A DNA stretch of 41,577 bases from Gammaproteobacteria bacterium (GTDB lineage: Bacteria > Pseudomonadota > Gammaproteobacteria > UBA6429 > Thiohalophilaceae). A program made the position numbers and the translations under genes. Below the pieces are notes generated by a model, which was given only the letters and a program-made list of their open reading frames with translations, was not told the origin of the DNA and did not search any database. Where the stretch lies: NCBI GenBank assembly GCA_026196045.1, contig JAPHRJ010000015.1, positions 1 to 41,577 of the forward strand, written 5' to 3'. This document shows, piece by piece, positions 1-41,577 of this stretch. Numbering within the stretch: the stretch's first letter is position 1; each line of letters starts with the position of its first letter.

Positions 1-393
1 ATCAATTTGCACGGAATGATCGATCACCAGTTCAGCTGGAGAAAGCGGGTTGATTTTTTCCGGGTCGCCACCGAGATGTTTCATCGCATCACGCATGGCG
101 GCCAGATCGACCACAGCCGGTACACCGGTGAAGTCCTGCATCAGGACGCGTGCAGGCGTGTAGGAAATTTCCTTGCTGGGGCTGGCTTTGGCATCCCAGT
201 TGGCCATAGCGGTAATGTCATCAGCGGTAATATTAACGCCATCTTCATAGCGCAATAGATTTTCCAACAGGATTTTCAGGGAATAGGGCAGGCGTTCTGC
301 GCCTTTGACAGCGTCCAGGCGGTATATTTCATAGTCTTTGCCATTAACTGACAATTTTGCACGGGCATTAAAACTGTTGCTCCCATTACTCAT
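1..393 (-). CDS. acnA: Aconitate hydratase AcnA, N-terminal part
   Basis: Only the first 131 codons are present; the gene runs off the left edge. The translation has the AcnA N-terminal pattern: an [14 protein letters not shown] helix, a [23 protein letters not shown] segment split by the usual short link, and an HSVQID end. AcnA interconverts citrate and isocitrate in the TCA cycle with a [4Fe-4S] cluster. The cluster cysteines and most active-site residues lie further along and are outside the window. The ATG at 393 is chosen because a strong AAAGGAG ribosome binding site sits just upstream on the minus strand. A perfect TATAAT lies about 70 bases further upstream. Identification is secure from the visible part; whether the rest is intact cannot be judged. 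Confidence 0.93.
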
Positions 394-464
394 AGGGGTG
401 CTCCTTTGTAGAAAAATCTTAAATTCTCGGTCAATCTCGAAGTATAAATCTGAAACAGCGCGGG

Positions 465-470
465 ATTATA
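465..470 (-). promoter_or_regulatory. Candidate -10 box for acnA
   Basis: Minus-strand TATAAT, exactly consensus, about 70 bases before the acnA start. The -35 region 17 bases away is poor, so the promoter may depend on an activator. Assigned from position and sequence only. Confidence 0.4.
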
Positions 471-748
471 CGCTAAAAATCCGATCAGTGGGATTTGGGA
501 AGGCTTGCCGGGCTAGAGGAAAAATCAGCTCGATTCTGAAAAAAGACAATTTTTACAGGTAAATTTCATCCATTTGGGTGATGTGGTCGCCGCCACAACA
601 CGATAACTTAATTACAGGAATGGTGGTAAGGAGTCCTCAAGCTGGAGCTTTTTTAAAAAGGACAAAGGATTATGGATAGACTTTACTACTGTTCCTGCTT
701 ATTTCCTCCCCTCAGAATGCAATGTCGATGGGTGATATTGTGATCTAG

Positions 749-769
749 CCCCACCAGTATTTGGTGGGG
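749..769 (-). terminator. Hairpin after hflD
   Basis: Perfect inverted repeat CCCCACCA / TGGTGGGG with a 5-base loop, starting 6 bases beyond the hflD stop. On the minus strand no clear T-run follows, so it may end the mnmA-hflD transcript inefficiently or act as a 3' stabilising hairpin. A T-rich stretch follows it on the plus strand, where there is no upstream gene. Confidence 0.5.
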
Positions 770-774
770 TATCT

Positions 775-1407
775 TTAATGCAGCGTATGCTGATGGCTTA
801 GTAACTTTTTTGCCTCTCGTATTAAACGCTTCCTTTGTAGCAAGATCTGCCAGCGACTCCCTCCAAGTTGATTCCAGAGTACAGCAGAACGCATCCCGGC
901 CAGAAGCAAAGCTCTAATTTTGTCTGCCAGTGTGGTATTTGAGAGGAAGCGTTCTTCACCCGATACCATGATTTTAGGTTGGAGCGTGCTGATAGTATCA
1001 CTGTAAATACCCGCCAGGTTCGCTATCACGTTTTCATGGGTCATACTGAAATGTTCGCTCTGGGCTTTGGCTCGATCAATGCCATTCGCTAACTGCCCCA
1101 TCATCTGTTTGTTTTTGGCCAGTTTTCCCTGAAGGTGTAACAGACTAATGACATAACGAGCGATATCGATATTACGTTTTTTCTCATTATTGTCTAACTG
1201 TTCAATTAATACCTGTAAACCGGTCTGGAGTTTAAGACTATCACCATAGACGAGTTCAGTTGATGCGGGATCGGTCTCAAAAATACTGGCAATACAGGTA
1301 TCAAAATCATGTTGTTCCATCAGGCCAGTGGTGGCCAGATCTTTTACCAGACTGGTTGCCTGAAAAATACCTGCCAGTGCCAGTGTTTTGTCGTTCCAAC
1401 TACCCAT
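775..1407 (-). CDS. hflD: High frequency lysogenization protein HflD homologue
   Basis: The 210-residue protein matches HflD in length and in its start, MGSWNDKTLALAGIFQA, which resembles the conserved N-terminus of that family. In E. coli HflD is a helical, membrane-associated protein that affects lambda lysogenization by sequestering CII. Its cellular role in bacteria without lambda is unclear. It sits 20 bases after mnmA on the same strand, the same order as mnmA-hflD-purB in many gammaproteobacteria, so the two are probably co-transcribed. purB is not next in this window; acnA follows instead. No transmembrane helix is obvious. The hairpin at 749-769 lies just after the stop. Confidence 0.9.
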   Translation of the reverse strand: MGSWNDKTLALAGIFQATSLVKDLATTGLMEQHDFDTCIASIFETDPASTELVYGDSLKLQTGLQVLIEQLDNNEKKRNIDIARYVISLLHLQGKLAKNKQMMGQLANGIDRAKAQSEHFSMTHENVIANLAGIYSDTISTLQPKIMVSGEERFLSNTTLADKIRALLLAGMRSAVLWNQLGGSRWQILLQRKRLIREAKKLLSHQHTLH

Positions 1408-1427
1408 TGATTTAGCGAGTCCTGTGT

Positions 1428-2534
1428 TTATGAATTTTTAGTATAACTTTGAATGATACCACCACCGAGACATTCTTCGCCTTTATATATGACGACAGAC
1501 TGTCCGGGTGTAATGGCCCATTGTGGTTCATCAAAAACGATTTCACACAGATTGTTTTCGAGTTGCTTGATGGTACAGGCTGCATCCTGTTGCCGATAGC
1601 GGGTTTTAGCCGAACATTGACAGGGAACAGGCGGTGCCTGGCCTGAGACCCAATGCATATCGGTGGCAATGAGAGACTTTGAATAAAGTAACGGGTGATC
1701 TTTACGGGTAACAACTATCAGTTTGTTATTGTCCAGATCCTTGTCGGCGACATACCAAACCGCACCTTCAAAGCCTTTGATACCACCAATACCGAGTCCC
1801 TGACGTTGTCCCAGGGTGTAATACATCAGGCCATCATGCTGACCAACAACATCACCATCCGGCGTGACAATTTCACCAGGCTGAGCAGGAAGATAACGTT
1901 TTAAAAAGTTTTTGAAATCACGTTCACCAATAAAACAGATACCGGTACTGTCTTTTTTATTGAAGGTAACAAACTGTTGTTCTTCAGCAATACGGCGGAC
2001 TTCTGATTTCTCCAGTTCGCCTACAGGAAACAGGCTGCGTGAAAGTTGTTCCTGGCCAAGTGTATAAAGGAAATAACTTTGATCTTTATTAGTATCTTTA
2101 CCTCTGAGCAGGCGATAACGTCCATCGATTTGATCTATGCGCGCATAATGTCCTGTTGCAATTTTTTCTGCACCTAGCGAAAGGGCATAGTCTAGAAACG
2201 CTTTAAACTTGATTTCCTTGTTACATAAAACATCCGGGTTGGGAGTACGGCCAGCTTTATATTCTTCGAGGAAATAGGCAAAGACTCGATCCCAGTATTG
2301 ATCAGAAAAATTAACGCCCTGTAGCTTGATTCCTAATCGCTCGCAAACCTGCTGTGCATCCTTTAAGTCTTCTTCAGCCGCACAGTGATCATCCTGATCA
2401 TCACCTTCCCAGTTTTTCATGAATACACCACGAGTGGCATATCCCTGTTGCTGTAACAGGAAGGCCGCGACTGATGAATCTACGCCACCGGAGATGCCAA
2501 CAATTATGGAATTAAATTCTTGAGATGGGATCAT
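1428..2534 (-). CDS. mnmA: tRNA-specific 2-thiouridylase MnmA
   Basis: MnmA adds sulfur to C2 of U34 in the tRNAs for Lys, Glu and Gln, taking persulfide sulfur relayed from IscS through the Tus proteins. The PP-loop ATP site SGGVDSS is at residues 15-21. The catalytic Cys104 lies in [10 protein letters not shown] and the persulfide Cys200 in [12 protein letters not shown], matching the E. coli pair C102/C199. The ATG at 2534 gives 368 residues, the usual length. The frame stays open upstream to a GTG at 2609, but those 25 extra residues resemble nothing conserved. Neither start has a good ribosome binding site. hflD follows 20 bases downstream. Confidence 0.96.
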
Positions 2535-2723
2535 TTTATTAAAAACTATTACAAAAACATAATTAAACGGAAAATAACAGGGGTTAATTTTAGTCTGCTT
2601 ATCAAACACAGTACCAGTATTTAAGAATATTAATTGACCCCATCTGGATAATGGGAGCCTATCATTTATACCTTAACCATCTATAATATGATACTTCAAA
2701 CCTTAAATTAACGTCTCACCATT

Positions 2724-3368
2724 ATGTCTCTTAATAGTTCTCCCAACAGTTCTCAGGCAGTACTCTGGTATTTTGCCGATCCGATGTGTTCCTGGTGCTG
2801 GGGTTTTTCTCCCGTTATTACAGCTATTAAACAGGATTTTGCGGATAAACTAAAGTTGGCATTAACTATGGGTGGTTTGCGACCAGATGAAACACAAGCG
2901 ATGTCTCCGTCTTTACGTGACGATATTCTGCATCACTGGCAGGAAGTGGCCAGGTTAACCGGTCAATCTTTTAACTTTGATAATGCCATGCCCGAAGGTT
3001 TTATATACAACACTGAACCAGCCAGTCGTGCAGTCATTACCATGGCCATGCGTAAGCCGGAATTAACCATGGACTATTTAAAGAATATTCAATCTGCATT
3101 TTATACCGAAAATATTGATGTAACCTTAACGGATAATCTACTGCGACTGGTAGAACAAACCGGGCTTAAGGATTTAGAGTTTGAACGCATATTTAATTCT
3201 ACCGAGCTGAAAGAGCAAACGCATTTACATTTTCAACGGTCACGGGAATTTGGTGTGCGAGGTTTTCCTACGCTTATCTTACAAAACGATAGCGGGGATC
3301 ATGTTCTGACCCGGGGGTATAAATCCTATACAGAGTTGAAGAAGGAAATTGAAACGCTAGTTGTTTAA
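2724..3368 (+). CDS. DsbA-family thioredoxin-fold oxidoreductase (CSWC type)
   Basis: A 214-residue protein with the redox motif C22-S-W-C25 in FADPMCSWCWGFSP and the cis-proline region RGFPTLIL near the C-terminus. This combination fits the predicted protein-disulfide isomerase group of the DsbA/FrnE superfamily. It has no signal peptide, so it probably acts in the cytoplasm, unlike true DsbA. Its substrate is unknown. The ATG lacks a clear ribosome binding site; a TATAAT at 2682-2687 without a good -35 box could be its promoter. It converges on the next gene with only 15 bases between the stop codons. Family is fairly certain, function is not. Confidence 0.85.
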   Translation: MSLNSSPNSSQAVLWYFADPMCSWCWGFSPVITAIKQDFADKLKLALTMGGLRPDETQAMSPSLRDDILHHWQEVARLTGQSFNFDNAMPEGFIYNTEPASRAVITMAMRKPELTMDYLKNIQSAFYTENIDVTLTDNLLRLVEQTGLKDLEFERIFNSTELKEQTHLHFQRSREFGVRGFPTLILQNDSGDHVLTRGYKSYTELKKEIETLVV

Positions 3369-3383
3369 TTTACTGGTTATCCC

Positions 3384-3938
3384 TTACTGATTATCCAGCG
3401 TGCTAAGTTCTTCCAGGATTTTTACAGTTAACTCCTGTCCACTTTCACTCATACCCTGACACAGTATGTCAGCATCACGCTCACCATCCATTAGCCGTTT
3501 CATATTGCCGCCAAGGATTCGCATATCACCATGTGTATTGGTCATTTGTTCCGCCATCAACGAAACGGCCTGTAAAGCTTCGGTACTTCCCCGGTTAGCA
3601 TTATGGATCATTAACGCGATACCTGGTGCTGCATTAGACGGATCTGCCTTTTGATCAGGATCAGGCATGGTAGAGGGATCCTGTAAGCCCATTAAAATGG
3701 CTTGAGTAATAACTGTGTCTTCTTCATCCAGGCCGTTTATCAGGGATTCATCACGCCGACCATTTAAAATATGATGAATAACCGTGATCAGTGTTTCCCA
3801 ACCATTCTGTTTTAAGGCTTCTAACATGGGTAATAACTGTTTTTTTGCATCAGCATTCTGACAGGCCTGTACAACATGGTGAATTAACATGGCATGGGCC
3901 TGTGAAATTTGATGTTTTGTATCAGGTAGTTGAGCCAT
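3384..3938 (-). CDS. Hypothetical helical protein, 184 residues
   Basis: I do not recognise this protein. It appears almost wholly alpha-helical and cytoplasmic, with no signal peptide, membrane segment or cysteine motif. The N-terminal half, with HHVVQACQNADAKKQLLPML and a WETLITVIHHILNGRRDE segment, looks like a helical-repeat fold. A proline/aspartate-rich linker near residues 87-100 separates it from a second helical part (residues about 105-180). The ATG has an AAGGCAA element 5-11 bases upstream and a TACAAT box before it. Codon use resembles its neighbours, so I take it as a real gene. It may share a function with the divergent small gene at 4117, but that rests on position only. Confidence 0.65.
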   Translation of the reverse strand: MAQLPDTKHQISQAHAMLIHHVVQACQNADAKKQLLPMLEALKQNGWETLITVIHHILNGRRDESLINGLDEEDTVITQAILMGLQDPSTMPDPDQKADPSNAAPGIALMIHNANRGSTEALQAVSLMAEQMTNTHGDMRILGGNMKRLMDGERDADILCQGMSESGQELTVKILEELSTLDNQ

Positions 3939-4080
3939 TCTATTGCCTTAATTATTGTATGTTTTCAGAATCAGAATCCTGATTTAAATCCCTTATTTCA
4001 GGGCTGGAAACAGGCTATTTATAATTGTTTTAAACATGCCACAATTAGATAACATTTAAAAGATGGCCATTTAAGTGAAA

Positions 4081-4110
4081 TTGGATCGTTCTTAATAATA
4101 CGTCCATAAT
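4081..4110 (+). promoter_or_regulatory. Candidate promoter for the 120-residue hypothetical gene
   Basis: TTGGAT at 4081-4086 and CATAAT at 4105-4110 with 18 bases between them. Initiation about 7 bases after the -10 box would fall on or next to the ATG at 4117, giving a leaderless mRNA. No ribosome binding site precedes that ATG, which agrees with this reading. Confidence 0.4.
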
Positions 4111-4116
4111 AATAGC

Positions 4117-4479
4117 ATGAGCTCTGATAATCCAATTGATAATCCCTCAGATAAAGTCATGAAGTGCAGTGTCTCTGTGGCACCCGCCGATCCTTTATGG
4201 AAAAGGATACCAAGTCACGATGAAGAGGGAAGAATGCTGAGTGATCTTATGGTGTTAATTCCCAGGCTCAAAGACAAACCCCAGCAGTTCATTCAGAATA
4301 TCATTAAAGAGATTGAGATAGCACTTCACTATCATAAGCAACATATTGTTTTTGCCGATCTGAACCTCAACCTGAATCTTCTCTTGATCTCTTTTGAATC
4401 AAAGCCCGGTATACGCAACCAGATTGCGGATGCCATTTATGCGCGTGTTCCTGAAGCCAAAATGGTTACCCATTTGTAG
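4117..4479 (+). CDS. Hypothetical protein, 120 residues
   Basis: I do not recognise this protein. It has a polar, probably disordered N-terminus of about 30 residues, then an alpha/beta part: a helix with [19 protein letters not shown], a long amphipathic helix, a strand pair rich in Asn/Leu ([16 protein letters not shown]), and a final helix around [12 protein letters not shown]. It has no signal peptide or membrane segment. The gene lies in its own promoter context, divergent from the helical hypothetical gene at 3938. Its last 14 bases overlap the 3' end of the convergent purT. No function is assigned. Confidence 0.65.
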
Positions 4480-5671
4480 AAAATGTTTTCACTTTAGAGG
4501 CGGCCAGTTTTGCCTGCTCGCGTGCAGTATCCGTATCTTCGGCATAGGCAAGAGCGACACCCATTCGACGTCGAGTGAAGGCTTCAGGTTTTCCGAATAA
4601 ACGCAGGTCAGTTTGTGGAATGGCTAAAGCCGCGTCCAGTCCCTCAAAACCAATGGCTTTTTCATCCATGCCACCATAAATCACGGCTGATGCTCCGATT
4701 CTATTTAAATGGGTAGAAACCGGCAGGCCAAGGATGGTTCGTGCATGTAGTTCAAATTCATTTAGATCCTGGGTAATCATTGTGACCATGCCGGTATCAT
4801 GGGGACGGGGACTGACTTCACTGAAGTAGACCTGATCCTCTTTGATAAATAATTCAACTCCAAACAATCCTCGGCCACCCAGATTGTCCGTGATCTTTCT
4901 AGCGACATCCCGGGCCTGTTGCAGGGCCGATTCAGTCATGGCCTGGGGTTGCCAGCTTTCGACATAATCCCCGTTTTGCTGGATATGGCCAATTGGCTGG
5001 CAGAAACAGGTCTCAATTTCACCATTGGGAGCATTGGCCCGTACTGTTAGTAACGTGATCTCATAATCAAAGGCAATTTTCTCTTCGATGATCATGCGAC
5101 TGGCCTGTACGCGGCCACCACTCATAGCATAGTCCCAGGCTTTTTGGATATCGTCTGGACCATTGATAGTCGACTGGCCTTTACCTGAAGATGACATCAC
5201 CGGTTTGAGAATACAGGGAAAGCCGATATCATTTTCAATTGCCTGTGTCAGTTCCACAAGGGAATCAACGAATGCATAGCGGGATGTGGGTAAACCCAGT
5301 TCTTCAGCCGCCAGTCGACGAATGCCTTCTCGATTCATGGTGAGTTGGGTGGCGCGTGCGGTGGGGATGACCTCAGCCAGTCCGTCAGCCTCAATTTCGA
5401 CCAGCATATCAGTGGCTATGGCTTCAATTTCAGGCACGATAATATGAGGCTGTTCTTTCTCAACCAGAGCTCGCAGGGCGCTGGCATCCGTCATATCAAT
5501 AACATGGGCACGGTGAGCGACCTGATGTCCCGGTGCATCGGCATAACGGTCAACCGCAATCACTTCGACCCCAAGCCGTTGCAGCGATATAATCACTTCT
5601 TTACCAAGCTCACCGCTGCCAAGTAACATAACGCGGGTGGCACTATGGGATAGGGGGGTGCCAATTTTCAT
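4466..5671 (-). CDS. purT: Formate-dependent GAR transformylase PurT
   Basis: PurT is an ATP-grasp enzyme that formylates glycinamide ribonucleotide with free formate and ATP in step three of purine synthesis. The 401-residue length is close to the family norm. The N-terminal domain has [13 protein letters not shown] at residues 14-26 and the [20 protein letters not shown] segment. The ATP-grasp glycine loop is MSSSGKGQS, and the metal/ATP site region [28 protein letters not shown] follows. The ATG at 5671 has an AGGAG ribosome binding site. The 3' end overlaps the convergent small gene by 14 bases. Nothing suggests loss of function. Confidence 0.96.
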
Positions 5672-5798
5672 GCCGGACTCCTGTTTAGTCTGCTATGTGC
5701 GCAATAGTACCTGTTCTGGAAAACCGCTTTCAACAGGGATTTCTGGCATAATGGCATAGGTTCGGATTCCAGGCAGACATAAAAAGTAGAATGAGGAT

Positions 5799-6221
5799 AT
5801 GGCAGAACTCCATCCGCAGTTAAAAAAAGATTGTCTACTCATCGGACAATTTTCTTTATGCCGATTATTATTGATGCCAGATGCTAATTATCCCTGGTTT
5901 ATTCTGGTTCCCGATCGAGATAACATTTCTGAAATTCATCAGTTATCGACTGATGATCAGCATACTCTGATTAATGAGTCATCCCGCCTGGCGACGTTGA
6001 TGGAAACATTATTTAATCCCGACAAAATGAACATTGCGGCCATTGGCAATATTGTTCCGCAGCTGCATGTACATCATGTGGCCCGGTTTAAAAATGATGT
6101 GGCCTGGCCAGCACCGATCTGGGGTAAAGTAGAAGCCCGAGCTTATGCCGAAAATGAAATTCAGAATATTATCTCTGAGTTGAAGAAACATCTAACAGAA
6201 GACTTTGTATTTTTAATTTAA
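5799..6221 (+). CDS. HIT-family protein
   Basis: A 140-residue protein with the histidine-triad region of HIT nucleotide hydrolases and transferases: QLHVHHVARF, with His90, His92 and His93, after the usual NIAAIGNIVPQ strand. The spacing differs slightly from the textbook H-x-H-x-H pattern. I believe this is characteristic of a short proteobacterial HIT subgroup that continues with an F-K-N-D-x-A-W-P motif, also present here. HIT proteins cleave nucleoside-phosphate links such as AMP-lysine or Ap4A; the substrate is unknown. A GAGG ribosome binding site precedes the ATG. efpL follows after 19 bases, so the two are likely co-transcribed. Confidence 0.88.
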   Translation: MAELHPQLKKDCLLIGQFSLCRLLLMPDANYPWFILVPDRDNISEIHQLSTDDQHTLINESSRLATLMETLFNPDKMNIAAIGNIVPQLHVHHVARFKNDVAWPAPIWGKVEARAYAENEIQNIISELKKHLTEDFVFLI

Positions 6222-6240
6222 CATGATTGAATAGATATTT

Positions 6241-6804
6241 ATGAAAGCAAATGAAATAAAAAAAGGGTCCGTTTTTCGAGTAGATAATCAGAACATTGTT
6301 GTTAAACAGGTTCAGGTGCAATCCCCTTCATCACGTAGTGGCAGCACATTATATAAAGTAAAAGGCCACAATGTAGTAACACGACAGAAATTTGAACGAA
6401 GTTTCAAAGGTGATGAAACAGTAGAAGGCCTGGAAATTTCTAAAAAGCAGGTGCAGTTATTATACCGTGACGCGGATGGTTCTACGTTCATGGATAATGA
6501 TACCTATGAACAATACACAATTTCGGATGATTCTATTGAAGACGAACTTCCTTACCTCAGCGAAGGTATTGAAGGCGTCTATGCCATCATTTCAGAAGGT
6601 GCTGTATTGGGTATTGAATTACCAGCAACGGTTTCGTTAGAGATTATAGAATGTGCTCCAGGAATGAAAGCCGCTTCATCATCAGCTCGAACTAAACCAG
6701 CTACTATGAGTACCGGGTTAGTTGTGCAGGTACCAGAGTATCTAACGCCCGGTGAAGTGATTAAAATTAATACCGACAGTGGTGAGTTTATATCCAGGGC
6801 TTAA
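6241..6804 (+). CDS. yeiP: Elongation factor P-like protein EfpL (YeiP)
   Basis: The 187-residue protein matches YeiP/EfpL throughout, including the start KANEIKKGSVFRV, the ending with KPATMSTGLVVQVPEYLTPGE, and the three-domain EF-P length. EfpL binds the ribosome near the P site and relieves stalling at difficult peptide bonds, alongside EF-P. The tip loop reads QSPSSRSGSTLYK, with an arginine (R32) where EF-P usually carries its modified lysine, as in the YeiP branch. The ATG lacks a good ribosome binding site; translation may be coupled to the HIT gene 19 bases upstream. recC begins 42 bases downstream. Confidence 0.93.
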   Translation: MKANEIKKGSVFRVDNQNIVVKQVQVQSPSSRSGSTLYKVKGHNVVTRQKFERSFKGDETVEGLEISKKQVQLLYRDADGSTFMDNDTYEQYTISDDSIEDELPYLSEGIEGVYAIISEGAVLGIELPATVSLEIIECAPGMKAASSSARTKPATMSTGLVVQVPEYLTPGEVIKINTDSGEFISRA

Positions 6805-6846
6805 TCTTAAAAATCAGAATCGAAAACAATAACTATAAATCCAGAC

Positions 6847-9800
6847 ATGCTGAATATCTGCCATTCAAATTCAATCAACGTATTGTTACGTTATCTGGCT
6901 GATTCACTTCAGGCTCACCCACTATCTTCCCCCTTTGAAAAAGAAATAATTATTGCTCCCAGTCCTGCCATGGCGCGCTGGGTTAATATTGAGTTGTGTC
7001 AACAGAATAGTGTGGCAGCCAATATGGAGTATCCACTACCATCGTCATTTATCTGGAAACTGGCGCGAGGCCTGCTTCCTGAGATTCCAGATAAAGATCC
7101 TCTTAATATAACGGGTATGACATGGAAAGCCTTTCGACTACTACCCGAATTAATTAAACAACCTGAATTTAAGAGTTTAAAGAATTATCTTGCAGATGAT
7201 GAAAATGGAATAAAACGCTGGCAGTTGTCAAAAACTATTGCTGATACTTTTGATCGGTATCAGTTATATCGCCCTGATATGATCAGGCAGTGGAGTCAGC
7301 AACAGGTTGAGGATGATGGCTGGCAAAGTCTTCTCTGGCAGGCTTTTGTAAATGAGGTTGATCATTATCGTGTTGCCAGTATCGATAAATTATTAAAGCA
7401 ATTGTCATCTGATAATAATAGAACGTTGCTTGATACTAGTAAGATATATCCTCAGCGGATCAGCTTTTTTGCAGTTCCCAGTTTACCGCCTTTAATGATG
7501 GATGTTATTCATGTTCTCTCAAATCATCTGGAATTAAATTTATACCTGCATAGTCCTACGCCAGAATTCTGGGCCGATTTGAAATCACAGAAGGTGTTAG
7601 CTCGAAAACGATTAGAGCAGCCTGAAAATTATGAATATTGGGAAACAGGGAATGACTTACTTGCTTCATGGGGGAAACAGGGACAGGCTTTACAGGATTT
7701 GCTTCTGCTTCATGATTACCCGGTTAATGAAATCGATGCCTTTGTTCCGCCAGAGAATCTCAGTCTGTTAGGACAATTACAATCTGATATTTATCATCTT
7801 AAGTCTGATAGCAAAGTACTGGAATGTGACGATGACGATCGTTCACTACAAATTCATATTTGCCATAGTCCCTTGCGAGAAATGCAGGTATTACATGATC
7901 AGTTACTGAATTTACTAGAACAGGAACGAGAGCTCCGACCAGAAGATATTCTGGTTATGATTCCGGAAATCAATTTGTATGCACCTTATATAGAAGCGGT
8001 GTTTCATCGTGATGAAGAAGAGCGACGTCCTTATATTCCATGGAATCTATCTGACATTTCTCTGCAGGATGAGCACCCATTAATTAATATATTTTTACAG
8101 TTACTACGATTGTCGAGTAGTCGCTTTAGTTATTCAGAGATAGTTTCTTATCTGGATGTGCCTGAACTGGCACAAAATTACAAATTAACTGAAGTCGCAA
8201 TTGAACAGATCAGAGTGTGGTTAAAAGAAAGCAATGTACGCTGGGGTGTCGATGCCAGTCATAAAGCAGAGCTTGATCTGCCTGAGCAGAATGCAAATAC
8301 CTGGAAACAGGCAGAACAACGTTTATTTGGTGGTTATGCGCTGGGTGATATTGATCTTTTTGAAGGCATTGCACCTATTGGTACGGTTGAAGGCATTAAT
8401 GCTGAAATTCTCGGACATTTCTGGCATCTATTTTCAAAACTCGATGAGTATCGTAATAGTCTTAATCGAGATCGTACTCCTGTCGGCTGGCAAGGCTTTT
8501 TAAATCGGTTGCTGGATGATTTTTTCAATGACAGTAATGATGAAGAAGGGCGATTACAGAAAATTCGTGATTGTATCGCAAACTGGGTTGAACAAACGAT
8601 TGATGTTGATGAACTGGTTTCTATCGAGCTAGTGTTGAGCTGGTTGGCTCAGGAGCTCGAATCACAGACACGCCGTGGTCGATATTTTACCGGAGGCATA
8701 ACATTTTGTGGTATGCGCCCTATGCGTAGTGTGCCTTTCAAGGTTATTTGTTTATCAGGGATGCATGATCAGGCCTTCCCGGCACGTGAACAGGCTACAG
8801 AATTTGATTTGATGTCGAGCCAGATTAGATTGGGTGACCCGCGTAAAGGTGACGAAGATCGTTACCTGTTTTTACAAACTCTGCTTTGCGCTCAGCAATA
8901 CCTATATATTAGTTATATTGGCCGGGATATCCGTACTAATGAACCACGTACACCCTCTGTACTCGTGCAGGAACTACTTGATTATGTGGATGAGCATTAT
9001 CATTATAAAAACAGCAAGATAGATAAGGCTGGCAAAATAAGTGACCATATTTCTGTCTCCCATTCATTGCAACCTTTTAGTCCTAAAAACTATCAGGGTG
9101 ATTATGCCAGTTTTGATAAATACTGGTTTACGATTGCGCAGCAGCTTAGTTTGCTCGAAACATCAAGTCCTGAAAGTATTAATTGGCCTGATATAGAATT
9201 TGATAATACAGCACCGTTTGATACTGATCTTTCGATCAAACAGCTATTAGGGTTTATCCGTCATCCCATTAAATATTTTATTAATACTGGTTTGAATATA
9301 TATCTGGCTGAGGATAAAGAGGAAGAAGATGTTGAAGTTTTTCACCTTGAAGGACTGGATAAATACAAGCTATCCACAAAAATCTTAGAAAGTGAAATAA
9401 AGGGTACGGATATTTCTATCGACCAATTTATTGCTGAAGGTGCCTTACCTCATGGAAATTTAGCAACACAATATTATTCTGCACTAGAAAATGAACTGGA
9501 TGCACAATGTGAACGATTATCACAATACTCAGCTATAAAACCGGAAACATTAGCTGTGTCCATTAATTTTACTGAAATAAACACTATTTCCTTAAATGGT
9601 ACCATATCTGGTTATTATCCCGAATATGGCCTGATCCGTTATAAAGCCAGTCAGTTACGTGGTCCAGACATATTAATGCTCTGGATTGAACATCTATTAC
9701 TTTGTTTATCAGATAATCATATAACCAAAATTAGTCGACTCTATTTTAAAGATAAAGAGCATGCCGTGTTTTCTTTTAAGGACGAGTTAGAATCCGATGT

Positions 9801-10101
9801 TGCTTATCAGCTATTGACTGACTATGTGTCGTTATTCATGGAAGGCCGGAAAAAACCACTGCTGATATTACCCAAATCAAGTTATGAATTTGCTAACTGT
9901 GAGTCTACAGATAAAGGCATGCAGAATGCCTGGAAAGCCTGGCTTGGCAACAGCTTTAGTAACATCGCTGGTGATTGTGATGATGCCTATATCCAGCTTA
10001 TTACTCGCGGGGCAGGTGGTGATCCTCTTGATGCTGAAGAATTTACAGTTCTTGCTAATCGCATTTATTCAATGGCTTTACAAAAGGGTATCAGGGAATG
10101 A
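6847..10101 (+). CDS. recC: Exodeoxyribonuclease V subunit RecC
   Basis: RecC is the subunit of RecBCD that holds the split DNA strands and scans the 3' strand for Chi. The 1084-residue length is near that of E. coli RecC. Recognisable parts are the start with an IIIAPSPAMARWVNIELCQ segment, the PAREQATEFDLM and GDEDRYLFLQTLLCAQQYLYISYIGRD segments shortly before the middle link, and LLGFIRHPIKYFIN in the C-terminal nuclease-like domain. RecC has lost helicase and nuclease residues, so no Walker motif is expected and none is seen. The gene overlaps recB by the ATGA at 10098-10101, which indicates coupled translation. The ptr gene found between recC and recB in E. coli is absent. Confidence 0.95.
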   Translation: MLNICHSNSINVLLRYLADSLQAHPLSSPFEKEIIIAPSPAMARWVNIELCQQNSVAANMEYPLPSSFIWKLARGLLPEIPDKDPLNITGMTWKAFRLLPELIKQPEFKSLKNYLADDENGIKRWQLSKTIADTFDRYQLYRPDMIRQWSQQQVEDDGWQSLLWQAFVNEVDHYRVASIDKLLKQLSSDNNRTLLDTSKIYPQRISFFAVPSLPPLMMDVIHVLSNHLELNLYLHSPTPEFWADLKSQKVLARKRLEQPENYEYWETGNDLLASWGKQGQALQDLLLLHDYPVNEIDAFVPPENLSLLGQLQSDIYHLKSDSKVLECDDDDRSLQIHICHSPLREMQVLHDQLLNLLEQERELRPEDILVMIPEINLYAPYIEAVFHRDEEERRPYIPWNLSDISLQDEHPLINIFLQLLRLSSSRFSYSEIVSYLDVPELAQNYKLTEVAIEQIRVWLKESNVRWGVDASHKAELDLPEQNANTWKQAEQRLFGGYALGDIDLFEGIAPIGTVEGINAEILGHFWHLFSKLDEYRNSLNRDRTPVGWQGFLNRLLDDFFNDSNDEEGRLQKIRDCIANWVEQTIDVDELVSIELVLSWLAQELESQTRRGRYFTGGITFCGMRPMRSVPFKVICLSGMHDQAFPAREQATEFDLMSSQIRLGDPRKGDEDRYLFLQTLLCAQQYLYISYIGRDIRTNEPRTPSVLVQELLDYVDEHYHYKNSKIDKAGKISDHISVSHSLQPFSPKNYQGDYASFDKYWFTIAQQLSLLETSSPESINWPDIEFDNTAPFDTDLSIKQLLGFIRHPIKYFINTGLNIYLAEDKEEEDVEVFHLEGLDKYKLSTKILESEIKGTDISIDQFIAEGALPHGNLATQYYSALENELDAQCERLSQYSAIKPETLAVSINFTEINTISLNGTISGYYPEYGLIRYKASQLRGPDILMLWIEHLLLCLSDNHITKISRLYFKDKEHAVFSFKDELESDVAYQLLTDYVSLFMEGRKKPLLILPKSSYEFANCESTDKGMQNAWKAWLGNSFSNIAGDCDDAYIQLITRGAGGDPLDAEEFTVLANRIYSMALQKGIRE

Positions 10102-13100
10102 AGACTATTTCACTTGAACCCAGGACAATTCTTGATTTTCCAGAATCAGGTATACATTTGATTGAAGCCAGTGCGGGCACTGGAAAAACATACACGATAA
10201 GTAATCTTTACCTCAAGTACATATGTCAGGGGCAAGAGACCAGGAATCTTCTGGTTGTTACTTTTACTAAAGCAGCAACTGATGAATTACGTGGTCGGGT
10301 TCGTAAAAGACTGTATGAAGCGCTTGATGTTATTAAAAATGACAGTCCAACCAATGACGATTTTCTATTATTAATCAAACAGCACTACCAACAGGAAAAT
10401 AAACTTGATCTGATTATAGATAGACTACGACTGGCAGTACGATCAATGGATGAGGCAGCAATTTATACCATTCATGGATTTTGTCAGAAAACACTCAGTG
10501 AATTTGCTTTCGAGAGTCGACAGCAATTCCAGCAATCAATTGTTACAAATGACGATGAATGGTGGGAGCAGGCGATTCAGGACTGGTGGAGAAATACAGT
10601 ATATCCACTGAATATGACCGAACTTCAGTTGTTCCTGTCTACAGTTAACAATATTGATGATTTTAAAAAACTTTTAAAACCACTGTTAAGCCCGGAAGAA
10701 AAGACAATATTGCCGCAGCCTGTCACATGGGATGATCTAAGAAAGAAAATAGAATTTATAAAAGCTGATGTTTTGGAACTGTCTAAAAAATGGACCGAAA
10801 TAGGCACTGAGATTCATGAGGTTCTTATTGGTTCACCGGGATTAAGCCGAACAAAGACTAATTATTATAAGAAAGATAAACTGACGCTCCTGTTTGAATC
10901 GCTGGCGGAGTATTTTTTATCTAATACTGGATTATCCACTATTCAGTTGCCAGAACCTGAGTTTGAGTTACTGACACGGTCTTATATTGAAGCTAACCGA
11001 GTAAAAAAGCCTGATGAAAATCTTGCGCATCCTTTTTTTGATGAGTGTGATCAAGTCTGGTTATTAATTTCAAAATTAAAGTTAGATATTCGTGTCTGGG
11101 CGATATCAAATGCAGAAACCTGTACAAAAGAAAAAGTCTGGAAACTGAAACAACAGTCTCAGGCACTTTCATTTAATGATCTGTTAACCACACTGAATGA
11201 AGCGATACAGCAGTCAACTTCTCTAGGGAAGTTAATCCAGCATAGATACCCTATCGCATTGATTGATGAGTTCCAGGATACTGATCCTGTTCAATATTCG
11301 ATATTTGAACAAATATACAGGAATAACCCTGATTCCAGTTTAATACTCATTGGCGATCCAAAACAGGCCATTTATAGTTTTCGTGGTGGAGACATATTTA
11401 CCTATATGAAAGCCAAGCAGGCTATCAGTGGTGAAAGTATTTATACGCTTAATACAAACTGGCGTTCAAGTTCATCGGTCATTAAAGCGATTAATACATT
11501 GTTTGAATATCGGCAGGAACAGGCATTTGTCTATAATTCTATTCCTTATCTAAAATTATATCCGGCACCAAATGAAATAAAGCCAGATGTTGACCTGGTT
11601 CGATCCAGTACCAGTCAGGCTGCATTGACCTTATGGTCAATCCCTTTAACCGAATCAAAAACCGGTAAACCAGCTGTCATGGCAAAAGAGGCCGTTGAAC
11701 ATTGTATCCATGTAGCGGTTGCTGCTGAAGTAGCCAGTCTTATAGCGGAAGGACAGGCGGGAACGGCCATGCTAGGTGATAAACCTGTTAAAGCGGGTGA
11801 TATCGCTATTCTTGTACGTAACGCATATCAGGCTCGTGACCTTAGACGGATATTACAAAAACATAATATCAATGCTGTATCCATTGATAAAAATAATGTG
11901 TTTACGACAGATGAGGCGCATGACTTACAGTTGCTATTAAGAGCGGTACTTGAGCCGCAGAATAAAAATCTGGCTCGTCAGGCGATAACATCAGGAATAT
12001 TAAATCTCTCACTGACGGATATTGATAACGTTATAAACAATGAACTGAACTGGCTTGACTGGCTGGAACAGCTAGCGGTATTGCATGATCGTTGGCAGCG
12101 TAAAGGCTTTATGGCGATGTTCCAGTCCTTACTACAGCTAATAGGAAAATATGAGACTTTAAATAATAATGTACATACGTGTGAGCCTGCCTCTGGTATG
12201 CAACGCCAGTTTACTAATATCCTGCATCTCGGTGAGTTATTGCAGCAGGCGTCAAAATCACATCCCGGTATTGAATCTCTGTACTCCTGGTATCAAAAAC
12301 AAACAGAAGGAGGACAGAATGATGAAAGTCTTTTACGTCTTGAGAGTGATGATGAGCTGGTACAGATAGTTACTGTTCATTCCAGTAAAGGTCTGGAATA
12401 TCCAGTTGTATTTGTTCCTTACCTCTGGAGTTGCAAACCACGGGATAAAAAAGGTTTGCTCTCATTCCATAATGATACTGACAGTGTTGTGGATGCAGGC
12501 TCAGAGGATATTGACAGGCATTTGTGTATAGCAGAAAAAGAGCGGCTGGCGGAAGATATTCGACTGGCTTATGTCGCCCTGACTCGAGCAAAGTCTGCGT
12601 TATACCTGGCCTGGGGAAATGCTGGAGCCAGAGAAGGGAAGTCATCACATACGGCGCTGGCCTATCTTTTACACCCTAACCAATCGGTGTCTTTACTAAC
12701 TACAGAATTGCCACTGGCTTTCGATAACAAATATGATCTGGATAGTGATTTAGTTAAGCTCACTGCGCAGTCCGCCGGAACCATTGTTAAAAAAACTTTG
12801 CCTGAACCCGGAGATGAAAATTTACTCCTGGTTACCGAAGAAACACAGAGCTTAAAAGTAAAAGAAGTTAAAATAGATATTGCAAGGAACTGGCGTATCA
12901 GTAGTTTTAGTGCTCTAACCAGAAATATACACACCTCAGGAATTGCTAGAGATAAAGAGACAGTAGAAAACCATCCTGCTTTTCAATTCCCTGCAGGCAG
13001 TGATGTGGGTACCTTTATTCATCTGTTACTGGAACACCTCGATTTTACCGGAGATATTGCGACACAAACGATGAATCTCAGTGGAACCTTGATGCCAAGG

Positions 13101-13712
13101 TTTAATTTAGATGTAGAAACACTGGCTGAACCATTATCTGAATGGATGATAGAGGTTGTCGATACCTCGCTGGATTCCAATGGATTAAGTTTAAAATCTA
13201 TTGATAATAAACATCGGTTGAATGAGATGGAGTTCGATTTGTCGATTAATGATGTCAATTTTAATGAATTAAATCGATTGCTGGATGACTATTTCGAAAC
13301 TTCATTGAGTCCCGTCGTGCATGAGACCATCCAGGGTGTGCTGACAGGCATTATTGATCTGGTGTTCGAGTTTGATGGTAAATACTACATTGCCGATTAT
13401 AAAAGTAATTACTTAGGCGGTACCCTGTCTGATTACAGTCCAGAACAGTTAACACACGCGGTGTTTGAACACCGTTATGATTTGCAATATCTTATCTATA
13501 CGCTGGCACTGCATCGTTACTTGTCGCAACGAATTCCTGATTATGACTATGAGCTCCACATGGGTGGGGTTTATTATTTATTATTACGTGGCATGCGCGT
13601 CGATCAGGGCGCTAAATATGGCGTATATGCAAGCAAGCCACCATTGTCGATTATTGAAGCATTAGATAATACGGTTTTTTCCGTAAATAAACATGACAGG
13701 GAATCTGTATGA
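10098..13712 (+). CDS. recB: Exodeoxyribonuclease V subunit RecB
   Basis: RecB is the 3'-5' helicase and the sole nuclease of RecBCD, used in double-strand break repair. Superfamily 1 helicase motifs appear in order: Walker A EASAGTGKT (23-31), VTFTKAATDELRGR, LIDEFQDTDPVQY, IGDPKQAIYSFRGGD, NTNWRSS, VTVHSSKGLEYPVVF and YVALTRAKSALYLAW. The C-terminal nuclease keeps Asp1087, Asp1100 and Lys1102 in GIIDLVFEFDGKYYIADYKSN; their spacing equals that of E. coli D1067/D1080/K1082, so both activities should be intact. Length is 1204 residues. It overlaps recC and recD by 4 bases each. Confidence 0.97.
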   Translation: MKTISLEPRTILDFPESGIHLIEASAGTGKTYTISNLYLKYICQGQETRNLLVVTFTKAATDELRGRVRKRLYEALDVIKNDSPTNDDFLLLIKQHYQQENKLDLIIDRLRLAVRSMDEAAIYTIHGFCQKTLSEFAFESRQQFQQSIVTNDDEWWEQAIQDWWRNTVYPLNMTELQLFLSTVNNIDDFKKLLKPLLSPEEKTILPQPVTWDDLRKKIEFIKADVLELSKKWTEIGTEIHEVLIGSPGLSRTKTNYYKKDKLTLLFESLAEYFLSNTGLSTIQLPEPEFELLTRSYIEANRVKKPDENLAHPFFDECDQVWLLISKLKLDIRVWAISNAETCTKEKVWKLKQQSQALSFNDLLTTLNEAIQQSTSLGKLIQHRYPIALIDEFQDTDPVQYSIFEQIYRNNPDSSLILIGDPKQAIYSFRGGDIFTYMKAKQAISGESIYTLNTNWRSSSSVIKAINTLFEYRQEQAFVYNSIPYLKLYPAPNEIKPDVDLVRSSTSQAALTLWSIPLTESKTGKPAVMAKEAVEHCIHVAVAAEVASLIAEGQAGTAMLGDKPVKAGDIAILVRNAYQARDLRRILQKHNINAVSIDKNNVFTTDEAHDLQLLLRAVLEPQNKNLARQAITSGILNLSLTDIDNVINNELNWLDWLEQLAVLHDRWQRKGFMAMFQSLLQLIGKYETLNNNVHTCEPASGMQRQFTNILHLGELLQQASKSHPGIESLYSWYQKQTEGGQNDESLLRLESDDELVQIVTVHSSKGLEYPVVFVPYLWSCKPRDKKGLLSFHNDTDSVVDAGSEDIDRHLCIAEKERLAEDIRLAYVALTRAKSALYLAWGNAGAREGKSSHTALAYLLHPNQSVSLLTTELPLAFDNKYDLDSDLVKLTAQSAGTIVKKTLPEPGDENLLLVTEETQSLKVKEVKIDIARNWRISSFSALTRNIHTSGIARDKETVENHPAFQFPAGSDVGTFIHLLLEHLDFTGDIATQTMNLSGTLMPRFNLDVETLAEPLSEWMIEVVDTSLDSNGLSLKSIDNKHRLNEMEFDLSINDVNFNELNRLLDDYFETSLSPVVHETIQGVLTGIIDLVFEFDGKYYIADYKSNYLGGTLSDYSPEQLTHAVFEHRYDLQYLIYTLALHRYLSQRIPDYDYELHMGGVYYLLLRGMRVDQGAKYGVYASKPPLSIIEALDNTVFSVNKHDRESV

Positions 13713-15529
13713 GTTCCCTGTTATATACATTAATGGAAAATGGAGTCATCCCGGCGATAAGCTATTATTTTTCCCGTTTTGTTTCTCAATCAAATCAACA
13801 GAATGAATCCAGTATCCTGGCATACACAGCCGCTCTGGTAAGTGAGCGAAATGTGGCTGGTGATGTATGTGTTGAACTTGCTCAATATGAAAACAGGCCA
13901 TTATTCAGAACAGGCGCTTCAGATGTTTTTATTCCAAAAGGGCTGCCATTAAATAAATGGATTGTGCAACTACAGCAATGTAACTGGGTAGGCCAACCAG
14001 GGGAGACTGCTCCATTAATACTGGATGGTGGAAAAATATATCTGGGTAAATACTGGCATTATGAACATAGTCTGGCAAAAGAAATCATCAGTCGTTGTGA
14101 CTCAGAACCTGAGCTTGATAAAGCATATTTAAAAGAGTCATTAAACAAACTTTTTCCTGTGGTTGATAGCACAAAGCCAGACTGGCAAAAGCTAGCGGCG
14201 GCGACAGCACTTATTCGATCATTCAGTGTGATATCGGGAGGTCCAGGAACAGGAAAAACAACAACCGTAAGTAAAGTGTTAGCCTTATTGTTGGGACTTG
14301 AACCTGAATTAAGGGTTGCCCTGGTTGCTCCAACGGGTAAAGCCGCCGCCAGGTTATCTGAATCGATTTCACGAGCCAAAAATAAACTGGAACTTGATCC
14401 AGACATTATAAATCAGATTCCCGATCAGGCGATGACGATTCACCGCTTATTACGTTACAGACAGGGCCGTTTTCAACATGATCATGAAAATAAATTATTA
14501 ATCGACTGTCTATTAGTCGACGAAGCTTCAATGGTCGATTTACCTTTAATGGCCAAACTTATTGCGGCTGTACCGGAACATGCTCGAATAATTCTCTTAG
14601 GTGATCGTGATCAGCTTGCCTCGGTTGAAGCAGGTAAGGTACTGGGTGATATTACCGGGCACAATCGGGAACTCATTTATTCAGATAAACATGTTCAATT
14701 GCTTGAAGAAATTGGTGCAGCACCAATAAATGTACTTTCAACCCAGGCTTCACCACCGGTAGTCAGTGATTCAATTGCCATTCTGCGAGAAAGTTATCGT
14801 TTTAATAAAAACAGTGGCATTGGAAAGTTAGCCTCAGCAGTGAACCAAAGTAATGGGCAAGTCGCTTATGACTATGCCAAGGACTCAGGCTATACAGATA
14901 TTGAATGGGTTAATGTTCATAGCCATAAACCTGAGCCATCATATCTGGACTGGGCCATCGCTCAATATAAAGATTACTTACAGCAGGACACTATTGAGCA
15001 GGCCTTAGCATCCTTTGAACAACACCGTATTCTGGCCGCCATTCAGGATGGTCCTCTCGGTGTTAAAACGATTAACCAAACTATAGAAGCTCGCATGATG
15101 GAGCAGGGATTGATTTCTCTGGCTGAGTATTATCACGGTAAACCCATCATGATTGTTGAGAATGATTATGAGACAGGTCTGTATAACGGCGATACTGGAC
15201 TGATATGGCAAGTCGAGGGGGAAGGGATGTTTGCCTGTTTTGCTGCTGAAGAGGGTGGCATACGACGCTTACCGGTTCGACAATTGCCCGATCATGTCAC
15301 AGCATTCGCCATAACGGTACACAAAAGCCAGGGTTCTGAATTTGAGAATGTCCTGCTTATATTGCCCGACGAGGACACTCCCATTCTGACAAAAGAACTG
15401 GTGTACACCGGTATCACACGCGCTAAGGAAAGCCTTGTTGTTGCGGCTGAAATGGATCTTTTTATTAGCGCCTGTTCAAGAACCGTGGCACGCAGCTCCG
15501 GCCTGGCAGGAAGACTTGGCTGGTCGTGA
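13709..15529 (+). CDS. recD: Exodeoxyribonuclease V subunit RecD
   Basis: RecD is the fast 5'-3' helicase of RecBCD. The 606-residue length equals the usual size. Walker A GGPGTGKTT is at residues 177-185; motif II is LLVDEASMVDLPLMAKL; the later motifs are ILLGDRDQLASVEAGKVLGDI, AITVHKSQGSEFENVLLILP and YTGITRAKESLVV. The start codon lies in the ATGA overlap with recB at 13709-13712. The gene closes the recCBD operon, and a hairpin 43 bases after the stop may end the transcript. Nothing is odd in this gene. Confidence 0.97.
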   Translation: MSSLLYTLMENGVIPAISYYFSRFVSQSNQQNESSILAYTAALVSERNVAGDVCVELAQYENRPLFRTGASDVFIPKGLPLNKWIVQLQQCNWVGQPGETAPLILDGGKIYLGKYWHYEHSLAKEIISRCDSEPELDKAYLKESLNKLFPVVDSTKPDWQKLAAATALIRSFSVISGGPGTGKTTTVSKVLALLLGLEPELRVALVAPTGKAAARLSESISRAKNKLELDPDIINQIPDQAMTIHRLLRYRQGRFQHDHENKLLIDCLLVDEASMVDLPLMAKLIAAVPEHARIILLGDRDQLASVEAGKVLGDITGHNRELIYSDKHVQLLEEIGAAPINVLSTQASPPVVSDSIAILRESYRFNKNSGIGKLASAVNQSNGQVAYDYAKDSGYTDIEWVNVHSHKPEPSYLDWAIAQYKDYLQQDTIEQALASFEQHRILAAIQDGPLGVKTINQTIEARMMEQGLISLAEYYHGKPIMIVENDYETGLYNGDTGLIWQVEGEGMFACFAAEEGGIRRLPVRQLPDHVTAFAITVHKSQGSEFENVLLILPDEDTPILTKELVYTGITRAKESLVVAAEMDLFISACSRTVARSSGLAGRLGWS

Positions 15530-15571
15530 TACATATCATCAAAGTATTAGAACGCAAGATGGCCTTTGAGG

Positions 15572-15592
15572 CCCCAATTTTGTAAAATGGGG
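15572..15592 (+). terminator. Possible terminator after recCBD
   Basis: CCCC and GGGG arms extended by A/T pairs give an approximately 8-bp stem with one bulged A and a short loop, followed by TTCTCTGT. The T-run is weak. It lies between the recD stop and the next gene, where a terminator is expected. Confidence 0.4.
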
Positions 15593-15640
15593 TTCTCTGT
15601 ATGAATCTAAGAATAACGAATTTAAAGAAGTAGTGCTGAT

Positions 15641-16105
15641 ATGATTATTTTTGATTTTGAATGCGATGCAAACCATCGTTTTGAAGGCTGGTTCAAGAAT
15701 AAGGATGAATTCACGCGTCAGGTCGAAGATGGTCTTCTAAACTGCCCCGTCTGCGACTCAGCACAGGTACATAAAATTCCCAGTGCGACCAACATCATTC
15801 ACTCAAAATCTCGTGAAGTTACAGTAGAACCAGGCAAAGCTGCTCTTCCTGCGGTGAGCGGACAATCGATAACTGAGGCTCATAATAATCTGGATGTACT
15901 GCAAAAAATCAGTGATTTTGTAGAAAAAAATTATGATGATGTCGGCGATAATTTCAGCGAAGAAGCCAAACGGATTCATTACGGTGAAACAGAGGCTCAC
16001 AACATTCGCGGTACGGCGAGTCCTGAAGAAGTCACTGAGCTCAGAAAAGAAGGCATTTCCGCACTGCCATTGCCCGGTATTCTCGATAAAAAGAAACTTA
16101 ATTAA
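15641..16105 (+). CDS. DUF1178 family protein
   Basis: A 154-residue protein starting MIIFDFECDANHRFEGWF, with CPVCDS (Cys35, Cys38) shortly after. This is the N-terminal signature of the DUF1178 family, found across proteobacteria. The cysteine pair, together with Cys8 and nearby His12, suggests a zinc-ribbon-like fold. The C-terminal half contains GTASPEEVTELRKEGISALPLP, also typical of the family. It has no membrane segment. The biochemical role is unknown. An 11-bp tandem repeat begins directly after the stop codon. Confidence 0.88.
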   Translation: MIIFDFECDANHRFEGWFKNKDEFTRQVEDGLLNCPVCDSAQVHKIPSATNIIHSKSREVTVEPGKAALPAVSGQSITEAHNNLDVLQKISDFVEKNYDDVGDNFSEEAKRIHYGETEAHNIRGTASPEEVTELRKEGISALPLPGILDKKKLN

Positions 16106-16127
16106 TCACATTAACATCACATTAACA
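16106..16127. repeat. Perfect 11-bp tandem direct repeat
   Basis: TCACATTAACA occurs twice head to tail immediately after the DUF1178 stop codon and upstream of the ars operon. An 11-bp period is one helical turn, the spacing used by OmpR/PhoB-type direct-repeat binding sites. No regulator is identified; it may be chance. Confidence 0.5.
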
Positions 16128-16244
16128 ATGCCCTGTATCTTGTTGATTTAATACGTTAATATCTGATTGAAATTCAAAGGCTAACAGCCAGCGTGAAAGA
16201 TCAACGCGCCCTGGTTTAATTCCGTAAATAATGGATATATATGG

Positions 16245-16273
16245 TTGATCGTATATACGTTTAAACGTATATT
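16245..16273 (+). promoter_or_regulatory. ars promoter with embedded ArsR operator palindrome
   Basis: TTGATC at 16245-16250 and TATATT at 16268-16273 are 17 bases apart and form a good sigma-70 promoter. A perfect 20-bp palindrome, arms ATATACGTTT and AAACGTATAT at 16253-16272, fills the spacer and runs into the -10 box. This is where an ArsR dimer would block RNA polymerase. Initiation about 7 bases after the -10 box would fall at the ATG of arsR (16281). Confidence 0.75.
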
Positions 16274-16280
16274 ATCTTCC

Positions 16281-16634
16281 ATGAATATACCAATCAGCCA
16301 GTTTTTTCAGCTTTTATCTGATGATACGCGTCTCCGTAGCCTGCTATTAATACAGCAGGAAGGTGAGCTGTGTGTCTGCGAACTCATCCATGCTCTGAAT
16401 ATCATCCAGCCCAAGGTATCTCGCCATCTTGCTGCACTGCGTGATGCGGGGATCGTAGTCGATCGACGCCAGGGTCAGTGGATATATTACCGTCTCCATC
16501 CCGAATTACCCGATTGGGCATCACAGGTGATTGATACCATGGTTGCCGAAGCGGTGACCCATGAACCCTTCATCCATGATCTCTCGGCACTCGCCGAGAT
16601 GCCGAACCGACCCGATGCCGCCTGCTGCGCCTGA
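16281..16634 (+). CDS. arsR: Arsenic-responsive repressor ArsR
   Basis: A 117-residue winged-helix repressor of the ArsR/SmtB family. The metal-sensing CVC pair lies in GELCVCELIHAL, on the DNA-recognition helix as in classic type 1 ArsR, where As(III) binding releases DNA. The recognition helix continues with QPKVSRHLAALRDAGIV, and the wing is RRQGQWIYYRL. A terminal CC could also bind metal. I start at the ATG 16281 because the frame upstream, from a TTG at 16245, would translate the promoter palindrome. No ribosome binding site precedes the ATG, so the mRNA is probably leaderless. arsC and the ACR3 gene follow on the same strand. Confidence 0.92.
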   Translation: MNIPISQFFQLLSDDTRLRSLLLIQQEGELCVCELIHALNIIQPKVSRHLAALRDAGIVVDRRQGQWIYYRLHPELPDWASQVIDTMVAEAVTHEPFIHDLSALAEMPNRPDAACCA

Positions 16635-16658
16635 AACTATCGTCAAAGGAATCTCCAC

Positions 16659-17087
16659 ATGAATATCTTATTTTTGTGCACCGGTAATTCCTGCCGTTCA
16701 CAAATTGCCGAAGGCTGGGCCAGAAAGTATGGCAGCCCCACCCATGAAATTCAGTCTGCCGGAATTGAAAGCCATGGCAAGAACCCTCGAGCCATTGCAG
16801 TAATGAAGGAAGCCGGAGTGGATATTTCTTCTCAGGAATCCACCAAACTGACGGATGAGATGCTAAGCGCAGCTGATTATCTGGTCACAGTTTGTGGCCA
16901 TGCTGATGAACATTGCCCGGTATTACCAGAAGGGATACGCAAAGAGCACTGGCCATTAAGTGATCCTGCCAAAGCGACAGGAACAGAAGATGAAATTATG
17001 GCTGTGTTTAAAGCAAGTCGTGATGATATTCAGCAACGCGTAAAGGATTTGATTGAACGTTTAACACTAGAAGAGAATGCGAAGTAG
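16659..17087 (+). CDS. arsC: Arsenate reductase ArsC, thioredoxin-coupled type
   Basis: A 142-residue enzyme of the low-molecular-weight phosphatase-fold ArsC class, which reduces arsenate to arsenite with electrons from thioredoxin. The P-loop CTGNSCRS gives Cys7 and Arg13, and the redox pair Cys79 and Cys86 lies in TVCGHADEHCPV. The aspartate of the WPLSDPA loop is present. All three catalytic cysteines needed for the disulfide cascade are therefore intact. It stands 24 bases after arsR with an AAGGAATC ribosome binding site. The product, arsenite, is exported by the pump encoded next. Confidence 0.95.
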   Translation: MNILFLCTGNSCRSQIAEGWARKYGSPTHEIQSAGIESHGKNPRAIAVMKEAGVDISSQESTKLTDEMLSAADYLVTVCGHADEHCPVLPEGIRKEHWPLSDPAKATGTEDEIMAVFKASRDDIQQRVKDLIERLTLEENAK

Positions 17088-17091
17088 AGAT

Positions 17092-18186
17092 ATGAGCAGT
17101 AAGAGATCAAGTAGTGACATGGGGATATTCGAGCGTTACCTCAGTGTATGGGTTGCGCTGTGCATTGTTGCAGGTATTGGGTTAGGCCACCTGTTACCAG
17201 ATCTTTTTCAGGTAGTGGGGCGTATCGAAGTCGCTCACATTAACCTCCCGGTAGCCGTACTGGTATGGCTAATGATTATTCCCATGCTACTCAAGATTGA
17301 TCTAAAAGCATTGAAAGGAGTTAAACAATACTGGCGTGGTGTTGGTGTTACTTTATTTATTAACTGGGGCATCAAGCCTTTTTCCATGGCTTTACTTGGA
17401 TGGCTCTTCATTGATTATCTGTTTCGAGACTATCTTCCAGCGGATCAGATTGACTCCTATATTGCAGGCCTGATCATACTGGCTGCTGCACCGTGCACGG
17501 CAATGGTCTTCGTCTGGAGTCATCTAATGCGTGGTGAACCTCACTTTACATTATCACAGGTCGCATTAAATGATGTGATCATGGTGTTTGCTTTCGCGCC
17601 CATCGTTGGATTATTACTAGGTCTTTCTGCCATTGTAGTACCCTGGGATACGCTATTCTTATCGGTATTACTCTATATTGTTGTACCACTGATAATCGCA
17701 AGCCTGTGGCGGCGAAAATTACTCAATCAAAAGAATGGTGTTGCAAGGCTGGAAAAAGTAATCAAACGTTTGCACCCATTTTCACTAAGTGCATTGCTCG
17801 TTACCTTAATATTACTCTTTGGTTTTCAGGGAAAGCAGATTATTGATGCACCTCTTATTATTGTTTTACTTGCTGTACCGATTTTGATCCAGGTCTTATT
17901 TAATTCAGGACTTGCATACATACTCAATCGCCAGGTTCGTTCACCTCATTGTGTAGCGGGTCCTTCGGCATTGATTGGAGCGAGCAATTTCTTCGAACTG
18001 GCTGTAGCGACAGCAATCGCAATGTTTGGTTTTGAATCAGGAGCGGCATTAGCTACCGTGGTTGGGGTTTTGATCGAAGTTCCGGTTATGTTGCTTGCAG
18101 TACGTGTGGTCAATCAGTCACAGGGATGGTACGAACGTCGTGATGGGGTTGTGCCTCACGAACAATGTTGTCCGACTCCTCGGTAA
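17092..18186 (+). CDS. arsB: Arsenite efflux permease, ACR3 family
   Basis: A 364-residue inner-membrane protein with about ten hydrophobic segments, of the ACR3 (bile acid/arsenite symporter) family. The key Cys135 in AAAPCTAMVFVWS and the glutamate in GVLIEVPVMLLAV match the residues known to matter in Acr3 pumps. Acr3 extrudes arsenite using the proton gradient. The gene starts 4 bases after the arsC stop; an upstream in-frame ATG at 17077 overlaps arsC, but 17092 is preceded by AGTAGAG. The C-terminus ends HEQCCPTPR, an extra cysteine pair. The symbol arsB is used loosely; the protein is ACR3, not the unrelated ArsB type. Confidence 0.92.
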   Translation: MSSKRSSSDMGIFERYLSVWVALCIVAGIGLGHLLPDLFQVVGRIEVAHINLPVAVLVWLMIIPMLLKIDLKALKGVKQYWRGVGVTLFINWGIKPFSMALLGWLFIDYLFRDYLPADQIDSYIAGLIILAAAPCTAMVFVWSHLMRGEPHFTLSQVALNDVIMVFAFAPIVGLLLGLSAIVVPWDTLFLSVLLYIVVPLIIASLWRRKLLNQKNGVARLEKVIKRLHPFSLSALLVTLILLFGFQGKQIIDAPLIIVLLAVPILIQVLFNSGLAYILNRQVRSPHCVAGPSALIGASNFFELAVATAIAMFGFESGAALATVVGVLIEVPVMLLAVRVVNQSQGWYERRDGVVPHEQCCPTPR

Positions 18187-18246
18187 ATTACTGTTCCGAA
18201 TACCAGATCACCTGTTTAGCCATATCGTAATTACTAATTTGTATCG

Positions 18247-18915
18247 CTAAGGGTTCCCACCCTCGGTGGGTAAGCCTGATGTTATCCATTCCGGATAGCC
18301 ATCTTCTAAGCGTCGCGCTTTCATTCCTTGCTCACGTAATTTGGCCACGGCGTCAAATGCCAGTACACAATGTGGTCCTCGACAATAGGCCACAATTTCA
18401 TGTTCCGGATCAAACTGATCCAGGTGTTTTTCTAATTCTGCCAGAGGAATGTTAATGGCACCGGGGACATGACCCGCGTCATATTCTTCTTTTGGTCGAA
18501 CATCCAGCACAGTAACCAGTCCTTTCTGTGCGCGATCCAGCAATTCGGTACGCTGCAGTGGTTCCAGGTTATCCTTGGTTGTTAGATAGGTTTGCACCAG
18601 GCGATCAACATCGGCTATGTGGCTTTCTGCTACATTTCTGAGTGAGTTAAGCAACTCGATAACGTCAGTTCCATTCAATGCGTAATAAACTTTTAAGCCT
18701 TCTTTTCGAGCGCTGACCATCCCGACCTGGCGTAATTGCTGTAGATGTTGTGAGGTATTAGCAACGGTCAATCCAGAGACTTTGGCAAGGGCTTCGACAC
18801 TGCGTTCACCCTGGGCTAAAAACTCCAGTAATTCCAGACGGTTAGCATTGCTTAAGGCCTTGCCTACACGGGCAAACTGGGTAAAAAGTTCATGCTTGAA
18901 GTTGCCGCTTGACAT
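18247..18915 (-). CDS. ArsR-family repressor fused to a rhodanese domain
   Basis: Residues 10-100 form an ArsR-type winged helix: LSNANRLELLEFLAQGERSVEALA, then the recognition helix in VANTSQHLQQLRQVGMVSARKEG. Residues 125-215 form a rhodanese domain with LDVRPKEEYDAGHVPGAINIPL and the active loop YCRGPHCV (Cys178, Cys183). Rhodaneses carry sulfane sulfur as a cysteine persulfide, so the fusion could sense sulfane sulfur or act as a redox switch; this is inference. The repressor part lacks the CVC metal site of arsR. It is divergent from the hydroxylase gene at 19028, with a 24-bp inverted repeat in between. Confidence 0.9.
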   Translation of the reverse strand: MSSGNFKHELFTQFARVGKALSNANRLELLEFLAQGERSVEALAKVSGLTVANTSQHLQQLRQVGMVSARKEGLKVYYALNGTDVIELLNSLRNVAESHIADVDRLVQTYLTTKDNLEPLQRTELLDRAQKGLVTVLDVRPKEEYDAGHVPGAINIPLAELEKHLDQFDPEHEIVAYCRGPHCVLAFDAVAKLREQGMKARRLEDGYPEWITSGLPTEGGNP

Positions 18916-18937
18916 TGAGACTCAATCCTCTACTCTT

Positions 18938-18961
18938 GTATTCAAGAGAACTATTGAATAC
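18938..18961. promoter_or_regulatory. Operator-like inverted repeat between divergent genes
   Basis: GTATTCAA and TTGAATAC form perfect 8-bp arms with 8 bases between them, 23 bases upstream of the ArsR-rhodanese start. The arm-to-arm spacing fits a winged-helix dimer on one face of the helix. TATACT at 18967-18972 could be the -10 box of the rightward promoter. It probably serves autoregulation and control of the hydroxylase operon. Confidence 0.6.
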
Positions 18962-19027
18962 TTGTGTATACTAACTAATTGTAGCAGTTGTCAGCTAAAG
19001 GACAAATTAAAGGGGCAAAGAAGCAGC

Positions 19028-19888
19028 ATGAACTTAACAGAAACCATTATGGACAACGAGGTCAATATTCGGTTGGGCTTCTTTTTTGGAGTCTTTGCGC
19101 TTATGGCTATCTGGGAGGTGCTTGCACCGCGCCGAGCCTTGACCGTGAGTAAAGCAATACGCTGGACAAATAACCTGGGCTTAGTATTTTTAAATAGTTT
19201 TATTTTGCGATTACTGTTTCCTGCGGCGGCTGTGGGTGTCGCGGCCTTTGCCCAGAAAGAGGGATGGGGGCTGCTCAACTTTTATGACGTCCCGTTTATT
19301 CTCGCTGTCATCGTATCCGTCATAGCGATGGATTTTATTATCTACCTGCAACATGTCATGGTTCATGCAGTACCGACTTTATGGCGTTTGCATCGGGTTC
19401 ATCATGCGGATCTGGATTACGATGTCACGACAGGGGCACGTTTCCACACGATTGAAATTATCCTGTCTATGTTGATCAAGTTTGCCACCATCGTGGTGCT
19501 TGGACCTCCTGTTGTTGCGGTTGTGATATTTGAAGTCGTGCTTAATGCCACGGCCATGTTTAATCATAGCAACGTACGACTTCCTCCTGGCCTTGATCGT
19601 TGGTTACGTTTACTGGTTGTAACGCCTGATATGCATCGTGTTCATCATTCGATTGAAGATGATGAAACCAACAGCAATTTTGGTTTTAGTTTACCGTGGT
19701 GGGATCGCATATTTGGAACCTATCGTGAGCAGCCTCGTGCTGGACATGAAGGCATGACCATTGGTATTTATAAATACCGAACGACTAAAGAAGTATCCTG
19801 GTTACCAGGAATGTTATGGCTTCCATTTCGTGGAAAGATCAGTCATTACACCATTAATCGCCGACAATGGAATGATGAAGATGAATAA
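19028..19888 (+). CDS. Sterol desaturase / fatty acid hydroxylase superfamily membrane protein
   Basis: A 286-residue integral membrane protein with the histidine clusters that bind the di-iron centre of this superfamily: LQHVMVH, WRLHRVHH, then FNHSN and HRVHHS. Four hydrophobic stretches surround them. Members hydroxylate or desaturate lipids with O2; the substrate here is unknown. The frame is open upstream into the ArsR-rhodanese gene on the other strand, but the ATG 19028 is the first sensible start after the promoter region, with an AAAGGGG element 14 bases before it. It overlaps the next gene by a few bases, so the two form an operon. Confidence 0.85.
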   Translation: MNLTETIMDNEVNIRLGFFFGVFALMAIWEVLAPRRALTVSKAIRWTNNLGLVFLNSFILRLLFPAAAVGVAAFAQKEGWGLLNFYDVPFILAVIVSVIAMDFIIYLQHVMVHAVPTLWRLHRVHHADLDYDVTTGARFHTIEIILSMLIKFATIVVLGPPVVAVVIFEVVLNATAMFNHSNVRLPPGLDRWLRLLVVTPDMHRVHHSIEDDETNSNFGFSLPWWDRIFGTYREQPRAGHEGMTIGIYKYRTTKEVSWLPGMLWLPFRGKISHYTINRRQWNDEDE

Positions 19889-20843
19889 AATATGGTTAAG
19901 ACTAATACTGCTGGTCATTGTGGTTGCCGGTATTGGTGTGGCCATGATGTATCGAGATCACTTAAACCCAGAGGCCCTGCAACAGTGGGTTGATCAGTAT
20001 GGAGCAATGGGGCCGGTTGTATTTATGCTGATCTACACTATTGCTACCATTTTTTTTCTACCTGGTTCGGTAGTCACCCTGGCCGGGGGCGCAATGTTTG
20101 GTCCTGTATGGGGAACATTATTCAATCTGACTGGTGCAGGCATTGGTGCGACTTTAGCATTCCTGATTGCCCGTTATCTTGCAGGTGACTGGGTAGAACA
20201 AAAGAGTGCTGGTAAATTAAAACAGCTTAAACACGGAGTAGAGACAGAGGGCTGGCGTTTTGTGGCCTTTGTCCGTCTGGTTCCTTTGTTTCCATTCAAC
20301 CTGCTTAACTATGCTCTCGGGTTAACAAAAATACGACTCAGTCATTATGTTCTTGCCTCATACCTGTTCATGTTACCCGGTGCAATTGCCTATACCTATA
20401 TAGGCTATGTTGGTCGTGAAGCGATCGCAGGCGGCGAAGGCTTGATCCAGAAAGGACTGCTCGCACTTGCCTTATTAGCTGTCGTCGCATTCATACCGCG
20501 ATTCATAGGCAAGTTAAGAAGTAAGCCCATGCTCAATACACCAGACTTAAAACAAAAGCTGGATGCTGGTGATGATGTGTTGCTACTGGATGTACGTACT
20601 GCAACAGACTTTGTTGGCGAGAAGGGTCACATTGCCGAGGCGAACAATATTCCTCTGGAAGAACTTCAAAGTCGAAATGATGAAATATCGAATTATCTTG
20701 AACGTCCAGTTGCCATTATCTGTACAACTGATCGGCGTTCAAAAAAAGCAGCACAGGTATTAACAACTCATGGTTTTGCCGATGTTCATGTAGTGAAAGG
20801 TGGTATGACGGACTGGAATCAGAATGGTTATCCGGTTGAATAA
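19881..20843 (+). CDS. VTT/DedA-family membrane protein fused to a rhodanese domain
   Basis: A 320-residue protein. The N-terminal part (about 1-210) is a SNARE-associated/VTT domain: a first helix, then LPGSVVTLAGGAMFGPVWGT, RYLAGDWVE, and the typical VRLVPLFPFNLLNYALGLT segment. The family is implicated in lipid scrambling and TVP38-like functions. Residues about 215-320 form a rhodanese domain with LLLDVRTATDF and the active-site loop ICTTDRRS, whose cysteine is present. Start choice is uncertain: ATGs at 19872, 19875 and 19881 are all possible; 19881 gives a clean N-terminal helix and overlaps the upstream stop. Two rhodanese fusions in one small locus suggest persulfide chemistry. Confidence 0.85.
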   Translation: MNKIWLRLILLVIVVAGIGVAMMYRDHLNPEALQQWVDQYGAMGPVVFMLIYTIATIFFLPGSVVTLAGGAMFGPVWGTLFNLTGAGIGATLAFLIARYLAGDWVEQKSAGKLKQLKHGVETEGWRFVAFVRLVPLFPFNLLNYALGLTKIRLSHYVLASYLFMLPGAIAYTYIGYVGREAIAGGEGLIQKGLLALALLAVVAFIPRFIGKLRSKPMLNTPDLKQKLDAGDDVLLLDVRTATDFVGEKGHIAEANNIPLEELQSRNDEISNYLERPVAIICTTDRRSKKAAQVLTTHGFADVHVVKGGMTDWNQNGYPVE

Positions 20844-20910
20844 TAGTAGTGAATGTTTTTTTAGGTAAAACATAGTGATCAGGTTCTGTTTTTTTTGAAG
20901 GAAAATAAAA

Positions 20911-21834
20911 ATGAAAATAATTATTTCAATGTTACTACTGGCATGGCCTATATATACTTTTGCTGAAGAGCCACTTGTCCCACTGAAGATCAGCAAAATA
21001 ACAGCGAATATCTATGCTCTGGTTGGAGAACTGGATCAGCGTTCACCAGCAAACCTGGGTAATAATGCTACCTTCGGGGTTATAGTGACTCAAGCAGGTG
21101 TTGTGCTCATTGATTCAGGTGGCTCCTATAAAGGTGCAGAACAGATTGCCAGCGCAATAAAAAGTATCACCGATAAACCCGTCATAACCGTAATTAATAC
21201 TGGTGGACAGGATCAGCGTTGGTTAGGTAATGGATACTTCAGGAAAAAAGGTGCAAAAATCATCACCTCCAGTGCCGCTTTAAAAGATCAACGTAGACGA
21301 TTTAACAGCCAGATAGAGACACTGGATCGTTTAATAGGTTCTAAGAATCTGGAAGGCACCCAGGCCGTCTATGCCGATCAGACCTTTGACTCACAACTTG
21401 ATATAACAATCGGAACTGTACACTTTAACATCCAGAATCCTGCCCCAGCGCATACGCCTGGAGACAGTTTTGTGTGGTTGCCTGAATACAATGTGATGTT
21501 TACGGGTGACATTGTCTATGTTTCTCGGATGTTAACGATAGGTTCAATGTCAAACAGCAGTAACTGGATCAAGGCCTTTGAAACCCTGTCTGCTTATAAA
21601 CCAACATATATCATACCCGGTCACGGTGATGTTACTGATCTTAAACAGGCAACCACTGACACGTATGATTATTTGACCTTTTTACACTCGACAGTAAAAG
21701 ATTTTATCGATCAAGGTAAAGGTCTTGAATCAATTAGTGATATTGATCAAACACGTTTTTCATATTTGAAGTTTTATGAACAAATTGCTGCCCGAAATGC
21801 ACATCAGGTTTTTCTGGAACTGGAATGGCAATAA
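20911..21834 (+). CDS. Exported metallo-beta-lactamase-fold protein with degenerate metal site
   Basis: A 307-residue protein with a signal peptide (cut near residue 18, ...YTFA-EEP). The MBL fold is clear from GVVLIDSGGSYKG, AHTPGDSFVWLPEYNVMFTGDIVY and YIIPGHGDV. His181, Asp200 and His238 of the later motifs remain. The first motif, normally T-H-x-H-x-D-H, reads N96-T-G-G-Q-D-Q102, so none of its metal ligands is present. It resembles exported MBL proteins of the SoxH kind, whose roles are poorly known. It cannot be a standard two-zinc hydrolase. It is followed after 42 bases by the iron-sulfur fusion gene, with a GAAGGA ribosome binding site for its own ATG. Confidence 0.85.
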   Translation: MKIIISMLLLAWPIYTFAEEPLVPLKISKITANIYALVGELDQRSPANLGNNATFGVIVTQAGVVLIDSGGSYKGAEQIASAIKSITDKPVITVINTGGQDQRWLGNGYFRKKGAKIITSSAALKDQRRRFNSQIETLDRLIGSKNLEGTQAVYADQTFDSQLDITIGTVHFNIQNPAPAHTPGDSFVWLPEYNVMFTGDIVYVSRMLTIGSMSNSSNWIKAFETLSAYKPTYIIPGHGDVTDLKQATTDTYDYLTFLHSTVKDFIDQGKGLESISDIDQTRFSYLKFYEQIAARNAHQVFLELEWQ

Positions 21835-21876
21835 TCAGTCGCAGGCTGGATCATATAAAGTAGTACGGTGGTAACC

Positions 21877-24294
21877 ATGACTAATGTCAGTAGCATACAA
21901 ATTACTCATACACCTCGAACTGTATCGGCATTGCAACAGGATTCGATGCCCTCCCGTTACAGTTTGTGGGTGCAATGGCTTAGCATGGCGGCATTTACTT
22001 TGGCCTTTGTAGGCTGGTTAAATGAAACCTGGTTATTCTGGTTTGACAATCCCATCTGGTTAAATCGTTACACTGAATATGCAATCATTCTCGGTTTTGG
22101 TATCTGGCGTATTAGTGCTGAACGCAATAGCTATACCCGTAAGCGACTTATCGTCCTGGTTGCAGTCATTACTGGCTTCTGGTGGCTCATTCCATGGGTA
22201 ACACCAACTTATGAACCTTATGTAGGTTACCTCTGGAGCCAACCAGTATTTCCCTCGCTACATGTACCGGGAACGATCACCTTCTTTCTTGTATTAGGTC
22301 TGGTTTTTCTTTTTGGACGGCGAGTAATTTGTGGCTGGGGCTGCCCCTGTGTTGGTATTCGAGAGACGGTAGGTTTTAGCTTTCGTGATCGTACAGTTCG
22401 ATCAAAATGGGCCTGGCGTTTACGCCATTCCAAATGGTTCTTTTTTATCTATTATGTCGGCGTGATGATCGTCACGCAGTATCCACCTAATAGCTGGACG
22501 GTGAGTTTTGTTGGTGGATTCTATTTAATTGTCGCTTTGACTTATTTCGGAACGTTCTTTGCCGCCCCTTTAGTTGGCAATCGTTTTTATTGTCGTTACT
22601 TATGTCCCTATGGTGCAACCTTTGGCCTGCTTAACCATGCAGGTTATTACGGCATCGATATGGAAAAGGAAAAATGCAATGATTGCCGTCGTTGTGAACA
22701 GGTATGTGATATGGGGATCCCGGTCTGGGAGCAGGGCAAGCAGCATGGCCGTATAACGGCACTGGAAGATTGTATGGGATGCGGTCGTTGTGTTGTTTCC
22801 TGTCCGACAGATGCCCTGGAGTTTCAGGATGTACGTAACCTGTTCAGGCCGAATTTAAAACAGAACGCCAGTCATTTGCTGAAGAAAAAGAAAACTGATA
22901 TCGCTGCTCGTATTGAACCAACGAGACGTTTACCTAATGAACGTCAGAAAGACTGGCAGGAAATTGTCATTGAACCTTCAATGGAAGAAATCCAGTTACA
23001 GGCCGCTCGTTGTATTGATTGTGGTATTCCGGGTTGCAGCAATGCCTGCCCACTTTCTAATCGTATACCGGAATGGCTGGAAGCTGTGGCCAATGGTCAG
23101 ATTGAACAGGCCGCCAGTATTTCTCATACCACTAGTAATATGCCTGAGGTCTGTGGTCGTCTCTGTCCACAACATAGACTCTGCGAAGGTGAGTGTACAA
23201 AAGAAAAAGAAGGTAAAGGTGCAGTAACGATTGGTGCTATTGAACGTTATATTACAGATGAAGCATTCAGACGTGGTTGGCAACCCGATCAACCTTGTGT
23301 TCAACCTAACGGTAAAAAAGTCGCCATTGTTGGCGCTGGCCCGGCGGGTCTGGCCTGTGCGGAACAACTTAACCGTTCTGGTTTTAAAGTGACGGTTATT
23401 GATCGTGAAGGCGTAGTAGGGGGCTTACTGGCCACAGGTGTCCCCAACTTTAAATTAGATAAAACTATTCTTCAGCATCGTCAGCAGTTATTACAGCAGG
23501 CAGGCATTGAGTTTAAGTTAAATGTTGATGTGGATGAGACTGAACTAAGAGGCCTGTTAGAAAATAATGATGCACTTTTTCTTGGTATGGGTGCACAGAC
23601 ATCACGCCAGATGCAATTGCCTGGACAACAACTTGAAGGTGTTAGTGATGCTCTGGACTATCTGGCAACGGTTAATAAATCAACTAATGATAATATGGCC
23701 GATAAATCGGTAGTCGTCATTGGTGGTGGCGACAGCGCAATGGACTGTGCACGCTCCGCAATTCGTCAGCAAGCCAGGTCAGTAACGGTCATCTATCGTG
23801 GTAAAGAAAGTACAATGCGGGCTTCTCCCAAGGAACAACAGTATGCCAGAGAAGAAGGTGTTGAGTTTATATTTGATTATATTGCTGAAGAGATCATCGG
23901 CGAAGCTGTAGTAAGTGGTGTTAATCTAAGAAATAGCGAAGGCTCAACTAAAACAATTGACTGTGACAACATTATTTTTGCGATAGGCCAGTTAGCAGAT
24001 GCGCCATCCTGGATGAAGAATCTGGGTGTTGAAACTAAGGATGGTTTAATTAAGATTAATACACAGGGACGAAGCACTCATCCACAGGTATATGCCGGTG
24101 GTGATAATACTCATGGCCCTGCACTAGCTGTTGATGCGATTGCAGCCGGGAGACTGGCAGCTACATCGATTGCTAATAGTTTCAAGCCACTACAGCAAGT
24201 TCGAGACAGTCTATCTAACCTCAGACATAAATCAGATGCAGTGCAGCCACTTCGACCTGTAGCCGCAATGGTGAATCAGAAAGAGTGCCCATGA
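21877..24294 (+). CDS. NapH-like membrane ferredoxin fused to GltD-like NAD(P)H:FAD oxidoreductase
   Basis: An 805-residue protein in two halves. Residues 30-320 are NapH/CcoG-like: four or five membrane helices, cytoplasmic cysteine motifs CGWGCPC (152-158) and CRYLCP (239-244), then two ferredoxin motifs CNDCRRCEQVC (267-277) and CMGCGRCVVSCP (299-310). Residues 370-770 resemble the glutamate synthase small subunit: CIDCGIPGCSNACP (379-391), CGRLCPQHRLCEGEC (426-440), FAD site VAIVGAGPAGLACAEQL and NAD(P)H site VVVIGGGDSAMDCARSA. No glutamine amidotransferase or glutamate synthase large subunit is nearby. The plain reading is electron transfer between NAD(P)H and the membrane. The start is the ATG after GGTGG; a GTG lies three codons earlier. 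Confidence 0.88.
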   Translation: MTNVSSIQITHTPRTVSALQQDSMPSRYSLWVQWLSMAAFTLAFVGWLNETWLFWFDNPIWLNRYTEYAIILGFGIWRISAERNSYTRKRLIVLVAVITGFWWLIPWVTPTYEPYVGYLWSQPVFPSLHVPGTITFFLVLGLVFLFGRRVICGWGCPCVGIRETVGFSFRDRTVRSKWAWRLRHSKWFFFIYYVGVMIVTQYPPNSWTVSFVGGFYLIVALTYFGTFFAAPLVGNRFYCRYLCPYGATFGLLNHAGYYGIDMEKEKCNDCRRCEQVCDMGIPVWEQGKQHGRITALEDCMGCGRCVVSCPTDALEFQDVRNLFRPNLKQNASHLLKKKKTDIAARIEPTRRLPNERQKDWQEIVIEPSMEEIQLQAARCIDCGIPGCSNACPLSNRIPEWLEAVANGQIEQAASISHTTSNMPEVCGRLCPQHRLCEGECTKEKEGKGAVTIGAIERYITDEAFRRGWQPDQPCVQPNGKKVAIVGAGPAGLACAEQLNRSGFKVTVIDREGVVGGLLATGVPNFKLDKTILQHRQQLLQQAGIEFKLNVDVDETELRGLLENNDALFLGMGAQTSRQMQLPGQQLEGVSDALDYLATVNKSTNDNMADKSVVVIGGGDSAMDCARSAIRQQARSVTVIYRGKESTMRASPKEQQYAREEGVEFIFDYIAEEIIGEAVVSGVNLRNSEGSTKTIDCDNIIFAIGQLADAPSWMKNLGVETKDGLIKINTQGRSTHPQVYAGGDNTHGPALAVDAIAAGRLAATSIANSFKPLQQVRDSLSNLRHKSDAVQPLRPVAAMVNQKECP

Positions 24295-25085
24295 TGAAAT
24301 GGGTAACATTCATTGTGTTCATTTTCTGGAGTCCATTAAATTGGGCCAGTCACAGTTTTGGTGGCATTGATCTCTGTGCGCTTTATCCTGAACGCATGCC
24401 GCCAGGATTACCCGTATCACAGCTACCTCTGCCAGACAGCCAGGGGGCACAATTAACACAGGAATATTGTACCCAGTGTCATAACCTTCCTGGTCCTGGT
24501 CGTCATACCGTAGCGGAATGGCCTGATGTGATGGAACGAATGAATATGTTAATGGACATATCGAGTCGTTTTGGAGGGCTGCTTGGGAAACTGAAGACAC
24601 CGAGCAATGAAGAAAAAATTATTATCGAGACTTATTTGTTAGCAAATGCCCTTAAACCTTTCATTGGACAGCCAGATAAAATATCAGGACGAAGCTTCGG
24701 ACAACATTGTAGCAACTGTCATGCCTTACCCGATCCGGCACAACACAGTGAGCAGGAATGGCCACAGGTGATTAAACGTATGCAGCACAATATGAGTGTA
24801 ATGAAATATGAACCGATTTCAGCAGAAGTACTGTTACAGATCCAGCGTTACCTGCAACTAAATAGTAATGTTATTCAACAGGAACATATTGTTAAAAGTG
24901 GCCGTCAGGAATTTAGGTCGTATGTGATAGAAGAAAATTCTTACCATGGATTTAGTCATCTTGGTTCGTGGTTCGCATTGGGGCCATTTTTTCTATTGGC
25001 GCTGGCGGGTGTGATTCGCTGGTGGAGCACGCAGAAAAAATATAAGACGCTGACAGAACGCACCATAACAACAGGTAACCGATAA
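24291..25085 (+). CDS. Membrane-anchored dihaem cytochrome c
   Basis: A 264-residue protein with a signal peptide (about 1-20), two haem c sites, CTQCH (60-64) and CSNCH (140-144), and one transmembrane helix near residues 224-245 (LGSWFALGPFFLLALAGVIRW). The two haem modules are related to each other: each is followed by L-P, then E-W-P-x-V-x-x-R-M. The protein is therefore a periplasmic dihaem domain held to the membrane by its C-terminus, fit to receive electrons from a membrane partner. The ATG overlaps the stop of the fusion gene as ATGA (24291-24294), indicating tight coupling. The exact family is not recognised. Confidence 0.87.
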   Translation: MMKWVTFIVFIFWSPLNWASHSFGGIDLCALYPERMPPGLPVSQLPLPDSQGAQLTQEYCTQCHNLPGPGRHTVAEWPDVMERMNMLMDISSRFGGLLGKLKTPSNEEKIIIETYLLANALKPFIGQPDKISGRSFGQHCSNCHALPDPAQHSEQEWPQVIKRMQHNMSVMKYEPISAEVLLQIQRYLQLNSNVIQQEHIVKSGRQEFRSYVIEENSYHGFSHLGSWFALGPFFLLALAGVIRWWSTQKKYKTLTERTITTGNR

Positions 25086-25096
25086 GGTATTATTGT

Positions 25097-26455
25097 ATGG
25101 GAACCCGTTATGTCTATATTCCTTTATTGATCCTGCTGATTCTCATCCCGGCAGGGAGGTATTATGTATCCTGGAGTAAAAGTGGGTCAGGAGCTGGACT
25201 TTACTCTCACGAATGGCAACCGGAAGCCATTCAGGGTTACTGGCATCCTAAAGCGTTTTATACATCAGTAAAGAGTATTGTTGGTGAATATACGGGTGAA
25301 GAGTGTGTATCATGTCATGAAGCGGTGACTCCGGGCATTGTTAGTGACTGGCGTCAAAGTGGTCATTCGCAGCCAGCAAATAATCAGGGCAAGGTTTATT
25401 GCTCCAGTTGTCATGGCAATGATCATCAAAATTTACACCTGCCGACTCCCGAGATCTGTGGTGGTTGTCATACTAACCAACATGATCAGTTTCTTGATGA
25501 AAGACGGTTTGGTTTTCCCAGTCATGCCCTGGCGATGGAACGAGCCATTGACGCCAAACATTTTGTTGATAAACCCAAGTCAGAAGTCACCGCATGTCTA
25601 CAATGTCATTCGGTTGCTAGCAAGTGTGATTCCTGCCATACGCGCCATCGCTTTAGTGCGGCCGAGGCACGTCGACCTGAGGCCTGTATTACCTGTCACA
25701 GTGGTCCACCCCATCCTGATGATGCCACCTATTTTGCTTCAGCTCACGGTCAACGATACCTGAAAGACGGAGATAACTGGGACTGGTCAAAACCCTTAAG
25801 CAAGGGTAACTATGAAGTACCAACCTGTGCCTATTGCCATATGTCAGACGGCAAACATCAGGTTGCGGATAAGCCGATCTGGAAATTTGGTATCAAACAG
25901 GTCAACCCTTTAAGTTCGGGTAATGAAATCAAACGACAACAATGGATCGCATTGTGCAGCGATTGTCATGAGGCCGATTGGTCAGCGGATCGTCTTCGAG
26001 AAATGGATGCAGAGCGTAAACAGGCATGGGCTAAACTTTATGAAGCTGAAGCTATTCTCAAATCCTTACGCAGTGATTCATTGTTACATCCAGCCGCCGG
26101 TGAACGGCCACCTTATCCAAATGACTGGTTAGACAGCCTATTTCCACGTGAGCATATTGGCTTTCTGGAAGGGCAGGCTTCGGCTTTTTATAATGTCTCA
26201 CCGATTGAACGCGACTATTTTGAAATGTGGTATTTCGATAATCTGGGTGCCTATAAAGGAGCCGCACATGGTGCTAGTTCGTTTGTAGAAAAAGGACATG
26301 CAGGAATGGAGCAGGCATTATCCAAAATTAAAGCGGAAGCAAAAACGCTTAGAATGCTGGGTGAGTCCGAACAACGTAAAACAGGCAAGCGTAGTGCACC
26401 TGGAGAACATTGGCTTAAAGGCGAGTATACGGAATTCAATAAGGAGCACAACTGA
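25097..26455 (+). CDS. Octahaem cytochrome c, hydroxylamine oxidoreductase (HAO) family
   Basis: A 452-residue protein with an N-terminal membrane anchor or uncleaved signal (about 6-25) and eight CxxCH sites, first cysteines at 70, 102, 121, 167, 177, 197, 244 and 287. The NYEVPTCAYCHMSDGKHQV segment and the C-terminal helices with FEMWYFDNLGAYKGAAHGA fit the HAO family of octahaem cytochromes, which includes hydroxylamine oxidases and the nitrite/hydroxylamine-reducing epsilon-HAO branch. Whether the tyrosine that crosslinks the P460 haem is present cannot be settled by eye, so direction and substrate are open. It starts 11 bases after the dihaem gene and touches the pentahaem gene. Confidence 0.88.
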   Translation: MGTRYVYIPLLILLILIPAGRYYVSWSKSGSGAGLYSHEWQPEAIQGYWHPKAFYTSVKSIVGEYTGEECVSCHEAVTPGIVSDWRQSGHSQPANNQGKVYCSSCHGNDHQNLHLPTPEICGGCHTNQHDQFLDERRFGFPSHALAMERAIDAKHFVDKPKSEVTACLQCHSVASKCDSCHTRHRFSAAEARRPEACITCHSGPPHPDDATYFASAHGQRYLKDGDNWDWSKPLSKGNYEVPTCAYCHMSDGKHQVADKPIWKFGIKQVNPLSSGNEIKRQQWIALCSDCHEADWSADRLREMDAERKQAWAKLYEAEAILKSLRSDSLLHPAAGERPPYPNDWLDSLFPREHIGFLEGQASAFYNVSPIERDYFEMWYFDNLGAYKGAAHGASSFVEKGHAGMEQALSKIKAEAKTLRMLGESEQRKTGKRSAPGEHWLKGEYTEFNKEHN

Positions 26456-27333
26456 TGCTGAACTCTATTGAGCACCACCTAATATCCAGTCTCCTGATAG
26501 CCAGTTGTTTAATGTTTAATATTGCAGCCTATGCCGAACAATCTCCAACTGGAGACTATGTAGAAGCAGAATGTATTACTTGCCATGAAAAAATAAGTGC
26601 AAAACTCGTTACAGACTGGAAAACAGATGTACATGGGCGAAACAAACCAGTAGCAGGGTGTACAGATTGTCATGGTACACAACATGAAAATGCAGCGATT
26701 CTATCGCGTCAGGATGAAACCTGTACTCAATGCCACGGTGGAACTCAAGCTTCAGTCGCACACAGCTATAGCACATCCAAACATGGCGTCATAAATCGTA
26801 TAGAAAGGAAACAGACAGATTGGTCTAAACCCTTTAGGCCGGGTAACTATCGAGTGCCGGGTTGTGCCTATTGTCACGCATCAGGTGGACAACACAATAT
26901 GGGTGAACGAATGAATCAAATTGAAGATGATAATGAGCATAGTGAACATAATGGGCAAGCCCGCCAGGCAATGCGTTGGATGTGCCAGCATTGCCATGGG
27001 CCAAGGTTTATTCGTGAGTTGCAAAACAATGGCCAGAAGATGCTAGAGATCGGTAATATGAAACGCCGTGAAGCAGAAGCCATCTTACAAACAGCGAAAA
27101 AAACATACACACCCGAACAGATGACTAAGATGACAAAACTATTCACGGCTTTGGTAGAAGAAAACGTAAAATCTTTATATTTGGGTATTGCACATCAGTC
27201 TCCAGATTATCAATGGTGGCATGGTCACCCAGCGATAGATGGTAAGTTGTTACGTATCAAAGGTGAGTTGACTCGTTTAAATAGATTGAAAGCGCATAAA
27301 AAAACTAAGGAAGTATCGTCAAGTTCTGAATGA
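26455..27333 (+). CDS. Pentahaem cytochrome c, shortened HAO-family paralogue
   Basis: A 292-residue exported protein with a signal peptide (about 1-28) and five CxxCH sites, first cysteines at 40, 69, 90, 137 and 177. It aligns with the octahaem protein just upstream: ECITCHEK against ECVSCHEA, and TDWSKPFRPGNYRVPGCAYCHASGGQH against the matching DWSKPLSKGNY segment. The block holding haems 4-6 of the octahaem protein is missing. The C-terminal helices, with SPDYQWWHGHPAIDGKL, are again HAO-like. The ATG overlaps the upstream stop by one base. The pair probably arose by duplication and may form a complex. No known enzyme with this haem set comes to mind. Confidence 0.85.
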   Translation: MLNSIEHHLISSLLIASCLMFNIAAYAEQSPTGDYVEAECITCHEKISAKLVTDWKTDVHGRNKPVAGCTDCHGTQHENAAILSRQDETCTQCHGGTQASVAHSYSTSKHGVINRIERKQTDWSKPFRPGNYRVPGCAYCHASGGQHNMGERMNQIEDDNEHSEHNGQARQAMRWMCQHCHGPRFIRELQNNGQKMLEIGNMKRREAEAILQTAKKTYTPEQMTKMTKLFTALVEENVKSLYLGIAHQSPDYQWWHGHPAIDGKLLRIKGELTRLNRLKAHKKTKEVSSSSE

Positions 27334-27538
27334 ATTTGCAGTTTTCGAATATCTTAAATACCAGACTAATTGTCTTGGTTAAAAAATTTGGTATGGATTA
27401 AATCCATTTGAAAGTTCCGATCACTTTTCAATTCAATCGTTGTTATTTATTTTTTTCATTTTTTTTCCTATAACTAATATATAAGTGCTGGAGATCATAC
27501 ACGTTGTATTTTTTTAACAGAATAAAAAGGGGGTAGTG
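27334..27538. other. Leader region of the sulfur globule gene
   Basis: About 205 bases, very AT-rich, with long T-runs at 27450-27467. The length and AT-richness suggest that the next gene has its own promoter; TATAAC at 27470-27475 is a possible -10 box without a clear -35. An imperfect hairpin around 27363-27382 could end the cytochrome transcript. Neither is strong. Confidence 0.4.
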
Positions 27539-27916
27539 ATGAAAATCCGATTAAGTTTGTTAATTGCAGGACTGTTGTTGCTCTTTTCCGCATCCAGTCA
27601 GGCATGGTGGGGAAATAATGGCTGGGGCGGTTGGAATCCCTATCCAGTGTGGACACCCATGTACTGGGCAGAAGAAATGACGGGTGATAACTATGGCCCT
27701 TATGGCGGCTATCCTGGTTACGGTTATGGTGGTTATCCCGGTTATGGATATGGAGGCTATCCGGGCTACGGTTATGGTGGTTATCCCGGTGGTTATGGAG
27801 GAGGCTATCCTGGCTACGGCTATGGTGGTTATCCCGGTGGATATGGAGGAGGCTATCCTGGCAGTTATGGTGGTTATCCCGGAGGATGGGGTGGCCCCAG
27901 TGGCTGGGGTTGGTAA
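27539..27916 (+). CDS. Sulfur globule protein-like Gly/Tyr/Pro-rich exported protein
   Basis: A 125-residue protein with a signal peptide cut after ...SSQA (residue 22). The mature part begins WWGNNGWGGWNPY and has a PMYWAEEM segment resembling the conserved head of sulfur globule family proteins. It then carries eight tandem units of the type GGYPGYGY. Sulfur globule proteins coat periplasmic sulfur granules in purple and colourless sulfur bacteria. The composition (Gly, Tyr, Trp, Pro) and export fit that role. The start is the ATG 27539 after an AAAAGGGGG ribosome binding site; a GTG lies one codon earlier. A strong terminator follows, so it is likely an independent, highly expressed unit. 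Confidence 0.75.
   Translation: MKIRLSLLIAGLLLLFSASSQAWWGNNGWGGWNPYPVWTPMYWAEEMTGDNYGPYGGYPGYGYGGYPGYGYGGYPGYGYGGYPGGYGGGYPGYGYGGYPGGYGGGYPGSYGGYPGGWGGPSGWGW
27704..27892 (+). repeat. Tandem 24-bp coding repeats
   Basis: Eight in-frame units encode octads alternating between GGYPGYGY and GGYPGGYG, with one seven-residue unit near the end. The nucleotide copies differ at third positions, so the array is not very recent. Confidence 0.9.
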
Positions 27917-27930
27917 CTCAACGATGTATC

Positions 27931-27953
27931 AAGCCCTCTTTTGAGGGCTTTTT
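27931..27953 (+). terminator. Rho-independent terminator after the sulfur globule gene
   Basis: Perfect 8-bp stem AAGCCCTC / GAGGGCTT with a TTTT loop, followed by TTTGTTTTCT, 14 bases after the stop. This is the clearest terminator in the window. Confidence 0.92.
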
Positions 27954-28017
27954 GTTTTCTACTCTATAAAAGGGTTAGAGTGATTTAATTTCTAAGCAAA
28001 CTCTGATTGATTCCATT

Positions 28018-28064
28018 CGTCCCAGGCCCTTCGGCTTCGCTCAGGAGAGCCTTGTCGAAGAGTG
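28018..28064. repeat. Dispersed repeat fragment (TTCGGCTTCGCTCAGG type)
   Basis: A sequence with CCCTTCGGCTTCGCTCAGG and GCCTTGTCGAAG resembles short repeats scattered through many gammaproteobacterial genomes. It faces a related repeat at 28101-28131. Recognised from general experience, not from a search. Confidence 0.5.
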
Positions 28065-28100
28065 TGGTTTTTAACAAACTAATTTTATTTGGTTTAGTGT

Positions 28101-28131
28101 TCATGGTTCGACAGGCTCACCACGAACGGTG
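28101..28131. repeat. Dispersed repeat encoding the methyltransferase C-terminus
   Basis: The sequence with GGTTCGACAGGCTCACCACG is a common dispersed repeat in proteobacteria. Read on the minus strand it encodes the final STVRGEPVEP of the methyltransferase and its stop codon. Confidence 0.6.
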
Positions 28132-28691
28132 GAATTAATCAGAGCTTCCCTAACCTTTAATCGATTATTAATATCTCGGTTTAGACGAATGAGCTCATTG
28201 CTTTCATAGTCTTCATAGCCTTCATAGCCTTCATAGCCTAGCGAAGATTTTGTTAATCGATCATAAAGAAGTACATTCACTGTTGCTGCCAGGTTCATAC
28301 AGCCGATAGTTGGCACATAAACCACGGCATCGGCTTGGTCGATTATAGATTGACTAAGCGTACCGTCTTCCGGGCCAAAAATATAAAACGCATTTTCTGG
28401 GTGTTCATACTCAGGCAAAGGGATCGCATTCTCTGCAAATTCAACGCAGACTATGGACATATTCTCAGGCACCTCTTCAATCAGGCTAGTGACTTCAGTG
28501 AGTGGAATATTTTGGCCTACCTTACGCCGCATATCCGTTATGGCTGGATTACGCATAAGCGCACGAGGATATCGCTTGCCAGTATAGAAGACACTATCAA
28601 CCTGAAAATTACCCGCCGCTCGCATGACTGAACCAACATTGTCCGGGCTTTTGGGATTGATAAGTCCAATACTGACGTTTGATGTTTTCAT
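28101..28691 (-). CDS. SpoU/TrmH-family RNA 2'-O-methyltransferase
   Basis: A 196-residue SPOUT-fold enzyme that should methylate a ribose 2'-OH in tRNA or rRNA using S-adenosylmethionine. Family motifs are NPKSPDNVGSVMRAAG near the N-terminus, YIFGPEDGTLS, and the knot motif VYVPTIGCMNLAATVNVLLYDRL. The RNA target cannot be named. Two oddities lie at the C-terminus: an acidic YE repeat (GYEGYEGYEDYE) from four 9-bp units, and a final STVRGEPVEP that comes from a dispersed DNA repeat. The catalytic fold ends before both, so activity should not depend on them. No ribosome binding site is visible before the ATG. Confidence 0.85.
   Translation of the reverse strand: MKTSNVSIGLINPKSPDNVGSVMRAAGNFQVDSVFYTGKRYPRALMRNPAITDMRRKVGQNIPLTEVTSLIEEVPENMSIVCVEFAENAIPLPEYEHPENAFYIFGPEDGTLSQSIIDQADAVVYVPTIGCMNLAATVNVLLYDRLTKSSLGYEGYEGYEDYESNELIRLNRDINNRLKVREALINSTVRGEPVEP
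28203..28238. repeat. Four 9-bp tandem units inside the methyltransferase gene
   Basis: TTCATAGTC once and TTCATAGCC three times, in frame, encoding the acidic YE repeat. Identical copies suggest recent slippage. Confidence 0.85.
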
Positions 28692-28716
28692 TTGTTTATT
28701 AATGATAGTCTCTGAT

Positions 28717-28840
28717 GTAGGGTGGGTTAGGTACGGTGTTTGTGCTGTAACCCACCAGGTGTGCCGTTAGGTATTCATAAAAAATAGAATGTATTGCATT
28801 CGCAATGCCTGGTGGGCTAGAAAAATGTTGCCCACCCTAC
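28717..28840. repeat. MITE-like repeat, copy 1
   Basis: Perfect 10-bp terminal inverted repeats GTAGGGTGGG / CCCACCCTAC enclose 124 bases. An internal hairpin pairs GGTGGGTTA with TAACCCACC. It has no coding capacity. GTAGGGTGGGTTA repeats are common in proteobacterial and cyanobacterial intergenic regions. It forms a tandem pair with copy 2. Confidence 0.75.
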
Positions 28841-28875
28841 GTTTTAACAAAATTCGCCTGCTCGCATTTAAGGAT
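28837..28875 (-). pseudogene. Duplicated 3' tail of recQ
   Basis: On the minus strand this stretch encodes ILKCEQANFVKT and a TAG stop. The true RecQ ends [12 protein letters not shown] plus TAG at 28999. Eight of twelve residues agree, and both tails are followed by the same MITE-like repeat. It is a remnant of a tandem duplication and is not expressed as a gene. Confidence 0.75.
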
Positions 28876-28888
28876 ACCATTTTTAAAT

Positions 28889-29002
28889 GTAGGGTGGGTT
28901 AGGTACGGTGTTTGTACCGTAACCCACCGGATGTGCCGTCAGGCACTCATATGAATATATAATGTATTTTAGGTGGGCTAGAAAAATGTTAGCTCACCCT
29001 AC
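28889..29002. repeat. MITE-like repeat, copy 2, overlapping the recQ stop
   Basis: The left terminal repeat GTAGGGTGGG is intact; the right one, CTCACCCTAC at 28993-29002, has one mismatch. The TAG stop codon of recQ lies inside the right terminal repeat. Internal structure matches copy 1, with small indels. Confidence 0.75.
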
Positions 29003-31122
29003 ATTTTAATAAAACTCGCCTGCACACACTTAAGGATACTGTAATCATATTTACCCTCAAGCGTGTCATAGACCGGTTTTAATCGACCGTCGTCATCCAT
29101 GGTCATTTCCAGTGCAACAACAATTTCTTTATAGTCATCTTCACTCAACGACAGGACTTCTCGGGCATCCAGCAACCCGGCTTCAATCGCCTCGGCCAAA
29201 TGTGAGTAAACGGTAGAGTCTTTAATGCCACGTTTTTTTGCAATCGCCTCTATGTCATTACCATCATTAAACAACGCCAGGGTATCATTAATCGTATCAC
29301 TCAAATTGTTCTTTAGTATATCTGGCAAAGGTGCAGATAGAATAACGCGTAAAAAGGATTCACCAAACTTATCTAACTTCTGTTCACCCACACCGCTGAT
29401 ATAACGCATCTTATCCAGCGTCTCAGGCCGTTTTTCTGCCATTTCTTCAAGTGTGCTGTCATGGAAAATAATATAGGGAGGCACGCCCAGTCCCTTTGCC
29501 AACTCTAAACGATGCTCGCGCAACTGTTCGAATAAAGCGTCATCAACACCACGTAAAGACGAACGGCGTTTCGATTTTTTATTCGTACCTGATTTTTCAA
29601 GTTGTGGTTTGCGTAATATCAGTTCGATTTCACCACGTAGCAGGGGGCGTGAAGACTCTGCAAGCTTAATCGCTCCGTGACCCTCAATATCAGTGGCAAG
29701 ATAACCCAATGCCATCAGTTGACGAAAGACACTGCGCCATTCCTGTTCATGCAGTTCCTTACCAATACCATAGGTGCTAAGGGTGTCGTGTTCGAACTGT
29801 TTAATCCGCGCGTTGTTTTTACCCAGTAATACATCAATCACATAATTCACACCAAATCGTTGGCCGGTGCGATGCACACAGGACAGGGCCTTTCTTGAAG
29901 CTTCAGTGGCATCCCATTGTTCGGGTGGATTCAGGCAGGTATCACAATTGCCGCAGGGGTCATGCAAGGGTTCATCAAAATACGCCAGGATAGACTGGCG
30001 TCGACAATGGCGTTGTTCACACAGTGCCAGCATGGTTTCGAGCTTATGATGCAGGATACGTTTGAACTGTTCACTGGAGTCATTGTTCTCTGCCATTTGT
30101 CGCAGGCTGATCACATCCTGCAAACCATAGGACATCCAGGCATTGGCCGGAGCACCATCACGACCGGCACGGCCTGTCTCCTGATAATAAGCTTCAATAC
30201 TCTTTGGCAAACTCAGGTGTGCTACAAAACGGACGTCGGGTTTATCAATGCCCATACCAAAGGCAATGGTCGCAACAATAATGATCCCATCTTCACGCAA
30301 AAAACGCCGTTGATGTTCCTGCCGCACTTCAGCTGATAAGCCCGCATGATAGGGCAGAGCAATACGCCCCTGTTTTTGTAACCACTCGGCCGTTTTCTCT
30401 ACCTTATTTCGAGATAGACAATACACAATACCGGCATCATCAGGATGTTCCCGTTCAAGAAATCCCCACAAACGATCCCGCGCATTTTGTCCTTCGCTAA
30501 TGGTGTAATTAATATTGGGACGATCAAAACTGTTAATAAAGACGTTCGCATCGTGCAGGTTAAGTTGCTCAATAATTTCCTGACGCGTGCGTTGATCTGC
30601 CGTGGCCGTCAGCGCAATCCGTGGCACCGCCGGGAAACGTTCATGTAAAATACGCAGTTGTTGATATTCCTTGCGGAAATCATGTCCCCATTGCGAAACA
30701 CAATGGGCCTCATCAATCGCAAACAGGGAAAGATTGGAACGTTCAAGTAATGACAACATACGACCTGTCATTAAACGTTCAGGTGCTACATAGAGCAGAT
30801 CAATCTTGTTATTAAGTAACTGCTGCTCGGTGTGACTTTGGGCCGCCTCATTCATTGAGGAGTTAAGAAAAGCTGAACGAATGCCCAACTGTTGTAAAGC
30901 ATCCACCTGATCCTGCATTAAGGCGATCAAAGGGGAAATAATAATCCCCACACCCTCACGCACCATCGCCGGGATTTGATAACACAGGGATTTACCCCCA
31001 CCGGTCGGCATCAGCACCAGAGCATCGTCGCCATTCAACAGGCTTTGAATAATATCGGCCTGATGGTGGCGGAAATCGCTATAGCCAAAGGTGTTTTGCA
31101 GTATTTTCTGGGCGTGTTTCAT
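28999..31122 (-). CDS. recQ: ATP-dependent DNA helicase RecQ
   Basis: RecQ is a 3'-5' helicase used in recombination and replication-fork repair. Helicase motifs are [15 protein letters not shown] (Walker A near residues 39-46), [27 protein letters not shown] and [13 protein letters not shown] zinc site (C-x-x-R-R-Q-S then CGNCDTC) and the RQC winged helix follow, then an HRDC domain ([36 protein letters not shown], split by one strand). The final 90 or so residues form an extra helix-turn-helix domain ([22 protein letters not shown]), which brings the length to 707 against about 610 in E. coli. The stop codon comes from a MITE-like repeat. The gene is otherwise intact. Confidence 0.96.
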
Positions 31123-31206
31123 GCTGGTAAAGGGTTAACAGGTCAGAGCCTAATATACGCTAAATCAGGAAAAATTGATCTCTAATTTAAGTTTCCCTTC
31201 CCAAAT

Positions 31207-31308
31207 GTAGGGTGGGTTAGCGTTTATTGCTTAACCCACCAGGCGTTGCGAAGCAACACCATATGCTGTGTAAATATTTCATGTATTTTGATTCATCGCC
31301 CACCCCAA
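31207..31308. repeat. MITE-like repeat, copy 3, upstream of recQ
   Basis: The left end GTAGGGTGGG is intact; the right end CCCACCCCAA differs from the copy 1 end at two positions. Internally GGTGGGTTA pairs with TTAACCCACC. This 102-bp copy is more worn than the other two and lies between the recQ start and the cytochrome b561 gene. Confidence 0.7.
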
Positions 31309-31369
31309 ATTTTCAGTTTCATTTCACACTCGCCAGGTACAGTTTACGCCATGGTTACGGGAGTAGGTG

Positions 31370-31939
31370 ATGAGCGACACAAATCAAATTAAGGTGTGGG
31401 ATCTTTCAGTGCGTATTTTTCACTGGTCTTTAGTGGGCGCATTTTTTATCGCTTATCTGACTGAAGATGACTGGCTGGATCTTCATGTTTTCGCTGGTTA
31501 TACGATAGCAGGTCTGATTGTTTACCGTCTATTATGGGGCCTGATTGGCACTCGCCATGCTCGCTTCAGCGATTTTATACATCCACCTCGTGTGGTGGTC
31601 ACGTATTTAAAAGATATGGCAACTTTCCATCCTCAACGTTATATCGGCCATAACCCTGCTGGTGGTGCCATGGTGGTGGCTTTGTTGCTGAGTCTGTTGT
31701 TAACGATTCTGACAGGACTGTCGGTTTATGGTGCTAAAGAGATGGCAGGACCGGTGGCTGCTCTTTTTGTTGGTACGCCGAATTTTATTGGCAATGTGGT
31801 TGAAGAGCTGCATGAGTTCTTTGCTAATTTCACACTGTTTCTGGTTGGTTTGCATGTGGCCGGTGTTGTCCTGGCTGGATTACAGCATAGAGAAAATCTG
31901 GTGCACTCGATGATCAATGGCAGGAAAAAGGCTGAATAG
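31370..31939 (+). CDS. Cytochrome b561-type membrane protein
   Basis: A 189-residue protein of the dihaem cytochrome b561 / Ni-Fe hydrogenase cytochrome b family. The start VWDLSVRIFHWSLVGAF carries His18, and further candidate haem ligands are His39 in LDLHVFAGY, the HEFFANF histidine and the GLHVAGVVL histidine. Four membrane helices are visible. Such proteins pass electrons between quinones and periplasmic cytochromes. The ATG 31370 follows GGGAGTAGG; a GTG one codon earlier is less likely. Downstream come a DUF1924 cytochrome and a DHC dihaem cytochrome, the grouping known for the SHP-DHC-cytochrome b modules. Confidence 0.9.
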   Translation: MSDTNQIKVWDLSVRIFHWSLVGAFFIAYLTEDDWLDLHVFAGYTIAGLIVYRLLWGLIGTRHARFSDFIHPPRVVVTYLKDMATFHPQRYIGHNPAGGAMVVALLLSLLLTILTGLSVYGAKEMAGPVAALFVGTPNFIGNVVEELHEFFANFTLFLVGLHVAGVVLAGLQHRENLVHSMINGRKKAE

Positions 31940-31975
31940 AATTTTATTTATTTGAAGAGAACAGAGGAATTAATT

Positions 31976-32386
31976 ATGAAAATACCTGTAACCATTATCA
32001 CTGCTTCGGTACTACTGTTTACACAGTCAGTCAGTGCCAGCCCAGCTGTTGATAACCTGTTAAAAGAGTACAGCAAAGCTGGCGCGGGGCCATTCAGTGC
32101 CGAAGCGGGTCAACGACACTGGACTAAAGCACAGAGCCATGACAAGTCACCGACGGAACGAAGTTGTAGCAGTTGTCATACCCGTGATCTGAACAATGCT
32201 GGTAAGCACGCTAAAACACAAAAGCCGATTAAACCAATGGCACCAGCAGCCAACTCAAGTAGATTGACCGATACAAAAAAGATCGAGAAGTGGTTTAAAC
32301 GTAACTGCAAATGGACACTTGGACGTGAGTGCACATCTCAGGAAAAAGGCGACTTTCTTCTTTATATACAAAAAACAGGAGTATAG
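31976..32386 (+). CDS. DUF1924 / SHP-like monohaem cytochrome c
   Basis: A 136-residue exported protein with a signal peptide cut near residue 21, one haem site CSSCH (64-68) and the DUF1924 pattern: a GPFSAEAGQRHW stretch before the haem, HAKTQKPIKPMAPAAN after it, then an RNCKWTLGRECTSQEKGDFL tail. The tail holds two extra cysteines (in RNCKW and RECTS) that could form a disulfide. The related SHP of Rhodobacter sphaeroides is a high-spin, oxygen-binding cytochrome whose gene neighbours DHC and cytochrome b genes, as here. The start follows AGAGGA; a TTG 24 bases earlier is rejected. Precise function is unknown. Confidence 0.85.
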   Translation: MKIPVTIITASVLLFTQSVSASPAVDNLLKEYSKAGAGPFSAEAGQRHWTKAQSHDKSPTERSCSSCHTRDLNNAGKHAKTQKPIKPMAPAANSSRLTDTKKIEKWFKRNCKWTLGRECTSQEKGDFLLYIQKTGV

Positions 32387-32965
32387 ATGATGAATATTTA
32401 TAGTAAATTACTGGCTGTCGTTACCGTTGCCACTTTTTCCAGTTTGTTGTTTTTACCAAGCGTTTATGGGAGTGATGACGATGGTCATAAATGGGGGCTC
32501 GGCTGGTTCAAGCAATCGAAGCTGGATGTTGCGCCGGTCAATAATCCGGTCTATCGTGAGGAATGTGGTAGTTGTCACTTTGCTTTTCAGCCAGGTTTGT
32601 TACCCGAAAAATCATGGCGTAAGATGATGGCAGGACTCGAAGATCACTTTGGAGATAACGCCGAACTTGATGCGGAAAAACAAAAGAGCTTACTCGATTA
32701 TCTGGTCACCAATTCTGCAGACAAGAGTGATTACAAACGTTCAACACGAATTGCCAGCTCGCTGAAACCGGGTGAAGTACCACTTCGCATCAGTGATACC
32801 GTATACTTCAAACGTAAGCATGATGAAATACCCATGCGCTTTGTTACTGATAATAAGGACGTGGGCAGTTACAGTAAATGTGAAGCCTGCCATACGCGTG
32901 CTGAAACCGGTTCCTATAACGAAGATGAGGTCAAAATTCCCGGTGTGGGTCGCTGGGAGGATTAG
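32387..32965 (+). CDS. Dihaem cytochrome c, DHC family
   Basis: A 192-residue protein with a signal peptide (about 1-28, ...SVYG-SDDDG), haem site CGSCH at 60-64 and a second, CEACH, at 165-169 near the C-terminus. The sequence after the first haem, FAFQPGLLPEKSWRKMMAGLEDHFGDNAELD in outline, is the hallmark of DHC proteins. DHC is thought to be the electron partner of SHP and of the cytochrome b in the same operon. It begins directly at the stop of the DUF1924 gene, which supports one transcript. Confidence 0.9.
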   Translation: MMNIYSKLLAVVTVATFSSLLFLPSVYGSDDDGHKWGLGWFKQSKLDVAPVNNPVYREECGSCHFAFQPGLLPEKSWRKMMAGLEDHFGDNAELDAEKQKSLLDYLVTNSADKSDYKRSTRIASSLKPGEVPLRISDTVYFKRKHDEIPMRFVTDNKDVGSYSKCEACHTRAETGSYNEDEVKIPGVGRWED

Positions 32966-32974
32966 AAAGCTGAA

Positions 32975-33271
32975 ATGAAATATTATCTGCAAACAGCGTT
33001 GCTCTTTATCATCATCAGCTCAAATGTCTGGGCTGATGATCATGAACGGGCTCGCGAGCTGGTCAAGCGTGGTGAAATCATTGCTCTTGAACAGTTGCTG
33101 CAACAGGTTATTAGCCAGCACGAAGGCAAACTTCGCTTGCTGGAAGCTGAACTGGAGCGCAAATCGGGACGTTTAGTGTATGAACTGGAACTGGTTGATG
33201 AACAGGGTGTGGTACGCGAACTGTATTTCGATGCAAAAACCGGTGTACCGCTCGACGAAGAGGACGATTGA
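32975..33271 (+). CDS. Exported PepSY-domain protein
   Basis: A 98-residue protein with a signal peptide (...[12 protein letters not shown]) and one PepSY domain: ALEQLLQQV, then [23 protein letters not shown] and [15 protein letters not shown]. Small periplasmic PepSY proteins often sit beside two-component systems and may modulate the sensor. Its last base overlaps the start of the response regulator gene. The ligand is unknown. Confidence 0.88.
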
Positions 33272-33939
33272 TGCGGCTGCTACTGGTAGAAGATGATCTT
33301 GTTCTTGGTCCCCGCTTGCGGCAGGATTTGCGCCGTGCCGGTTATGCAGTGGACCTGGTTGATAACGGTGTCGATGCTCAGTTTCAGGGTGAAGAAGAAG
33401 CTTACGATGCCGTCATTCTTGATCTGGGTTTGCCGGGGCGACCGGGACTGGAAGTGCTGCAGAACTGGCGCAAGGCAGGCAGTCAGCTACCGGTGATTGT
33501 TCTCACCGCGCGCGATGCCTGGCATGAACGCGTCGATGGCCTGAAAGCAGGTGCCGACGATTATCTGGGTAAACCTTTTCATCAGGAAGAATTACTTGCC
33601 CGCCTCGATGCTTTATTACGTCGGGCGCAGGAACGCAGTGAGCCGCAATTGGCCGTAGCCGGATTAATTCTTGATGAAGAACGCCAGTGTGTGATGCTGG
33701 CTGATGGTGAAACCGTCGAACTCACCGGCACCGAATTCCGCCTGCTGCGCTACATGATGATAAATCCCGGCAAACTGCTATCTAAATCCCGTCTTACCGA
33801 GCACGTTTATGAAGGTGATGCTGATCGTGACAGCAATGTGATTGAAGCTTATATCAAACGATTACGGCAGAAGATCGGGAAATCGCTGATCGAAACACGC
33901 CGTGGACAGGGGTATATTTTTGGTGGAGAAACAGCGTGA
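33271..33939 (+). CDS. OmpR-family response regulator
   Basis: A 222-residue regulator. The receiver domain has the acidic pair in VEDDLV (Asp8, Asp9), the phosphate acceptor Asp51 in VILDLGLPG, and the lysine of the YLGKPF loop. The C-terminal winged helix has [13 protein letters not shown] and [16 protein letters not shown] with the RRGQGYIF wing. It belongs to the QseB/PmrA-like branch by overall pattern. The ATG overlaps the PepSY stop by one base, and the kinase start overlaps its own stop, so PepSY, regulator and kinase are translated together. Likely targets include the cytochrome genes just upstream. Confidence 0.93.
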
Positions 33940-35276
33940 ACTCACTGGCGCAGCGACTTCATATTGGGCTGGGTTTGAGTATGGTTCTGTTGCTGGGGTT
34001 GATTGGCTGGCTGATCTACGATCAAAATCAACGACTGGTCGATGACTTTGTTGTTTCACGTCTGGAACACGATGGCGAAGGTTTGCTGGCCGCGCTGCAA
34101 TTCGATGCTGAGGGTAAAGCCTCACTGATTAAAGATTCAATTTCGACCATCTATCATCAGCCGCTATCGGGTCATTACTTTTTACTGGTAACTGAAAAAG
34201 ATGAAGTATTGCGTTCACGCTCACTCTGGGATGCTGAACTAAGCCGCGTAAAACTTGCTCCCGGTGAACAGCGGATAGATCACATCATCGGCCCTTCTGA
34301 GCAATCGTTATTACTTTGGGCAGCTGGTTATCGTAAGGGCAACCAGAACGTCACCATCATGGTGGCCGAAGATCTTTCGATGTTACAAATGCGACTCATG
34401 AAAAATGCGTTGTTACTGCTGGCACTTACCGTTATTTTTCTATTTATTATTTTATATATACAGCGTCGTATTGTGCGTGGCTCATTTGCACCCCTGCGGC
34501 AACTCGGTCATGAGATCGAACAGCTTGAACGGGGGGATATTGACCAGCTTACCGAAGCGGTTCCGCTTGAGGTAAAACCGCTGGTAGTAGAAGTGAATCG
34601 ATTATTAATGGTGATGGCTTGCCGACTTGAGCGTTCGCGCAATGCATTAGGTAATCTTGCTCACGCTTTAAAAGGGCCTCTGAATTTGCTTACTCAATTA
34701 GCGGACCACAACGAAACTCCCGCCACAATTAAACAGGAACTGCATCAACATACCACAGCACTGCAACAACAAATCGAACATGAACTGATACGCGCACGAT
34801 TAGCGGGTTCCGGTAGTGCCGGACAACGCTTTAATCCGGCGGAAGAACTGCCTGCGCTGATTACAGTTCTGCAACGTATCTACCACGACAAACATATCGA
34901 GTTTGATATTCAAGCACCCCAACAAAACCTTAACAACATTGACCGGCACGACTTACTCGAATTATTGGGCAACCTGCTTGATAACGCCACCAAGTGGGCC
35001 AAAGCCCAGGTACGCTGCAGCATCGAACAGACCGATGCGATTTACATTATTGTTGAAGATGATGGCAGTGGTGTTTCTGAAGAAGAGTTAGCCTCGCTCA
35101 CGCAACGTGGGCATCGTATTGATGAATCACTGCCCGGACATGGACTGGGGCTGGCCATTGTTAAGGAAATTGTTGAGCTTTACCACGGCACATTGCAATT
35201 CGACCGTTCGCCTGAACTGGAAGGTCTTCGAGTTCAGGTCAAACTAAACCTTCCCCAGTTCAACGGACATATTTAA
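33936..35276 (+). CDS. Membrane sensor histidine kinase
   Basis: A 446-residue kinase with two membrane helices (about 10-28 and 157-175) bounding a periplasmic sensor of about 125 residues, a HAMP-like linker, the phosphorylated His243 in [12 protein letters not shown], the N box [14 protein letters not shown], and glycine boxes [12 protein letters not shown] and [18 protein letters not shown]. The HAHALKGPL-type box is that of PhoQ/QseC-like kinases. The start is the GTG in GTGA, overlapping the regulator stop. The signal is unknown; the cytochromes and the PepSY protein upstream suggest redox or oxygen input. It ends 7 bases from the convergent dusC remnant. Confidence 0.92.
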
Positions 35277-35283
35277 TTAGACT

Positions 35284-36062
35284 TCATTTCTGTAGCGTTA
35301 TAATTTTTACATCCCCATCAATGACAAGCTTAACATCCTCCAGTTTTTTCATCCGTCGAATTTCATTAAAGACCTGTTGTGCCTGTGGGTGATGGCCGCG
35401 TAGCATTTTCAACCACTGTTTGATCCGCATAACTACATATTCATTTGAAAACTCCAGTTCCATTTGTGCGCTAGTGGCCAGTATCAATGAACTAACGACT
35501 GACCAGTCCAGTTGTACGATATCTTCATTATTACGACTCTGTTTTATCTGTTTAGCTAGCAAAGGATTATTGAGAGCACCACGTCCGAGCATGACATCTA
35601 CGCAACCGCTGGCATCTGCGCAACGATAGTAATCATCGATACTGCGGATATCGCCATTGGCAATGAGTGGAATCGTGAGTGCTTCACGCAGCGGGGCCAG
35701 TGCTTCCCAACGAGCGGGTGGAGTATAGCCTTCGATCCTGGTGCGGGCATGTATGGTTAATTCAGATGCTCCTGCACTTTCTACAGCCAGGGCATTATCC
35801 AGTGCCAGACTATCATCTTTATAACCGAGTCGAATCTTGGCCGTGACCGGTGTGCTGGCATCAACTGCCTTGCGCACGGCAGCGACAATGTTATATACAC
35901 GTTCAGGCTCCTGTAACAACACGGAACCGCCCATCTTACGGTTAACGAACTTAGATGGACATCCGAAGTTGATATCTATGGCAGGAGCACCAAGTTGTGC
36001 GGCTACCTGTGCATTTTCTGCCATCATCCCGGGATCACCACTGGGGCGAGCATGATTTTCAT
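35284..36062 (-). pseudogene. dusC: tRNA-dihydrouridine synthase DusC with internal deletion and frameshift
   Basis: The intact part, from MMAENAQVAAQLGAPAID at 36027, holds the catalytic cysteine in NFGCPSKFVNRKMGGSVL, the HARTR segment and IANGDIRSI of a Dus TIM barrel. Full DusC proteins have about 70-80 more N-terminal residues, including the FMN-binding APMEG loop. On the same strand, in another frame, ATGAAAATCATGCTCGCCCC at 36062 encodes MKIMLAP, the normal DusC start, and breaks off. It then joins in the shifted frame to SGDPGMMAEN. So about 60 or more codons are missing and the frame changes at the junction near 36041. The enzyme should be inactive, unless this is an assembly error. 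Confidence 0.78.
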
Positions 36063-36280
36063 TGTGGAGGGAATGGGGTCCTGGTAAATAGCGATATCTT
36101 TTTTATTCCAGTCTGTCATATTTGTGATTTATGACTTAAGCATTTTAAATTAGTAGGTTTACAAAATATAGTCATCTATACATTAAGCGATTACTAAACT
36201 ATTGAAATCGCAGTACAAATAGAGTGTCAAAAGCTATGCACCAGTGGGTCAGTTACTATTCCAGGACATGAATAATTACA

Positions 36281-36300
36281 TGGTTGTCACTTGACAACCA
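36281..36300. promoter_or_regulatory. Operator-like palindrome of the HicA-like/HTH pair
   Basis: TGGTTGTCA and TGACAACCA are perfect 9-bp arms separated by two bases. The right arm overlaps the -35 box, an ideal place for autorepression by the HTH protein of the operon. Confidence 0.7.
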
Positions 36301-36319
36301 ATATTTGCACTTCTATTAT
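36291..36319 (+). promoter_or_regulatory. Strong sigma-70 promoter of the HicA-like/HTH pair
   Basis: TTGACA at 36291-36296 (consensus) and TATTAT at 36314-36319 (5 of 6) with 17 bases between. The start site would lie near 36326, about 16 bases before the first ATG. Confidence 0.75.
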
Positions 36320-36341
36320 GTTTAATTATTAAGGCAGGGAT

Positions 36342-36611
36342 ATGTCGAGAAAAAAGCATTCAAAACAGGACGTTGAAAATGCACTTCAATATGCTGAAGA
36401 GAACGGGTGGCGTATTGAGGTTGGTGGTTCACATGCTTGGGGTAAGATGTACTGCCCTTATAATGACAGTGGTTGTCGATGTGGTGAGTTCTGTATTACT
36501 TCTATATGGAGTACGCCCAGAAATGCAGGTAATCATGCTAAACAAATTCGCCGAGTTGTTGATCATTGTATCGGTGACTATTATGAAAATGAGAATGAAA
36601 ATGAGAATTGA
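36342..36611 (+). CDS. HicA-like putative toxin
   Basis: An 89-residue protein whose layout follows HicA mRNA interferases: helix (KQDVENALQYAEENGW), strand with the glycine-serine-histidine of the active site (EVGGSHAWGKMYCP), strands, a TP turn, then a basic helix (NAGNHAKQIRRVVDHC). His30 in GGSH would be the catalytic residue. Unlike typical HicA, it carries a four-cysteine cluster between the strands (YCPYNDSGCRCGEFC), possibly a zinc site. It ends in an ENENENEN run from a GAAAAT/GAGAAT microsatellite. A GCAGGGA ribosome binding site precedes the ATG. Toxicity is inferred from fold and neighbourhood only. Confidence 0.65.
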   Translation: MSRKKHSKQDVENALQYAEENGWRIEVGGSHAWGKMYCPYNDSGCRCGEFCITSIWSTPRNAGNHAKQIRRVVDHCIGDYYENENENEN

Positions 36612-36614
36612 ATG

Positions 36615-37142
36615 ATGGCGGAATATGAATTTACACTGAAGTTCATGCTTCAAGATGCCTCCATTGATCCAGATACTTATATCGAGAGATTAGGTGCGGA
36701 GGGGTGTGATGATGCTTTGGTGGGTATTGGTCAGAATGGACGTATTGCTATGACTTTTATCCGTGAGGCTTCATCTGCTTATAATGCGATTTCAAGTGCA
36801 ATACGTGATATTAAACGTGTTATACCTGATGCCAAACTCATTGAGGCGACACCGGATCTAGTTGGTTTAACAGATGTTGCTGAGTTACTTGGTTTTTCAC
36901 GACAGAATATGCGCAAGTTGATGCTCGGCAGTGGTGGGACTTTTCCTGCACCTCTTCATGATGGTAAGCCTGCTATCTGGCACCTTTCAAAAGTATTGGT
37001 ATGGCTAAAAGCTCGCAATACGTATCAATTTGATGACGCCTTACTGGAAGTATCAAATACCAATATGCAATTAAATATCGTAAAGGAAATTAATGAAGTC
37101 GATCCCGTTTTACAGGATGATATACGTTCATTGATTATTTGA
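36615..37142 (+). CDS. HTH protein, putative antitoxin of the HicA-like toxin
   Basis: A 175-residue protein. Residues 1-80 look like an alpha/beta domain (strand YEFTLKFML, helix, strand pair with DDALVGIG, helix SSAYNAISSAIRDIKRV, strand). Residues 85-145 contain an AlpA/MerR-like helix-turn-helix (LTDVAELLGFSRQNMRKLM) followed by an FPAPLHDGKPAIWHLSKVLVWL segment. A short helical tail follows. Gene order toxin then DNA-binding antitoxin, the 3-base gap, and the palindrome at the promoter are those of an autoregulated HicAB-type module, though the N-terminal domain is not obviously HicB. An ATG one codon earlier (36612) is equally possible. Confidence 0.65.
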   Translation: MAEYEFTLKFMLQDASIDPDTYIERLGAEGCDDALVGIGQNGRIAMTFIREASSAYNAISSAIRDIKRVIPDAKLIEATPDLVGLTDVAELLGFSRQNMRKLMLGSGGTFPAPLHDGKPAIWHLSKVLVWLKARNTYQFDDALLEVSNTNMQLNIVKEINEVDPVLQDDIRSLII

Positions 37143-37229
37143 TTTTTAATTTGGAGTGTTGCCACGTAAATAACACTAACTTATTCTTCATTTAAGTATG
37201 TACCCTTAAAATTAACTCCTGGATGATTT

Positions 37230-39485
37230 TTAAATTCCTTTTCTATATTGTGTATTGGTTGAGGGATAAATGCTTTGGTTAAGTTTTTGTATTGAATCTG
37301 GATCGTCATTAAGAAGATTTCCGAAAAGACTCACCAGTTTGGCTTTGTCGACGTCAATATTAGTTGACGTTTTAATATCTCTTAAATCAATAAAAAAGTT
37401 ATCGAAAATATTTGGTACATCCGTAACAATATCGGTGTTTAAAAAGTTACTTTCATTATAAACATGATGATAGCCACCCTTTTCTTTATCGATGAAGTAG
37501 GAAACATTGTTTAAATTGGTGATGGACGATGATCTTTCACATCGTTGAATGCATTTTTCATCGACGATATTCTTCTTACAGCCCGTGACCTGATGGAACA
37601 TACAGACGCGGCTGGTCATCAATACAATCGGATGGGAGATACTGTAAATGAGTTTGAAATTATCGGGTTTTTTAATGCCTTTTATTTGAATTTTATTGAT
37701 TTCATTCGAAATAAATGCGCCTTCACAGTTGAAGTTTTCTTTTAAACATAACAGGCTAAATGAATTTACCAGATTCATATAGGGGCCAGCTGTCCAGGCG
37801 ATGCCTTTTTTGTAGGCGGTAAACGCGACTCCGGTATTATTGGTAACAATGCGTACTGGCTGAACCTGTTCAAGAAACTCAACGGCGGCGTGGTAGTCTT
37901 CACTGAGCAGAACCGCTGGGAACCAGGGAATTAAACGTTGGTTATGGGTAAAAAGTTCGATGAACTCAGCAAGCCGGTGTTGGAAACTATCTGGTAGTTG
38001 AAAATAGATCTCCGCTGAAGTGGTATCGCAAAGAGGCAGATCTTCCTGGGAAGAAATTAACAGGGACAGTGCAGGGGAGAGACTTTCGTTTGTTTTTTTC
38101 TTTAGCTTTGGGACATTAACCGGGTTATACGTCTCTCTTGAGCCTTTCAATATGAATAGTATTTTATTCTTTAATAGAGTGAGTTCTTTAAATGGAATAA
38201 ACAGATTGTTGGGTAGCTTGTCCAGATTTACGTATTCGATAAAATATTCTGTCTCATTTAATGCTTTAAATCGATTTAACACTAGCGCCTGATCGATACA
38301 GTTATTATCTACATTGATGAGTTTGATTCCTGATTGAACATCAAAGTCTGTTTCCGGTGTTTTAATCGAGACGGTTAATGCTGCACCTGATTCCCCGGAA
38401 AGGCTAATGGTTAAAGGAGCCTTCTCAATACTGATCTGTTCAATCTGGTCTTGAATATTGGTGATGATTTCTGTTTTTTGATCAAACACAACTCTTTTCG
38501 CTGTTGCTAAATGTTCATCCGTTGTTCCGCCTTCAATTTTAGAAAATTGTTGTGCATGATGAATTGCTGAGTGGTCGCGAGGATTATCAATAAAGACGGC
38601 TTTACTGATATTTCCCTTTAAAAAGGAGTTTGAAAAGTCCCGGTTGAATACCTTACGCAGATCATTATTGTCATGTTTTATTGTGTTTTGTTCATAAAAA
38701 CGATTGAGTTGTTTTCTCCATGTGTCAACCACCGTGTAGACGTAGTGATATTTTTTTATACGGCCTTCGATCTTAACGGAATCAACTCCAGCATTATAGA
38801 GAACCCCAAGATCTGAGTAGGCTGAGTTATCTTTAATATTCAGGGGGAAATCTTTACCTTCTGACGTTGTTAGATATTGATCTCGACAGGGCTGACTGCA
38901 TTGGCCTCGATTACCAGAGTTGCCACCCTGAACCGAGCTCATATAACACAGGCCTGAAAATGAGATGCAATTGGAGCCATGTACAAAGACTTCGGTTAAT
39001 ACATCATGTTCATGACTTACTGCCGTTAATGTGGTGATTTCATCCAGGTTTAACTCTCTGGACAGATTAACGCGGGTTGCTCCCAGTTGGCTTAAAAATT
39101 TTATCTGACCTTCGTTATGTGTTGTAAGCTGGGTTGAGGCATGGATTTTAAGTGTGGGGAAATATTTATTGAGCAGATAAAATACGCCCAGGTCCTGAAT
39201 GATGATGCCATCAAGTGAAGTATTAACGAGTTTATTCAGTAAGGTGAAAAGGGCGGGAATTTCACTTTCGACGATGATGATATTCAGGGTTAGAAAGACC
39301 TCGCAATTATGCGTGTGCGCGAGCCTTAAGATACCATTTAGATCGTCAAAGGTGATGTTTATTGCCCGGTTCCGGGCATTAAACCTGTCCAGGCCACAAT
39401 AGACGGCATTTGCACCGGCCAGGATGGCCGCTTTTATCGAGTCAATATCGCCGCCGGGAGCCAGTAATTCAATTTCTTTTTTCAT
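37230..39485 (-). CDS. rlhA: U32 family protein, RlhA-like
   Basis: A 751-residue protein of the U32 family. The N-terminus ELLAPGGDIDSIKAAILAGANAVYCGLD and the iron-sulfur cysteines C173, C180, C196 and C200 match the group containing RlhA, which hydroxylates C2501 of 23S rRNA with prephenate as donor, and TrhP. The length and the second cysteine set (C628, C636, C645, C649) suit the long RlhA-like branch; E. coli RlhA is about 650 residues, so about 100 residues are extra, mostly at the C-terminal end. RlhA rather than another large U32 protein is a fair but not certain choice. A TATAAT lies 7 bases before the ATG, so the mRNA may be leaderless. Confidence 0.78.
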   Translation of the reverse strand: MKKEIELLAPGGDIDSIKAAILAGANAVYCGLDRFNARNRAINITFDDLNGILRLAHTHNCEVFLTLNIIIVESEIPALFTLLNKLVNTSLDGIIIQDLGVFYLLNKYFPTLKIHASTQLTTHNEGQIKFLSQLGATRVNLSRELNLDEITTLTAVSHEHDVLTEVFVHGSNCISFSGLCYMSSVQGGNSGNRGQCSQPCRDQYLTTSEGKDFPLNIKDNSAYSDLGVLYNAGVDSVKIEGRIKKYHYVYTVVDTWRKQLNRFYEQNTIKHDNNDLRKVFNRDFSNSFLKGNISKAVFIDNPRDHSAIHHAQQFSKIEGGTTDEHLATAKRVVFDQKTEIITNIQDQIEQISIEKAPLTISLSGESGAALTVSIKTPETDFDVQSGIKLINVDNNCIDQALVLNRFKALNETEYFIEYVNLDKLPNNLFIPFKELTLLKNKILFILKGSRETYNPVNVPKLKKKTNESLSPALSLLISSQEDLPLCDTTSAEIYFQLPDSFQHRLAEFIELFTHNQRLIPWFPAVLLSEDYHAAVEFLEQVQPVRIVTNNTGVAFTAYKKGIAWTAGPYMNLVNSFSLLCLKENFNCEGAFISNEINKIQIKGIKKPDNFKLIYSISHPIVLMTSRVCMFHQVTGCKKNIVDEKCIQRCERSSSITNLNNVSYFIDKEKGGYHHVYNESNFLNTDIVTDVPNIFDNFFIDLRDIKTSTNIDVDKAKLVSLFGNLLNDDPDSIQKLNQSIYPSTNTQYRKGI

Positions 39486-39492
39486 GGCGCGG

Positions 39493-39521
39493 ATTATACG
39501 TGCTTATCTTTGCTGTTATAA
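39493..39521 (-). promoter_or_regulatory. Promoter of the U32 gene
   Basis: Minus-strand TATAAT at 39498-39493, with TTATAA 17 bases further upstream as a weak -35 box. Initiation 7-8 bases after the -10 box falls on the ATG at 39485. No ribosome binding site exists, so a leaderless transcript is likely. Confidence 0.5.
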
Positions 39522-39560
39522 AGGTAGATTTGCCGGGATGACGGGCTTGAATCAAGCAAG

Positions 39561-40232
39561 CTAAAACGGACAGGGGCTAACGCCATTCATCCTTTCACCA
39601 GTGACCGGGTGGTCAAATTCAATCTGAGTGGCGTGCAACATTAATCGTTTAGCCATAAAAAAGGCTTCATCCGTGGCGTATAGATCACAGCCTAAAATGG
39701 GATGGCCTATTTCGTTGCTGTGTATACGTAATTGATGAGTGCGACCGGTGATGGGAGTAAATGCCACTCTGGTTGATACCGGTTCCTGTACTCGTTCAAT
39801 AACCCTGTATTGGGTTATGGCCTGTTTCCCCGTTTCATAACATGTTTTTAGCAATGGGAAATTGGTTTTATCTTTCGCGACAGGAATATCAATACAACCT
39901 TCATCATGCGCCAGATGTCCATGCAGGATAGCGGTATAGGTTTTAACAACATGATGTGCCTGAAACTGTTTACCAATATGTCCGTTGATCTCTTTATTCA
40001 ACGCCACAATTAAAATTCCTGAAGTGCCGAAATCAAGGCGATGAATCATCGTGGCGGTCGGAAATTTTTTGACTAATCGATAGTGTACCGAGTCCTTGTT
40101 GAGAGGGTGTTTCCCCGATAGCGTCAAGAGTGTGCTGGGTTTATTGATTAACAGCAGATATGCATCCTGGAAAAGGATCTCTATGTCCTGGTGACAGACT
40201 GGAACAATAAACGGGTCTGCTTGAAGTTGCAT
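39561..40232 (-). CDS. rluA: RluA-family pseudouridine synthase
   Basis: A 223-residue enzyme with the catalytic aspartate D67 in IHRLDFGTSGILIVA, then KTYTAILHGHL and the RTHQLRIHSNEIGHPILGCDLYA motif of RluA-type synthases. Length and layout resemble E. coli RluA, which makes pseudouridine at 746 in 23S rRNA and 32 in some tRNAs. Other members of the family (TruC, RluC/D) are longer or differ, so RluA is the best guess but the target is not proven. No S4 domain is present. The ATG has no clear ribosome binding site. Confidence 0.85.
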   Translation of the reverse strand: MQLQADPFIVPVCHQDIEILFQDAYLLLINKPSTLLTLSGKHPLNKDSVHYRLVKKFPTATMIHRLDFGTSGILIVALNKEINGHIGKQFQAHHVVKTYTAILHGHLAHDEGCIDIPVAKDKTNFPLLKTCYETGKQAITQYRVIERVQEPVSTRVAFTPITGRTHQLRIHSNEIGHPILGCDLYATDEAFFMAKRLMLHATQIEFDHPVTGERMNGVSPCPF

Positions 40233-40426
40233 TATGCATATGACTATTTAATAGAATGGAAATGGAATATTAGCACAATAAGATGCTGGTCATTTGGGGG
40301 CTGAACTGGAAATAAGAGGGCAGACCAATTGAAAAACCAGTACAGAACTCAGTTTCTTCTAAAAGTAGCTCTGGGCTCTCATATCATTAAAGCGAGTAAC
40401 AATAACAGTGCTACTATCAAGTGATT

Positions 40427-40443
40427 AGGCTATCTCATAGCCT
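40427..40443. other. Small hairpin
   Basis: A 6-bp stem AGGCTA / TAGCCT with a 5-base loop, followed by only two T residues. Too weak to call a terminator with confidence. Confidence 0.35.
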
Positions 40444-40477
40444 TTCCAGCTTCTCCTCATTTATTTCAGGTTTTTAC

Positions 40478-40504
40478 TAAAGCCCGCCAAGTTTGAGCCG
40501 TAAT
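40478..40504 (+). promoter_or_regulatory. Sigma-28 (FliA)-like promoter
   Basis: TAAA, exactly 15 bases, then GCCGTAAT. The consensus for flagellar/chemotaxis promoters is TAAA-N15-GCCGATAA. The core TAAA, spacing and GCCG agree. It lies about 100 bases before a chemotaxis receptor gene, the expected target. Confidence 0.6.
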
Positions 40505-40604
40505 ACTAATAAGATTGTGTCTCAGTCGTAGTAAGGCTGGCTTTAATAACCTTAATAAAAATAGCATTTAGCCATATCGCTCTAGTTAAAAAGGAAAAAT
40601 AAAA

Positions 40605-41577
40605 ATGAGATTGACTGTTAAAAATAAGTTGTTGCTAGGATTTGGTAGCGTCCTGGTAGTTGTTTTTTTAATTTCGATGAATACCTATTACCGGATAGTA
40701 CAGACAACAGAAATTCAGGATCGTGTGATTCATCTTCGTCAACCGACTGTAATGGCGGGAATGAATTTAGCTGATGGGGTGCATTTATCATTGGCTGGAT
40801 TGCGCGGTTATATGATTCTAGGTGGCGATCCTAAAAATGCTGAGATCTTTAAAAATGAACGAGCAAATGGCTGGCAGAAAATAGATAGTGCCCTGGCCGA
40901 ATTTGATGAGTTTGCAAAAAACTGGACGGCACCTGCTAATGTAGAACGGTTGCATGAAATGGAAGCCCTGATTGAGGAATTTCGGACTGCGCAGAAAGAA
41001 ATTGAAGCCATTTCTCATACCGATGCCAATATTCCTGCCTATAACATTTTGCTGACAGAAGCAGCTCCACGCGTATCAAAGATCAATGCGGCGATTACAA
41101 AATTGATTGATGAAGAAGGCAAATTAGCGGCTACCAATGAACGTAAGCAGTTATTAAAGTTGCTGGCAGATAGTCGGGGTTCATTTGCGATTGGCCTGAC
41201 CAATATTCGTGCTTATCTGCTCTCGGGTAATACCCAGTTCCGCGACAACTTCCTGGCAAAATGGGAAGTTAATGAAGCTCAATTTAAACAAATTGAAAAA
41301 GTTAGTACGTTATTTAACCCAGTACAAAAGCAGGCATGGGACGACTATAGTCGCGTTCGCGCTGAGTTTGCCCCTTATCCGGGCATTATGTTTAAGTCAC
41401 GAGGTAGTAATGAATGGAATAAAGCCAATTACTGGCTAAGTAGCAAGGCCGCACCTAAAGCTAAAAGAATTATGGAAATTTTAGAAGAAATGCGTGTTTC
41501 TCAGGATGAGTTAGCCGCGAATGACATTGTGTCTCTGGAAGAACAGGCAACGATGCTGACTATTATGATGGTGATGG
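40605..41577 (+). CDS. Methyl-accepting chemotaxis protein, N-terminal part
   Basis: Open from the ATG 40605 to the window edge, 324 codons, with no stop. It starts MRLTVKNKLLLGFGSVLVVVFLISM, a cytoplasmic tip and first membrane helix (about 9-25) of a chemoreceptor. A long, almost wholly helical periplasmic sensor of about 285 residues follows, in two repeats that each contain an RGYMILGG- or RAYLLSGN-type turn (LAGLRGYMILGGDPKN and LTNIRAYLLSGNTQFR). That pattern fits a double four-helix-bundle (HBM-like) ligand domain. The second membrane helix seems to begin at the edge (MLTIMMVM). HAMP and signalling domains are outside. The ribosome binding site is AAGGAA. Confidence 0.85.
   Translation, partial: MRLTVKNKLLLGFGSVLVVVFLISMNTYYRIVQTTEIQDRVIHLRQPTVMAGMNLADGVHLSLAGLRGYMILGGDPKNAEIFKNERANGWQKIDSALAEFDEFAKNWTAPANVERLHEMEALIEEFRTAQKEIEAISHTDANIPAYNILLTEAAPRVSKINAAITKLIDEEGKLAATNERKQLLKLLADSRGSFAIGLTNIRAYLLSGNTQFRDNFLAKWEVNEAQFKQIEKVSTLFNPVQKQAWDDYSRVRAEFAPYPGIMFKSRGSNEWNKANYWLSSKAAPKAKRIMEILEEMRVSQDELAANDIVSLEEQATMLTIMMVM

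Follow-up and report, generated by a model that had tools for sequence, protein, structure and literature searches.

A conserved gene cassette of sulfur-oxidising Gammaproteobacteria may encode an NAD(P)H-fed periplasmic reductase with an active site divided between two HAO-family cytochromes

On the reading that we consider on balance probable, an operon of sulfur oxidisers encodes a periplasmic multihaem reductase that receives its electrons from NAD(P)H and whose active site is divided between an octahaem protein (OCC) and a pentahaem protein (PCC), both of the HAO family, with a sulfur compound as the first choice of substrate. The operon was found in a 41,577-nucleotide contig of a gammaproteobacterium (the window). 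HAO-family enzymes in genomes are usually read as nitrogen-cycle markers; here, several families of sulfur oxidisers share an OCC clade in which the active site is altered, a partner protein seems to make good the loss, and electrons would have a dedicated source in NAD(P)H. The pair seems to be an undescribed HAO relative. If this is true, octahaem matches in sulfur oxidisers should be checked for this motif before being taken as a sign of hydroxylamine oxidation or nitrite reduction. Bacteria that one would expect to conserve NAD(P)H would then also possess a reducing route from it to the periplasm, and the natural split would make the role of the HAO inter-subunit pocket testable.

The five co-directional open reading frames of the original prediction were confirmed in the window, all on the forward strand, and Pfam and NCBIfam agree with the domain content described for them. 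In order, they encode an exported, SoxH-related MBL-fold protein (Lactamase_B; 20911..21834), a fusion of a NapH-like membrane ferredoxin and a GltD/AegA-like FAD/NAD(P)H module (21868..24294), a dihaem cytochrome with a C-terminal membrane helix (24285..25085), OCC with an N-terminal membrane anchor (25097..26455), and PCC (26455..27333), the last three with two, eight, and five CXXCH motifs. The gaps between them are 33, -10, 11, and -1 nt, the first becoming 42 nt when the ATG at 21877 is taken as the start of the fusion. Upstream lie a divergent gene for a regulator that joins an ArsR-type part to a rhodanese domain (18247..18915, reverse strand; Pfam/NCBIfam), a forward-strand gene for a fatty-acid-hydroxylase/ornithine-lipid-hydroxylase-like protein (18782..19888, with its true start downstream of 18782; Pfam/NCBIfam), which clusters with a gene at the same place in 15 loci, and a forward-strand gene for a VTT (DedA/TVP38-type) membrane protein with a C-terminal rhodanese domain (19761..20843; Pfam). 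Downstream, an open reading frame at 27536-27916, which had been labelled a sulfur-globule gene, had no family match in Pfam or NCBIfam and no relative beside any other cassette, and was rejected as a functional partner.

Searching for conserved synteny, which the original prediction had proposed as a check, bore out most of the gene set. The NapH-GltD fusion was located at 36 loci. In 31 of the 32 that could be assessed, OCC adjoins it, and PCC comes next wherever sequence remains. At one locus (L038), the fusion is followed instead by methyltransferase and ArsS genes, without OCC or PCC. The stretch running from the fusion through the pentahaem gene is found again in dozens of genomes, far more than chance would allow. 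Four of the five genes (fusion, dihaem, OCC, and PCC) belong to a cassette conserved across many gammaproteobacterial genera (class as defined by GTDB), while the MBL gene, found in only four of the 36 loci, is not core. Two core members had been overlooked: the divergent ArsR-rhodanese regulator, whose gene lies no more than 9 kb from that of the fusion at 29 of the 36 loci, and the VTT-rhodanese protein, also present in 29 of 36. In most members of the regulator family, the DNA-binding part (the first 110 residues) contains no Cys, and nearly all carry a CRGP(H/Y/F)C loop within their rhodanese domain. DsrE and TauE genes recur in about a third of loci each, or more, and an arsenosugar cluster is a further recurrent neighbour; the forward-strand arsR-arsC-acr3 operon beside the window's cassette and outside it (16245..18186; NCBIfam) is one form of this recurrent arsenic neighbourhood. 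The earlier statement that no described system with this gene set was known agrees with the open-access literature searched, in which we found no description of it.

The fusion combines NapH-type ferredoxin, Fer4_20, and Pyr_redox_2 domains, the last two above the Pfam cut-offs, with two CX3C motifs, two Fe-S motifs, and the nucleotide motifs GAGPAG and GGGDSA of a GltD/AegA-type module; it scored 435 bits against NCBIfam gltD_gamma (cut-off 483) and 75.6 bits against napH (cut-off 213), below the threshold in both cases. NapH is familiar chiefly as a quinol-linked protein, and by analogy the fusion could contact the quinone pool. The dihaem protein carries two CXXCH motifs and matches DHC (PF09626) over its second haem with 29.4 bits (cut-off 22.2). 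Its gene is present in 14 loci, a small haem-less anchor takes its place in 13, and no locus has both, a distribution that rejects the dihaem cytochrome as an obligatory relay. The chain originally proposed, from NAD(P)H through FAD, iron-sulfur clusters, and the membrane to the multihaem proteins, is supported as a conserved gene set except for the dihaem protein, which had been drawn as a fixed link and is optional. The MBL protein, also counted as a member of the electron-transfer system, drops out of it: in addition to its rarity, NTGGQDQRW stands in place of the HxHxDH metal motif of metallo-beta-lactamase fold enzymes and SoxH relatives, and in all four relatives beside a cassette the motif is lost and the position reads VINTGGQDQRWLGN or a variant.

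Both large cytochromes belong to the HAO family, as had been predicted: against a Multi-haem_cyto (PF13447) cut-off of 21.9 bits, OCC scored 142 and PCC 49. Their losses are complementary. All 30 aligned OCC sequences have eight CXXCH motifs and the catalytic haem 4, whose CXXCH is invariant together with the active-site His, and none has the C-terminal pocket motif. The GVDH/GPDH of relatives has become GPPH (29 of 30) or GTPH (one of 30), keeping the His; of the Asp267-His268 pair of oxidative HAO and hydrazine dehydrogenase, the Asp267 equivalent is Pro in nearly all OCC. The column of the cross-link Tyr (NeHAO Tyr467) is a gap in OCC and Trp in PCC, and a P460-type Tyr is absent from all 30 OCC in the alignment. 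PCC, conversely, is missing the haem 4 region in 30 of 30 aligned sequences, which makes it a reduced relative, and carries H(Q/H)SPDxQWW(H/Y/L)G in 30 of 30 (HQSPDYQWWHG in the window), its most conserved part. The (H/W)-W-x-G motif that reductive HAOs hold on the catalytic chain therefore sits on PCC instead of OCC, whereas haem 4 and the pocket motif share one chain in 16 of 16 full-length comparators and in the three PDB chains compared at the C-terminus.

Since OCC has lost the pocket motif and PCC has kept it and lost haem 4, the two most likely make up a single enzyme whose active site is split between them. HAO trimers have an inter-subunit cross-link, and a missing cross-link Tyr goes with reductive HAOs (PMC12758564); the first of these observations is what suggests an arrangement in trans. 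At one locus (L023), the two genes are in frame; a readthrough OCC-PCC chain of this locus was rejected as a means of modelling the contact, as PCC sequences aligned onto its OCC half. The family tree that had been proposed as a check was built as a quick tree, in which OCC forms a 100%-supported clade of its own, outside both the separate, 100%-supported oxidative HAO group and the other reductive relatives; PCC rows are long-branched there, so that their position relative to OCC is provisional. Single-chain AlphaFold models were of low confidence (pLDDT 59 for OCC and 67 for PCC), and Foldseek searches with these weak models returned the HAO fold, with E-values down to 4e-15 and 2e-6, respectively.

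From the domains, we infer that the GltD-like part of the fusion would accept electrons from cytoplasmic NAD(P)H, and that the 4Fe-4S clusters and the NapH-like membrane part would carry them across the membrane to the anchored OCC, with or without the dihaem protein. OCC would supply haem 4, and PCC would complete its active site in trans with the motif that in HAO trimers enters the neighbour's site. The enzyme most likely works reductively. The NAD(P)H couple, at about -320 mV, lies below the nitrite, sulfite, tetrathionate, sulfur, and arsenate couples, so electrons would flow outward unless a pump were added, and no proton-pumping subunit was seen in the gene set. The direction had originally been left open; sequence and energetics favour flow from NAD(P)H to the substrate. 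Oxidation of a periplasmic compound by OCC and PCC, with the fusion making NAD(P)H for carbon fixation, would suit autotrophic sulfur oxidisers, which need reducing power, and such flavoproteins can run both ways. However, the absence of a P460-type Tyr and of a pump, and HAO-family substrate couples far more positive than NAD(P)+/NAD(P)H, make this quite improbable. Somewhat less improbable, though still unlikely, is that OCC and PCC are no longer enzymes and pass electrons, for example, to extracellular or periplasmic acceptors. The loss of Asp267 and the pocket motif from OCC is consistent with such a role, as is the location of OCC, and by its signal sequence PCC, outside the cytoplasm; yet a pure conduit needs neither the invariant haem 4 CXXCH and active-site His nor the conserved motif of PCC, and no porin or outer-membrane partner was recognised near the cassette.

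For a reductive enzyme, we rank a sulfur compound formed or encountered in sulfur oxidation (sulfite, thiosulfate, polythionate, or polysulfide) first, nitrite, NO, or hydroxylamine second, and an arsenic compound third. Sulfur is somewhat favoured because the conserved neighbours handle sulfur and the cassette goes with dsr genomes: dsrA was found in 16 of 17 cassette genomes and 102 of 352 others (Fisher p 7e-8), an association that may partly reflect shared ancestry, and three cassette genomes lack it, one 95% and one 99% complete. The same electron line and split enzyme could instead use NAD(P)H to reduce nitrite, NO, or hydroxylamine, either to detoxify them or to form ammonium, an alternative that is doubtful, though weightier than the others. 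Membership of the HAO family, from which nitrogen compounds had originally been suggested, speaks for it, as do a reductive relative with a second haem partner that is called a reducing HAO-like complex (Kustc0457/Kustc0458) and nitrite reduction by an octahaem relative from Beggiatoaceae (PMC6449678). Cassette genomes also commonly hold cytochrome cd1 (19 of 23) and NapA or NarG (most). On the other hand, cd1 is no richer than in cassette-free sulfur oxidisers (16 of 24, p 0.32), nor is NapA (15 of 23 versus 13 of 24, p 0.56), which leaves the family name as the sole basis of that suggestion; a link to nitrate or nitrite respiration, tested with NarG, NapA, and cd1, was rejected for want of enrichment. 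Moreover, one 97% complete genome (G119) carries the cassette although none of NapA, NarG, and cd1 exceeds the cut-off there, the recurrent neighbours include no recognised nitrogen gene, and the Asp kept by nitrogen-active relatives is the residue replaced by Pro in nearly all OCC. That the enzyme reduces arsenicals or thioarsenicals on the outer side of the cytoplasmic membrane, with arsenic methylation and arsenosugar genes next to the cassette, is as improbable as reverse flow. Of 18 cassette genomes with ArsS, eight, from at least five families, have it about 7 kb or less from OCC (naive binomial 4e-14), accompanied by ArsM, PyrRedox, and TIGR04282/TIGR04283 genes, and arsR-arsC-acr3 adjoins the cassette in the window. 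Against this, ArsS lies elsewhere in at least seven cassette genomes, the window's included, and is common in cassette-free ones, the ArsR part of the regulator has no thiols in most members, sulfur-handling neighbours are commoner, and we know of no arsenic enzyme of the HAO family.

The fuller claim, that this is the first HAO-family enzyme with a two-chain active site, that NAD(P)H drives it directly via the NapH-flavoprotein fusion, and that its substrate in sulfur oxidisers is a sulfur (or arsenic) compound and not a nitrogen one, is put forward only tentatively. OCC and PCC share their family with NeHAO, anammox HOX (4n4j), and hydrazine dehydrogenase (6hif). OCC aligns with HOX over its full length (E 1e-71; profile 3e-86), including all eight haems and haem 4, and PCC aligns to the same family; OCC differs in having no cross-link Tyr, Pro for Asp267, and its C-terminal motif on a second chain, as well as a dedicated NAD(P)H-linked membrane module, and it scored 200 bits against the NCBIfam hydrazine dehydrogenase model, below the cut-off of 900. 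In the Kustc0457/Kustc0458 complex (PDB 6h5l, by its title), an HAO-like chain without the cross-link Tyr is joined to a second haem protein, as proposed here for OCC and PCC. Its WWWG motif aligns with the WWHG of PCC, but there haem 4 and the motif sit on the same chain, unlike in OCC and PCC. The cassette's optional dihaem gene has no detectable sequence relation to that complex, whose second haem protein we take to be a dihaem protein. The orange octahaem cytochrome of Guaymas Beggiatoaceae (BOGUAY_0691), for which nitrite reduction was measured (PMC6449678), and its SUP05 relatives are, like OCC, HAO-like octahaem proteins of sulfur-oxidising Gammaproteobacteria, but at about 512 residues BOGUAY_0691 is longer than OCC (452). 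Several cassette genomes hold separate genes for other octahaem HAO-like proteins of similar length on their own tree branch; we would guess that these are BOGUAY_0691 orthologues. MccA, the octahaem sulfite reductase that works with MccBCD, and octahaem tetrathionate reductase are periplasmic, act on sulfur compounds, and receive electrons through membrane and Fe-S partners; MccC/MccD are quinol-linked rather than NAD(P)H-linked, and neither enzyme has a sequence match here. In NosR/NapH-type and MsrPQ-type lines, too, a periplasmic reductase is supplied by a membrane protein that takes electrons from the cytoplasmic side, whereas here the NapH-like membrane part and an NAD(P)H-oxidising flavoprotein form one chain, which would feed an HAO-family enzyme.

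The original prediction placed five co-directional genes in the window, and all five open reading frames were confirmed on the plus strand at the stated positions, with intergenic gaps of 33 (42 from an alternative ATG), -10, 11, and -1 bases and with the predicted haem counts (two, eight, and five CXXCH motifs in the dihaem, octahaem [OCC], and pentahaem [PCC] proteins). A family scan assigned the first (MBL) to Lactamase_B, the second (the NapH-GltD fusion) to NapH-type ferredoxin, Fer4_20, and Pyr_redox_2, the third (dihaem) to DHC, and both OCC and PCC to Multi-haem_cyto. The best PDB match of OCC was the anammox hydroxylamine oxidoreductase (HAO) 4n4j (E 1e-71), the same chain that best matched PCC (E 4e-25). 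The genome itself (2.7 Mb, 151 contigs, 93% complete) encodes dsrA, and no HAO-family genes other than OCC and PCC were found in it. At 27536-27916 is an exported low-complexity protein rich in Gly, Tyr, and Pro; its earlier "sulfur-globule" label gained no support, since no family matched the protein and none of the other cassettes has a related gene alongside. Genes for cytochrome b561, DUF1924, and a full DHC stand in a row at 31367-35276, followed by a response regulator and sensor kinase—a dihaem cytochrome set separate from, but near, the conserved gene set around the fusion, OCC, and PCC (the cassette).

Using the fusion as a query against 84,980 species genomes, we recovered 22 loci, labelled as uncultured Gammaproteobacteria, Thiobacillus, Sulfuritalea, and Thioploca; an OCC profile run over 369 genomes of the class found the cassette in 17, three of these genomes being on one closed contig each. 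Across the 36 loci tabulated after removal of one duplicate, the synteny that the original prediction proposed checking was conserved for the fusion, OCC, and PCC—OCC adjoins the fusion in 31 of the 32 loci whose sequence continues past the fusion, and PCC lies downstream of OCC wherever enough sequence is left. ArsR-rhodanese and VTT-rhodanese genes are further core members (29/36 loci each), DsrE-type genes and TauE each occur in about a third or more, and fatty-acid-hydroxylase-like genes cluster in 15. The MBL gene, by contrast with its predicted membership, is present at only 4/36 loci, having lost the HxHxDH motif in all four. No locus that has the dihaem gene (14 loci) also has the small, haem-less membrane-helix protein seen in 13 others. 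At L038:3553-7980, methyltransferase and ArsS genes directly follow the fusion, and OCC and PCC are absent; at L076:9501-11105 (closed contig of G070, from another family), OCC is broken into several frames between open neighbours, reflecting either a pseudogene or sequencing error. Arsenosugar genes lie beside the cassette, past PCC, at L021, L031, L035, L042, L074, L080, L081, L082, and L084, comprising ArsS with variable ArsM, methyltransferase, MerA-like flavoprotein, and TIGR04282/TIGR04283 genes that sometimes overlap.

In HAO trimers, a Tyr of one subunit is cross-linked to the catalytic haem (haem 4) of the next, and HAO relatives without this Tyr are reductive (PMC12758564). When both cassette cytochromes were aligned with PDB chains and with members of the family encoded in other genomes, Asp267-His268 (NeHAO chain numbering) proved to be D-H in all comparators, and in OCC Pro replaces Asp and His is retained. 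The cross-link column holds Tyr in oxidative HAOs and, as part of a DYxxWxG-type motif, His, Trp, or Leu in other relatives. In OCC this column is a gap, and the motif occurs in 0/30. PCC carries H(Q/H)SPDxQWW(H/Y/L)G in 30/30, its WWHG falling on WWWG of 6h5l in a profile alignment, and the haem-4 region is absent from it. Haem 4 and the pocket motif sit on one chain in 16/16 full-length comparators, and likewise in the PDB chains with a printed C-terminus. The losses in OCC and PCC are complementary, and given the adjacent genes and the inter-subunit pocket of the HAO family, the simplest reading is that the two would form a mixed enzyme. A quick tree, another check that had been proposed, resolved OCC and PCC as one group each (100% support for both), apart from oxidative HAO. 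The betaproteobacterial PCC of L039 and L040 have three CXXCH only and keep the WW motif (L039: HQSPDHQWWHG).

The fusion combines two CX3C motifs in its NapH-like membrane part with two ferredoxin-type cluster motifs, a GltD cluster domain, and nucleotide motifs for FAD and NAD(P) (GAGPAG and GGGDSA). It scores below the NCBIfam cut-offs for both napH and gltD_gamma; among plasmid records, its flavoprotein half is closest to AegA-type proteins. OCC is anchored in the membrane at its N-terminus. Electrons would pass from NAD(P)H through FAD, Fe-S clusters, and the membrane to OCC/PCC, in some cases via the dihaem protein; there may also be a quinone branch. NAD(P)H has a low redox potential, which together with the missing cross-link Tyr points to substrate reduction, favouring the predicted NAD(P)H-to-haem order over the reverse direction that had also been allowed.

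As candidate substrates, none proven, we rank sulfur first, nitrogen second, and arsenic third. dsrA is found in 16/17 cassette genomes versus 102/352 others in the class sample (p 7e-8), and the neighbouring rhodaneses, DsrE, and TauE all come from families that handle sulfur. The DNA-binding part of the ArsR-rhodanese regulator lacks Cys in most members and its CRGPHC loop is conserved, which suggests that it senses sulfane sulfur rather than arsenite; sulfane-sulfur-responsive ArsR regulators controlling nearby sulfur genes exist (PMC12423496). As to nitrogen, cytochrome cd1 and NapA showed no enrichment over cassette-free dsr genomes, and NarG was above cut-off in 5/23 cassette genomes. 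A purely sulfur reading is nonetheless weakened by the arsenosugar genes (ArsS, ArsM, TIGR04282, and TIGR04283) downstream of the cassette in many loci, by an ArsS gene no more than about 7 kb away from OCC in 8/18 ArsS-bearing cassette genomes (far above random placement), and by the window's own arsR, thioredoxin-type arsC, and acr3, which stand in a row at 16245-18186, upstream of the cassette and adjoining the ArsR-rhodanese gene. This association is real, though not universal, and could stem from shared stress genes.

The original claim that no described system has this gene set agrees with our search of the open-access literature (covering the fusion, HAO-like genes of sulfur oxidisers, and the arsenic link), in which we found no description of the cassette. 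Of the relatives already described, the orange octahaem cytochrome of Beggiatoaceae and Kustc0457/Kustc0458, a reducing complex (PDB 6h5l, by its title), come closest.
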